Shown here piece after piece: positions 1 to 64,000 of a stretch of 64,000 nt of DNA. This stretch comes from Asterias amurensis (Eukaryota > Echinodermata > Asteroidea > Forcipulatida > Asteriidae), in assembly GCF_032118995.1 (NCBI RefSeq), contig NC_092657.1, positions 7,255,391 through 7,319,390 of the forward strand, written 5' to 3'. How positions within the stretch are numbered: the stretch's first letter is position 1; each line of letters opens with the position of its first letter. The notes below the pieces were generated by a model that saw nothing but the letters and a program-made list of their open reading frames with translations, ran no database searches and was not told the DNA's origin. Both the position numbers and the translations under genes were made by a program.

Positions 1-1450
1 AATAGACAAACTCCTAAAAATGTACCCCATTCAGCCGCATGAGGTCTCTTTTGTTAATATTATCTCCAGTAACCAACCCGACGGCCGATTGCTAAATTAG
101 GCTACAAAATGGATTTGGCAAAATGTACATTCTGAGACCTGACCGACACACTGCTCTAACCAATTTTGTGAATGGACTTGTTCAAAAGGAAACTTAATGT
201 CGTTTTGCTTAACAACTTTGACCAATAATGCAACGTTCTTTTTAACAGCTCCAACACAGCCTTTGACGTACGTGTATAAGTTTCACAAACTTCCGTGATG
301 GGGTAAACTTTGAAACTCCAACACTATACCTCCATGAACAGACCGTATTCTAAAACGGTATTCATGTACTCATTTGAGTTTACTGGCAAAAGATAGTGTC
401 CATCGTTTAAAAACAGCAAGATACGTTTTGCATCAATAGTGCAATTTCTGTATGGAGATTTATTGTAAGTCCGAGGTCGCCACCCACTTTCAACCTGAAT
501 TGGTCCCACGGCGACCTCCTTCACCAAGCAACAGGTGGCCTGTCTCAAAACCAGACAACGCACCACTCACAATACACTGACCAGAATGTAAGGAACGGTT
601 AGGCTCTCTGTGTAAGGCCCCCACCCAACCCCAAAATGTTATTAATTGTAAAGTTCCCTTAGACACCTTCCAACCTATAGCCGGCCCTACCCATTGTTTC
701 CAATTTATAAAGCTTCCGTTTGATCCCATCCTTGTCCATCACGATAATTCTCATGCCGTTTGGAAGTGAATGCTTTTTTATAAATATTCTCCATTTAATC
801 TTTTCAACAAATGAGTCACCTGTCAGAAGGATTTCTAGGAAGTTTGGTAACATCGACCAGTGGTTGACACATGGTCGCCTGCGAAACATCAATCTGTGAG
901 TTACTTATTCAATGCAAATTCGTGAGATTTGTTTCGGTTTTGTCCTGGCACCCAGCCTCTTCGATCCCCTTTCGACCCTGCGCGGCAATGAATGAACCAA
1001 TCCGGAGAACCATGCTTAGTACAACATGAAAGTAACCCGACCAAAAAAGGCGGATCGAATGGCGGGTGGGCGGGCAAGGGGCAATGAGTGAACCAATCCG
1101 GAGAACCATCTGCGAAACACTGTCCAATGAGTCGCCTGTCAGAAAGATTTCTAGGAAGTCTGGTAACAACATCGACCAGTGGTTGACACACGGTCGCTGC
1201 CCAAACTTTCTCCAATCAGATGACTTGTAAGTGGGAGTTTGGGTCAGGGTTTTGTAGACTTGCAACCCGACGTCTGAAACCACACAAACGTATTGAATTC
1301 CACACACTTAACCGTGTTGATTTCCACAAGGATGCCATGCCACTGGACCCTCTAATTTTCAATCCAAGATGGCGCGGGTTACGCTTTTAATAGTATAGAT
1401 ATGCCCTACATTAAATTAATAAAATGCTTACGTATTGTGAGGTCTGCCGT
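1..1450. other. Unassigned DNA with a local direct repeat
   Basis: I recognise no gene here. Several minus-strand reading frames of about 80-130 codons are open but show no known motif. A segment of about 75 bp occurs twice in the same orientation (about 810-881 and 1126-1201), and a shorter unit with the words CCAATCCGGAGAACCAT recurs near 995 and 1091. On the minus strand the duplicated unit could encode a short peptide containing VNHWSML, so a duplicated small exon is possible. I cannot show splice sites that prove it. Confidence 0.3.
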
Positions 1451-1454
1451 TGAC

Positions 1455-1538
1455 GTAGCCCCACTTGTGTGGCCAAGGCTAGCTGAATCAGCTATGGTTC
1501 AGCTAGTCTTGGCCACACAAGTGGGATGCTGGGGCTAC
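1455..1538. repeat. Hairpin with ~30-bp arms
   Basis: The left arm (GTAGCCCCACTTGTGTGGCC and onward) is matched by its reverse complement ending in GGGGCTAC, with a short loop. It looks like a MITE remnant. A second perfect hairpin follows at 1617-1665, built on ATAATGCTGGCAATCA. Confidence 0.75.
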
Positions 1539-1616
1539 AGTTGACGCAGTAAATGTTGACGGCATTGGATGGACGAGCAAAACAACTAAAGTTTTATACG
1601 TCCGTGATGGCTGTGA

Positions 1617-1665
1617 TATAACATAATGCTGGCAATCATGACGTGATTGCCAGCATTATGTTATG
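1617..1665. repeat. Short near-perfect hairpin
   Basis: About 22-bp arms (ATAACATAATGCTGGCAATC and its complement) flank a few loop bases. No coding content. It is probably the core of a miniature inverted-repeat element. Confidence 0.7.
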
Positions 1666-2245
1666 GCTTATGACGCCAGAAATCATCACCAACGAACAAA
1701 CAAATTACCAACCCAATTTAGACTGTTAAAACATCGTATGTTGGCCTAGAACTTGAACAAAAACCATATCTTTACAACATAAGACCGTAGCGTTGAATCT
1801 GTTTATGTAATACTTTCGTTCGTTATGGTTTATGCTGTTGCGCCACCCATTGACAATACTCACGCATTCACACACCCCCTCACTCGTTCCCAGCTTGATT
1901 GTTTGTGCCGGGACGTCAAGTTCGATCCTTTCAAGTGGCCCTCGATGACCGCCTTCTCCTAAATATAGGAAGTCGCCAGCGCCAGGTCCATTTCGGCGGA
2001 GAAAGGGGGTGATTTAGGTTTTGCCCCGGCCTGCGCCACTTTCTGATTTATTTCGCCCGCCATTTTTCTGTCAAATTTTCGCTTAAGCAGACGATCTAAA
2101 ATTGCGCGCGCAGTTTGTTTACGTGCTTAAGTTAGCAACTGCTGGTGAAATACGTTTACGCTTAAGCAAATTTTTCTTCTATAGTAAGCAACAAAATTTG
2201 CTTACCGTTAAGCAGAGCTATGAAATTGGGCCCAGGGGTCGATTT

Positions 2246-2396
2246 CACAAAGGTAGTCCTAACTTAGGACTAGTCCTAAGCAATGCTAAGAGATAGGACT
2301 GGTCCTAAGTTAGGACCAGTAACTCATCCTAACTTAGGACTGGTCCTATCTCTTAGCATTGCTTAGGACTAGTCCTAAGTTAGGACTACCTTTGTG
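2246..2396. repeat. Large nested hairpin of TTAGGACTAGTCCTAA units
   Basis: The segment starts CACAAAGGTAGTCC and ends with the complement GGACTACCTTTGTG. Both arms carry the self-complementary word CTTAGGACTAGTCCTAAG, so the DNA can form both small local hairpins and one long stem of about 70 bp. This is a palindromic MITE. Confidence 0.8.
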
Positions 2397-2576
2397 CAGG
2401 CATGCTAACCTTCCGGTGCTTACCGCACCAAATAAATGACGTCACAATGCAAATCCGCGGTAAACACGCAATATGGCCGTCCAATTTTTCTGCTAACCTG
2501 TGAAATACGCTAAGCCTTAAGCAAATTTTTCTGCTACAGTAAGCACGCAAATTTGCAATCTCATCCATAGCGTTAT

Positions 2577-2946
2577 TTATAACACCCCTTGCAAGTATTC
2601 TGTCTGCTCATTGGTTTAGAGCGCGTCACATGACATGTCTTAGGTTTGCTAGACGACGGCCGAGTGATAGTGCGTCGGTTTGCCATGCACTAGTCCGAAG
2701 ACTAGCACACGGCGCCGTGCGCTAGTCCCACAGACTAGCACACGGCGTGCAGTACCCAGACGTCCGTTGCGTGTACGAGGATGATAAATTAATAGTCTGT
2801 AACCATTTCGGATTGCACGACACTACATGCAACACAGTAAGTAAAAGTGTTTGCAATCTGTATTCGCGTCGTCCGTGGATTGTAGCATTCAGGTCTGTAA
2901 CTTAATAATAATAGTACAGTATTTAGAAATGTTTGGGGTGTTATAA
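2577..2946. mobile_element. MITE with TTATAACACCCC ends
   Basis: The inverted ends TTATAACACCCC (2577-2588) and GGGGTGTTATAA (2935-2946) bound 370 bp. Internally there is a duplicated, partly palindromic unit containing ACTAGCACACGGCG (about 2685-2750). No ORF. The superfamily is not determined. Confidence 0.55.
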
Positions 2947-2948
2947 AA

Positions 2949-3115
2949 CAAATATTGACTGCTTTTACTCGTGCAATGGTTAAAAACTATGACTCCCTCG
3001 GTGATCCCCGGAGCGTTCTATTTTCCCTCGGCTTCGCCTCGGGAAAATAGAACGCTCTGGGGATCACCTCGGGAGTCATAGTTTTAACCATAGCACTCGA
3101 AGCAGTCAATATTTG
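2949..3115. mobile_element. Foldback MITE of ~167 bp
   Basis: The arms run from CAAATATTGACTGC to GCAGTCAATATTTG and are complementary over about 75 bp with few mismatches, around a GCTTCGCC loop. It lies directly next to two other MITEs, so this is a nested or clustered insertion site. Confidence 0.75.
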
Positions 3116-3125
3116 TATAATATAC

Positions 3126-3385
3126 GAACTAGAGGGCGCACGGGTGATGCTGCTTGCACAAACGCGACGGGACCGCAAAATGACAAGCGCGCCATTCTGT
3201 ACGCGCGTAGAATATGAAATTCACGTTTGAGGTTTTTTTTATTGAACGCTCACGCGATGCTGTTTGTTCAACTTACAAAATGGCCGCACAAACACACGCT
3301 GTGAGATAGCTGTTTTGTCAACTTAGAAAATGGCCGCCTGCGCGCAAGCCGGGGCGCGTATATAGGCCAGTGCGCCCTCTAGTTC
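3126..3385. mobile_element. MITE with GAACTAGAGGGCGCAC ends
   Basis: The 16-bp inverted ends GAACTAGAGGGCGCAC and GTGCGCCCTCTAGTTC bound 260 bp without coding potential. The interior has two related stretches ending AAAATGGCCGC (near 3282 and 3330), a small internal duplication. Confidence 0.65.
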
Positions 3386-3431
3386 TTATAATTATATAAC
3401 TCTATGATCTCATCATATACTTCTGAGCGTG

Positions 3432-5007
3432 TATGGCAAGCCATGTGCCCAATAATTAGATAAACACTGTTTATCACCGATAAACACTGTTTATCGCCGA
3501 TAAACACTGTTTTTCGATCGATAAACAGAGTTTATCGAGATAAACAGTGTTTATCAACTGATAAACACTGTTTATCGAAAAACTATGTTTATCAAGCGAT
3601 AAACACAGTTTTTCGAGGAGATAAACAGAGTTTTTCGATAAACACTGTTTGTGATAAACAGTGTTTATCGAAAAACTCTGTTTATCGACTGACAAACACA
3701 ATTTTACGCCGACGCCAGATGCCAAATAATTCGATAAACAGTGTTTATCAAATGATAAACACTGTTTATCGAAAAACTCTGTTTATCAACTGATAAACAC
3801 AGTTTTACGCCGACGCCAGATGCCCAATAATTCGATAAACAGTGTTTGTCGAAAAACTCTGTTTATCGACTGACAAACACAGTTTTACGCCGACGCCAGA
3901 TGCCCAATAATTCGATAAACAGTGTTTATCAAGTGATAAACACTGTTTATCGAAAAACTCTGTTTATCGAAAAACTATGTTTATCGACTGATAAACACAG
4001 TTTCACGCCGACGCCAGATGCCCAATAATTCGATAAACAGTGTTTATCAAGTGATAAACACTGTTTATCAAGTGATAAACAGTGTTTATCAAGTGATAAA
4101 CACTGTTCATCAAGTGATAAACACTGTTTATCGAAAAACTATGTTTATCGACTGACAAACACTGTTTATCGAAAAACTATGTTTATCGACTGCTAAACAC
4201 AGTTTTACGCCGACGCCAGATGCCCAACAATTCGATAAACAGTGGTTATCAAGTGATAAACCTTGTTTATCAAGTGATAAACACAGTTTGGACGATAAAC
4301 ATAGTTTGGGCGATAAACATAGTTTCACGCCGACGCCAGATGCCCAATAATTCGATAAACAGTGTTTATCAAGTGATAAACACTGTTTATCGAAAAACTC
4401 TGTTTATCAACTGATAAACACTGTTTATCGAAAAACTATGTTTATCGCCCAAACTATGTTTATCGCCCAAACTGTGTTTATCAAGTGATAAACATAGTTT
4501 ATCGAAAAACTCTTCATCAAGTGATTAACAGAGTTTATCGAATTAATGAGCATTTGGCGTTGGCGCATAACTGTGTTTAAACTATGTTTATCAAAAACTA
4601 TGTTTATCAAAAAACCTTGTTTATCAAGTGATAAACTGTGTTTATCGAAAAACTCTGTTTATCGACCCGATAAACACTGTTTTTCGATAAACCATGTTTA
4701 TCACTTGATAAACAGTGTTTATCGAAAAGCTCTGTTTATCACTTCGAAAAACTCTGTTTATCGCTTGATAAACACAGTTTGTCGATAAACAGTGTTTATC
4801 AGTTGATAAACAGAGTTTATCTCGATAAACTCTGTTTATCGGCGAAAAACAGTGTTTATCGAGATAAACTTAGTTTATTAATTGATAAACAGAGTTTTTC
4901 TCGAAAAACACTGTTTATCGGTCGATAAACAGTGTTTATCGGCGATAAACTTAGTTTATCGACGATAAACACTGTTTATCGAATTATTGGGCATATGGCT
5001 TGCCATA
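3432..5007. mobile_element. Foldback element made of GATAAACA palindromes
   Basis: About 1.5 kb consists of variants of the palindrome GATAAACAGTGTTTATC and the half units GAAAAACTCTGTTTATCG, with a recurring spacer containing ACGCCGACGCCAGATGCCC followed by AATAATTC. The whole block is bounded by inverted ends TATGGCAAGCCAT (3432) and ATGGCTTGCCATA (5007), each followed inward by GCCCAATAATT before the first GATAAACA. Both strands therefore carry nearly the same repeats, which makes long open frames rich in NSVYRL; these are artefacts of the repeat. A shorter copy lies at 32102-32772. Confidence 0.75.
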
Positions 5008-5367
5008 AGCGTGCGCACATTTCTGAGAACAATACATTGTCAGTCTGCTGCCACCAACCGCCCTGACAAAGTTCAATTAAAAACAGAATTTTACAAGCAA
5101 TGATAATATTTTCGTTACTCAATTTTGTCCTTTGACATAATTGGAATAATCTTTCAATACAAATTTGTATAGCTAACAGGTCAATTAAATCATACGGGGC
5201 CGGTTACTGCATCAATGTACACCTTGCATTCAAACCACACACAACTAAAAACAATAATAACAAAGAATAAATCAACAAACTAACAAACAAACAATCAGCA
5301 TCAAGCAAACAATCAACAACTATTGTAACGCCATTTGATTATGTTTTCTTTTTGTGCTTTTATTCAG

Positions 5368-6007
5368 CACACACGCAAGAAGAAGCTTTTGCTGAACAAA
5401 GTAAGAATTCAATTATCATTTAATTTACACAATGTTTATTATTTAGAATGCCATAAAAGTTTTGAAAAGTTGAGTTGACAAGAGAAAAAAGGGTTTCACA
5501 TCTTGGTGCACGTTTTTTTAAATTATAACTTCACGGGGATTTCGTTTTTGGTGTGAGTCCAATACTTCAAATTCTTGTCGCTGTTTTTAATTATTGGCTA
5601 ATACACCAATCTATTATATTCTTTTATTGTATAAAATTTTATTGTATAAAAAATATATAAAATAAAAATAAAAAATACCGTGACGTCATTAATACGCACA
5701 CGTACGCACGCATTTACTCATTCATCCTAATGAACTCTGACCTATGTTGTGATTTTCTACTTTTCCTCCACAGGACGTGGATGTGGCTCATGCCGTTCAT
5801 ATTATGAGTATTGTGACGGGGGCCGATGCGTACCTTATGGTAACAACAATTTCATACTTAGTTTCGATAAATTCACTAAAATTACATAAGTGTTATGAGT
5901 ACAACAAGTGTCTTTTGCGAATAGTAAATCAACAATTATTGTTATTTTTGTTCATCGAAAAAAATTAGAAATGTTTTACTTGTCTATCCACAGATGTGGA
6001 CTATTAA
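5368..6007 (+). CDS. Cysteine-rich secreted peptide gene, copy A, last three exons
   Basis: Three small exons match exons 5-7 of the complete gene at 28184-33735: 5368-5400 (33 nt), 5774-5839 (66 nt) and 5994-6007 (ends in TAA). All have AG acceptors, and the two internal donors are GTAAG and GTAAC. The middle exon encodes RGCGSCRS, YYEYC and DGGRCVPY, four cysteines spaced C-x2-C-x6-C-x4-C. Compared with copy B it has one extra codon and a different C-terminus (ends DVDY rather than AED). Exons 1-4 of this copy are not visible upstream; they are either left of the window or absent, so the copy may be a partial duplicate. AATAAA lies at 6591. The function is unknown; a peptide hormone or antimicrobial peptide would fit. 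Confidence 0.6.
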
Positions 6008-6590
6008 TTGATGTGATGGACTGTTGAAGACAACGAGGAACTGACAAGCATCATTTACACTCACAGAACATTATTCAACCTACCGTTATCGAAGCATGTG
6101 GATTGACCTACTTTTAAAATGGTAGAATAATTAATGTTGGAGCTTCAATTGGTGTTTTGCAAATTTCGCTAAATGTTCCTGCTCATCTTACGATTAATGA
6201 TAATGAATGAAAACAGTAATAATCATCTTAGACTTAACTCATAAAGTTGCTAAGCAGAAGATATTCGTATTGTACAATCAAGTTTCTTTCATAATTCATT
6301 TAGTTTTACTTCCGATCCTGAACTCTTAAAACAATGTGTTTTATCCTTATTAAAGCCTTGTTTCACCGCTACCTTTAGATTGTTTTTTCTTTTTTAGTTG
6401 CCTGTTTTTGGTTGATTGCGCTATTTCTTTGTTTATTTTCTAATACGGTCACAGTTCCTTAGTTAATTGTTCGGTAATTTTGTTTATCTAAATTGTTAAT
6501 TTTCTTGGTAGTGGCAGTTTTGGGGGTCTGATATCTCTGGAAAAGGTTTTTAAACGTTGTTTCGTCAGTTTTAAATATAAAATGTAGACA

Positions 6591-6596
6591 AATAAA
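6591..6596 (+). promoter_or_regulatory. Polyadenylation signal, peptide gene copy A
   Basis: AATAAA about 580 nt after the stop codon of the copy A peptide gene. The equivalent AATAAA is conserved in copy B at 34320-34325. Confidence 0.4.
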
Positions 6597-6642
6597 GCAC
6601 AACAAAAACAAAATAAAATTCGTTCAAGATGTATCCTTACAT

Positions 6643-7025
6643 GATGGACACTATTTGTAATTTTCAAAGGCCAGTCTTCTTACTTGGTGTATGCATATGC
6701 ATAAAACATTAGACCTGTGAAAATTTGAATTCAATTGGTCGTCAAAGTTGCGAGATAATAATGGAAGATAAAACACCCTTGTCACACGAAGTTGTGTGCT
6801 TTCAGATGCTTGATTTCGAGACTTCAAGATCTAATTCTGAGGTCTAGAATTAAAATTCAAATATTGTTGTGGATAATTACTTCTTTTTTGAAAAACTACG
6901 TTACTTCGAAGGGAGCCGTTTCTCACAATGTGTACTACCAACAGCTCGCCATAACTTGTCACCAAGTAAGTTTGTATGCCAGTAGTTATTTTGAGTAATT
7001 ACCAACAGTGTCCACTGCCTTTAAA
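6643..7025. mobile_element. MITE, GGCAGTGGACACTATTGGTAATT family
   Basis: The right end GTAATTACC...AGTGTCCACTGCCTTTAAA and a degenerate left end GGACACTATTTGTAATT are inverted copies. The interior has the family words ACACCCTTGTCACACGAAG and GAGCCGTTTCTCACAATG. Other copies lie at 8186-8521 (left end missing), 34374-34750 (part of the segmental copy) and 62953-63338. Partial ends occur near 49846 and 51030. Confidence 0.75.
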
Positions 7026-8185
7026 TTTCTTGTTGAACCACATCAATGACCCATATTGTAGATGCGATTTTGTTAATACACATATTAATGATAGATTTCA
7101 TTGTTCGTTATAGAAAGGGCACTTTATATAAATCGAAAAGCTAAAATTGTGACTGAATTCACAACAGAACAACGGCGAACTTAACTTTAGGCTATGAGAG
7201 CCAGTCTACATTTAGGTTGAGGGTTATGGGGCCACACGTGGTTTGGATATTAATGCGCTCCGGCCTTCAATTTGTTTTTCTGCATTGTTTAGCATTGCCA
7301 CTGTACTAGCGCTTTTCAATAGGGATTTTTGTCCTTTAAAATCGAATAAAAAAAGGAAATAAAAGTCAGGACTATTTTTGGGGATGGCAATTCTATACAA
7401 CAGTGGGGGGGGGGTTGCATCAGTGCTTTATTAATGGCATGGTTTTTATTTCGGTATCGGGAAAAAGGGGTTTTGGTCAAACGATAGCCGATTAAATTAA
7501 CTCACGCCAAGTCCCTGGGCGGTAAAAAGTTTAACCTTAATAAATGTCGGTGGGAAGTCTCATGCGAACTTTCCTAGCTTTTCGAATCTGAAAATGATTG
7601 CCCACGGAGATCGATTTATATTAATTTGTTCCAAAAGAAATACCTTAGGTAGAAAAGTCATGCCATTAGGCCCACTGCTTGCATTTAAAAACTGTGTACA
7701 CTGATTTATTAGGCGTTTTCTGTTGCTGCAAAGAACAAGGTTTTCAAAGCCTCTGTAAAGAATACCCAGGGACTTACTATGCGTTTACTAGTCTTGCTCA
7801 AGGCAGTCAAACATTTTTTCCTACTCCAAAAAAAGACCGCCGCTGTATAAAAAACCCTACCATATGCACTGTGCGTAATATGTGTGTACCACATCGCGAG
7901 ACACGATGCCCCCGTACACTATCCGCATGCGTCGGCCTAGTGTTACGAGTGCGGATGACTTGTGCACAGTAGTCGTACAGTCTGCGTTGAGCGATGCGAC
8001 AGTGTGTATACGGTTGGGTCGTGCGGTGTGAATACACACAGTAATGCTACTCTCACACTTGGGCGAATATTCTTGCGAATATGGATATTTGAAATTCGCG
8101 GTGAATTCGCCCAAAATTTGCGAATTGATAGTGACTATTTTCACGTTCGCCCTCGGTCACCCCTCGACCTGTCCGAACCAATATG

Positions 8186-8521
8186 TTACCTTACTTGGTA
8201 ACGAGTAATGAGGAAATGTTGATGGTATAAAACATTGTGAGAAACGGCTCCCCCTGAAGTGCCATAGTTTTGGAGAAAGAAGTGATTTCCCACGAAATTG
8301 ATTTCGAGGCCTTCATATTTAGAATTTGAGGTCTCGAAATCAACCATCTAAACGCACACAACTTCGTGTGACAAGGGTGTTTTTTTCTTTCATTGATATC
8401 TCGCAACTTCGATGACCGATTGAGCTCTAATTTATACAGATTTGTTAATTAATGCATATGTTGAGATACACCAACTGGTGAGGCTAGTCTTTGACAATTC
8501 CAATAGTGTCCACTGCCTTTA
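8186..8521. mobile_element. MITE of the GGCAGTGGACACTATTGG family, end-truncated
   Basis: Shares the interior words CATTGTGAGAAACGGCTCCC and CTTCGTGTGACAAGGGTG with the complete copy at 62953-63338, in the opposite orientation, and ends at 8521 in GTGTCCACTGCCTTTAA. The expected terminal bases on the left are missing. The boundary of the large segmental duplication (8239) falls inside this MITE. Confidence 0.65.
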
Positions 8522-8854
8522 ACAATGCTAGCCAATGATTGCAAATGCCTTACAAAAGCTTAGGAAAGTTGCCAACGCTTACGCACGCTTTACCAACGTT
8601 ACTAATGGCTACCAATGCTTACGAAAATCTACGGCGAATGACTGTCTTCGCAACATTCGCTGAAATTAAAAAGCGCTTCCCAATGCTGTTTCACACTGTT
8701 GCAAATAATATTAGAGTGAATGTGCTTACGAATGAAAATATTTGATAATCGCTCATACTTCGCAACATTCGCCGTGTCTCCGTAAGCGTTCGTAACAAAT
8801 TCGGAGCGGTTACCCGTCACGCCCCATCTCCTTACGAAGATCGGTCAATTTACA
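8522..8854. other. Unassigned repeat-rich spacer
   Basis: No gene seen. The words GCGAATG and CTTACGAA recur, and GGCGAATGACTGTCTTCGCAAC (in part) near 8633 reappears reverse-complemented near 13841, on the far side of the nested LINE and TIR element. This suggests one older repeat that was split by later insertions. Confidence 0.4.
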
Positions 8855-9840
8855 AACCGGTTTGTTTTCCTGGGGTCACGGAAAGGCACTATGTAACGAA
8901 CTTTTACTATTGCAAAAGAAAGCCGTTAGAATTATTACAAAAGCCAATTATCTTTCCCATTCAGCTCCTATATTTGCCGAACTTAAAGTGCTCAAATTTA
9001 ATGACCTGTATCGTCTGAACTTGGGTAAATGTTCAAAAACAAATACCGCCTGTTACATAATAGCTTTAATGAAATGTTTACTTTAGCTTCATCAATACAT
9101 TCCTATGGTACTCGTAAAGCATTGAAGGGGGATCTGTATGTCAATCACAATAGAACTTCAATTCATAAAAATAGCGTTGTGCAACGAGGAGTAGAATATT
9201 GGAATAGTCTTCCCATACATTTTAAGCAACCTTCTACAATCAGTACATTTTCAAGAAAACTTAAACACTACTTGCTAGATACTTATCTGTAATGCCATCA
9301 AAATCTAATGTTGTTCTTTTTAATCGTTTGCTTTGTTTGGTCTCAGCTGTCAGCTTGTGTATACCTGTGTGTCTGTTTTGTCTCTCAAATAGAGAATACT
9401 TTGGTACACTAGTAGTAATCGGCGTCTTAATTCACGAAAGCGAGATGTCGGGTTTTTTTTCTTTTTTTCATACTGTTGCATTATTTTGTTCTCTGATTTT
9501 TATCATCATTGATTTTAGGCAAATTTATGTACAATTTAATCGGCAATCACTCTACCTCTATTTTCGAGAAAAAAAAACTACAAAAACTACTACTCAATTG
9601 CATAATCCTTATAACCTTATAATTCATGACTTTAATAGTACGAGTCCATTTAATGATGACTCGCCTTTGTGTTGTTTGTAGGCCTACACCTATCGTCTGA
9701 CCATGTTGTCCCTCGTCTTTGTCTTTGTTTGTGTTCCTTGGTATCATGTTTGTCTGTCAATAGGTTAGGGCACAAAAGCATTTTGCTTAACCTTACACCT
9801 AAATGTTGTCTTTAAATTACTATTTGTTTATTTTTTTGAA
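8855..9840 (+). pseudogene. LINE ORF2 C-terminal remnant and 3' UTR
   Basis: Two overlapping plus-strand frames (8862-9086 and 9029-9292) read as one degraded protein. The first contains LLLQKKAVRIITKANYL and LKVLKFNDLYRLNLGK; the second contains SYGTRKALKGD and GVEYWNSLPIHFKQ, ending at a stop at 9292. This is the familiar region downstream of the RT palm in CR1/Jockey-group non-LTR retrotransposons. A frameshift separates the halves, and RT and endonuclease are absent, so the copy is 5'-truncated and dead. The 3' UTR is interrupted at 9841 by a TIR element and resumes at 13721, ending near GAAATAAATG (about 13812). Confidence 0.7.
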
Positions 9841-10598
9841 GTACACTCATATCCAAAACAGAGTCAAGCCTACTCTCTAAATGGAGTCCAGCAACTATGT
9901 CTAAAATGACTCTATTATAAGGTTCGACTGACACTCATTAGAGTCAAGTGCCATTCCTTTGGAAGGGTCATAACGACTCTTGAAGAGTCATGGTAACTCT
10001 CTTCAGCGATTCCTTTTAGGGGTCAAATGACTCTGTTCACGAGTCATGGTGACTTGTCTAGTGGAGTCAATTGCATTTGCAAAAGAACCGGGGGGGTGGT
10101 AACGGGGTAACGGGGGGGGGGGACATGGACCACAGAATCATGATGCGAACATTTTGCAATACTAGTGACACATAATATTCTTATATAGTTTTGGATGGGG
10201 CAAATCATAAGTATGTGACATATGAACAACATTTTCTTTCGGCTAACTTATACATAGCTCTCAATGGTTTTATTATAACTGTTTGCATTAACTTCAAATG
10301 CGATGTTAGAACTAACATTGTACAAATTAAAAAGTAATGCTAAGGGGAAAATTAAATTGCACGAAACAAAAATTACTTTTAGCATAATGTGACATTGCTC
10401 TTTGTTAAAATGTGACATGGCTCTTACATATTGTTAAAATAAAATAAAAACACAAGTTTTTGTATTTGGATTATTTCATTTGAATTATTTCATTGGTTGC
10501 TTGGATAAAAATAAGTTAAATAAGCATAATGTGCCATTGCTCTTATCTTAAAATTTAAATACAGCACCAGTTTTTGTATTCGAATGATTTCATTGGAA

Positions 10599-13037
10599 TT
10601 ATTTTATTGGTGGCTCTGAAGCCCGGGCCATTTCCATACATTCAGTGGCTAACTCTGGAAGTTTCCCCCTTGCCGACTTCAAGCAGATCAGTCTGTCTGA
10701 ATACTTCTTCACACCATTGGTGAAATCTCCCAAGCTTCTCTCTGATAGTCTCATAAATTCTCTGGTGATCTGTTTTGAAAATGAGAACGAGGTTGGACTT
10801 GTATTATTTCAAGCAGCACATATACCCTAAATCTGCAAATCAAATGCAAGACACACACACACACACCTTTGATACATCAATCAAAACTTACCTCTTGCTC
10901 ATTGAATAAAATCGGATAGGTGTCCTTGATAGATGCCACCGACTTATTCTTAACAACTATTTCTTGACGTCTGTCAGCGAAGGTACTGTCCATTCTTGAT
11001 GTTATTAGTTCCTGGTCACGTTTGTCTTTTTTCAGTTGGCTCTGTCTCTAAATAAGAATAAAGTAAAGACAACCATTACTTAATAATATTTTCATTGTTA
11101 CAAAATACCACATCATCCATAAATTCTACTCATTATATTGGTCCAGAGTGTGTCACCAAATAAAAAGACAAAATGTAATTGTAAGTAGTAAAGTATAACT
11201 GGAACTTTACATAACAACTATGGACTGCAGGTGCATATACACTGAGGTGGAAGAACTGCCTAGAGATGAACAAAAGAAAGGGTAGAAACTAGAAAGTCAA
11301 GGTACAATGTAGGAAGCGAGAACAAGATTTTTAAGTATCCGAGTTGGTGGTAGGAAAAAGAAAACAGGCAAGTAAATGGGTTCATTGTGTCAGCAGTTTG
11401 GTGCAAAGTAAGAGGTATAAGGAGGAGTGAAGTTGTTGAAAAAAATATAAATATATATAGTTCCCACTGGTTCAAACAATCCAACAATAATATTGGGGAA
11501 AAAAATACCCAATGCAAAATACAGTTACACCGTTGCGAACAATACTATTAACAAAATGCCCTGCATAATATGTACTGTACCTGGAGTTGCTTGATGAATT
11601 GTTGTATTGTATCGTCACTGTCAGCTGCACTCCTTTCAGGTAGAAAATGAACTAGTCCCCATACATTTTTCACAGCACTCTTGCCACTTGGTGTAGCTGA
11701 TGAGGCAGCAAGACGTTTAACAACTTGTGGTTGATCTCTGTCTCCACGCTTCCTGGAATTTTAAAATTTGTCCTTTATACGTTGATGCCACATGTACTAA
11801 ATGATACAAAATGAAAAACAAACATGTTATTTTGGAGTTGTAACAGAAAAGATAAGTACCAACCATGTCATGACAGCTTTTTGGGTAATCAATCCTCTCT
11901 ATTAAGGCACAGTGAAAAACAAGATGGAGATCTTAAGCTTAAATCTGCTATGATTGAAAAGCCTGTTAGATGTTTTTGTAAAGGGAAAACCAGCAGCATT
12001 GGACAGTAAACATAATTTATGGCTTTTCCTTAATACGCTGGCTTTGTTCTGCCAAACACATTCTAAATGCATGAGACCAATTTCCATCACGATTTATTCC
12101 ATACACTATTTTGTTATAGATCTTGACATACATTTATGTCACAAATAAAAAAAATGCTGAAGGTCATGCTATTTTTCTATTTATCTAGAACCCACCAAAT
12201 GTAATCTTTTTAATTACATAGACATGGGTAACCCAAGAGACTTCACAGCAAGCTTTTGCAATACTTACCACTGTATCTGTATATTTCAATCCCTCCGTCA
12301 AGTGTGGGTAATCTTGCAAAATTGAACGAGCGATGATGTTGTACTGTGTTGTCCAGGTAGCTATTTTTCAAGTAAACAATATGGAAACCAGTTTTCATAC
12401 AAGATTGCTTGCTTACCAGGGCCCAATTTCATAAAGCGGCTAAGCGCACAAGTTCGCAAAGCACAGAAAAATGTTACTCAGCAGATGGAGGTTACCAGTC
12501 AAAATGCCATGTAACTGGTTCCCCGCAATTGTTTTACTTACTTTGAATAAATTTCAAGCAATATGTAATGCTTAAAAGCTCTAAGAAAATTGGGCAAAGG
12601 GCAATGACTTAATCATTCTTCACTTAGTAGAGGGTTAGAGCCAAAGTTCTGCAGTAAGCCGGGTATCGTGAAGTACACACCATACACAAGTGAACATTCC
12701 ATACTAACCCATGAAATATACTTACATTTATACATAAGCACCTATTTTTGGCTTATAGTAAGCAGCACCGTAAAACTGAGCACAGATTTACATACAAGTT
12801 TCTTAAAATCTAGTCAAAAAAATCTCTCCCCTATATAAAATCAGACTACCATTTTGACACCCCCCCCCCCTTGCTACAATTTTTTTTTTTACAATGTGAT
12901 CGCACACTTTTATACATCTTTGGACAATTTGTGACCCCACAACTGAATTTAAAGTTACGTTCTGTTGTGTGTACAAGGTCATAATGTTTCAACATACACT
13001 TGAATTGACGGGTAGTGTGTATGTACAATGGCTGCAT
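10599..13037 (-). CDS. Spliced zinc-finger protein with SAMD3-like C-terminal region
   Basis: At least five minus-strand exons are visible: N-terminal exon within 12846-13037 (its 3' limit is uncertain), then 12269-12360, 11581-11748, 10892-11047 and 10599-10769 (stop TAA). Exons 3-5 and their joins are all phase 0, each bounded by AG and GT, with no internal stop. The first exon encodes a C2H2-like motif (HYDLVHTTERNFKFSCGV, then CPKMYKSVRSHCKKKNC). Later exons contain WTTQYNIIARSILQDYPHL, NVWGLVHFLPE and RMDSTFADRRQEIV, then EFMRLSERSLGDF. From memory this order resembles multicopy uncharacterised animal proteins annotated as sterile alpha motif domain-containing protein 3-like; the function is unknown. 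A middle exon between 12360 and 12846 may be missing from my model. The gene lies wholly inside the TIR element, which suggests it is element cargo or the element's own gene. Confidence 0.55.
12420..12600. repeat. Partial GGGCCCAATTTCATA repeat
   Basis: Begins GGGCCCAATTTCATAAAGCG and contains GCTAAGCGCA and the reduced complement AAATTGGGC near 12588. The same family of short palindromic repeats, with GGGCCCAATTTCAT outer ends and AAGCA/TGCTT interiors, occurs at about 27153-27399, 31453-31684, 31757-31945, 43476-44097 and 45851-46108. Confidence 0.5.
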
Positions 13038-13720
13038 TTAAAAACTGGTACTGTACGGGGCTGGGCCATTTTTTGAATGAAATGCTCAGCCTTGTCAGCC
13101 TAAATGTTAAATAAAAACATCCCCGTAATTAACTTATTAAATAATAAGCATAACGTCATGAACGTTAGCTGTGGCAATGACAATGCAAGACTGCATGAAT
13201 GCCTTGTGTGTGTCCATCCGGAAGGCTAGCTCCCGATCGAATCCTACCGATCGTACCCAGGATATTTTGTTTGTCTCCCACCACTTCTACTCTAACATGT
13301 CTAAACGCTAGGCCTACTCAACACCACATAACAATTACATGTTTTTTCATAACTTACAAAAAGTGCAATTTGACTCCACCGACAATCAAGTAGTTTGAGT
13401 TACAGCAATGACATTGGCAATGACTTTCTTCTTATCATCGGAAATCCAAGATGTCAACCAACATAGCAACGAACGTACGTCTGGATACCGCTGCCAGCTC
13501 TCATTGCTAGATTAGGTATAGAGTTAGTGACCAGACCACTACGGCTACTGCGCGCGCGCGAAATTTCTGACAAAAGTTCACTAACTTTGCAAGCCCGCCA
13601 ATACGACTCTGGGCCGGAGCCAAAATGACTCTGATTGTAGTCCAATTGACCCTTAATGAGAGTAAAATGTTGTTTACTCTGCGTACAGAGTAATTCGACT
13701 CCAATATGGATATGAGTGTA

Positions 13721-13835
13721 TTGTGTACCTAATCATACCTCATACTATATGTCTTGTTTTAATTTTGACATAAATGTACGCTATTGTATTATTGTTTTGT
13801 ATGACAACATTGAAATAAATGTACTGAATGATTAA
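13721..13835 (+). pseudogene. LINE 3' UTR, distal part
   Basis: AT-rich sequence after the TIR element, ending near TTGAAATAAATG. It continues the 3' UTR of the LINE fragment at 8855-9840 and shows that the 9842-13720 element inserted later. Confidence 0.45.
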
Positions 13836-13922
13836 TTTCAGCGAATGTTGCGAAGACGGTCATTCGCCTTGACATTCGCCTCGAACAAGTGGCCAGAGCG
13901 AGAACCGCCCCGGTATTTATAG

Positions 13923-14127
13923 TGTAGTATAGCACTTGGCTATTGGTTGGGCCCTGAGTCTAGGCTGGATAAAAGTGTAGAGGACGAAACGTCTTACAGG
14001 GTTAGCAGCTGGCTCAAGACTGCCTCGTGGCTGGCCCACTCGCTCAGTCCAGCCACTGACACGCTTGGGTGACTTTATTGTATTCCAATCGTAATGTCTA
14101 TACAACATAATAATGTACATCACTACA
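13923..14127 (-). repeat. 3' LTR
   Basis: 205 bp, about 97% identical to the LTR at 21092-21294. On the plus strand it starts TGTAGTATAGCACTTGGC and ends ACATCACTACA. On the coding strand the word ACAATAAAG gives an AATAAA polyadenylation signal. Confidence 0.9.
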
Positions 14128-14138
14128 CTCCTCCCCGG
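14128..14138 (-). other. Polypurine tract
   Basis: Directly inside the 3' LTR the coding strand reads CGGGGAGGAG up to the LTR start, as expected for the primer of plus-strand cDNA synthesis. A long A tract lies just upstream (coding strand). Confidence 0.7.
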
Positions 14139-14941
14139 GCATATTTTTTTTTTTTTTTTGAGAGAGAGGGAGGGTGTCAAAAATTCAAAAAATAATATCA
14201 CATTAAACGTACATTTTTAAGGAGAAAACAGAATGCAAATTCAAACACAAGTTCAGTGGAACACCTATTGCAAAAAACATGTCTAATCTTCTCGCCTCAA
14301 AAATTCCAAAAGTATATCACAATAAATGTACACTGTATAAGTAGAAACAGCATGACAATAAATAAAAAATTTGCGGAACACCTACTGAAAAACATGTCTA
14401 CTTCTTCTTTAGTGTTCCTTCTTTTCTAACAATCTGGTTAGAAAGAGAAAAATTTGCGGAACACCTACTGAAAAACATGTCTACTTCTTCTTTAGTGTTC
14501 CTTCTTTCTAACAATCTGGTTAGAAAGAGAAAACAGAAAATCCAAATAAAATTTATTTTAAATTGGCTTGGGGTCATGACTTGACCTCGTTTTCATCTGA
14601 CAAGATATACATTGTAGATCTAATGAAACAAAACAGTGCAACAAAATATAATGTCTAATGCAACATGTATACAGTTTATAACACATCACTTTACATAGAC
14701 CGGTCGGTCTGCCCACCTTGAGGACAGAGCAAAATAACGGGGAAACGTTTATCTTTTTCGTTTCCGAACGTTAATTTAAAGTTTAAGCATTTAAGCTTCC
14801 AAAATGCGTTACGTCACATCAAAATTATGTTTTCTTTAAACACTGAGGTGAATCTTAACTATTCTTAACGCTTTTATCGTGAAAATGTAGTTTTAAAAGA
14901 AAGTCCAATATGTAGATTATGTTTCCCAAAACTAGGGGACT
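14139..14941 (-). other. LTR element 3' untranslated region
   Basis: About 800 bp without an ORF between the TatD stop and the polypurine tract. It holds tandem copies of a unit of about 82 bp with TGCGGAACACCTACTG and CTAACAATCTGGTTAGAAAG (about 14372-14455 and 14455-14533), plus a diverged copy near 14258. CTAACAATCTGGTTAG is itself a small hairpin. Confidence 0.7.
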
Positions 14942-16012
14942 TTAGAAGAACGTCACCCCGTAGAGGAGCTCGGTATTTTGCCTGGTTTTATGCAACACTT
15001 CTGCAACAGTGATCCCCCTGATTTTTGCAACCTCCTCGGCGACGTGTTTTGCCATTGTAGGGATGCTGAACCTGGCCGGCGTAGGTGGAAAGTATGGTGC
15101 GTCCGTCTCCAGTAGCAGCCGGTCCAACGGGATGTTCAAGGCTACGTCCCTTGGGCCGGGGCTGCCTAAACCAACTGCATTTGTTAGGCCCACGCAGAGA
15201 TTTGGAAACGAATCGAACCACACTTTAGCCCCTTCCCAGTCGTTCATGTAGCAGTGGAGATGGATTCTCCACATTCTGGGAAGGGTCTGCCTCACAATTT
15301 TGAAGCAGTCCGGTTCAGCATCTCTACAATGCAATACTACTGGTAGGTTGGAGTTGACTGCCAATACTAGTAGCTTCTTGAAGACAGCTTGCTGCTTCTC
15401 CTTGTACCGGTAGTAACTGCCCGAGTAGTCAAGGCCAATCTCACCAAGAGCGCAGACATTTGAAGTGTCCAGCACATGCCGGATCAAAAGCTCTGCGTCC
15501 TTGGTGAAATTGTGAGCGTTCTTCGGATGGTATCCGACTGCAGCATGCACCCCGGTACTCTCAATCAACGCTTTCTGACTTTCCCATTTGCTCAGACTGG
15601 CCTCATCGCAAAATACTGTGATGCATCCTTTGAAGCCTGGTTCGACGAAGCGGCGTTGCTCCAAGAACCCATCGAGTGAGCCAGTGTAGCCGGAAACGCG
15701 GAAGAGCCTATCCAGATGGCAGTGTGAATCCACAAACTCTGAAGAGTAACTAAGGGGTGATGAAATATGGGGCGGGGTCCAGGAGAGGAGGCGCTGTAGC
15801 GTCCGCCAATGGAAAAGTGACGAGACGCGTGTGGGGTCTTCCAAGTTCCGCTGATGTATCTTTGGTAGGCCCATGTAGCTGTCGTAGCTGTCCCAAACGG
15901 TCAGTTCTTCTACTGGGAAGGATGACTGTTGGTCGCCCAACCTATAGTGGGAGACTAACTGCATCAGGTCTTTGGTGTGGTTTAGCCTCAACTTCCTGGA
16001 TAGGTTCTTCAA
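14942..16012 (-). CDS. TatD-family metal-dependent nuclease domain (pol C-terminus)
   Basis: 356-codon frame. Residues ~93-356 are a complete TatD DNase (PF01026 type; TATDN-like): the HxH pair in DSHCHLD (H97, H99), GEIGLDY (E191), VVLHCRD (H228), HLHCY (H253) and LLETDAPYF (D304). All metal ligands are intact, as is the C-terminal helix region (IRGITVAEVLHKTRQNT). TatD enzymes are Mg-dependent DNases. Residues 1-92 are a linker with no clear motif. The frame starts at TTG, has no early ATG, and overlaps the RNase H frame by 71 nt in another phase, so it was probably translated as part of the Pol polyprotein before a frameshift. It occupies the integrase position, and no integrase is seen elsewhere. 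Whether the domain works in the retrotransposition cycle or is captured cargo is inference. Confidence 0.85.
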   Translation of the reverse strand: MKNLSRKLRLNHTKDLMQLVSHYRLGDQQSSFPVEELTVWDSYDSYMGLPKIHQRNLEDPTRVSSLFHWRTLQRLLSWTPPHISSPLSYSSEFVDSHCHLDRLFRVSGYTGSLDGFLEQRRFVEPGFKGCITVFCDEASLSKWESQKALIESTGVHAAVGYHPKNAHNFTKDAELLIRHVLDTSNVCALGEIGLDYSGSYYRYKEKQQAVFKKLLVLAVNSNLPVVLHCRDAEPDCFKIVRQTLPRMWRIHLHCYMNDWEGAKVWFDSFPNLCVGLTNAVGLGSPGPRDVALNIPLDRLLLETDAPYFPPTPARFSIPTMAKHVAEEVAKIRGITVAEVLHKTRQNTELLYGVTFF

Positions 16013-16500
16013 TCCATCGCGCTAACATGCCTGATATAAGTTTGAAGCGCATCAGCCATGCAAGGCTTCCGTGATCTGTTCTAACGTAAAACTTTTTACC
16101 GAGCAGATAATGACGAAACTGTCTGGTAAAGCGAACAATAGCTAGCAATTCCTTGCGCGTTGTGCAGTATTTTCGCTGCGCGGGGGAAAGCACATAACTG
16201 CCATAGCCAATCACACGTTCTGTCCCATCCTGTACCTGGAGCAGTTCTGCTCCAATAGCTATGTCTGACGCATCTGTGTCTAGAATGAATGGTTCATCAC
16301 AATTACTACGAGGGAACGCTAACACTGGACTAGTGGTGAGTATATTAATAAGCTTATGAAAAACTTCCATATGTCCTTCATGCCACACCCATCTCGAGTT
16401 TTTCTTAGTTAAGTCATAGAGTGGACTGACAACTTGTGCACAGTTCTTGATGTGTGCACGATGGTAATTAACAAACCCTAAGAACCTCTCAACATCGTAC
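15942..16500 (-). pseudogene. RT connection and RNase H of the LTR element
   Basis: Continuation of pol after a frameshift near 16500. The minus strand reads ERFLGFVNYHRAHIKN, then RNase H motifs: LDTDASDIAIGAEL (first Asp), YCTTRKELLAIVRFTRQF (Glu) and YVRTDHGSLAWLM (Asp). It is in the same frame as the protease-RT ORF, so the two indels around the middle part compensate each other. The end (PHQRPDAVSLPL) looks like a shortened version of the usual H-x-NADALSR close of the domain, after which the TatD frame takes over. Confidence 0.8.
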
Positions 16501-16782
16501 AGGCCAATTTCGCAGGGTCTCTATGCTGTTGGGGTTTGGGGAAACGCCCTCACTGCTAATTTGTTTGCCAAGAAATATCACCTTTCGTTTGAAAAGCTGA
16601 CACTTTTTTGCTTTCAACTTTAGGTCATGTGAACGAAACCGCTCAAAAACAGTCATGAGATTTTTCATAGAGTCTTCAAAACTCTTGCCGAGAATGATAA
16701 TATCATCTTTATCACCTCTTCCCATTCCAAACCTCTCAATATCAGGGACATGGCACGTTGAAAAGTAGCAGGGGCATTGCAT
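16489..16782 (-). pseudogene. RT C-terminal palm/thumb, shifted frame
   Basis: The frame contains KDDIIILGKSFEDSMKNL and KLKAKKCQLFKRKVIFLG, the sequence that normally follows the RT catalytic YxDD. The switch from the upstream ORF occurs at about 16708-16713, directly before the two aspartates, so the catalytic motif is broken in this copy. The return shift is near 16500. Confidence 0.8.
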
Positions 16783-18380
16783 AAGCCAAAGGGCATTCTA
16801 CGATATTCAAATAATCCGTATTTAGTGATAAATGCAGTTTTATTCATGTCATCTTCGGACAACTCGATCTGGTAGTAGCCACTACTCATGTCTAAAGTAC
16901 TAAAAAATACCGTGCCCTCGAGGACGTCCAGACATTCTTCGATATTTGGAAGCGGGAATGCGTCTTTACTTGTCAAATTATTGAGTGTTCTATAGTCTAT
17001 GCAATACCGGACTTTACCGTCTTTCTTTCGGACCAATACCGGGGGCGACGCCCATGCCGATGAGGAGGGCTGTATAACATGCGATTCGAGCAAAGTATCC
17101 AAGTGTGCCTTTTCCTCCTTCTCAAAACCTAGTGGGGTTCGGCGCATCTTTTGGCGAACAGGTTTTGCATCCCCAGTATCGATTTGGTGCTTAATGGCGG
17201 AAAATCTTCCTAGGTCACTATCGTCTGTTGAAAACACGTCAGCATATTTTGTTAGAATACACGCTAATTCCTTAGATTGATCACTAGACAGATGTTCACA
17301 CGACTTTTTCCATAACGCGGTTATGTGGGGTGGGGTCTTTGTTATCTGACGCAAGGTTTTGGAATGGGTACTTACGGGCGCGCAGGGTGAAGTTTGTGTG
17401 TTGTTATTTTCTTGCGCTAGTTCCATTTGGAGGTTTCCCAGCAAACACCGGTCTGCCTCCCCATGCAAGTTAATATTGTCGCTCGTTGGAGATATACATT
17501 CTTGTGATTGTTCCATGTGGAGGTTTCCCAGCAAACACCGGTCTGCCTCCACATGCAAGTTATTGTCACTTAATGGATATATACATTCCGGGTCCACTTC
17601 CTCGCCTCTACCAACCACATGCCCTCTCATTAAGCGAATGTACGAACTACTTTCATTGCGGAGGCACAGGATTCCCTGCTTTGTAGTTGGGTCGTTCTGA
17701 TGAACTAGACTATGCGGAATTAGAATACCTTTATGGTTAATTTCCGGGCCATGAATTATATATGTCTTATTTGATGAATGAGAAAATTCGACTTTAGCGT
17801 TCACTAGGCTGTGAGGGGGAACGATGGTTTTTCTTTGAATTGTCACCCTTTGAACTGAGTATTTCTCATTTTTGTTTTTTCTCATGTGTGCCTGGACGCT
17901 ACAACCATCCAGATTCAATGTGTCGTTATTTAGGTCAATAACGCCGGAATATGTTTTGAGAAAGTCTAATCCCAATATAACGGTGTCTTCAATAGGGGCA
18001 TTGACAAAATTCCATTTGAAGCTGCGATTACCTAAATACAGGCTTACCCGCTTCATTTTATGTGCAAGCATGGTGCTGGTTTTGTCGGCACCCTTTAAAA
18101 TTAATGGCTCTTCGACAAGGGCTGCATGTCCAATTTTATTGGTAATTTCATTGTTCAATATCGACACTTGTGCTGCGGTGTCCACCACAGCGTAAGTGCA
18201 GACCCCTTCGACTTGAATTGGAACGACGAGAGTTATACCGGGATTAGTTGAAAATTTAACTTCCTGAAGTGCAGCTACGGGAACATTTGTTTTGCAGGGG
18301 GTTTGTTCTAATTTTGAGTTATGATGGCCCAGAGTTATTTTAACCTGGACTGGTTGTAGGCCGGTGCAACCAGTCTGCAT
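16665..18380 (-). CDS. LTR element protease and N-terminal reverse transcriptase
   Basis: 571 codons from ATG at 18380, overlapping the gag stop in TAATG. An aspartic protease lies at residues ~55-145, with AVVDTAAQVSIL as the active site (D67; DTA rather than the common DTG/DSG) and VILGLDFL as the second conserved block. Residues ~260-330 hold a duplicated unit of about 33 residues containing EADRCLLGNL twice. The RT spans ~395-571: YCIDYRTLNN, FFSTLDMSSGYYQIEL (catalytic D497) and RRMPFGLCNAPATFQR. The reading then shifts at the YxDD motif and the ORF ends on an unrelated tail. The RT fold and block order are those of Ty3/gypsy elements. This copy cannot make a full RT without a frameshift. 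Confidence 0.85.
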   Translation of the reverse strand: MQTGCTGLQPVQVKITLGHHNSKLEQTPCKTNVPVAALQEVKFSTNPGITLVVPIQVEGVCTYAVVDTAAQVSILNNEITNKIGHAALVEEPLILKGADKTSTMLAHKMKRVSLYLGNRSFKWNFVNAPIEDTVILGLDFLKTYSGVIDLNNDTLNLDGCSVQAHMRKNKNEKYSVQRVTIQRKTIVPPHSLVNAKVEFSHSSNKTYIIHGPEINHKGILIPHSLVHQNDPTTKQGILCLRNESSSYIRLMRGHVVGRGEEVDPECIYPLSDNNLHVEADRCLLGNLHMEQSQECISPTSDNINLHGEADRCLLGNLQMELAQENNNTQTSPCAPVSTHSKTLRQITKTPPHITALWKKSCEHLSSDQSKELACILTKYADVFSTDDSDLGRFSAIKHQIDTGDAKPVRQKMRRTPLGFEKEEKAHLDTLLESHVIQPSSSAWASPPVLVRKKDGKVRYCIDYRTLNNLTSKDAFPLPNIEECLDVLEGTVFFSTLDMSSGYYQIELSEDDMNKTAFITKYGLFEYRRMPFGLCNAPATFQRAMSLILRGLEWEEVIKMILSFSARVLKTL

Positions 18381-20137
18381 TAGTTTAAAGACGCGTTGTT
18401 GAATCTTCGTGACGGTGAAGGTGAGCGCGGTCTAGCATTATGAGGGCAATCTCGGGAAAAGTGACCAATCGCATTGCACGTAAAGCACCGTGATTGTCTC
18501 CCGGGTGAGGGGGGAGGCGATTGGGCGCGGCGTGGGGAGAAACTACGTGTGTTTGTGGCAGGGTTGCCTGATTTGTCTGGTAAGCGGGTAATAGGGCTGC
18601 TGTATTCAGGCTGTGGTTTTTGTGGACCTGATTGTGGTCGGGGACCCTTTAAGCAAGTTACTAATTCGCGAACGTTTTTGTTTAGATCTGACCAATCAAG
18701 ATGAACATCCAATTGATCCGGCCCAGTTTGTTTTACTTGAATTTGTTTAACCGCAGGTGGTTCTGTCGGGCCGAAAGAGACATGCCTTACTCTTGACCTT
18801 CCCTGACGGGCTAGCAGTTTATGGTTATGGGTCGCAGTTTGAGTATATTGGACCGCCTGATTGAGTGTTTGGGGGTCCCTAAAGAGAGCCATTTCGGCAG
18901 CGTCGGCGTCTAAACATCCTCGCAAAAATGCTTCCCTAGCTAATGTTTCGAATACATCTGTTTGCGCTGTGGGGAATGCCCGCGTTGTTAACTGACGCAC
19001 CCGCTGCCCAAATTCTTCAAGGGATTCCTCATCTCTTTGTCTTATGGACGACAGTTCGGAACGGCTTATTATAGGGTCTTTTGTTTTCCCAAACATTGTT
19101 AGAAGGTGTTCCCTACTTTGGTCGTAGTTCCCCTTAATGTCCGCTTTCAACCAAGCGAAAGCATCAAGCGCCTTGCCTGTCAGTGCCCCGACTAACTGCA
19201 AGAGTTTTATATCGTCATCCCAATTACAACAACCAGCTATAATTTCAAATTTGGTCAGGAATGCATGGAAATCACTGGACCCATCGTAGTATGAAATTTT
19301 AGGCAAGGATGACAGAGGGTGGGTTGAGTTTGATTGTTTTGGTAATGTTGGCGAGGTCGCGTGTTGGGGCGGGCTAACGGAATGCTTGTCTTTTTGTTCT
19401 ACATAGGCCTTGTCTGCGCTCGCCTTTTGAGGGGGAGCTTGTTTTTGTGTAGGTAATTGTGGCTTAATGTCTACTCCTAGGCCAATGACCGCAGGTTTTT
19501 GTTCCATTGTGTCACCGAATGGAATTTGGGCACCCAGAGATTCGGCATTGTAAGGGGCGAATGCACTTGCTCCTTTGTCACTTTGAATTGACCCCATAAT
19601 GTGTGTTGGCAAAGGTGGCGCTTTATCATCGATTACTTTCAACGTTGCATCAATCAATTTATCCCCCGTTTTCTCTACAGGTTTCCCTGTAGTACTTATG
19701 GCTGGATTTGGGAGTTTAGAAAACAGATCTTCAATTGTCTTCTGGAACGCAGCATTATTGTCGTACATTTTTTCAACAATTGAGGCGATTCCCCCTATGC
19801 TTGAATGAACGGAATGCGTAACTTGTGATGTGTTAGCCTCCACCACCTTTGTCAATACACCAATATGCTGGGATAGGGCATCCAATGAAGTAATTATTTT
19901 ATCTAGTTTGTCTGTTTCTACCGGTTCATTTTGAGGTATGGGGGTGTCCATTGTTATTAAGTTCTTGTCCAGCAACTCATTTAATTTTGTTTGCAACTGG
20001 GGGGTTTCATGAAAATCGTCTAATTTGACCACGCCCTTGATGTCCCTGACTGCTACAATTGCCTGGGCAAATTTTACACCGATCCCAGGAAGGGCGGTGA
20101 GTTCTTTCACCGGGGCAGTATTTATGTTTACTGGCAT
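18380..20137 (-). CDS. Gag with N-terminal helix-hairpin-helix domain
   Basis: 585 codons from a true ATG (20137). Residues ~2-35 match the ComEA-type helix-hairpin-helix signature (NINTAPVKELTALPGIG, then A-x2-I-x3-R), a non-specific DNA-binding fold not usual in Gag. A coiled or linker region follows (to ~260), then a Ty3-type capsid region (YYDGSSDFHAFLTKFE, LQLVGALTGKALDAFAWL and QRDEESLEEFGQRVRQL), and a C-terminal CCHC zinc knuckle CFTCNAIGHFSRDC (C551-C564) in a basic Ser/Pro/Arg-rich tail. The ORF is intact. It ends at TAA in TAATG, where the last A starts pol, so pol could be reached by termination-reinitiation or by frameshifting. Confidence 0.9.
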   Translation of the reverse strand: MPVNINTAPVKELTALPGIGVKFAQAIVAVRDIKGVVKLDDFHETPQLQTKLNELLDKNLITMDTPIPQNEPVETDKLDKIITSLDALSQHIGVLTKVVEANTSQVTHSVHSSIGGIASIVEKMYDNNAAFQKTIEDLFSKLPNPAISTTGKPVEKTGDKLIDATLKVIDDKAPPLPTHIMGSIQSDKGASAFAPYNAESLGAQIPFGDTMEQKPAVIGLGVDIKPQLPTQKQAPPQKASADKAYVEQKDKHSVSPPQHATSPTLPKQSNSTHPLSSLPKISYYDGSSDFHAFLTKFEIIAGCCNWDDDIKLLQLVGALTGKALDAFAWLKADIKGNYDQSREHLLTMFGKTKDPIISRSELSSIRQRDEESLEEFGQRVRQLTTRAFPTAQTDVFETLAREAFLRGCLDADAAEMALFRDPQTLNQAVQYTQTATHNHKLLARQGRSRVRHVSFGPTEPPAVKQIQVKQTGPDQLDVHLDWSDLNKNVRELVTCLKGPRPQSGPQKPQPEYSSPITRLPDKSGNPATNTRSFSPRRAQSPPPSPGRQSRCFTCNAIGHFSRDCPHNARPRSPSPSRRFNNASLN

Positions 20138-21077
20138 ATCTACGATACAAATTAAACACTGAAAGCTGTTTTAGTATCGCTACAATTGTGATAGTCACTG
20201 ATTTGAATCTTTCTACCAACGCCCCTGTTGAAGTGACGCTCAACAGTTTGACCGGATTGGTAGAAAGCTGAATTATTTGGCGTAACACTAAAAATAAGTG
20301 TAAGTTCGGAAAATCTGCTCAAGTACCTCGCTATGCGACAAAAACAGCTTTCAAATATTCAATTATATTAGTTGTGATAATAATTAAAGTATAGCGTGGC
20401 TGAGCTGAAAGTCAGTTACACTATGACAAATAAATAAATATTTGCGGTAGTCACTCGCTTCCACTGTTAATGCCTTCTGCTGGGAGTGACGCTCAGCAGT
20501 TTGACCAGGATAACAGTAGTTAGATTTTGTATTTAGCCAAAATGAACGTTGCCGTTCCGCCTTTTTTTGTCGTAAAACGCACCACGCAAGGCAATACAAG
20601 CAACAGGCAAAAAATAGGACAAATTCATACACAATTAAGCTTAATATCGGCACAATATTATATTTAAGTCTAGGGGGCAACTGAATTACTTGCTCTACTT
20701 GTAAGCTGGTTTTAATTTTGGCATCGACAAGTTCAGCAGAACCGAGGATGTCGATATATAGATTTTGGCAACGACAAATTCAGCAGAACCGAGAATGTGC
20801 ACATAAAGTAAAGCTGGGTCCTAAAGCTGTCCCCACTGTTAATCAACAAATTTTTTGTGGAAAATGCCACCAATATATTAATTGAAAAGAGCAAATTTAA
20901 TAAATACATTAAACAAATTTCGACAAATTCCGAAAACTCGTCAAAATTAGCTTGAATAATGATACAAGCTGATTTTTATTTTAATTTTAATGTCAACTGT
21001 AAAAGGTGACGGTTCGGCTCTTTTCAATTAAACCTAAAAATACCTCAATTTAGTAGAATACTTTAATCTGGAAATTT
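20138..21077 (-). other. LTR element 5' leader
   Basis: About 940 bp between the primer-binding site and the gag start, with no convincing ORF. It carries two diverged copies of a unit with GTGACGCTCA(A/G)CAGTTTGACC (near 20231 and 20484) and two of TTCAGCAGAACCGAG (near 20731 and 20779). Both could be packaging or regulatory repeats (inference). Confidence 0.6.
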
Positions 21078-21090
21078 ATCCTCGTCGCCA
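21078..21090 (-). other. Primer-binding site for tRNA-Ser
   Basis: On the coding strand TGGCGACGAGGAT begins one base after the 5' LTR. It is the exact complement of ATCCTCGTCGCCA, the 3' end expected for a eukaryotic tRNA-Ser(GCU) with CCA. This fixes the element's orientation and its reverse-transcription primer. Confidence 0.8.
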
Positions 21091-21091
21091 A

Positions 21092-21294
21092 TGTAGTATA
21101 ACACTTGGCTATTGGTTGGGCCCTGAACCTAGGCTGGATAAAAGTGTAGAGGACGAAACGTCTTACAGGGTTAGCAGCTGGCTCAAGACTGCCTCGTGGC
21201 TGGCCCGCTCGCACAGTCCAGCCACTGACACGCTTGGGTGACTTTATTGTATTCCAATCGTAATGTCTACAACATAATAATGTACATCACTACA
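21092..21294 (-). repeat. 5' LTR
   Basis: 203 bp. On the coding strand it starts TGTAGTGATGTACATT and ends TGTTATACTACA. It is direct to the copy at 13923-14127 (five substitutions and one 2-bp indel). Confidence 0.9.
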
Positions 21295-21572
21295 TATTCG
21301 ATATTTGTTTTTGTATCATTCTTTTTTTACCAAGAAATGTATGTGTAGTATTATTTTAAAGTATTATACTGTTAATTAACGAAAACAAACTATCCCTCCA
21401 TTTAGGTGCTGTTGTTGTGGACGTTGTGAGTAAAAAATAAATAAAATAATAAGAAAAATAAACACAAAAAGAGTTGAAATAAGAGGCTTTGTTTTGGGTT
21501 TTTTTTATTCTTGTTTTTGTGTTTATATCAATGTTTACAAGAAACGTTTTTAACGAACGCACCCTCTACTAT

Positions 21573-21825
21573 GGGTGCGTTCGATTAGCTTCCCTGGGTC
21601 GACCACGCGGTACTCACTCGGGTGAGCCCCTGACAAGACCTAGTCGAACGATCACACTCGCCCTCTCGTGGTAACGTCAAGCACATCGGGTCACCCCCTA
21701 GTGACCAACTCCACAAGCAGGGCACTGGGGACTGACCCGGGTGAGTCCCTGCAATGACGTCAAAGCTATTCGAACGCACCGGGGGCAGACCGGGGTCGAC
21801 CCAGGGAAGCTAAACGAACGCACCC
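21573..21825. mobile_element. MITE with GGGTGCGTTCG ends
   Basis: The inverted ends GGGTGCGTTCGATTAGCTTC and GAAGCTAAACGAACGCACCC are complementary over about 32 bp and continue through CCTGGGTCGACC. The interior has further GGTGAGTCCCTG-type inverted words. 253 bp, no ORF. Confidence 0.8.
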
Positions 21826-23204
21826 ACGGTATCTGTTTTTTGATTGGTCCGAGGTTGGAAAGCTCATGTCACTGCACGTTTTTCCAATGACATCATTGTA
21901 TCCATTGAAATCACTGATTCTGAAAAAAAAATGTGTTTATCCTTGCGGGTAAAGACAGTCCCCCAGTCTAGCTACACAGCAGCTAACGTTTAGATCAGCT
22001 GGGGTCAATGTGTTAGATCTGGTGTAACTGAGGGTGCATAAACACACTGTGCTGGCTTCCTTACGCGTTGACTTTCCTTATTAACGAACCAAACAACAGA
22101 ACACCCGAAATTAATCTCTTCTTTATCCCAGTCTCTTCTGTATCCCAGTTTGGTTCCTAATTGTAATTAACCCAAAGCGGCATTGTTAAAACTATACCGC
22201 TCTGGGTTCTAAATCTCAGTACAGGCCAAATGGAATTGCGTTGAGAAAATAAACAAATCATAAAGATTCGGAATACTGACGGATTCTAAAATGGTCGGAT
22301 AAAAACTTACTCCGGCCACGGAGGTAGAATTGATGCTCAGGCTGAATCCCATGGTGTGTGGTTAGTCCTCCGAGTCAGTTTCAGTAAGCCCCGCCCTCCC
22401 CTCCTCCTGAAATCGATCTTAAAATCGGTACTTAGTCCATTTCCTACATTGCAGAGGTTATTTTGTTGACACTATTCTTTGTATCGGATATAATTAGCCG
22501 ATGAAAACTTGACATATAGGCCTAATAAAAACTGTGCAGAAGCCCCTGCTTGGTGCTCCAGTGGTAAGACATATGCTTAAGCAATCTAAAGGTCTCGAGT
22601 TCGAATCCTACCTGAGTAATTTTCCTGTTTTCCACAGCCCTTTTGAAAGCACTCGGTATACAATGCTTAAAACACATTAGTGTGATGGTCAATAACCAAA
22701 TTATAATTCTTATACCCGATGCAAAATTATGATTTATTAAATACCAACACGTACGCGATTTTGTTGTGCATCAACAACATTGAGCAACATGATTGATTGC
22801 CTTATATTTGTGTCTGTTTGTGCCTTTGACAATACAGAACTTCACTTGCTAGTTTTGTCTGGCTTCAAGCAATTGTGGCGCCCAGTTGCAACCCGTAAAT
22901 AACAAGCCTCGCCTGGGGCAGCCTTTTCACAAATTCACTAAATAGAGTACAACAAATCTGAATATGACCTCACCTACATTCAGCAATTTAATCTCGTCTG
23001 AAAGTTTGTCTTTTGTTGAGCAAAATACGGGAGCTACAAAGAAGTGTAAGAAAAATTAAACCAATAAATTGTTTTATTAAAAAAACATAGCCTACCTTTT
23101 CCAGGACATTTTTGTTTGCTTAGTCAATAAAGCGGTTGGTTGTCTTTAAATTGTTATTGACGTTATTTAAATTGTTTTTTTGCTACAACAAAAGAGGTGA
23201 ATAG
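21826..23204. other. Intergenic DNA with a tRNA-like stretch
   Basis: No protein gene seen. At about 22549-22620 the plus strand has A-box-like GGTGCTCCAGTGGTAAGAC and B-box-like GAGTTCGAATCCTACC elements at tRNA spacing. The acceptor and T stems do not pair well, so it is more likely a tRNA pseudogene or SINE head than a working tRNA. Confidence 0.3.
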
Positions 23205-23206
23205 TA

Positions 23207-23494
23207 CGGAAGCGTATTGCTGCCACATGAAAAAAACATTCTCTCTAACCGTGTACGTATCGTGTACGTACACGATAAGCGCAAACTTATCATGTGTGTA
23301 CGTACACTATTAGTTATAGTGTACGCACACGATATATCCAAACTTGTTTGCACTTACACGATAAATTTGGACGCGGTAAGTTTGGATTTATCGTGTACGT
23401 ACACAATAACTTAACGTGTACGTACGTACGTACACGATAAGTCTACATAAGAGAGAGAAAAACATTATTTATATGGCAGCAATACGTTTCTGTA
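23207..23494. mobile_element. MITE with GTACGTACAC palindrome array
   Basis: The ends CGTATTGCTGCCACAT and its diverged complement ATATGGCAGCAATACG bound about 285 bp. The interior is a run of CGTGTACGTACACGATAAG-like palindromes in both orientations, reaching (GTAC) arrays near 23420. No ORF is supported. Confidence 0.65.
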
Positions 23495-23830
23495 GAATAG
23501 TTTGAATAACAATCATGAATAGCTTCTTTGTGCCTAGATTTTTATTCTCTAAATATTGTACACAGAATCTGCACAATATTATGACCTCACCTACATTTAG
23601 CCCTTTATTGTCGTCTGAAATTCGTCTTTTGTTGAGCCAAAAAAACGGGCCTAAAAAGTAGACCCTGGAAGTAGCTGAAGCTCAGTTGAAGGAGTGGCTC
23701 TCCACGGTACTAGAACTGAAACTACAGAGCTCTGACGATACTGTTTGAATCGGTCATCTTAGTACTCAAGCGAAGAAGTTATTACAAAGGTAGGAAGTCA
23801 TCTTAATTTAAATGTGGAAACCGACAGTCT

Positions 23831-24221
23831 TTAAAGGAACACGTTGCCTTGGATTGGACGAGTTGGTCAAAACAAAAGCGTTTGTAACCGTTTTGTATAT
23901 AATGCATATGGTTGGAAAGATGTTTTAAAAGTAGAATACAATGATCCACACAAGTTTGCCTCGAAATTGCGTGGTTTTCCTTCTACTGTGCGGACTAACA
24001 CGGTCGGCCATTTATGGGAGTCAAAATTTTGACCCCCATAAATGGCCGACGTGTTAGTCGACGAGGTAAAAGGAAAACCACGCAATTTCGAGGCATGTTT
24101 GTGTGGATCATTGTATTCTACTTTTACAACATCTTTCTACCCATATGAATTTTATAAAAAACGGTTACAAACGCTTTTCAAAGACCAAATCGACCGATCC
24201 AAGGCAACGTGTTCCTTTAAA
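23831..24221. mobile_element. Palindromic MITE, AAAGGAACACGTTGCC family, copy 1
   Basis: The ends TTTAAAGGAACACGTTGCC and GGCAACGTGTTCCTTTAAA are near-perfect inverted repeats. The arms are complementary almost to the centre, where CAAAATTTTG lies between two copies of CATAAATGGCCG in opposite orientation. Related copies are at 50579-50968 and 51402-51787. Confidence 0.85.
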
Positions 24222-24396
24222 TGATTAGATTTACAAACTTTGATTATACAATTCACTTATGAATTATTATGGTTTTTAGACCTTTGAAATTGAATCATCA
24301 TTCAAACATGAAAAAAATGAAGAGTCATGAAACATGGTTTATAAACCATGAAAAATTAAGCACATCCAAAACATTAAACCCTAAACTTTGCATCTT

Positions 24397-25965
24397 AAAG
24401 GGTCTATGTAACTTTTGTAGTACAAAAAACAACACAATGTCCACAGATATACACTAAACTTACACGGTTTGAAGATAATGTAATATATATAGGAGTGTTT
24501 GCGGTAACATCATGTAATAACAATCTCTAAATGAGTTGATCAGTATGCTCTGATCGTCTTCTGGAGAATGCTGGACTCTGATGCTGCATGCTGCTTAAGT
24601 ACTAGGCGGTGGATCAGCGGTGATGCACGAAGGCGGGAAATGTAGGCGGGAAGTGAACTCGATGATGCGTGGTGAAACCTGTTGTGGAGCCTTGGGGGTT
24701 GTGTGGGGGGTGTGTGCTCACTGAACCGTGTCAGTAGGAACAAGCACAGGGGACAGTGAGGGTGTGGGGCCTAGGTGACTGAGGGTATAGATGACCCAAA
24801 GCAGTCTAATGGTTGGGGCCTAGGGGGTGACCGTGGATATAGAAGATCCATTGGTCGGGAGAAGGGGGAGCCAGATGTCGCTGATGTGGAAGCCGATGTC
24901 TTGGGGTACGGTGTCATGCTTGTGGATCTCGATGGCCTCTCTAATGCGTCTAGGGTGCCACGCCTGGATGGGAGCGATGATTTCAGCAGCATCCCAGTTC
25001 ACTCGGTGGTCAGCGATGTGGGAATGCTTGACGATGGCGGATTTATCGAAGTCCCCCCCCACCCCTCCTACCGTGTGCTCGGTGTTCCTTAAGTCTAGTG
25101 GGAAGGTTACGCCCGGTTTCCCCGACATAAACCTTACCACATTCGCATGGAATGCGATAGACTCCGGCACGGGCGAAGGGGTCCTTCTTGTCCTTGTGCG
25201 ATTGGAGAGAGCCATGGAGTTTCTTCGGGGCGGAGTGATACACCTTGATACCTGCTTCCTTGAAGATGCGTTGGAGGCGATGAGAGGGGGGACCTAGGTA
25301 TGGTAAACTAACTGTGGGTGTGTGTGTTTGACCTTGGGTATAGGAGACCCTTTGGTCGGGGGGACGGGCTTGCTAGTCTTGACTTGCTTGGCGTTGTATC
25401 CATTCCGCTGTAGAGAAGTGGTGATGTGCTGCAACTCATGCTGGAGGCTATCCGGATCACAAATGGTATAAGCCCGTTGAACCAGCGCACGGTTGACTGA
25501 CGACTTGATGGCTGGATGATGGAAAGACCGCTGATGTAGGTAACGGTCGGTGTGGGTGGGTTTCCGGTAAATGCTGTGATGTAGGGTGCCGTCTTGGTTT
25601 CTTGTAATGAGAACATCCAGAAAGGGTAACTTTCCGGAATGTTCTTGCTCCATGGTGAACTTGATACTGGAGTGTTGTTGGTTGAGGTACTGCAGAAAGA
25701 TAATGATAGTAGAAAGCTTCCCTGAAAATACTACGTTGCTGAGGTGCTGTAGTTTTTGGGAAATGAGTAAAACAATGTCATGAAAATAATTTTCGTCTCA
25801 TGAGACGAAAATTATTTTAATCATTTACAAACGTATTTTCATGACATTGTTTTACTAATTTCTCAAAAACTACAGCACCTCAGTAAGTAAGATTTGAAGG
25901 GAAGCTTTCCACTATCATTATCTTCAAACCCTGTAAGTTTAATGTAAATCTATGGACATTTTGAA
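24397..25965. mobile_element. Palindromic MITE (TTTGAAGATAATGATAG family) split by a Penelope-like element
   Basis: The left part (24397-24480) ends in GAAGATAATG. The right part resumes at 25698 with AGATAATGATAG and runs through the central hairpin CGTCTCATGAGACG (25795) to a mirror end near 25965. The Penelope-like element lies exactly between two AGATAATG copies. Uninterrupted members are at about 30085-30425, 45285-45690 and 50143-50475. Confidence 0.75.
24481..25697 (-). pseudogene. Penelope-like element, 5'-truncated, RT C-terminus plus GIY-YIG endonuclease
   Basis: On the minus strand the 25294-25653 frame has KLPFLDVLITRNQDG, YRKPTHTDRYLHQRSFHH and NRALVQRAYTICD, typical of the end of a Penelope RT. 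After frame changes, 25043-25243 has AGVYRIPCECGKVYVGETGR followed by PTRLKEH, a GIY-YIG nuclease core. 24820-25092 has KSAIVKHSHIADHRVNWD and RIREAIEIHKHD, the end of that domain. Several frameshifts break it. It is flanked by an 8-bp direct repeat, AGATAATG (24473-24480 and 25698-25705), taken from the MITE it entered. The 5' part of the RT is missing, as is common for these elements. Confidence 0.85.
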
Positions 25966-26062
25966 AAAGTACTGAAATCCTTTAAAAACATGGCCTATAA
26001 CCGTGCACATTTAATTCATCATAAACCATTCATCGATGAAATCAATGGACCGATCAGCGGAA

Positions 26063-26093
26063 ATCAGCGGTCTTTCCATCATCCAGCCATCAA
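26063..26093 (+). repeat. Small Penelope-like fragment in opposite orientation
   Basis: 31 bp that read QRSFHHPAIK on the plus strand, matching the coding strand of the nearby element at about 25510-25540 but outside its target-site duplication. Confidence 0.55.
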
Positions 26094-28183
26094 CTGGGCC
26101 TATCAATCAAACTGTGCGCGTTCACCCATTTGACCAATCACAGCAATGATTGTGGTCGGACAAATTCGGTCATGTGTGCGCGTATATTTGGCACGCGCGG
26201 CAGAATCGTGCAGAATAGACCTTTTCGCAAATACTGGGGCGCGCGCGTAAAGCTTGGAATTAGGTGCATTGTGGTCTAGCTGGTAGCAAAATTTGATTAA
26301 TATCTATCCCACAATGCACCTCATTCAACAGTCTGCGCTTACGCATTGGTAATTGCGATGAGGTCTATGTCATTGGGAGTGTTAGCACACGAGTCTTGCT
26401 CACGTTCGCGGTAGGCGGAGCTTAGTGAAAAGCCGGAACGGTCCATAGACCCTTCCCATGAAATATGTAAATTGCACATAGCGCGTGCGCACTAACGTTT
26501 TGGTTGGCAAAATGAGGGATCATCGCGCTGTTTTGTACACGGCTATTGGGTGCGTGACGCAGACACGATTGCGCGTCTGCTTAGTGCACAACTCTATGGC
26601 GTTTGCCAACCAACTGGGTCTGTACGCATGCGTGAATGTGAATGTGAAAACTTTGATTGCTTAGTAAGAAACCATTAAGAAAATTTCAGCCGTTTCTATG
26701 GTTTACATTTAGTTGTTACAAACCATGGTAAAAACATGTGTAAAAAAAAAAAAAAAAAAGTGGCCAGATATGATACTAATCGGTATAGAGAACCTGAAAT
26801 GTTATTTAAATAATGGTAACCAGTTTTCCAATCTACTCCACGGCAGTATAATGTATAAAGTCATGTCTGCATTAAAGTTCATGCTCTATAGATCTGTTGT
26901 ACACATTACTTGACTTCACATAGTGCAACAATATCTTACATTGACTTTTTTTATTATTCAACTCGGAAATATGGATACTTTAATTGTCACATCCCTTCAT
27001 CGAAATTAGTTTTCAGTGACGTCATGTCTTCGTCTGGATATGCATTTGTATTTATGTTCCGGATCATTAAATCAGGGTTAAAAAAAGGTTCACAGTAAAA
27101 ATTATTGTATTATGACAGGATAAATCAATCATCGAACTGTAGCGTGTGACCTGGGCCCAATTTCATAGCGCTGCTTAAGCAAAAAAATTGTTTAAGCACG
27201 AAAATAGCTCGCTTATTTAACACATGTTACTGGCCAAAATGTCATGTCATATACATTGGTTATGACGTGTATTTAGCTATTGTTTACTTAGAATAACAAT
27301 TTGAGTGTAGTCTTGGCCGGTAATCTGACTTTACTAAGCAAGGATTTTTTTGCTTAAGCAAAGTTTTGTGCTTAAGCAGCTCTATGAAATTGGGCCCAGA
27401 TAATAGCAGAGCCGATTCCATGACTTGCCATAGACACGATAACAGTTCAATCGATACAACAATTCTTTACATCTGACTTGCTTGAATCATAGAGGTTTAG
27501 GTTGTATAGAACAATTATGATATCGTCGCTCGCCATTACCGAGACTGGTCCCCTGGTTTTAGCAACACTGATAATGACTGGTATTGGGTTTACAGAACCA
27601 GTGATTTCATTGGATACAGTTATTTATTATACTTTCCATATCTGTGTTTTGGTTGGTTGGAGGTGATGTGTGGATGCAGCTGACAAACGTCACCTCGGAC
27701 CAATCAGCACACAGATGGAAAGGTTACCTTTGCTTGTCTGCATGCAACTTCCACGTGTATGATGTACAGGTTGACTCTTTCAAACCATTTCGAAATCTTT
27801 TCTAAGTTTACTTTAAAAATGTATTCTATGCTAATCTCTTGAATTAAACGGGAATAATAACGGCCTTATTTGCTGTCTTACATCCGTTTTAAATGTCATG
27901 TCTTTATTATCGTCCATGGCTGGGGAACCGGACTAATAGATTTTGCTGTTTTGTTTACAATTCACTTTCGTATCACTTGTGTATGTACTATCCATTTGGT
28001 ATATAACATCATACAATTCATTTTGAATCACTATGATATCTGCAAAAGTGATTAAACTTTTTTGTATGATTCGAAATCTTTCAACATTCTTTGATGAAGA
28101 AAAAGAACCTCAAATTGAATATTAACTCACCTAATTTTGTTAGATAAATAACCTCATTTTTCTTCTTCGATTAAACAGAGACA
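26094..28183. other. Spacer upstream of the peptide gene
   Basis: No gene is recognised. It includes a partly palindromic stretch near 26260-26330 (AATGCACCT/AGGTGCATTG), a short A run at 26741, and a GGGCCCAATTTCATA element at about 27153-27399 with AAGCA-rich arms. The last ~60 bp before 28184 contain TTAAACAG directly before AGACAATG, so a 5' UTR intron ending at 28178 is possible. Confidence 0.35.
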
Positions 28184-31100
28184 ATGAAGGGCTACACACT
28201 AATAGCGTTGATTGTTGTGTTCAGCTGTGTGTCAGCATACCAAGATGGTAAATACAAATACATCATTCTCAGATGAGTGTCATTGTGTTTTGTTTATGAT
28301 TTGAAATAATGATTTCATGTCACATTTACCAACACGTAAAAGCTCACATTGAGAGGAACGTTCCATCTTTCATTAAATCACGGTATTATTCTCTCCATGA
28401 ATCGCATGAATTAGAACAACTTGATACATTGTTTGATATCAAATCCAAATTGATATTCTGTCATTAAGATTGCTGCAGCCGATTTCAAGAAACGCTAGAA
28501 TTAATCCTATCTCGAGTTAGGAAGAGGAAGGAAGGAGTGGTGTACTACAAAACATGTTAATTGATGTCGCTACCTACAAACTGAGAACAACTAGACTAGA
28601 CGGTGTTTATTACAATCAAATCGTTGAATTAATTGATTTCAACAGAAGACGTGGATGGGTGTGCCTTTAACACTAACGACTTTTGAAACTCCATTAAATA
28701 CTAGTTTCTTTTGAAAAGGGTATGCCTGTTTTGGTGTTGCTTTTTGAAAAGAAACGCATTCAAAGCTGTGCAGTGATTAACACCATGTCACATTTCCTTA
28801 TAAGGGCAAAGAAAAAATCAAATTTAACACCAGAGTGTTTCACATTTCCTTTTAAGGGCATAGCAAAAAATCAAATTTAACACCAGAGTGTTTCACATTT
28901 CCTTTTAAGGGCATAGCAAAAAATCAAATTTAACACCAGAGTGTTTCACATTTCCTTTTAAGGGCATAGCAAAAAAATCAAATTTAACACCAGAGTGTTT
29001 CGCAGTGCAAGGATAAGGAAACTGTCATCTCGAGGTTGTACCTCAAACTTACCATTGCACTGTGGCACCAAAAACTGTATTGACAAAAGGAACTTGCGAA
29101 GTGGGTATTGAGAAACTCTACAAGACTTTGGGTCAGATTTAACCAAGACCCCCAGAACACAGAGGGCATGACCAGTGTGACACAAAAGTTGTCACAATAA
29201 TCTTGGATTAGTAACTAAAAATTTGAACTAAAGGTTCATTTTGTGAAAACCAGTGTCCGGATCAGCTTGACCCAGATGAGTTGGGACCCGTGACCCGGTT
29301 CAGTATTCAGTTCTCACATTTGCTTTCTTTTGACAACATTAAATCAAGACAAACAACAGTTTTCACAATCTATTTCTCATATATCGGTCATTCTCCCCGA
29401 GTTTTTAGAATATATTTGCCCCCAATAAAAACAAAATCAATAAATTAATGAATAAATTAATAAATAAAATTAAAGGTCGTGCATCTGTCGGAGTGTAAGC
29501 GCATCTGATTCCTTCGATAAGCTGCAGCAAATTTCCTGAACCAATATTTTGGAAAACTGGAAAACCTTCGAAAAGCTGCGCCAATATTTTGAAGAGAAAA
29601 AACGTGAAAACCTACAGAAAATGTTTGTTTCTTTTCGTTTGCATTGTCAGATGAGGTCGCCCTTTTGGAGCGCCTTCTGGACTTGAAGAGGTCTCAACAT
29701 CGTGAGTTTTACTTCTTGTACATTACATTCTTTTTAATCAATAGTGGCAAGAATAGTGGGAAGAAACGTGTTCAACTGATGATATTGTTAAAACTGGCAA
29801 TCTGTGTGGACACAGCTACTATTGATCAAAACTATAAAAAGAAAATATGTACAATTTTGTTTACCAACTTTAACAACGAAACTGGAGGTACATAGGAAAC
29901 GTTTATTAATAAAAACCCAATACACATTCGCTATTCCCATTGGTGGATGGCGCGTCACATGGGGATGTTTAATTAATAAAGACCAGCTGGGACTGTTTAT
30001 AACCGGTTATTAATACGCGAACAAAACTGTGTTATTCTGACTCAGATTCGGGGTCAAAGTGACCCAGAAGTAGTTAAAGAATTTGGGTACTTTTTTAAAA
30101 TGTCCATAGATTTACATTAAACTGACAGGGTTTGAAGATAATGATAGTGGAAAGCTCTCCTTCAAATCTTACTTACTGAGGTGCTGTAGTTTTTGAGAAA
30201 TGAGTAAAACAATGTCATGAAAATACGTTTGTAAATGCTAAAAATAATTTTGGTCTCATGAGACGAAAATTATTTTCATGACATTGTTTTACTCATTTCC
30301 CAAAAACTACAACACATCAGCACGTAATATTTTCAGGGAAGCTTTGTACTATCATTATCTTCAAACTGTGTAAGTTTAGTGTCAATCTGTGGACATTGTG
30401 TTTTTTGTCCTACAAAAAGTACATAGACCCTGTAAAGCACACGGTCCCATGCAGAATACGGGACAATTCTCGATTTATTTTTTATTTTTTATTTTATTTT
30501 TTTATTTTATTTTTTTATTTTATTTTATTTTATTTTTTTATTTATTTATTTATTTATTTATTTATTTTTTTTTTTTTTTTTTTGGGGGGGGGGGATTTTA
30601 GAGTATGTGGTTTTTGCATTAAAGAATAACGAATTCAACCACTATCAAACCAACATCTGTTCTGGATTTATCTTTTGTTGTTTTTAGTTCATTTTGAGGA
30701 GGCCCTGGAAGAAAGAAAACTTGAAGAAAAGAGTAAGTTTGAACCTTTTTTCATTCTTTATTTTCTTTTACAGTCCAATTATTTCATCGATACACTTCGA
30801 TAATTTCTGTCACATGGTATAAAAACAAATTGTGATTTAATTAAATTAATTAAAGTTTTCTCCAGAGTAAAACATTGGTTGAGACGTAATGTTTGATTCC
30901 TAAAACGATGCAATGAATTAGTTTCTAGGTGAGTAGACTTGACTGCAATCGTTTTGTATCCAGGCCGCCTTAGTACCATAAAGCACTTCATGATGAATGT
31001 GTTGATTTAGTTTGCATTTTACAATTCATCATCTCAGGTCACTAATAATTACTTCTGCATTGATCTTTTCTACCTTCAGATGAACCGACACTTCGGGAGC

Positions 31101-33735
31101 TTCTCCGTAATGTTGAGAGTCTGTTGAATAAACGCAGTGAGTATTCTAAAGAAACCAATGTAACTCAACAACATGAAACAAAGACAACAATCCTATAGCG
31201 TTCACACTGATGCATCATTGAACTATCTCACTTGCTTGTTTTCGTCTGAAACTCTTAGTGGATTTACGAAAAGATCAAATCATAATTATTAAACTGCAAC
31301 ATTTACTTATTTTACAAGCTAAGGTTATGTCTTTCCTAACAAAAAATTACATGCCACCAAAAACTCTGTTTTGAAAGTGAAATTTGTGTTAACAAAATGA
31401 TGGCTGTTTAGTAAACTTTTTGTTGTGACGTCATGCAACCGGGTCATGACCGGGCCCAATTTCATGGCTCTGTTTACCGTAAGCACAGAATCGGCGCTTA
31501 CGGAAGCAGGGAGTTCTGTGCTTACGGCAAGCGTATTTCACGGGTTAGTGGCGAATTTTGGCTTCTGCGCGTGCGTACTTCACATTACTAGGTATTCTAC
31601 GCTTACAAGGCGCTTGCACGTAAGCGGGGAATCGTGTTCGTAAGCGCAGAATTCGGTGGTAAGCAGAGGCATGAAATTGGGCCCGAGTCAGACCCGCAAA
31701 ACTGAAATGTATTCAACTAGAGTCTTTCGAACGCTAGTTGGCAGCAGATACCAGAGCCCAATTTCATAGCGCTGCCTAACGGTAAGTAAATTTGCGTACT
31801 TACTGTAGCAGAAAAAAATTTGCTTAAGCCTTAGCGTATTTCACAGGTTAGCAGAAAAATTGGGCGGACATACTGCCTGTTTACCGTGGATTTGCATTGT
31901 GACATCATCTATTTTCGTGCGGTAAGCACCGGAAGGTTAGCATGCCTGTTCGTGTGCCTATAACCAAATGTATCATTGGAAAGCACAAGGTTTCAGCTTT
32001 AAGATGATGCCATACTTTCTGCTGGTAAACATATTAGTCTGGCCATACAAACCCTTCAAAGTAGGATTACCTTTTTTTTTAAACACCCTGTATAGGCCAA
32101 GCGATAAAGCGATACACACAGTTTTTCGAGGTGATAAACAGAGTTTTTCGATAAACACTGTTTATCGACTGATAAACATTGTTTATCGAAAAACTCTGTT
32201 TATCGACTGACAAACACAGTTTTACGCCGACGGCAGATGCCCAATAATTCGATAAACAGTGTTTATCGGTTGACAAACACTGTTTATCGAGAAAAACTGT
32301 GTTTATCAACTGAAAAACACAGTTTTACGCCGACGCCAGATGCCCAATTACTCGATAAACAGTGTTTATCACTTGATAAACAATGTTTATCGAAAAACTC
32401 TGTTTATCGACTGACAAACACAGTTTTACGCCGACGCCAGATGCCAAATAATTCGATAAACAGTGTTTATCAAGTGATAAACACTGTTTATCGAAAAACT
32501 CTGTTTATCAACTGATAAACACAGTTTTACGCCGACGCCAGATGCCCAATAATTCGTGTTTATCAGTTGATAAACAAAGTTTATCTCGATAAACTCTGTT
32601 TATCGGCGGAAAAACAGTGTTTATCGAGATAAACTAAGTTTATCAATTGATAAACAGAGTTTTTCTCGAAAAGCACTGTTTATCGGTCGATAAACAGTGT
32701 TTATCGGCGATAAACTTAGTTTATCGACGATAAACACTGTTAATCGAATTATTGGGCATATGGCTTGCCATAAGCGTGCGCACATTTCTGAGAACAATAG
32801 AATACATTGTCAGTCTGCTGCCACCAACCGCCCTGACAAAGTTCAATTAAAAACAGAATTTTACAAGCAATGATAATATTTTCGTTACTCAATTTTGTCC
32901 TTTGACATAATTGGAATAATCTTTCAATACAAATTTGTATAGCTAACAGGTCAATTAAATCATACGGGGCCGGTTACTGCATCAATGTACACCTTGCATT
33001 CAAACCACACACAACTAAAAACAATAATAACAAAGAATAAATCAACAAACAAACAAACAATCAACAACTATTGTAACGCCATTTGATTATGTTTTCTTTT
33101 TGTGCTTTTATTCAGCACAAACGCAAGAAGGAGCTTTTGCTGAACAAAGTAAGAATTCAATTATCATTTAATTTACACAATGTTTATTATTTAGAATGCC
33201 ATAAAAGTTTTGAAAAGTTGAGTTGACAAGAGAAAAAAGGGTTTCACATCTTGGTGCACGTTTTTTTAAATTATAACTTCACGGGGATTTCGTTTTTGAT
33301 GTGAGTCCAATACTTCAAATTCTTGTCGCTGTTTTTAATTATTGGCTAATACACCAATCTATTATATTCTTTTATTGTATAAAAAAATATATAAAATAAA
33401 AATAAAAAATACCGTGACGTCATTAATACGCACACGTACGCACGTATTTACTCATTCATCTTAAAGAACTCTGACCTATGTTGTGTTTTTCTACTTTTCC
33501 TCCACAGGACGTGGATGTGGCTCATGCCGTTCAAATGAGTATTGTGACGGGGGCCGATGCGTACCTCATGGTAACAACAATTTCATACTTAGTTTCGATA
33601 AATTCACAAAAATTACATAAGTGTTATGAGTACAACAAGTGTCTTTTGCGAATAGTAAATCAACAATTATTGTTGTTTTTGTTCGTCGAAAAAAATTAGA
33701 AATGTTTTACTTGTCTATCCACAGCGGAGGACTAA
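28184..33735 (+). CDS. Secreted cysteine-rich prepropeptide, seven exons (copy B)
   Basis: Exons: 28184-28247, 29651-29701, 30688-30732, 31080-31136, 33116-33148, 33508-33570 and 33725-33735. Every intron is GT-AG and every junction is phase 1; the sum is 324 nt, giving 107 residues and a stop. Exon 1 is a signal peptide (MKGYTLIALIVVFSCVSA). Exons 2-4 give an acidic, Leu-rich, helical propeptide (DEVALLERLLDLKR, LRELLRNVESLL) ending in NKR, a dibasic cleavage site. Exons 5-7 give a C-terminal peptide of about 33 residues with C-x2-C-x5-C-x4-C (RGCGSCRS, YCDGGRCVPH) ending AED. The layout is that of a processed peptide hormone or antimicrobial peptide precursor. I cannot name the family; a lectin- or toxin-like knot is less likely with only four cysteines. 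Introns contain a 53-bp tandem array, a MITE and the GATAAACA array. Confidence 0.8.
28789..29000. repeat. Four tandem 53-bp repeats in intron 1
   Basis: Each unit runs CACATTTCCTTTTAAGGGCA to CACCAGAGTGTTT. The first unit is slightly diverged (CCTTATAAGGGCAAAG) and the last three are almost identical, which indicates recent expansion. Confidence 0.9.
30085..30425. mobile_element. Palindromic MITE in intron 2 (TTTGAAGATAATGATAG family)
   Basis: The arms TTTGAAGATAATGATAG and CTATCATTATCTTCAAA flank a central CTCATGAGACGAAAAT hairpin. AATGTCATGAAAATA and its mirror lie about 40 bp from the centre. Same family as 24397-25965. Confidence 0.75.
30476..30595. repeat. T-rich low-complexity tract ending in a G run
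   Basis: (TTTTA)n and (TTTA)n, then a T run followed by a run of about 11 G. It lies in intron 2 of the peptide gene. The open frames through it (poly-Phe/Leu/Ile) are not genes. Confidence 0.9.
31453..31945. repeat. Two adjacent GGGCCCAATTTCATGG-type palindromic repeats
   Basis: The first (31453-31684) is bounded by GGGCCCAATTTCATGGC and GCATGAAATTGGGCCC, with interior CTTACGG/CCGTAAG words. The second (about 31757-31945) starts CCCAATTTCATAGCGC and carries GACATCAT and CACCGGAAGGTTAGCATGCC. A similar combination is at 43476-44097. Confidence 0.6.
32102..32772. mobile_element. GATAAACA foldback element, shorter copy in intron 4
   Basis: The same palindromic units and GCCGACGCCAGATGCCC spacers as 3432-5007, with the right end ATGGCTTGCCATA intact and no matching left end. 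It is less than half the length of copy A, so the array has expanded or contracted since the duplication. Confidence 0.75.
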
Positions 33736-35958
33736 ATTGATGTGATGGACTGTTGAAGACAACGAGGAACTGACAAGCATCATTTACACTCACAGAACAT
33801 TATTCAACCTACCGTTATCGAAGCATGTGGATTGACCTACTTTTAAAATGGTAGAATAATTAATGTTGGAGCTTCAATTGGTGTTTTGCAAATTTCGCTT
33901 AATGTTCCTGCTCATCTTACGATTAATGATAATGAATGAAAACAGTAATAATCATCTTAGACTTACCTCATAAAGTTGCTAAGCAGAAGATATTCATATT
34001 GTACAATCAAGTTTCTTTCATAATTCATTTAGTTTTACTTCCGATCCTGAACTCTTAAAACAATGTGTTTTATCCTTATTAAAGCCTTGTTTCACCGCTA
34101 CCTTTAGATTGTTTTTTCTTTTTTAGTTGCCTGTTTTTGGTTGATTGCGCTATTTCTTTGTTTATTTTCTAATACGGTCACAGTTCCTTAGTTAATTGTT
34201 CGGTAATTTTGTTTATCTCAATTGTTAATTTTCTTGGTAGTGGCGGTTTTGGGGGTCTGATATCTCTGGAAAAGGTTTTTAAACGTTGTTTCGTCAGTTT
34301 TAAATATAAAATGTAGACAAATAAAGCACAACAAAAACAAAATAAAATTCGTTCAAGATGTATCCTTACATGATGAACACTATTGGTAATTTTCAAAGGC
34401 CAGTCTTCTTACTTGGTGTATACATATGCATAAAACATTAGACCTGTGAAAATTTGAATTCAATTGGTCGTCAAAGTTGCGAGATAATAATGAAAGAAAA
34501 AACACCCTTGTCACACGAAGTTGTGTGCTTTCAGATGGTTGATTTCGAGACTTCAAGATCTAATTCTGAGGTATAGAATTAAAATTCAAATATTGTTGTG
34601 GATAATTACTTCTTTTTTGAAAAACTACGTTACTTCAAAGGGAGCCGTTTCTCACAATGTGTACTATCAACAGCTCGCCATAACTTGTCACCAAGTAAGT
34701 TTGTATGCCAGTAGTTATTTTGAGTAATTACCAGCAGTGTCCACTGCCTTCTTGTTGAACCACATCAATGACCCATATTGTAGATGCGATTTTGTTAATA
34801 CACATATTAATGATAGATTTCATTGTTCGTTATAGAAAGGGCACTTTATATAAATCGAAAAGCTAAAATTGTGACTGAATTCACAACAGAACAACGGCGA
34901 ACTTAACTTTAGGCTATGAGAGCCAGTCTACATTTAGGTTGAGGGTTATGGGGCCACACGTGGTTTGGATATTAATGCGCTCCGGCCTTCAATTTGTTTT
35001 TCTGCATCGTTTAGCATTGCCACTGTACTAGCGCTTTTCAATAGGGATTTTTGTCCTTTAAAATCGAATAAAAAAAGGAAATAAAAGTCAGGACTATTTT
35101 TGGGGATGGCAATTCTATACAACAGTGGGGGGTTGCATCAGTGCTTTATTAATGGCATGGTTTTTATTTCGGTATCGGGAAAAAGGGGTTTTGGTCAAAC
35201 GATAGCCGATTAACTTAACTCACGCCAAGTCCCTGGGCGGTAAAAAGTTTAACCTTAATAAATGTCGGCGGGAAGTCTCATGCGAACTTTCCTAGCTTTT
35301 CGAATCTGAAAATGATTGCCCACGGAGATCGATTTATATTAATTTGTTCCAAAAGAAATACCTTAGGTAGAAAAGTCATGCCATTAGGCCCACTGCTTGC
35401 ATTTAAAAACTGTGTACACTGATTTATTAGGCGTTTTCTGTTGCTGCAAAGAACAAGGTTTTCAAAGCCTCTGTAAAGAATACCCAGGGACTTACTATGC
35501 GTTTACTAGTCTTGCTCAAGGCAGTCAAACATTTTTTCCTACTCCAAAAAAAGACCGCCGCTGTATAAAAAAACCCTACCATATGCACTGTGCGTAATAT
35601 GTGTGTACCACATCGCGAGACACGATGCCCCCGTACACTATCCGCATGCGTCGGCCTAGTGTTACGAGTGCGGATGACTTGTGCACAGTAGTCGTACAGT
35701 GTGCGTTGAGCGATGCGACAGTGTGTATACGGTTGGGTCGTGCGGTGTGAATACACACAGTAATGCTACTCTCACACTTGAGCGAATATTCTTGCGAATA
35801 TGGATATTTGAAATTCGCGGTGAATTCGCCCAAAATTTGCGAATTGATAGTGACTATTTTCACGTTCGCCCTCGGTCACCCCTCGACCTGTCCGAACCAA
35901 TATGTTACCTTACTTGGTAACGAGTAATGAGGAGATGTTGATGGTATAAAACATTGTG
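32567..35958. repeat. Segmental duplication, copy B (partner 4796-8239)
   Basis: Collinear, near-identical copy that includes exons 5-7 of the peptide gene, their 3' UTR with AATAAA at 34320, a MITE (34374-34750) and about 1.2 kb of further DNA. It stops at 35958 in ACATTGTG, part-way through a MITE that continues in copy A. The following bases lead into the LINE at 36108. Confidence 0.9.
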
Positions 35959-36107
35959 GCTGTACACTTTCTGTATGGGTGTCATTGAAAAGTCATTGGA
36001 TTGTTATAACAATACACTGTGGACACCATTCTAACTCTCAAGCTCGAAATACTACCTTTAACATCGAGCTTTCTGCAACTTAAAGCTATCTTCTGGAATT
36101 CGGAGAG

Positions 36108-37340
36108 ATGGCAGCGTCACGGACGCTGGACAGGCCCTTGAGCCTCGACATATGCCTGTACCAGAAAACTACACCCGACTCAATGTTTCGAGAACTGGAT
36201 AGAATAGTTAATGAAGACGAGGTTTCCAGCCTGCAACACCTACACGATAAGAAGTGGTGCATCACCCTCAAATCAGCCGACGCAGCAAACAGACTACAGA
36301 GCCACCCACTAACCGTTGATGACAAACCTGCCCAGATTAGCAGAACGCAAGAACGAACGACGTACATAAATGTGTTCAACGCCCCGACGGAGATGGGGGA
36401 TGCTCCGGTGTCGACCATACTTTCCGGCTATGGCAAGATAGTCTCACACCGCCGGGGACACTGGAAAACCCACGAGACCTGGCTGAACGGTATTAGACAT
36501 TATGCAATGATTCTGACCAAATCAATACCGAGTTTCTTGAAAACTGGACAGACGACGATCAGAATCACATACAACGGGCAAACACCGACCTGCCGTATTT
36601 GTAATGAACAAGGACACATGGGGGCTCAATGTCCCAATGAATTCTGCACTAACTGCAAGCAGCACGGCCACGGGAGCGCCAAGTGTCGGGTACCGAGGAA
36701 ATGCCACACTTGCACCCAAATAGGACACCTCGCCCGGGATTGCCCGGTCGGGTACCGGACCACAACATACAGACGAGCTACTATGGATTTTCCACCTCCC
36801 CCCGAAGGACGCCCCAGCAAGACAGATAACCCCGAAGAACCACCAAACAACCAGCCGGAGGTACCGGGGGTGCGAGCACCACCACCCACCGCAGCAGCAC
36901 CACCCACCGCAGCACCACCATCCACAGCAACCCCCGGACAACGACCCTCGACCGTCCCTGGACAAAAACTGACGCCAAAATCAAAGGAACAACAAAAGAA
37001 ACCTTCACTCCCACCGAAACCTACACTACAGCCAAAACCTAAACCCCCACCGAAACTAGAACACACTACACCCAACCAAGAGCCCAACCTAAGTGACTCA
37101 AGCCTGCCTACATCAACAGACCACCCTTCAGACGACGGCGACGACGGCGACGACTCCGACGGATCACAAATGTCCGTGGTAAGTACATCAACAAAACGCC
37201 ACCTCACCACGGACGAGTCGGAGTCGTCATTCCACGACGCACAATTACCCCAGACACCAGAACCAGAGCCTTCGCCGGAACTGGAGTTCAGAAGCCAACG
37301 ACGAAAGAGATCACGGAGAAGGAAACCCTATGAACATTGA
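36108..37340 (+). CDS. Tx1/L1-like LINE ORF1, nucleic-acid binding protein
   Basis: 410 intact codons from ATG at 36108. The N-terminal ~155 residues have no motif I can name but precede three CCHC zinc knuckles: CRICNEQGHMGAQC (C162-C175), CTNCKQHGHGSAKC (C180-C193) and CHTCTQIGHLARDC (C199-C212). The C-terminal half is Pro/Thr/Lys-rich with an acidic patch (SDDGDDGDDSDGS) and ends in a basic tail. This is the usual build of ORF1 proteins of Tx1-clade and related LINEs, which bind element RNA. ORF2 follows on the same strand after about 70 nt. About 150 bp upstream (35959-36107) is probably the element 5' UTR. Confidence 0.85.
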   Translation: MAASRTLDRPLSLDICLYQKTTPDSMFRELDRIVNEDEVSSLQHLHDKKWCITLKSADAANRLQSHPLTVDDKPAQISRTQERTTYINVFNAPTEMGDAPVSTILSGYGKIVSHRRGHWKTHETWLNGIRHYAMILTKSIPSFLKTGQTTIRITYNGQTPTCRICNEQGHMGAQCPNEFCTNCKQHGHGSAKCRVPRKCHTCTQIGHLARDCPVGYRTTTYRRATMDFPPPPEGRPSKTDNPEEPPNNQPEVPGVRAPPPTAAAPPTAAPPSTATPGQRPSTVPGQKLTPKSKEQQKKPSLPPKPTLQPKPKPPPKLEHTTPNQEPNLSDSSLPTSTDHPSDDGDDGDDSDGSQMSVVSTSTKRHLTTDESESSFHDAQLPQTPEPEPSPELEFRSQRRKRSRRRKPYEH

Positions 37341-37413
37341 ACATTGAATAATGAACTGGTTTCTTTACTCATTCACAGGCACACACAACTTTGGCATTTT
37401 TGTTACATTTATT

Positions 37414-40085
37414 ATGTGTAGCTTAAACATATGTACTTTAAATGTAAACGGGCTGAAAAACCCGGTTAAGCGTGCTCAAATTTCCACCTCCTGCGGCAGT
37501 AGAAAACCCGACATTCTACTGCTGCAGGAGACCCACGCCTCCGGCTTCTATGAAGCTAGAGGCTGGGCCAAAGAGTTTAACTCTAAAGGTTTTTGGTCTT
37601 TCGGGACTAGTTCTAGTTGTGGCGTAGCCATTTTGTTTTCAAACCGGTACTCCTGGAAACCGATGGACCAGTTACGGGACAATGGCGGTAGATTAGTTTC
37701 CATCACAACAACTTTGCCTGGTTCTAAGGCTCGGGTCAGAATAATCAATTGTTATGCACCAAACCACCCCGCAGAAAGACGGCGCTTTTTCAAAGAACAA
37801 TTTGCCACTTCACACCCGGGGCAATCGTATTTCTGACCAGAGCCTTGATTCAAAAAACCAATTTCCTAATCACCAAGGTTTACGAGGAACTAGAGAATTA
37901 TTCCGTACTGTAAAGTGTCATGATTTGGTAGATACCTGGAGGACGAAACACCCCAGCGTTAAAAGATAAACCTTTCACAGTGCGGATAATTCAAAAGCCA
38001 CTCGTATTGACAAAATATTCTTGTCCCGTGAATTGTCCATCGGTTCAGAAAGTGAAATAACTGCTTTTCCTTTGTCTGATCATGATTTGGTAACCACCAA
38101 GATATCCAATGTGATTCAAAAAACCGGAAGAGGATATTGGAAATGCAATACATCTTACTTGCCCCAAGCAGAATTCCAACATATGGTTAAATCTACTTGG
38201 GCTGTTTGGAAAAAACAAAAGCGGAATTTTGATAAAATTACGGAGTGGTGGGACAAGGGAAAAGCTAACCTCAAAAGAGCGGTTATTTCTTTTTCTGTAA
38301 ACGCCTCCAGGAGGCGTAATCTTGAACGGAAGTGTCTCTTGAAAGAAATTGATCAATTACAGAGTAAAATAGATAATGGTGACTCTTCATGCGCCCCTAG
38401 ACTCAAAGCAGCGAGACTAGAATTTTTGAAAAACACCCAAAAACAAGACGGTAGCAAATTCCAAAGCTAACACCCAAAAACAAGACGGTAGCAAATTCCA
38501 AAGCTATCGCCCTTCAACCAAAATCAAAGGCAAAGTAAACATTCAGTGCCCAAACACAAAAGACCCCGACTCCAAGCGCATGCAGAGTCTCAATGGCCGT
38601 GACGGGAGTGTAACAGAAGACCCAGTAGTAATGACTGAAACATGCCGTCAATACTATGACCGCCCCGGTCGAACAAAAAGAAATCGATTTATTTCTTGAG
38701 TCAATTGACAGGTCACTGAGCTCAGAGAAACAAAATTCACTAGAAGAGCCGGTGACACTGCCTGAGGTGCAGGCTGCATTGTTTAGTATGGAGGCGGGCA
38801 AATCCCCAGGTCAAGATGGTTTGCCCGCAGATTTTTACAAAACGTTTTTCAACGAGATTGGGCAAGATATTTGCGACGTAATCAACACGGTCTTTGAAAA
38901 TGGTAATTTAAGCCAAACTCAAAAGAACGGGTTAATCACCCTGATTTTTAAAGAAAAGGGCAACCGTGACGACCTAAAAACTGGCGCTTGATCTCGTTGT
39001 TAAACGTTGACTACAAAATCATCTCCAAGATCCTCGCCACCAGACTACGCACAGTCCTGAACAGTGTTATCCATTTGGATCAAACCTGTTCGGTGGAGGG
39101 TAGATCAATACTAGACAATGCACACTTGCTCCGAAACGTTCAAGATTACGTTGAGCAAAAGAATATGGGCGCGGTCTTTGTGTCTCTCGATCAAGAAAAA
39201 GCTTTTGACAGGGTAAACTGGGGGTATCTCAGACAAGTACTAGGAAAATTTGGCTTCGGTCCAAATTTCCAAAAGTGGGTCGAAATCCTGTACACAGACA
39301 TAGACAGTGCAGTTATTTGCAATGGTCACATTTCGGAACCCTTTTCACTGTCACGCGGGGTCAGACAGGGTTGCCCCCTTTTCCCCCTACTGTACATTTT
39401 GGCCTTGGAACCTCTAGGCTGCGCGCTGAGAGGTGATCCATCTATCGTGGGGATCAAATTACCCGGTGGGACCGAAGCTAGAGTTTCCATGTATGCCGAT
39501 GATACTACCCTTATCCTGTCAAACGACCGTTCCGTTGTCCACAGCTTTAGACTGATCGAGAGATATGAGAAAGCGTCCGGCTCCAAGCTCAACCAGCAAA
39601 AGTCCCAAGGATTTTATCTTGGGAGGTGGAGTGGAAGGTTGCATGGACCAGTTGACATAGCCTGGGGTAACTCAGCCAAAATTATCGGGGTTAATTTCGG
39701 AAACAAAGACTCCCGAAAAGAAATGTGGGACCGAAAAATTTCCAAAATCGAACAATCAATCAACGATTGGAGTGGCCGGGATCTAACCATGAAAGGAAGG
39801 GTCACGGTCACTAACACATACATTTTGCCCAAAATATGGTACTTGGCTGAAGTTACCCCGCCCACGATGAGAGAAATAACGAAAATAAACCAAATCATTT
39901 TTCGATTCATCTGGGGCCACAAAGGCGAATTTGTCAACCGGAACACCATGTTTCTCCCCACTTCCCGAGGTGGCCTTGGGGTAGCGAATATTGAAGAAAA
40001 AATGGCTACTATGCAAGGGATGCATATAAAACAAATTATCAGTGAAAAACCAGCGAAGTGGCAATCTCTGGCGAGGTACTGGTGA
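37414..40085 (+). pseudogene. Tx1/L1-like LINE ORF2 (endonuclease-reverse transcriptase), frameshifted
   Basis: An APE-type endonuclease starts near 37414: ICTLNVNGLKNPVKRAQI, DILLLQETHASGF (catalytic Glu) and RVRIINCYAPNHPAERRRF. After frame changes it ends with ITAFPLSDHDLV (catalytic His) near 38060. The RT follows: GKSPGQDGLPADFYKTFF, a frameshift in an A run near 38980, SVEGRSILDNAHLLRN, VSLDQEKAFDRVNWGYL, LSRGVRQGCP and the catalytic MYADDTTLIL (Asp pair 39498-39503). The frame ends at a stop at 40085, earlier than in full-length elements. A perfect 34-bp duplication at about 38437-38505 (CACCCAAAAACAAGACGG twice) adds a further break. RT block style places it near the Tx1/L1 group. Dead copy. 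Confidence 0.85.
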
Positions 40086-40847
40086 CTACATCATTGTGCC
40101 CCAGAGTATGTTGGGTTGCTTGTATATCAGCAATAATAACTACACCATTGTGCCCCAGAATATGTTGGGTTGCTTGTCCCTTAAGGTCATTCTCTTCATC
40201 ACAAACGAGTAGAGACAAGGGCTCGATTTCACAAAGCGCCATACGATTCAACGTTATATGAGTTGTCTGTATCGTCATATTAATTTGTATTGTGACATCA
40301 CAATACAAATGTGAGAAAGGGTCCAAACGTCAGGTCACTAACTATTTTTTGCTGGAAGTTTTTCACACTTTATTTATGACCACATTGTAATTTTCCAGCA
40401 CATATCTACCTACAGCTACAACAGCAGTCAACCCGACTCATCAATTAGGAATAAAGTATATAAAAATAGGCTTTTAGAGCTTAGACCTAATGGGTTAATC
40501 AGTCAACCAGGTTCCTTTTATTTGACATGCTTTAGTGAACAGGGACCATTTTCATAAATTTCTTTGCTGAGCAAAATTAAGCGGGGCACCAGTCACTACG
40601 ATGCAAACTTAATGTAATTGTGGCTGGTTACCTGTTTGTGTTTAGCAATACTTTTTCTGTGCTTAGCAAGTTTTTGTGTTTAAAGGCTTCATGGAATTTG
40701 GCCCTGATCATTTATCAAGTCGCCAACTTGCTCTAAGGTCTTGATATCAATTTCACCAATTAAACTTACAAGAAAGGCTAAATCCATTGTCTTATATGAA
40801 TATTAGGTGAATTAAGCTTGGGATAAGACTTACTAAAATCAAAGAGC
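40086..40847. other. Post-LINE spacer with a duplicated 37-bp unit
   Basis: Two direct copies of ACTACA(T/C)CATTGTGCCCCAG, continuing to TATGTTGGGTTGCTT, lie at about 40086-40122 and 40140-40176, right after the LINE stop. Further on there is a hairpin built on TTGTATTGTGACATCACAATACAA (partly, near 40285) and a diverged TTTCATAAATTT...GAATTTGGCCC repeat (about 40552-40705). No gene seen. Confidence 0.5.
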
Positions 40848-43800
40848 ATGAAGTGGTGGAGTAGATACCGGCTTTCTCTTCGCCTAATGATGTTGTTTTT
40901 GATAATAAACGATGGTGACATGTCAATGTGTGGTGTACATGTTGCTGATAGTAGCAATGGGCACGGATCAATGCAACACCTGGCATTGTCAACTTTCAAG
41001 AAGAAATGTCGCTCAGGTAAGTAATAGGTTTGTTCGGTCAATTTCGGGAAACGAGCAGCCAATTTAACCACCAAGCTATTATATTTCGAGCGAAATCGAA
41101 TGCTACCGAAAAGGGTCATTCGTGTTTAGTTAGATGTTCTCCTCCCATACAAACATAGTTTTAGAAGACGAAGTTTTTTTGTTTTGTTTTATGGGGTGTT
41201 CGTGGAAGTGTCGTGGCCGAGCGTTTAAGAGCACCGAATTCAAACTCTGGTGTTTCTGATCAGCAGAGTGTGGGTTCGAATCCCCAGCCGTGACACTGTG
41301 TCCTTGAGCAAGACACTTAACCATTGCTTCGTCCTTCGGATGGGACGTAAAGCCGTTGGTCCCATGTGTTGTGTAACGCATGTAAAAGAACACAGTGCAC
41401 TTATCGAAAAGAGAAGGGGTTCGCCCCGGTGTTCCTGGTTGTGGCTGCTTAATGCGCCGTAGCACCTTGTAAACCCTTATAAGGTGCTAAATAATTGGGT
41501 CTCAGAATTCATCACTGCAATAACCTATCTTTCTGAAAGTTTGTATATACTCAGCGCCTTGAGTACCTTGTTTGGTAGATACGTGCGCTATATAAGACTT
41601 CAATATTATCTCCATACTTTTTAGTTCTCTTGTAGTTACTGTATGTTTACTTTACGGTAACGCGCTTTGTCTGTCTGCCATTGCCGTTCTGCGCCCTCTA
41701 TGGCTAGTTCGAGCGATATTGGTCATGTTTTACCCAGGTAGCTCCGAACCCAAGTCTGTTATTAACTCTTTTCCATTTGACACCATATTCAATTGCTCTT
41801 GGATCTCTAAGTGGCCTAATAAGATTGCACCATACACAAAGCATCTAAAATGCAAAATTGTTCTGCGTCAGTAAGCGAGCCCGGAAAGGTTTCACACTCT
41901 CGCGTGCTCACTCTTTGACAGAGATGCCCTCTAAAACTTGTGTCATAGATCCGCACCTAAAGAAGATGTTGTTAACCCAAAAGGTTCTACTGCTGCTCAC
42001 ATTTTAAAGATTTTATGTTCTGTTCCATTCGTTATGCCTCTTGGCCTAAGATTGCACCACAGAGCATCTAGAATGTAAAATTTTCCCGGGCCCTTAGGCG
42101 GGCCCGGACCCCAGGCCGTAAAAAGTCTTTGCGTTCCTGCAATACAGCCGTAGAGTTATGTATAACTCTATGGATACGGTGCAAAGCGCATGAAAACTAG
42201 TACACAATGAATGCTGGTTTAGGGGCCATTTATTCGCTATAGGTTCCTTAGTTGGTCCTTTATCATCCGATACATCCCCACGTGATCGGGTTTTGAAACT
42301 GTCCAAGTTATTTATTAATGTGATATTTGTTTCTCATTCAGCTTGCTCAATCGAAGGACCTCTTGGGATGGAAAATAAAGTTATTCCAGATGCAGCAATT
42401 ACAGCATCATCTACTTATGAAAACATGATCCCCACTCATGGACCACAACGATCTCGGTTAAACACTATAGGTAAACGTTTACCACTTTCTAAAAACAGTG
42501 TTTAGACTTTCAACATTTATTTCTCAGCACAAGTTTTCTACCCACTTGTTTACATACACAAACTGTTTAGATTCGTGTGTGCGTGTTAATGCTACAAACC
42601 AATTGAGCAGGAGTCGATATTGGAGAATAGACACGAAAATGTAGATTCGTGGATAGAATGTACGAGCCGAAGCTAAGGCGCGTATTGTAGTTACGAATCT
42701 ACACTTATGAGTCTATTCTCTGACTTAAAATACTTTCGAAAAAATGTGTACTTTGTTCAACGATGTTAGGTCACACTTGTATTCTGCATATATTGATAAG
42801 CATATTGTGGTTGCAACATTATCGAGTACAATGTTTTGATCAGTTTCGATTATGTTTGTACTATTCAAAAAGCAAATTAATTAAAACGGGAAAAAACACT
42901 TGGAAATTGAAACATGTTTTTACTTGTGTTTTGCACGTGGTATTATCTTTCAATTAGAAAATGCAGTTATTTCAACTTGAACTGACGTCACAGAATTAGT
43001 TTAACGCATCGTAATGGTGCGCTGCCCATGATAGCGATGCTGAGGGGCCACGACATAAAATGGCAGTCTTACTATTAATGGTAAAACGTGTGCTGTTTAA
43101 TCTGCAGGACAGTGTGCTGCTTGGGGTCCGTCAACTAGTGACACCCAGCCATGGATCCAAGTTGATTTGGGTAGTGTTTCATACATTACTGCTTTAATCA
43201 CACAAGGCCGAGGTAACCGTAATGTTGACCAATGGGTTACTGCATACAATGTGAAGTACGGCTTGGAAGTTGAACCGACAAAATATGTCACTGATGTATA
43301 TGGTGTACCAACAGAGGCAAGTATTGGGAGACTTTGGAACGCTAGGTGGCAGCATTTACCGGGTAAAAGTCCATTGTCTGTATAGTTCTGAGCATACTGT
43401 GCACATTACAAAAAAAACAATAGACCTTTTGGAAATTACCCATTGCGCAAACGCTAAATGTTGAATGATGTGCATACTAGGCCAAATTTCTTAACGCTGC
43501 TTAGCGGCCGATTTTGTGCTTACTGTGCGATTACCATTTCATAGCACTCTAACCGTGAGCACACGAAAAGGCATGCTAACCTTCCGGTGTTTTCCGCACG
43601 AAATTAAATGACGTCACAATCATATTCATGGTAAACGCTAACCTGTGAAATACGCTTGCACCTAAGCAAAATAATTCTGCTGCAGTAAGCACATGGTCAG
43701 GCTAGCGATTAACAGGGCCCAATTTCATAGAGCTGCTGAGCACAACTTTTTTTGAGCATGACATGTTTGCCTTGATAAAAAACAGGACTAGGCCAAATTT

Positions 43801-45270
43801 CTTAACGCTGCTTAGCGGCCGATTTTGTGCTTACTGTGCGATTACCATTTCATAGCACTCTAACCGTGAGCACACGAAAAGGCATGCTAACCTTCCGGTG
43901 TTTTCCGCACGAAATTAAATGACGTCACAATCATATTCATGGTAAACGCTAACCTGTGAAATACGCTTGCACCTAAGCAAAATAATTCTGCTGCAGTAAG
44001 CACATGGTCAGGCTAGCGATTAACAGGGCCCAATTTCATAGAGCTGCTGAGCACAACTTTTTTTGAGCATGACATGTTTGCCTTGATAAAAAACAGGATT
44101 ACCAACCAAACTTCCACGTGGTTTTCGGGATGAGCAAATAACAGCTTAATATCACTAACAAGCAATACAGAAAAAAAAAATGAAAATTTGGTTGGTAATG
44201 TTTTTATCAAGGAAGAAATTTCATGCTTAGCAAATTTGTGTGCTCAGCAGCTCTATGAAATTGAACCCATCGCTAGCTAGACCAGCTTGCACCTCATTCT
44301 TTTAACGCCTACACAACGCACGTACCAAGTATTTGCAATAAGGTCGATTGTTTACGGCGTAGTTCTGAGAACAAAGAGATTTACCTGGTAAGTCTGCTGC
44401 CACCAAGCGTTCTTATCAAAAATCGTTGTGATTAGAAGATAAATAATCCCACAATCGCAGGTGTGATTGGTCAATCTCTCTCAAAACTATACACGGTCAG
44501 AATTCTGGTTAATTTTGACCATTTGACACATATCGCGATTCATACCGACCCAGGAACGAGTCAACACCCAATGATCTGGGTAAATAAATAATGACCCAGA
44601 ACGTAGGTTGGGCTTTAGTGTTTAATGATCGGGCTTGGGGCGTTACTGGACTTATAAGCCAGCCAAAGGTGAATCTAAAACACAAATCTGAAGAACATGT
44701 TTCAGGTTAGTTTTTTTGCAACAACAACAACATTGATGGCAGTGAAGCACTGTATGTAAATTACCAAATACATAACCTGGCAAACATAATAGAAGTTTGG
44801 GGTCGATCGGCCATCTGGACCAAGAGAAAATAGTGAAAAACCGATTCCACATGTTGCCATGACATCGATTAAAAAAAAAAACGCTGAGCGATAAACTTCA
44901 AACGGGAAATTTGTTTTATTTATTTCTCATCAAGTATGACATTTTAGACAGAAATATTTTTTGGGATGTTTTCTACTTTCATCATCATTGGATCGTGTAG
45001 GTTTCCTTACCAATTATGTTATATTCCTTTCAAACACTTGATTATAGTGCACTATGACATGTACTTGAATTCATCTCTAATAGTAACTTAAGTCTCACGT
45101 TTCTCCAAATGTCACTCTTTTCATTACAGTTCGTAGGGAATACTGATGCAAACAGTACTGTAACGACTCGATTTGAGACTGCATTAGTTGCACGATTCCT
45201 GCGCATACTGCCGAAAAAAAATTGTGGTTACTACATGATTCGTTTTGAGGTTATTGGTTGCATGTTTTAA
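40848..45270 (+). CDS. Secreted single discoidin (F5/8 type C) domain protein, four exons
   Basis: Exon 1, 40848-41016: MKWWSRYRLSLRLMMLFLII, a signal peptide followed by ~35 residues. Exon 2, 42342-42470: ACSIEGPLGMENKVIPDA then ITASSTYE, the start of an F5/8C domain. Exon 3, from 43108: GQCAAWGPSTSDTQPWIQVD then ITALITQGRGNRNVDQWVTA. Exon 4, 45130-45270: FVGNTDANSTVTTRF, VARFLRILP and IRFEVIGC, then stop. Exons 1-2 and 2-3 join in phase. For exon 3 the best in-frame donor is GGT|GTACCA at 43304; a GGTAAAAG donor at 43362 is stronger but would break the domain, so alternative splicing or a sequence error is possible. The product is ~211 residues. Discoidin domains bind carbohydrates, phospholipids or cell-surface proteins; first and last cysteines (in ACSIEG and EVIGC) should pair. 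AATAAA lies at 45319. Confidence 0.8.
41209..41611 (+). mobile_element. tRNA-derived SINE in intron 1 of the discoidin gene
   Basis: The 5' part is tRNA-like: A box GTGGCCGAGCGTTTAAGAGC and B box GGGTTCGAATCCCCAGCC at tRNA spacing. An unrelated body follows with CTTGAGCAAGACACTTAACC and GGTGCTAAATAATTGGG, and it ends near GCGCTATATAAGACTTCAAT. A second copy is at 45826-46551. Confidence 0.8.
43476..44097. repeat. 311-bp perfect tandem duplication in intron 3
   Basis: 43476-43786 is repeated without visible change at 43787-44097. The unit contains a GGGCCCAATTTCATAGAGC repeat and a second one with CACCGGAAGG-type words (as CCTTCCGGTG). It lies within intron 3 of the discoidin gene. No difference between the copies suggests a very recent event or an assembly artefact. 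Confidence 0.85.
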
Positions 45271-45284
45271 ATGATTTTGGAAAT

Positions 45285-45690
45285 TTTTTAACACAAAACA
45301 TAGTGTCCATTTATTTACAATAAAATTACTCATTTTAAAAATAACGATGGTAGAAAGCTACCCTTAACATTACTTGATGAGGTGCTGTATTTTATTTATT
45401 TTTAGAAAAGGGTAAAACACTTTCACAAAAAAATGTTTCGTCTCAGTCTGTCAGGCAGTGAGACTAAAATTATTTTGCATGTAAAAACGTTTTAACCAGT
45501 TATGGTATGTAAATACGCTTTTACATGCGAACAATGAGGCGAAAATAATTTTCGTGACATTGTTTTACTCATTTCTCAAAAAACACAACACATTAGCAAG
45601 TAACATTTTGAGGGAAGCTTTCTACTATCATTATCTTCAAACTGTTTAAGGTAACTTTGTGGACATTGTGTAAAACGTGCCCAGACCTTT
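45285..45690. mobile_element. Palindromic MITE, diverged copy of the TTTGAAGATAATGATAG family
   Basis: Contains ATAACGATGGTAGAAAGC and CTATCATTATCTTCAAAC in mirror positions, with an internal ATGTAAAAACG stretch duplicated around 45480-45525. It overlaps the 3' end of the discoidin gene transcript. Confidence 0.6.
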
Positions 45691-45825
45691 TACAGAGAGT
45701 TTCCGCGCTCCATTTGAAATCAACAGTATGGCGTTACACTCTCATAATAATAGCGCCCTTGTTGATGAGGCGAAATGAGGCGTATCATTGTACGACAGAT
45801 TGAACTCTGATCTGTGCAATGTGTG

Positions 45826-46551
45826 CGTTATCCTCATCAAACTCTGGTGGTTTCTGGGCTCAATTTCATGGCTCTGCTTACCGCCGAATTCCGCGCTTAC
45901 AATCACGATTCCCCGCTTACGTGCAAGCGCCGAATTTCTGCGCTAGCCTTGTAAGCGTAGAATGCCTATTAACGTTGAGTACGCACGCGCAGAAGCCCAA
46001 ATTCGCCGCTAACAACCCGTGAAATACGCTTGCCGTAAGCACAGAAATTCCTGCTTCCGTAAGCGCCGATTCTGTGCTTACGGCAAGCAGAGCCATGAAA
46101 TTGGGCCCTGATCAGCAAAGTGTGGGTTCCAATCCCCAGCCATGAAACCATTGCTTCGTCCTTCGGATGGGACGTAAAGCCGTTGTTCCCATGTGTTGTG
46201 TAACGAATGTTAAACAACTCGGTGCACTTTAAATCGAAAAGAGAAGGGGTTCGCCCCCGGTGGCGAATTTTCTTTCCGTCAAAATTGGCTCTTTCCGTCA
46301 AATTGCGTCATAATGAAATTGGCCTGCTCTTTTACCAAATCATTGCAATATTGGGGGAAAATTAGCCCCCGGTGTTCCTGGCTGTGGCTGCTGTATGCGC
46401 CGTAGCACCCTGTAAACCCTTAGAAGGTGCTACATAATTGGGTCTCAGAATTCATCACTGCAATAACCTATCTTTCGGAAAGTTTGTATATCGTGACGTG
46501 AGTACCTTGTTGGTAGATACGTGCGCTTTTTAAGACGTCAACATTAGTATC
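45826..46551 (+). mobile_element. SINE, second copy, split by two insertions
   Basis: The SINE head (TCAAACTCTGGTGGTTTCTG) is interrupted at 45851-46108 by a GCTCAATTTCATGGCTCTGC / GCAGAGCCATGAAATTGGGC palindromic repeat. It resumes with CTGATCAGCAAAGTGTGGG, is interrupted again at about 46261-46364 by a short insert with repeated TTTCCGTCAAA words, and ends like the copy at 41209-41611. A good example of nested insertions. Confidence 0.75.
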
Positions 46552-48530
46552 GTTGCGTTTAATATGGGCAAGTGGTTTGCTACATTTTGTGCTCTGTAAA
46601 TTCGCAGTCATTTTCGATTTTCGCAGTTTTCATAAAATATTATTTTAAAGGTTTTAAGTGTGCATTTAACCCTGTGCCTAGTTTGTAAACATCTTTATCA
46701 GAACGTACCTCACAATGTAGAAGATTTACTTTGAAAAAGTTGTTCATTACAAACTGCATAATGTTATAAAATACTCAACAAGTGTGCACACAGCCGTTGT
46801 ACACAAACAAAGTTAATCTAATGAGGGAATCAATGTGTGGTGAAGAGGTTTTCAACTAGTGGTTTATTCCCAACGAGGCCTGGTTCTTGATAATTTTACC
46901 GAGACGAAGTCGAGATAAATTATCAAGAATCAGGCCTCGGCGGGTTTAAACCTCTAGTTGAAAACCGATTCAACACACTTTGATTCCCATTCATAAATAC
47001 CTTTTCGGTCAAAAACATCAACACTTTTTTGTCAATAAGTAAAATAAATGCAAAACTTATAATTGTTCAATGATTTCTTTCAACACAACACCCCTCCAGC
47101 TATGAAATGGCCTGAGGGTAAAGAACTCCTTTTAAGGGAATGCTGTGCGCGTCGCGCGTATCGCGTGATGTGGTACAACTGTTTCAGCCGTTGCTCTCGA
47201 CCAATAGGAATGAAGAAACTGTCTTATAATCTCAGGTGCAAGCTCGCGTGTCACGCCCATGTTTCAACACTTTTTACTGGTCATAAAAAAGGTTTATACA
47301 CACCCACGTGACGCGCTCTCCACCATAGGAATAGCGAAACTGTCTGAGGTATTTATGAATCTAAGGCCGTGTCCGAAACGACGACTTCGGCTACAGCTAC
47401 GGCTAGATCGCGCGCGTCTGCCTATTCTTCAACACTGGTAGACGCGCTGATCTAGCCGTAGCTGTAGCCGAAGTCGTCGTTTCGGACACGGCCTATGATC
47501 ATCAACAGCAAAGTGGACGGTGACCTTCAGCTAATGGAACACATCATTCAAGTTAAAAGCGGCAATCAAAAAGTGACAATTTGAAAGGTACGTGCACTTT
47601 AAATAAAGTGCTCAACAAATAATTAATTATTGTAGGTATTTACCAAGTGCCTGCGCTCCTTAACAAAAACACACCACCCATTAGCCATAATGGAATGGCC
47701 CTTTATACTCATGGGGAACCCAATGCTACATTCAGCGGCTGCCTCTGGTCCCGTGGTACCGTTGTAAGGCTCGCTGAGCCTCACAACCATTGCTGGAGAT
47801 TGGTCTATTCACTCCTTGTGGATTCCTTCCTAAAATAAGAAGATAGTTTTTGAGCTATCAATAAAGTTATTTATTTATCAAGATATAATTATGTATCAAC
47901 AAGTAACAAAGGTATAGTACGAGCACTTACATAAGTGCAAACAAAATATTGAACCAACGGTTTTATGGCTTCTGAATGGCAACTCCGAAACAAAATATTG
48001 GAAAAATGCGTCAATAGAGGGCTAGAGAGCACCTGCATGTCAATCAAGAGGCCGTTGGTTCAAATCCTGCTGTAGTATTTGTCGTTGTTCAACCCAAAAT
48101 TATTTAAAGTTAACCCAGTCGGTGTCCCTGATTAATGCGCAGTTCTTAGCATTGTGTTCTTCAATCGATCGCACAAGTTCTGCACAAAATCATTGTAAAC
48201 ACTAGTTGGGTACCACATGGAAATTTGATTTGCGCGCGCAAAGAAAGACATGTTTAAAACGAGTCACTGTGTACGTCGAGCACCATCCATTTAAAATGCA
48301 TCAGAGTATAAGTCAGAGCTAAGGGTCTTTAACTACTACGCAAGGTTAAGCCTGGATTGTATAGGGTGACAAACTTTGCTGGAAATTAAAAGCTGGCTGT
48401 CCAAACTGTTCACCTACAATACATTTATGTAAATGACAGGTAAACCAAGGTGTCCAAATTTAAAACAGGGTGTCTTCATCCTAACAAAGGGTTTTTTGTA
48501 GTGACACGTCTTGTAGTGAAATTTACGCCC
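46552..48530. other. Intergenic DNA with several hairpin MITEs
   Basis: No protein gene supported. Contents: a MITE-like inverted repeat at about 46821-46988 (GGGAATCAATGTGTGG... and complement, centre near GAGACGAAGTCGAG); two related stretches with AATAGGAATG/GAAACTGTCT words near 47200 and 47325; a hairpin MITE at 47364-47493; and a weak tRNA-like B box GGTTCAAATCC near 48057. Confidence 0.45.
47364..47493. mobile_element. Hairpin MITE with AGGCCGTGTCCGAAACG ends
   Basis: The arms AGGCCGTGTCCGAAACGACG and CGTCGTTTCGGACACGGCCT are perfectly complementary and continue through CGGCTACAGCTACGGCTAGA for about 55 bp. The loop is about 20 bp. It is almost a pure inverted repeat. Confidence 0.9.
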
Positions 48531-48915
48531 ACGTTGGCTTGTCACCCGTCTCTGTCAGACTCCAACAACTGTTTTCTAAATTTTGTAAATCACTTTTAAG
48601 TTCGAACAACTACAGACACGATAATCTTAGAAATGCGAACAAACTGTGCCCAATCAGGTGTAGAACTAACAGGTACAAAAACAGCCCAATTCCTTCCCTA
48701 ACCACCCTTCTCAACAGTTGCATTTTTAACTTCTTGGTTTTTTTTGTGGAGCTGGAATCCAAATTGTAGTTATTTGTCAATTGTACATAACCTTTTTAAC
48801 ATTTTTGCCTGTAAACACTTCCCTTTTAAATGTTTGTATAAAGTATATTCTTGTTGTGTATCTTTTAAATTCAATTCAGCCCTCGGGCTGCGATGTTTGA
48901 ATTTTTAATAAAACC
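48531..48915 (+). pseudogene. LINE 3' remnant
   Basis: A plus-strand frame (48539-48769) contains NANKLCPIRCRTNRYKNSPI followed by PSLTTLLN, like the extreme C-terminus of CR1/RTE-type ORF2 proteins. It is followed by a 3' UTR with AATTCAATTCAGCCCTCGGG and AATAAAACC. The rest of the element is absent. Confidence 0.5.
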
Positions 48916-50142
48916 AATAGTAATAATGATAAAAGAGACACATGAACCCCTCTGACTACGACTAAGACTCTATGCTGTGTCAAACTAGTTGTCTATCTTA
49001 TAAAGTACTATACTCCAGATTCATTTTGAACACCACGCACGATATTGAACCTTGTGAGTGGTATTGATCCACTCGTGAGGTTTGCGTGGACACCATTATA
49101 CACTGTACTCTCTCTATGAGAAGGAACCTGTGTGGTTACGCAACCCGACGTTTCGGTCAGTGTGTTTTGACTGTCTTCAGTGCATGCTCTCATCGTCTCA
49201 TGAAGACCGGTCAAAGCACACTGGGCGAAACGTCGAGCTTTTAAACACAGGCTATCGTTATTAGAGATGTATAGCTGCACGTTACGCGAGCAAACACGTG
49301 AACATGAACGTCAGAAAATTGTGCTGTTTCTACTTTAGGTGACGTCACTACTTGTGGCTTATTTAATGCTCATGTATGACGTCTGCACGTACTTACCTGA
49401 TGTGAATTTTGTTTAACTTCACGTATGCCAACAGCACAATTTTCTGGTTTTCACATTGGTTTGCGTAACGTGCAGCTAAATCTCCTTATACTATCATGGT
49501 TTGTTTCATGCAAATTAATACATGTAAATGTCAACCGATAGGTTGAACTGCACTATACATTGATATAAACAAGGACTTAAAGAATGGAGTTAAAAAAGAA
49601 ACAGATATTTGAACCATAACTGGAAGTACATGTCTTTTTGGATGAGCTATTTTTTGACTTTTGTTCTTTAGCCTCCGCACTGTATATTGTCCAAAGAATT
49701 TAAATAAATAAATAAATAAACCCCACCATCGCTGTATGGAGTTCATTATGCACGCATTGTGTATTGCTTGATCTTAAATCCACCATGCGAAGTTTGGACT
49801 CCCTATTTAATATTTCATTGATTCCGACAGAGGTATTAATAGCACTGGACACTAATGGTAATTACTCAAAATAATCGTTAGCATAAAAACCGCTCTTCCC
49901 TCTTCTCCCTGCTCCAGGGAATACATTAAAACAAAAGAAAATCGAGCCACCCCTACAGGCAGAATTGGCGCAATTACTTCTTGCGGATACCCCCACCCGC
50001 CTGTGCTGGTGCAAATTTTAACTCCGTCACTATTGTGTTTTGGCTGTAATCGGCGATTTTTGTCAAATTGTGATGTATTTTTTTGCACCAAAAAGTTGAA
50101 ATTCCAAAAGTTTTGCGAATTTTCATGTCCCCAATTTATTTA
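48916..50142. other. Intergenic DNA with inverted repeats
   Basis: Two inverted-repeat elements are visible: about 49140-49242 (CGACGTTTCGGTCAGTGTG... and its diverged complement GGGCGAAACGTCG), and about 49270-49479 bounded by AGCTGCACGTTACGCGAGC and a GCGTAACGTGCAGCT end, with AATTTTCTG/CAGAAAATT words inside. Near 49846 there is a partial end of the GTGGACACTATTGG MITE family. No gene seen. Confidence 0.5.
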
Positions 50143-50475
50143 AAGGATTTTGGTACTTTTTGTAACACAAAACACACTGCCCAAAGGTTTACATTAAACT
50201 TACACCGTTTGAAGATAATGATAGTAGAAAGCGTGCCTTAAAATAATAATTCGTTGCTGAGGTGCTGTAGTTTTTGAGAAATGAGTAAAATAATGTCATG
50301 AAAACACGTTTTCACATGCTAAAATAATTTTCGTTTCATGATCACGGAGACGAAAATTATTTTTATGACATTGTTTTACCCATTTCTCAAAAACTACGGC
50401 ACCTCAGCAAGTAATATTTTCAGGGAAGCTTTCAACTATCATTATCTTCAAACTGTGTAAGTTTAATGTAAAAAT
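50143..50475. mobile_element. Palindromic MITE, TTTGAAGATAATGATAG family
   Basis: Good copy: TTACATTAAACTTACACCG at the left and GTGTAAGTTTAATGTAA at the right are the outer inverted ends. The central part is CGTTTCATGATCACGGAGACG. Confidence 0.8.
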
Positions 50476-50578
50476 ACATAGCCCCTTAAAATAGTGAGAA
50501 ATAACCTATTTCTCAAAAACCACGTTACTTCAGAGCATGAAGGAATAAATTGTTCAGAGTTAGCCGTTTCTCACAAGT

Positions 50579-50968
50579 TTAAAGGAACACGTTGCCTTGG
50601 ATCGGACGAGTTGGTCAAAACAAAAGCGTTTGTAACCGTTTTTTATAAAATGCATATGGGTAGAAAGATGTTGTAAAAGTAGAATACAATGATCCACACA
50701 AGTTTGCCTCGAAATTGCGTGGTTTTCCTTCTACTGTGCGAACTAACACGGTCGGCCATTTAAGGGAGTCAAAATTTTGACCCCCATAAATGGCCGACGT
50801 GTTAGTCGACGAGGTAAACGGAAAACCACGCAATTTCGAGGCATGTTTGTGTGGATCATTGTATTCTACTTTTACAACATCTTTCTACCCATATGCATTT
50901 TATAAAAATTGGTTACAAACGCTTTTCAAAGACCAACTCGACCGATCCAAGGCAACGTGTTCCTTTAA
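50579..50968. mobile_element. Palindromic MITE, AAAGGAACACGTTGCC family, copy 2
   Basis: Near-identical in layout to 23831-24221, with the ends TTAAAGGAACACGTTGCC and GGCAACGTGTTCCTTTAA and the centre CAAAATTTTG. The open frames within it are mirror images of one another on the two strands and are not genes. Confidence 0.85.
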
Positions 50969-51401
50969 TTACAACTCTCCATTGATCGCTTACAAGTAAG
51001 TTTAATGCGAACATGATTATTTTCAGTCATTACCAATAGTGTCCACAGTACCTCAAACAAGTGACGGTGGCACAGCTAGGGAATCCGGCGTCTGGCGGAG
51101 ATTCTGCCTCCTGGGTAAAAGGAGGAGGATTCAAGAGAGGGCGCTATCAGAAGAAAAAGTTTGTACACAATTCGCCGCCGTACAGAATCTACTACCACAC
51201 CTGTGTTGCTGCTTTGCCGAAAACTTTGCCGTGTATTTTGAATAAATGTAGTCATTTTGAAGAATTTCGAAATTATTTTGACTCACCCCATCCACCTCAA
51301 ATTTTGATTTGTAAATAATGATTTACTTCACAAATACACTGAAGAACAAAGCAATACATCAAATGATATTTTAGGTCAAATGTCTCCAATATCAGTCGTT
51401 A

Positions 51402-51787
51402 TTAAAGGAACACGTTGCCTTGGATCGGACGAGTTGGTCTATAAAAAGCGTTTGAAACCGTTTGTTATGAAATGTATATGGTTAGAAAGATGTTTTAAAA
51501 GTAGAATATAATGATCCACACAAGTATCACTCAAAATTGCACGGTTTTCTTTTTACGTCGTGAACTATCACGGTCGGCCATTTATGGGAGTCAAAATTTT
51601 GACTCCCATAAATGGCCGAACGTGTTATTGGACGAGGTAAAAAGAAAACCACGCAATTTCGAGGCATATTTGTGTAGATCATTGTATTCTACTTTTACAT
51701 CATCTTTCTAACCATATGCATTTTATAACACTCACAAAACGCTTTTCAAAGACCAACTCGACCGATCCAAGGCAACGTGTTCCTTCA
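51402..51787. mobile_element. Palindromic MITE, AAAGGAACACGTTGCC family, copy 3
   Basis: A more diverged copy with the same ends and the CATTTATGGGAGTCAAAATT centre. It lies about 430 bp from copy 2 in a gene-free interval; 51010-51045 holds a partial end of the GTGGACACTATTGG family. Confidence 0.8.
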
Positions 51788-52317
51788 AAAAAGCGGTTCC
51801 GATTAAATTAATAAGCAATGATTTTGACAAGTACATAAAACTGTGTACAACAGTTTATAGTTCGATATCATGAGCTTCTCAATGTCTCCCCGAAAATTAG
51901 GGGACATTATCGTACAAAAGGTAATGATTATATATTTTTCTTTCCAGTGATTATATTAAAACAAAAGCAAAACAAAAAAATGAACTTCGATGTTCATTTA
52001 TTTCTTCTAATCTACCTACCCACAATTATTTTGGGAAAACAACATTGACTGTAGTAAAAAAAAAATGAACGGGCCCCATATTGCAAACAAGTTGAGTTTA
52101 TTGCATATACACTGTCACTAGATCTGTTCTGTTTTTTGTTTTTACGTGAAAAGTTTTATCAGCAGAAATACCGAGAACCTTTTACACCCAAAATAATTTC
52201 GGGAACGCCCCTCCCCTCCGCTCCTCCCCGTACTGCATGGTTTCTTTTCTAGCGAATGGGTTGTTGGCTAGAAAAATCGGGCCAGAAGCGCGGCTAGCTT
52301 GCTTTAGCGCGGTGTTA

Positions 52318-52450
52318 TGGGACCAAGCTGAAGCTAGCCGCGAATTCTCAGCCGCAAATTCCCAGCCGCGAATACCAGCCGCGAATTCTCAATTTACGGC
52401 CGAAAAGTCCAGCCGCTAATTCGAGCCTCCACGCCAGCCGCGAATTTCAT
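52318..52450. repeat. CAGCCGCGAATTC simple repeat
   Basis: Irregular tandem copies of a ~14-bp unit (CAGCCGCGAATTCT and variants), GC-rich compared with the AT-rich surroundings. It lies just left of the large tandem array. Confidence 0.7.
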
Positions 52451-52699
52451 TACCAAAGTAGTTTCACGAAGCGACAGGATTTCCTAAGTTGTTCATCCAC
52501 ATAAGCCACTATTTCTTAAATTTTGTAAAATCATGGCAATTTTGAACGTTGGTTTTGTAAAATTTTGGTCATAATAACAAAATGTAGGCCAAATTAGGTT
52601 AAGATAATTGAATTTGTAATGCTTTAGTCGATCCATCAAACTATATTGGTTACATATCGACTTTCTGAATATCAGTTGTTTTGAAAATAAAATAAAATA

Positions 52700-55600
52700 A
52701 TAAACATTGCATTGAACAAAATCTACCTAATATGATCCACAGATAATAAATTTAGTGTTAAATCTTTTAGACACTAAATTAATATTCCATTGCAGCTTTA
52801 CTAGGCCATCTAATTAGTTCCTAATTACATTTATTTTGTGTTTTTTGTTAATAGCAAAAGTAGTCACTTTAAAACGCAATTTACCTCGCATAATTAACAA
52901 AAAATTAAATTTTAGTGTTTAATCATTAAGACCATTTCATAACACACCGAAATATTCCGTTGCAGCTAATTACACCATCTAATTAATCATAATGACACCC
53001 ATTTAAAGGGTATGGGTTTTGTCTCTTTTGAATAGGACTATCACAAAAAAACAACAACATAAGTAGTCACTTTGAAACAAATTATACCTCACATAGTTAA
53101 CGAAATTGTTAATTTGTTTTGCTTAATCATTAAGACCCTTTCATAACACATCGAAATATTTCGTTGCAGCTAATTACACCAACTAATTGGTGCCTAATTA
53201 AACCACTTTATATGCTGTGGGTTTTGTCTCATTTGCTTTTTATCAACGAAATAACGTAAGTAGTTACTTTAAAACAAAATGTACCTCACATAATTAACAA
53301 ATAGTTACTTTTTAGTGTTTAATCATTAAGACCATTACATAACACATCGAAATAGTCCGTTGCAGCTAATTACACCATCTAATTGGTGCCTAATTAAACC
53401 ACTTTATATGTTGTGGGTTTTGTCTCATTTGAAGGGAATTTTTAGACTAAAAAATAACGTAAGTAGTCACTTTAAAACAAAATGTACCTCTCATTAATAA
53501 CAAATAGTTTATTTTTAGTGTTTAATTATTAAGACCAATTTATAACACATCGAAATATTCCGTTGCAGCTAATTACACCATCTAATTGGTGCCTAAATAA
53601 ACCAATTTATATGTTGTGCGTTTCGTCCCATTTGAAGGAAATTTTTAAACTAAAAATTAATAAGTAGTCACTTTAAAACAAATTGTACCTCACATAATTG
53701 ACAAATTGTTACTTTTTAGTGTTTAATTATTAAGACCATTTCATAACACATCGAAATACTCCGTTGCAGCTAATTACACCATCTAATTGGTGCCTAATTA
53801 AACCAATTTATATGTTGTGGGTTTTGTCCCATTTGAAGGGAATTTTTAGACTAAAAAATAATAAGTAGTCACTTTAAAACAAAATGTACCTCACATAATT
53901 AACAAATGGTTACTTTTTAGTGTTTAATCATCAAGACCATTTCATAACACATTAAAATATTCCGTTGCAGCTTATTACACCATCTAATTGGTGCATAATT
54001 AAACCTCTTTATATGTTGTGGGTTTTGTCTCATTTGAAGGGAATTTTTATCAAAGAAATAACGTAAGTAGTCACTTTAAAACAAAATGTACCTCACATAA
54101 TTAACAAATAGTTTATTTTTAGTGTTTAATTATAAAGACCATTTTATAACACATCGAAATATTCCGTTGCAGCTAATTACACCATGTAATTGGTGCCTAA
54201 TTAAACCAATTTATATGTTGTGGGTTTTGTCCCATTTGAAAGGAATTTTTATCAAAGAAATAACGTAAGTAGTCACTTTAAAACAAAATGTACCTCACAT
54301 AATTAACAAATAGTTTATTTTTAGTGTTTAATCATTAAGACCATTTTATAACACATCGAAATATTCCGTTGCAGCTAATTACACCATCTAATTGGTGCCT
54401 AATTAAACCAATTTATATGTTGTGGGTTTTGTCCCATTTGAAGGGAATTTTTAGACTAAAAAATAATAAGTAGTCACTTTAAAACAAATTGTACCTCACA
54501 TAATTGACAAATTGTTACTTTTTAGTGTTAAATTATTAAGAACAGTGTTTAATTATTAAGACCATTTCATAACACATCTAATTAGTTATTAAATAAACCA
54601 ATTTATATGTTGTGGGTTTTGTCTCATTTGAAGGGAATTTTTAGACTAAAAAATAACGTAACTAGTCACTTTAAAACAAAATGTACCTCACATAATTAAC
54701 AAATTGTTACTTTTTAGTGTTTAGTTATTAAGACCATGTTATAACACATCGAAATATTCCGTTGCAGCTAATTACACCATCTAATTGGTGCCTAATTAAA
54801 CCACTTTATATGTTGTGGGTTTTGTCTCATTTGAAGGAAATTTTTAAACTAAAAAATAATAAGTAGTCACTTTAAAACAAATTGTACCTCACATAATTGA
54901 CAAATTGTTACTTTTTAGTGTTTAATTATTAAGACCATTTCATAACACATCGAGATACTCCGTTGCAGCTAATTACACCATCTAATTGGTGCCTAATTAA
55001 AACTCTTTATATGTTGTGGGTTTTGTCTCATTTGAAGGGAATTTTTATCAAAGAAATAACGTAAGTAGTCACTTTAAAACAAAATGTACCTCACATAATT
55101 AACAAATAGTTTATTTTTAGTGTTTAATCATTAAGACCATTTTATAACACATCGAAATATTCCGTTGCAGCTAATTACACCATCTAATTGGTGCCTAATT
55201 AAACCAATTTATATGTTGTGGGTTTTGTCCCATTTGAATGGAATTTTTAGACTAAAAAATAATAAGTCATCACTTTAAAACAAATTGTACCTCACATAAT
55301 TGACAAATTGTTACTTTGTAGTGTTAAATTATTAAGAACAGTGTTTAATTATTAAGACCATTTCATAACACATCTAATTAGTTATTAAATAAACCAATTT
55401 ATATGTTGTGGGTTTTGTCTCATTTGAAGGGAATTTTTAGACTAAAAAATAACGTAACTAGTCACTTTAAAACAAAATGTACCTCACATAATTAACAAAT
55501 TGTTACTTTTTAGTGTTTAGTTATTAAGACCATGTTATAACACATCGAAATATTCCGTTGCAGCTAATTACACCATCTAATTGGTGCCTAATTAAACCAC

Positions 55601-56960
55601 TTTATATGTTGTGGGTTTTGTCTCATTTGAAGGGAATTTTTAGACTAAAAAATAATAAGTAGTCACTTTAAAACAAATTGTACCTCACAAATTGACAAAT
55701 TGTTACTTTTTAGTGTTTAATTATTAAGACCATTTCATAACACATCGAAATATTCCGTTGCAGCTAATTACACAATTTAATTGGTGCCTAATTAAACCAA
55801 TTTATATGTTGTGGGTTTTGTCCCATTTGAAAGGAATTTTTATCAAAGAAATAACGTAAGTAGTCACTTTAAAACAAAATGTACCTCACATAATTAACAA
55901 ATAGTTTATTTTTAGTGTTTAATTATTAAGACCATTTTATAACACATCGAAATATTCCGTTGCAGCTAATTACACCATCTAATTGGTGCCTAATTAAACC
56001 AATTTATATGTTGTGGGTTTTGTCCCATTTGAAAGGAATTTTTATCAAAGAAATAACGTAAGTAGTCACTTTAAAACAAAATGTACCTCACATAATTAAC
56101 AAATGGTTACTTTTTAGTGTTTAATCATCAAGACCATTTCATAACACATTAGAATATTCCGTTGCAGCTAATTACACCATCTAATTGGTGCATAATTAAA
56201 CCTCTTTATATGTTGTGGGTTTTGTCTCATTTGAAGGGAATTTTTATCAAAGAAATAACGTAAGTAGTCACTTTAAAACAAAATGTACCTCACATAATTA
56301 ACAAATAGTTTATTTTTAGTGCCTAATTAAACCAATTTATATGTTGTGGGTTTTGTCCCATTTGAATGGAATTTTTAGACTAAAAAATAATAAGTCATCA
56401 CTTTAAAACAAATTGTACCTCACATAATTGACAAATTGTTACTTTGTAGTGTTAAATTATTAAGAACAGTGTTTAATTATTAAGACCATTTCATAACACA
56501 TCTAATTAGTTATTAAATAAACCAATTTATATGTTGTGGGTTTTGTCTCATTTGAAGGGAATTTTTAGACTAAAAAATAACGTAACTAGTCACTTTAAAA
56601 CAAAATGTACCTCACATAATTAACAAATTGTTACTTTTTAGTGTTTAGTTATTAAGACCATGTTATAACACATCGAAATATTCCGTTGCAGCTAATTACA
56701 CCATCTAATTGGTGCCTAATTAAAACTCTTTATATGTTGTGGGTTTTGTCTCATTTGAAGGGAATTTTTATCAAAGAAATAACGTAAGTAGTCACTTTAA
56801 AACAAAATGTACCTCACATAATTAACAAATAGTTTATTTTTAGTGTTTAATCATTAAGACCATTTTATAACACATCGAAATATTCCGTTGCAGCTAATTA
56901 CACCATCTAATTGGTGCCTAATTAAACCACTTTATATGTTGTGGGTTTTGTCTCATTTGA
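52700..56960 (+). repeat. Tandem array of ~200-bp repeats, left arm of a giant transposon
   Basis: About twenty units with the core TTCCGTTGCAGCTAATTACA, then GGTGCCTAATTAAACC, ATGTTGTGGGTTTTGTC and GTAGTCACTTTAAAACAAA. Cores lie near 52960, 53160, 53360, 53565, 53765 and so on to 56890, a spacing of about 200 bp. The leftmost units (52750-53100) are the most diverged. Three shortened units (near 54540, 55330 and 56470) with AACAGTGTTTAATTATTAAG recur inside larger blocks, giving a higher-order pattern. The array runs directly into the large ORF. The same unit in reverse orientation lies at 63770-63960, right of the ORF, which supports long inverted arms. No terminal boundary could be fixed on the left. 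Confidence 0.9.
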
Positions 56961-59900
56961 AGGAAAACGATGGCGATACAATTTCATCAACACATTCGTA
57001 CATTTCATCAGATTCGACAATCATACCATTATTATATTGCATTTGCAATCAACCGTACGACCCTTCGCTTAGTATGGTTGCTTGTGATCTATGCAATGCA
57101 TGGTACCATTACACTTGCCTAAATCTACAACCGCTTTCTACTAATCAATCGTACATGAACAATGTTTCATTTATATGTGGTGTTAATAACTGTAATAAGG
57201 GTGAGAGGGTGTTTTTTTGCCCAAGTACCCCTGACTCAAAACAAGACAGAGAACCACAAGACAAAGAACAAGACAGACAATCAGACAAAGAACAAGACAG
57301 ACAATCAGAAAAAGGACAAGACAGAGCACAAGACAAAGAACAATACAAAGCACAAGACAAAGAACAAGACAGAGCACAAGACAAAGAACAAGACAAAGAA
57401 CAAGACAGAGCACAAGACAAAGAACAAGACAAAGAACAAGACAGAGCACAAGACAAAGAACAAGACAGAGCACAAGACAAAGAACAAGACACAGCAAAAG
57501 ACAAACAGCAAAACAAAAAACAAGACAAAGAACAAGACAGAGCACAAGACAAAGAACAAGACACAGCAAAAGACAAAGAACAAGACAGAGCACAAGATAA
57601 AGAACAACAAGACACAGCACAAGACAAAGAACAAGACAGAGCACAAGATAAAGAACAACAAGACACAGCACAAGACAAAGAACAAGACAGAGCACAAGAC
57701 AAAGAACAATACAGAGCACAAGACAAAGAACAAGACAAAGAACAAGACAGAGAACAAGACAGAGCACAAGACAAAGAACAAGACACAGCAAAAGACAAAG
57801 AACAAGACAGAGCACAAGATAAAGAACAACAAGACACAGCACAAGACAAAGAACAAGACAGAGCACAAGATAAAGAACAACAAGACACAGCACAAGACAA
57901 AGAACAAGACAGAGCACAAGACAAAGAACAATACAGAGCACAAGACAAAGAACAAGACAAAGAACAAGACAGAGCACAATACACAGAACCAGACACAGCA
58001 ACGTCAGACAATGAGGAGGACACATCACAAAACAACGAACAATACAAAGAATACCAAGATATATTACAAAATAAAGAACATATCAAAGAAAAAGGCAAAC
58101 TAAATTACAGAATACCTCACAGAGAAGTAGACAGAGAAACAAATATAGAACAATACAAAGGAAATGATTTGCATCAAGAGAAATACAAAGACGACCTCGT
58201 TTCTGAGAAATTACCCGATTATGAGCACTCCAACACAACAAAAGTTTGGCAATGGTTAATGGCGGACAAAGAAAACAGTGCAAGCTCCCATCAATACACT
58301 AATTTTCTTGAAGCAACACCTGATGTCTCCTCAATAGGAGCATGCTTCTCGTCAATAAATACACTTTCACCTGTTGTGGATAAATGTCACAAACGGGGAA
58401 ACAAACGCAAATTTGAGTCCCTCTCGTTTTCAGAGTGTTACTCACAAGACGCCATTTATGAACCGCATTGTTCTAACACATATAATAGTAACACATCAGA
58501 CCTTAGTAGGAATCATGCCGATGAGTTCTTGCCCAATGATGTTATCGTCGGCATGTGTTCACGGAGCAACAACATAAATAACATACAAAAATTTTGCAAA
58601 GTCCCATTGCCAGACCGTCGGAAGTGTTTTTTTTCCATAGACAAATCGGAATGGAAAAAACTTAAACAAAATCAAACTGGAAATTCTTTCCGAAGGTCGT
58701 GGATTCATGTATTTATAAAAGGACTTAAGCAAATCCACCCGTACTGCTCTTTTCAAATAAAACGACACTACGTCTCCGGGAACAAACGAAAGAAATCCAA
58801 GTTTGCGTTTAAAGCAAATGGGTATTGCAATTTCACGGACTGCACTGTCAAGTTTAATCTATCAATGGAAGACGAAAAGTCTTTGAAGGTTAAAGTACAA
58901 TTTGATGGCGAGATGAAGCATGATAAAACTGAACGACGCGCAAGATATATAAGAAACACTCGCAGAGAAAAGTTAAAAAAGGTATTGAAGTACAAAAAAC
59001 CACGACGTGAATACATTGACAACCTGAGGTCATTAAGTGATAAACAATTTTTTTCTGGCTGTAGGGACGAAGCCCCGAACAAGGAGGTTTTGCAAAAAAT
59101 ATCTAGCGAAGCCAAACAATTGTCAGACCCTAGTGAGAGCGAGCTACAAGGACTTTTAAGTATATGTGAAAAACAAAGCGACTCAAGAAGGAAAATCCCC
59201 GGTATTGTGCGTGACGTTTCTCTATACCCACCTACTGTGATACTGTTCTCACAATACAGCTTAAACGTTTATCACCACATTTCTTCTAGAGATATCATTT
59301 ACCTTGATGCCACTGGTTCAATAATGCAAAACAACTCAACGTTCTCAAAAACAAAGAAATACCAACTGTACGATCTCGTTGTTCGCCATCCACTTAAAGG
59401 ATCACCGCCTCTTGTGATTGCTTCAATGTTAACGACAGATCATAGCGCTTTCCGAGTGTCGCATTTTCTACAAATGTTTTTGCACAAAGAGCAAACTATT
59501 TACGGTTATAACTCCCCCAAAGAACCAGTAATGGTGATGATTGACGGGAGCTCAACTCTTCTACTTTCTTGCCTAACTAGTTTTTGTAAAGAAACTGTGC
59601 TAGAGTACCTTAATCGTTGTTATCGGATAACCACCGGCTGCGCAGAAGGCAAAGATCTGAATAAAACCGTAATGCATTGTTGTGCCAGTCATTTTTTGAA
59701 AAATGCATCAAGGATGATAAGAAAGTACTATAAGAAGAACTATCGCGAAGCAATGTTTTGGATCGGTTTGCTTGTAAAAAGTGCTGACATGGCGGAAATA
59801 AACGAAATAGTCAAATCACTTGCAGTTTTAACTAGATCACATTTCTCTACTGACCTCGTAAAATTTCACTTCAATAAACTCAAGCACAAAGTTGAGGATT

Positions 59901-62560
59901 TGGATGATGCAGCAGCAACAGAGTTACATGATGACTGGTCAGATGACGATTGTGAGGATGAAGGTGCAGACAGCGTACAGCCCGCATATGTTGACATCGA
60001 ACACGGACATTTATTAACACAAGACGAGTTTATCTCAAAATCACCCAATTCACCTTTTAAGCGTCACTTTCAGTCAATTGTTAAAAGTGCTATTGCAGAA
60101 GTGACTCAATACGAAAGCCACAACGACACGTCGCTTTTAACGGAAAACACATACGCTGGCAAAGATTTCTTAAAGTACTTACTGGATTTTGCGCTTCCAA
60201 ATGTACCAAATTGGTCTGGGCTTATGATCCACGATTTAGGCAGGCATGGAACATCTGACATATATTCACGATACTCGAAATTTTACAAGTCTCTTAGTAC
60301 ATCTAAATTTCAAAACATCACTTCAAATAATCGCACCCAGGGAATCATTGAGAAAAGTATGGGTGAAGTTAAACGCGTAAAGTTACAGCATAACCGATGT
60401 AGAAAGCTAAATGATTTTGTACTACTGTATGAGCAGGACTTGTTGCCGGTACACAGAGAATTCTGCGAAGCGTTTTGCAAATCAAAGAAACAAACACGTA
60501 GACAGTTAGTAACACTCACAAGCGAGAAATGGTGCAAACGGGTGAGGAACAGTACTCCCAAAAGTAAAGGAGTTTATTTGACACCTCCATTGAAAGGTTT
60601 AAACTTTAAAGACAAACCGACGAAGAAAACAAAACATGACAGCACAAAGAAAGAAAACAAGGGCAACAAAAGTGGCAAAAAGAATTCTGCCAATCTTCTA
60701 CAACAAGAACCACAGCCTAATAAACCTAATGCTCAGTCAAAAGCGAAAAGCCCGAAACCGGAACCAGCAAGTAACCCACAACAATCACTTAAACTTGCCT
60801 CCGAGATTGAACTTGGTGTTAAAGGTATTGCAAATAACAGTGTATCCTGTTGGTGGATTGCGACAGTGCAAGCGCTCAAGCCTTTCATACACCACGCTAA
60901 ATTGGATGTTTCGAAGTGGGAGGGAAGTGACACTTTTCTTTGGAGAAAATTTGTACTCTTGTACGAAAGTTTAAAATCCAACAGTTCTCAACCGGTCCCA
61001 TTTCGTCACATCCAACCGATGGTAAAAGATTGTGCTAGACAAATGAAATTAAAGGCCAATCAACAGCAAGACGCTGCTGAGTTTTATGCGGAGATTATGG
61101 TTACTTTTTTGGAAGAATCATGCCTGACTAACAAAATTGAAATCTGCCAAAGTGTTTTGTGTCTCAACTGTAATGCTAAAGTCGATGTCGAAAATTCTAC
61201 TTCAGGTGTACTGCCACTTGCTATAGGAAAACAAAACATTGTTGAATGTTTGCAGTCTCATTTTAATGATGAAACTGTCGATGGTATTTATTGCAGTCAC
61301 TGCAACCAAAGGTGTCCTAAATTGTACACCAACCGTATCGTTAACTGTCCATCGTTGATTGTAATACAACTATTACGTTTCGCAGTAGAAAATGGCAAGA
61401 CGAAGAAGGTGACTTCGACAGTAAACCCCGATATTGACATAGATTTGTCAAATTACTGCGTAAACCATACGCCTTCGTGTTATCGTTTGCGCTCAGTTAT
61501 TGTTCATACGGGAGATTCTTTGGAAAGTGGTCATTATAAAACATTCTTACGTCACTCCAATGGCTCAATAACTGAATTTGATGATGATCGGGTCCGAAAA
61601 GTCAGTAACTTACGTTTCTCTGCCTATGCATGCTCATCTGGGTATCTGTTGTTTTATGAAAAAATAGACCCACCTAACATATTAACAGTAGACTCCGCTG
61701 CTATTTCTGAAGCCACACTTAACGACGATGGTTGCAATGTACTTCACAATGAAACTGATTTTATACAGCTTATGTGGAAAAGAATCAGTTCGAGTAATTT
61801 ACATTATGTTGCTCTTCGTGATGACCGCACTAATGATGTGCTAACTTTCTACAACTTAGCAATGCTAGATCCCCACCCATCAAAAGCAGTATACAACAAA
61901 ATACGCGGACTGTATCCAAGTTATCACCGTGGCTGGTTGAGTGAAGATTTAGTTGACTTTTACTTGTCCCAGGTGTGTGAAATTTTAAATGACGAACACA
62001 AGAGAAACAAGTTTGGTGTCATACACTGCATTGATTCGTTGAATATTCTGACAGAAAAACCTACCACTGAAACATTTAAGTCAGTTTCAAGAAAGTGGTT
62101 CAAGAATGCAAAATTTTGCGACATTCTTATACTTCCACTTTTGCAAAACAAACATTTCACTGTTTACATAATAGACAACGAACTCAACACAGTCCAATGT
62201 TACGACTCTTTAAGTTTCAGCCATGACACAAGAAGTAAAATGACTGCACACGGACATGCTTTGTTACAATTTTTCATAAATGGAAGAGTACAGAGGTTTT
62301 GGACAAATTTACCGCGTGCGTTTGAGGTACGAGATAAATGCACAATCAAACAAGCAACATGTGTACAGCAATCTGACTCTGCAAGCTGTGGCGTTTACTG
62401 TTGTTTATTTGTTGAAGAACTGTACCTCACCACTAACATGAATTGCAAAGATACTGCTGAAAATCTTAGGATATACATAACAAAGCAGTTACTAACAAGA
62501 TCCACAATCGTTGATCCTTCATTGAGAAGCCAGTTTGAATCATGTAAAACAGATTTATAG
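56888..62560 (+). CDS. PHD finger - DDE transposase - USP - Ulp1 protease fusion protein
   Basis: Single intronless frame of 1890 codons. Its first 17 codons and the first ATG (56936) lie in the last repeat unit; an upstream exon spliced at TTGAAG|G (56961) is an alternative. PHD finger C51-C102 with all eight ligands (C51, C53, C66, C69, H74, C77, C97, C102). Residues ~117-370: repeated KEQDRAQD-type tract. ~575-1200: transposase-like, with a possible zinc site (C647, C652), YLDATGS (D807), VMIDGSS (D886), a C/H motif in HCCASHFLKN, and NNRTQGIIEKSMGEVK (E1155), in the style of MULE/Foldback DDE enzymes; an acidic insert (DDWSDDDCEDEG) lies before E. ~1310-1600: ubiquitin-specific protease, NNSVSCWWIATVQAL (C1321), QQDAAEFYAEIM, a four-Cys finger (CLNCN, CSHCNQRC), SGHYKTFL (H1549) and EFDDDRV. 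~1690-1890: Ulp1/C48 protease, KHFTVYIID (H1756), YDSL (D1773), QQSDSASCGVYCC (Q1828, C1834). It sits between inverted repeat arrays, so it is probably a transposon protein. All catalytic residues are present and there is no internal stop. Confidence 0.85.
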   Translation: MQLITPSNWCLIKPLYMLWVLSHLKENDGDTISSTHSYISSDSTIIPLLYCICNQPYDPSLSMVACDLCNAWYHYTCLNLQPLSTNQSYMNNVSFICGVNNCNKGERVFFCPSTPDSKQDREPQDKEQDRQSDKEQDRQSEKGQDRAQDKEQYKAQDKEQDRAQDKEQDKEQDRAQDKEQDKEQDRAQDKEQDRAQDKEQDTAKDKQQNKKQDKEQDRAQDKEQDTAKDKEQDRAQDKEQQDTAQDKEQDRAQDKEQQDTAQDKEQDRAQDKEQYRAQDKEQDKEQDREQDRAQDKEQDTAKDKEQDRAQDKEQQDTAQDKEQDRAQDKEQQDTAQDKEQDRAQDKEQYRAQDKEQDKEQDRAQYTEPDTATSDNEEDTSQNNEQYKEYQDILQNKEHIKEKGKLNYRIPHREVDRETNIEQYKGNDLHQEKYKDDLVSEKLPDYEHSNTTKVWQWLMADKENSASSHQYTNFLEATPDVSSIGACFSSINTLSPVVDKCHKRGNKRKFESLSFSECYSQDAIYEPHCSNTYNSNTSDLSRNHADEFLPNDVIVGMCSRSNNINNIQKFCKVPLPDRRKCFFSIDKSEWKKLKQNQTGNSFRRSWIHVFIKGLKQIHPYCSFQIKRHYVSGNKRKKSKFAFKANGYCNFTDCTVKFNLSMEDEKSLKVKVQFDGEMKHDKTERRARYIRNTRREKLKKVLKYKKPRREYIDNLRSLSDKQFFSGCRDEAPNKEVLQKISSEAKQLSDPSESELQGLLSICEKQSDSRRKIPGIVRDVSLYPPTVILFSQYSLNVYHHISSRDIIYLDATGSIMQNNSTFSKTKKYQLYDLVVRHPLKGSPPLVIASMLTTDHSAFRVSHFLQMFLHKEQTIYGYNSPKEPVMVMIDGSSTLLLSCLTSFCKETVLEYLNRCYRITTGCAEGKDLNKTVMHCCASHFLKNASRMIRKYYKKNYREAMFWIGLLVKSADMAEINEIVKSLAVLTRSHFSTDLVKFHFNKLKHKVEDLDDAAATELHDDWSDDDCEDEGADSVQPAYVDIEHGHLLTQDEFISKSPNSPFKRHFQSIVKSAIAEVTQYESHNDTSLLTENTYAGKDFLKYLLDFALPNVPNWSGLMIHDLGRHGTSDIYSRYSKFYKSLSTSKFQNITSNNRTQGIIEKSMGEVKRVKLQHNRCRKLNDFVLLYEQDLLPVHREFCEAFCKSKKQTRRQLVTLTSEKWCKRVRNSTPKSKGVYLTPPLKGLNFKDKPTKKTKHDSTKKENKGNKSGKKNSANLLQQEPQPNKPNAQSKAKSPKPEPASNPQQSLKLASEIELGVKGIANNSVSCWWIATVQALKPFIHHAKLDVSKWEGSDTFLWRKFVLLYESLKSNSSQPVPFRHIQPMVKDCARQMKLKANQQQDAAEFYAEIMVTFLEESCLTNKIEICQSVLCLNCNAKVDVENSTSGVLPLAIGKQNIVECLQSHFNDETVDGIYCSHCNQRCPKLYTNRIVNCPSLIVIQLLRFAVENGKTKKVTSTVNPDIDIDLSNYCVNHTPSCYRLRSVIVHTGDSLESGHYKTFLRHSNGSITEFDDDRVRKVSNLRFSAYACSSGYLLFYEKIDPPNILTVDSAAISEATLNDDGCNVLHNETDFIQLMWKRISSSNLHYVALRDDRTNDVLTFYNLAMLDPHPSKAVYNKIRGLYPSYHRGWLSEDLVDFYLSQVCEILNDEHKRNKFGVIHCIDSLNILTEKPTTETFKSVSRKWFKNAKFCDILILPLLQNKHFTVYIIDNELNTVQCYDSLSFSHDTRSKMTAHGHALLQFFINGRVQRFWTNLPRAFEVRDKCTIKQATCVQQSDSASCGVYCCLFVEELYLTTNMNCKDTAENLRIYITKQLLTRSTIVDPSLRSQFESCKTDL
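57237..57995 (+). repeat. In-frame coding minisatellite (CAAGACAAAGAA)n
   Basis: About 760 bp built from the 12-bp words CAAGACAAAGAA and GACAGAGCACAA, giving a highly charged Lys/Glu/Gln/Asp/Arg/Ala stretch. Larger blocks of about 200 bp (from GACACAGCAAAAGACAAAG to GAACAATACAGAGC) are repeated nearly exactly. Because the unit length is a multiple of three and stop-free, the other frames on both strands are also open for 220-310 codons. Copy number should vary between alleles. Confidence 0.9.
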
Positions 62561-63769
62561 TCAGTATTTCAATGCAGGCTAACATTAAACAACCCTTTGA
62601 TGCATCAAATTGCACTCTCAGGTTCGAGGAAAAGGAGTCATTTTATTCATACTAAGGTTTGTCTGTTCTTCTTAAAACTAAGAAAACTAACAACACCGTA
62701 GTTTTCACAATACATTTTTATGAGACACACCTATTTTTTTTTTAAGTTGTACTTTTTTATGGCAACTTGAGGACATTTTCAGACACTTACCTCATCCAAT
62801 TTTTCTTGGTCTAAAAATAAGCAAGTTGTTGTTTCTTTTGCATATCAGCAGTACTCAATTGGTAAGTTTGAGACATCACGTTAAAGTTGAAAGTTATTAC
62901 AAAGAGTATGTGAGACGTCGAACTAGACATCCGTTTATTGCCATGCGCTTAAAGGCAGTGGACACTATTGGTAATTGTCAAAGACTAGCCTTTACATTTG
63001 GTATATCTCAACATATGCATAAAATAACAAACCTGTGAAAATTTGAGCTCAATCGGTCATCGAATTTGCGAGATAAAAATGAAAGAAAAAAACACCCTTG
63101 TCACACGAAGTTGTGTGCGTTTAGATGGTTGATTTCGAGATCTCAAATTCTAAATCTGAGGTCTCGAAATCAAATTCATGGAAAATTACTTCTTACTCGA
63201 AAACCTCGGTACTTCAGAGGGAGCCGTTTCTCACAATGTTTTATACCATCAACCTCTCCCCATTACTCGTCACCAAGAAATATTTTATGCTAATAATTAT
63301 TTTGAGTAATTACCAATAGTGTCCACTGCCTTTAAAACACCCTGTTCATAAGTGTATTTTTACACTTACACTAGAATTGCAGCAAATGTTTAAGGTTAAA
63401 CACGTAATTTTGCAGTTTTGTTTAAAAGGGTAGGCACACTTGTAGTAATTGTTATCATCATGGTCTTTAAACGCATCGATCATTAGGCTATACAATTATT
63501 ATGATGATGTAAACGGTCAAGTGGAAGGTGGGTAGGTGCATTTGTTGATGCTGCGGGTTGTCGAACTTTTTTCTTTACATTTTAACAACGAATGGAGTGT
63601 AAACATTTTATGTATTGATATTAAAAGGGCAGTGAATACCCTTATACCTTTCAGATTTGGAAAAACAATTAATTTAAAACAACAAGTGTTATGGAGTAGT
63701 CTTAATGCGCAAACATAAACAAATATTTTTTATTTTTTATTTTTTGGTGTGAAATTCTCTTTAAACGAC
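62561..63769. other. 3' region of the giant transposon, with a MITE insertion
   Basis: AT-rich, no gene. It contains a complete MITE (62953-63338) and otherwise unassigned sequence up to the inverted repeat unit. Confidence 0.6.
62953..63338. mobile_element. Complete MITE, AAAGGCAGTGGACACTATTGG family
   Basis: The ends AAAGGCAGTGGACACTATTG and CAATAGTGTCCACTGCCTTT are perfect inverted repeats. The interior has CTTGTCACACGAAGTTGTG and GAGCCGTTTCTCACAATG. It is the best-preserved member of the family in the window and inserted between the transposon gene and its right arm. Confidence 0.9.
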
Positions 63770-63965
63770 TTTAAACCCAGACCATTATATAAAGTTGTGT
63801 CATTATGAACTAATTATTTGGTGTAATTAGCTGCAGCGGAATAAATAAATGCGTTGTTGAATGGTCTTAATGAGTAAAGACCAACATTAAATACTTGCTA
63901 ATTACGTGAAGTCGTATTACTTTAAAGCGACTACATTTTTTCGTTAGATGTCATTAAAGAAATAT
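63770..63965 (-). repeat. Inverted copy of the ~200-bp repeat, start of the right arm
   Basis: Reads TTGGTGTAATTAGCTGCAGC, GAATGGTCTTAATGAG and TACTTTAAAGCGACTACA, which are the diverged reverse complement of the left-arm words GCTGCAACG... as GTTGCAGCTAATTACACC, ATTAAGACCATTT and GTAGTCACTTTAAA, in the matching order. This makes the arms inverted about the 1890-codon ORF. The arm continues past the window edge. Confidence 0.8.
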
Positions 63966-64000
63966 AAAACACATTCACATAAAATAAAGAAGTTCACGGC

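Follow-up and report, generated by a model that had tools for sequence, protein, structure and literature searches.

Rehavkus transposons combine a PHD finger with the transposase in one open reading frame, generate 9-bp target-site duplications and contain minisatellite DNA; in Rehavkus-1_TC, 9.5 kb long, the inverted termini contain tandem units of 164 bp (PMC6446971, PMC10218199). Arthropods and annelids are the hosts on record (PMC6446971). Foldback elements have long inverted arms of tandem repeats, and in Tetris the long inverted termini consist of ~220-bp tandem repeats flanked by 8-10-bp duplications, no transposase-coding copy having been reported (PMC4079207). Ulp1- and OTU-kind proteases are found in unrelated transposons, where their purpose is an open question (PMC2836005). 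Ulp1 is present in MULEs of plants, hydra and lancelet, Ginger1 elements encode a C-terminal Ulp1 or OTU protease, in one family together with a PHD finger, and the Trichomonas vaginalis protein XP_001314237.1 joins a peptidase C19 domain, i.e., a ubiquitin-specific protease (USP), to a transposase (PMC2836005). Crypton elements are DNA transposons with an Ulp1-type C48 peptidase (PMC3212892). In the literature on proteases in transposons, as far as it was accessible to us, we found no description of a USP and an Ulp1 in one protein, and the earlier note on this DNA knew of none either.

We analyzed a 64,000-nucleotide stretch of the Asterias amurensis genome (the window), whose right part, 52322-64000, belongs to a foldback DNA transposon of 16.9 kb. 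The left terminus (52322..52857, plus strand) consists of a 34-bp perfect terminal inverted repeat (ACCAAGCTGAAG...) and subterminal DNA. It is followed by the left arm (52858..56960, plus strand), a tandem array of ~202-bp units with 22 unit hits; the tandem-repeat listing gives 17 copies at 52858-56329, with more copies up to ~56960. After the gene and a 3' region (62561..63750, plus strand), the units reappear, now inverted, in the right arm, which starts at 63751..64000 (minus strand). Extension of the contig showed that this counterpart of the left arm continues from ~63750 to the right end of the element at 69195 (C10:7324585), 5.2 kb past the window. The insertion is flanked by an 8-bp target-site duplication, GTTATGGG. 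Its left copy is at 52314..52321 and its right copy, beyond the window, at 69196-69203; the assignment was made by eye with the terminal ACCAAG of the inverted repeat as the reference. The foldback locus proposed in the earlier note was thus recovered, but not its limits: it had been placed at 52700..64000, whereas the ends are 52322 and 69195, so that 52700 falls inside the left arm.

Nine copies of the element were found in the genome, at eight sites. Both ends are available at all eight, and each site has a duplication of its own, identified by eye, of 9 bp at six sites and 8 bp at two. The insertion sites are on different chromosomes and have differing flanks but identical element ends. 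The differing flanks contradict an assembly artefact as the origin of the copies. Terminal inverted repeats with duplications at several sites are as expected of a cut-and-paste DNA transposon. Five copies, 16.9-29.4 kb in length, have retained the long frame, with pairwise differences of 0-4 of 3873 nucleotides, and the main arms retrieved from them contain 12 to 48 unit hits each. The same element ends are common to the four shorter copies. A genome search with the ~202-bp unit gave 340 matches, and among the matches listed all are inside these insertions. The near identity of the copies suggests a recently active transposon. It would be extremely improbable, by comparison, that a domesticated host gene had been spread by segmental duplication. 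The two copies on C9 might be taken that way, as they form a tandem array within one common outer duplication, and the open frame C9:11060939-11062600, with 24% resemblance to the presumed transposase and the first Asp lost, is what a domesticated relative might look like. However, a host gene does not account for sites on different chromosomes with differing flanks, the same ends and individual target-site duplications, and for the window copy it is already contradicted by the shared ends and site-specific duplications. The C9 pair, identical across the 6873 bases compared with 25 versus 27 right-arm unit hits, may be an assembly duplication. None of the outcomes named beforehand as refuting a transposon was seen: USP and C48 profiles were matched, the right flank has the inverted arm and the gene is multicopy within this genome. 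Because of the several copies, of the duplications at each site, of the inverted tandem-repeat arms and of the short derivatives with the same ends, we regard the locus as a foldback-type DNA transposon, as first proposed.

The window copy contains an open frame of 1,890 codons (56888..62560, plus strand) with a TTG start. Longer frames of 2,032 and 2,028 codons, both with an extra N-terminal part, are present in the C19 and C9 copies, respectively. The window copy is 5' truncated, missing ~175 codons of the C19 frame. Because of this deletion between the left arm and the gene, its initial ~24 codons are arm DNA, with the junction near 56960. The frame described initially does exist, but its 5' region has been lost and the C19 and C9 frames are longer.

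Three domains of the predicted protein were supported by both sequence profiles and searches of solved structures. A C4HC3 PHD finger (57038..57178, plus strand; Pfam PHD, 3.1e-8) is similar to H3K4me3 readers, with which its Tyr-Tyr-Met-Trp positions agree; its top solved-structure relatives are BPTF, PHF2, KDM7/PHF8, DIDO1 and SPP1. The C19 USP domain (60824..61657, plus strand) matched Pfam UCH over the whole profile (3.2e-27, residues 1313-1590), and its PDB matches were USP8, USP2 and Ubp8, the best of which span its C-terminal half. It has C1321, H1549, D1565/D1566 and two CxxC zinc knuckles. The C48 Ulp1/SENP protease domain (61934..62479, plus strand; H1756, D1773, Q1828 and C1834) matched Peptidase_C48 when the protein was searched in pieces (5.6e-11, 43.1 bits versus a cut-off of 20.7). 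The whole-protein Pfam scan listed UCH and PHD and, for the C terminus, only adenain C5 (E = 0.0065), C48 not being listed.

Adenain has a processing role. It may be that the Ulp1 or USP domain divides the giant translation product to which it belongs, releasing the transposase and accessory proteins, and does not act on ubiquitin or SUMO at all, and the single frame of 1,900-2,000 codons, the low-complexity linkers between domains and the weak score for this viral protease fit such self-processing. One of these linkers, rich in Asp, Lys, Glu and Gln, is encoded by in-frame 12/24-bp tandem repeats at 57240..58051 (plus strand; tandem-repeat listing). Nevertheless, we consider self-processing quite unlikely, as the nearest solved relatives, SENP1 and USPs, are SUMO and ubiquitin enzymes, and in the PDB search SENP1 scored 1.3e-6 with the Ulp1 domain, versus 0.022 for adenain.

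We identified a second family on C13 whose protein is 55% identical and shares both the order of domains and the catalytic residues. Its arms are unrelated, being built of 211-bp units; the best stretch common to the arms of both families, 18 bp with 16 matches, was reached by 26 of 500 shuffles and was rejected as a binding motif. The USP and Ulp1 domains are each 53% identical between families, whereas the spacers are 36-44% identical. Divergence at synonymous and nonsynonymous sites was 0.77 and 0.30 for the USP (pS and pN) and 0.73 and 0.30 for Ulp1. A dN/dS of 0.14 was obtained for the Ulp1 segment only, synonymous sites being saturated elsewhere. The saturated synonymous sites and conserved catalytic residues indicate that both proteases were maintained by selection. 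The Ulp1 of the C13 family has a Pfam score of 20.4, slightly below the cut-off of 20.7, and is absent from a list of 15 C48 matches. The PHD, USP and Ulp1 content read initially from the letters thus recurs in a second family, and all the catalytic residues named then are present and conserved there, except that D1565 is replaced by Asn.

The usual USP motif is GNTC, in which the oxyanion Asn is two positions before the catalytic Cys. In both families this position is Val (SVSC or NVSC), and the activity of the USP is uncertain because the usual Asn is absent. The domain might be a noncutting ubiquitin-binding module, leaving Ulp1 as the sole working protease. This is unlikely in our view, since mere binding would not need the triad Cys, His and Asp/Asn and both CxxC knuckles, which are kept at 53% overall identity.

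Between the PHD finger and the USP lies the presumed transposase (58655..60667, plus strand), a conserved N-terminal region followed by D807, D886, C932xxH935 and E1155. It is 62% identical to that of the second family, and the D, D, CxxH, E pattern is conserved between the two as a motif only. The DDE triad considered plausible at the outset is thus present and conserved, but the support stays at the motif level, an RNase H fold having no Pfam, PDB or reliable model backing. No Pfam transposase family, MULE included, was matched by the whole protein or by pieces, and the PDB profile search gave a single match (E = 2.3). Pfam contains models for the KDZ (Kyakuja-Dileera-Zisupton), Ginger and P/Galileo transposases, and none of these appeared in scans of the whole protein (E up to 10) or of pieces (E up to 1). 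Of 218 stretches in viral contigs that fit a search pattern, none was confirmed as a relative. AlphaFold models from two-sequence alignments were unusable (mean pLDDT of 31.7 and 35.9); structure prediction was therefore uninformative, and the USP and C48 folds, although found by sequence profiles, were poorly predicted. Comparison with the MULE transposases of the same genome by hhalign, of low power with alignments of 2-4 sequences, revealed no relation (probability, 0.1-0.2%). For want of a Pfam MULE match and of such a relation, the element was not filed as a MULE. One weak hhalign alignment with MULEs pairs both first catalytic Asp residues, but at an E value of 0.67 it is not evidence.

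Compared by description, the starfish element resembles Rehavkus in its PHD finger, its 9-bp duplications at six of eight sites and its inverted termini of tandem repeats, and Rehavkus appears to be the closest known kind. The foldback-type arms had been recognized in the earlier note but this group had been missed (PMC6446971, PMC10218199). The long-frame copies of the starfish element are larger than Rehavkus-1_TC (16.9-29.4 versus 9.5 kb), and the element has both a USP and Ulp1, whereas neither is mentioned in the parts of the Rehavkus accounts available, Rehavkus-1_HR included (PMC6446971, PMC10218199). It might instead be a foldback element outside Rehavkus in which the PHD finger and minisatellite arms met independently. 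Foldback structures may arise repeatedly (PMC4079207), and MULE transposases of the same genome also have PHD-like domains, recognized by eye, and an Ulp1 in frame L066. The joint presence of three Rehavkus traits makes this origin improbable. L066 (C15:2377238-2380300) shares with the element a C48 peptidase and a DDE transposase in one frame but differs by its Pfam MULE match, the absence of a UCH match and no detected transposase similarity. The other systems differ as well: Ginger1 has a Gypsy-integrase-like transposase, CCGT-type target duplications and one protease type per family in Table 1 of its account, XP_001314237.1 has a transposase_11 enzyme, with neither Ulp1 nor PHD mentioned (PMC2836005), Cryptons use a tyrosine recombinase, the CryptonS peptidase being an additional protein (PMC3212892), and Tetris has no reported counterpart of the long-frame copies (PMC4079207).

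The explanation that we consider probable is a recently active Rehavkus-like, Mutator-related foldback transposon encoding an N-terminal region, a PHD finger, a DDE-type transposase, a USP and an Ulp1. The transposase would bind the 34-bp ends, and probably also sites repeated in the arms, excise the element and insert it at cuts staggered by 9 bp or, at times, 8 bp. By way of the PHD finger, the complex may stay attached to active chromatin. Ubiquitin would be taken off by the USP and SUMO by Ulp1, from the transposase or from chromatin or repair proteins at donor and target, which might counter degradation and SUMO-linked silencing. The earlier note had likewise suggested that the proteases could shield the transposase or open up target chromatin. 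More tentatively, and with a good deal less confidence, the protein could be a self-sufficient chromatin-editing transposase that reads H3K4me3 and strips ubiquitin and SUMO at its target, with the arms serving as its own arrays of binding sites. If so, it would be the first known transposase countering the ubiquitin and SUMO systems at once, with both activities retained since the two families split. As two proteases of different families and a chromatin reader occur in one conserved protein, of which nearly identical copies exist, the purpose of transposon proteases becomes testable. The locus also makes available a foldback element together with its presumed transposase gene, and echinoderms would join the hosts of Rehavkus-like elements.

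PHD-like N termini were seen by eye in the MULE frames L067, L068, L069 and L071 of the same genome, and a PHD-like C terminus in L066. A decayed copy at C10:9285-9288 kb, without most of the USP, was considered as an ancestral PHD-transposase-Ulp1 form. Since most of this copy shows 84-94% identity to the C13 family, which has the USP, it was read as a later deletion.

The 1890-codon frame recovered by an ORF scan on the plus strand (56888-62560) has an array of units of about 202 bp to its left. After 8 kb of contig beyond the window was added, an inverted arm was seen to its right, from about 63750 to 69195, confirming the tandem repeats in inverted orientation around the ORF that an earlier note had claimed and the inverted repeats that it had proposed to seek on the right flank. 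The ends of the element (ACCAAGCTGAAG...) are identical, left versus right, over 34 bp, and GTTATGGG is found at both flanks, an 8-bp target-site duplication read by eye.

The left terminus (438 bases) was used to search the genome (491,506,623 bases in 23 contigs), in which the window spans C10:7255391-7319390, yielding 27 matches. Of these, 18 mark the termini of nine copies, which occupy eight sites, contrary to the single-copy gene that the earlier note had named as the refuting case, and the other nine are fragments. The long frame is present in five copies, namely the window copy on C10 (16.9 kb), those on C19 (26 kb) and C2 (29.4 kb) and two in tandem on C9, called C9a and C9b (about 20 kb each). 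The others are short (C17, 6.1 kb; C22, 6.5 kb; C6, 5.3 kb; C18, 1.7 kb), and a protein search of the genome gave no match at these four, of which C18 alone was fetched whole. By eye, target-site duplications of 9 bp were found for the copies on C19 (GTTTTTGTA), C2 (CGCCCCCTG), C17 (TGCTTAGTC), C6 (TAAAAGAGA) and C18 (GTCCGCTGC) and at the outer ends of the C9 pair (GTTGACAGC), and one of 8 bp for the C22 copy (GTATAGCG); for C10 and C22, a ninth base matches if the target is taken to include the final T of the right end. Between the two C9 copies (C9:15608865-15649282) lie 7 bp, similar to a shortened target-site duplication, and the 9-bp duplication encloses the whole pair.

Over a 3873-nt segment, any two of the five long-frame copies show 0-4 nt differences and at most 2 residue changes. 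The arms are far more variable: the left main arrays of C10, C19, C9a and C9b contain between 12 and 48 unit hits, and the right arms of the same four and C2 between 18 and 35. The element is genuine and recent, a DNA transposon of Rehavkus or foldback type. Three of the nine fragments were read (C17:11184581, C16:5649454 and C1:33199683; L059-L061). They share flanks on both sides and thus seem to be part of another repeat, within which the outermost ~165 bp of our element lie embedded, an arrangement suggestive of capture by another mobile element.

A second family with the same domain order was found at C13:10915360-10922022, as one open frame of 2221 codons comprising an N-terminal stretch, a long repeat linker, PHD, transposase, USP and Ulp1. 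It lies between inverted arrays of 211-bp units, whose best arm-to-arm matches are 91-92% identical. A decayed relative is located at C10:9285-9288 kb, with more distant debris elsewhere.

The PHD finger, USP and Ulp1 domains reported earlier in the window frame were all recovered with Pfam (PHD, 3.1e-8; UCH, 3.2e-27, full profile covered; C48, 5.6e-11). The solved structures closest to the PHD finger, top among 46 sequences, are BPTF, PHF2, DIDO1, KDM7, PHF8 and SPP1, which are H3K4me3 readers; both families retain Tyr, Tyr, Met and Trp at the cage positions of BPTF and PHF8. In the PDB, the USP matched USP8 (1.4e-13) and also USP2 over the C-terminal half of the domain, and Ulp1 matched SENP1 (1.3e-6). 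As a caution regarding the activity of the USP, both families have Val two residues before the catalytic Cys, where Asn is usual. The catalytic sets proposed for the window frame are kept in the C13 family except for D1565, which is Asn there. The roles of the PHD, USP and Ulp1 domains are putative.

In the presumed transposase region, the C13 family is 62% identical and has kept D807, D886, C932xxH935 and E1155. The order D, D, CxxH, E is that of Mutator-type enzymes. The region has no Pfam family, no relative in a PDB search and no profile link to MULEs of the same genome (alignments of 2-4 sequences a side), and its predicted structure model was unusable. The DDE triad put forward earlier is thus conserved, but those approaches gave no confirmation of it. 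As the protein is the sole long frame found in the mobile element and carries these motifs, we take it as the probable transposase, with a putative transposase fold.

Synonymous divergence between the two families is at or close to saturation in all segments (pS 0.73-0.99), and dN/dS was computable for Ulp1 only (0.14). The DDE core retains 64% amino-acid identity and the region before it 61%, and USP and Ulp1 stand at 53% each, compared with 36-44% in three spacers. The higher identity of the proteases than of the spacers at such saturation shows that USP and Ulp1 were both retained in both lineages, two families of one genome. The architecture itself is present and conserved in both. A C48 profile search of the genome gave 15 matches, five of them the long-frame copies; the C13 Ulp1, scoring 20.4 against a Pfam cut-off of 20.7, is absent from them, which slightly lowered our confidence in the main statement, that of a Rehavkus-like foldback element with a PHD-transposase-USP-Ulp1 protein, a reading that we still consider probable.

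The 1890-codon frame exists, but it is not the full gene, as its 5' part is missing. In the C19 copy, the frame has 2032 codons and the PHD motif starts at residue 197, versus 49 in the window frame, indicating that about 175 codons were replaced in the window copy; arm DNA equivalent to about 24 codons stands in their place, with a junction near 56960. The missing sequence is present in each of the other four long-frame copies. In C2, the 5' part of the frame is broken by 4.8 kb of inserted DNA (about 23949158 to 23944339), with a 5-bp duplication, so that the sequence is unbroken only in the C19 copy and the C9 pair. Within the missing part, some 95 residues match the beginning of the C13 frame at 39% identity (E 2e-18, two-sequence comparison), with no Pfam match. 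As no Met precedes this stretch in frame, there may be a 5' exon; none was found. The C13 frame may also be truncated, since it begins within its own arm.

In the accessible text of published reports, Rehavkus elements of arthropods and annelids have a PHD finger, 9-bp duplications, one ORF and a minisatellite (PMC6446971), and Rehavkus-1_TC (9.5 kb) has inverted termini with a 164-bp repeat (PMC10218199). As far as these texts go, the likeness to our element lies in the PHD finger, 9-bp duplications (six of eight sites here) and tandem repeats in inverted termini. Parts of other reports describe the foldback Tetris, with duplications of 8-10 bp and none of its copies found to encode a transposase (PMC4079207), C48 in some Cryptons (PMC3212892), and Ginger1 elements with OTU or Ulp1, one also with PHD, Ulp1 in some Mutator elements and a C19 peptidase domain on one Trichomonas transposase, the proteases having been suggested to act in transposition or repair (PMC2836005). 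No description of an element with both USP and Ulp1 was found in the literature searched, subscription papers and Repbase reports lying outside the search; the protein architecture appears to be new.

Elsewhere in the genome, a MULE transposase and Ulp1 share one 1045-codon frame on C15 (L066, C15:2377238-2380300), where a C-terminal segment is PHD-like by eye, and at C3:21148269; C3:5082828 belongs to the same family, known there from its C48 match alone. A 554-codon frame (L064:939-2600, minus strand; C9:11060939-11062600) is 24% identical to the transposase and has another residue for the first catalytic Asp; it may be a dead relative or a domesticated one. At C4:23149102-23150853, a 146-bp tandem array (12 copies, 98% matches) is built from a piece of C13-family transposase coding sequence, so that a transposon gene appears to have given rise to a minisatellite.

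The window also contains retroelement remains at 16665-20137 (minus strand; gag with helix-hairpin-helix, aspartyl protease, reverse transcriptase) and 36108-40085 (plus strand; CCHC and reverse transcriptase). One frame of 356 codons (14942-16012, minus strand) encodes a TatD-type DNase; it lies near retroelement genes and is thus perhaps a retrocopy. Arrays of the palindromic word GATAAACACTGTTTATC at 3458-4981 and 32110-32736, with partly similar repeat units, may represent a further repeat-rich element in two copies, and a 311-bp unit occurs twice at 43476-44098 with 100% identity.
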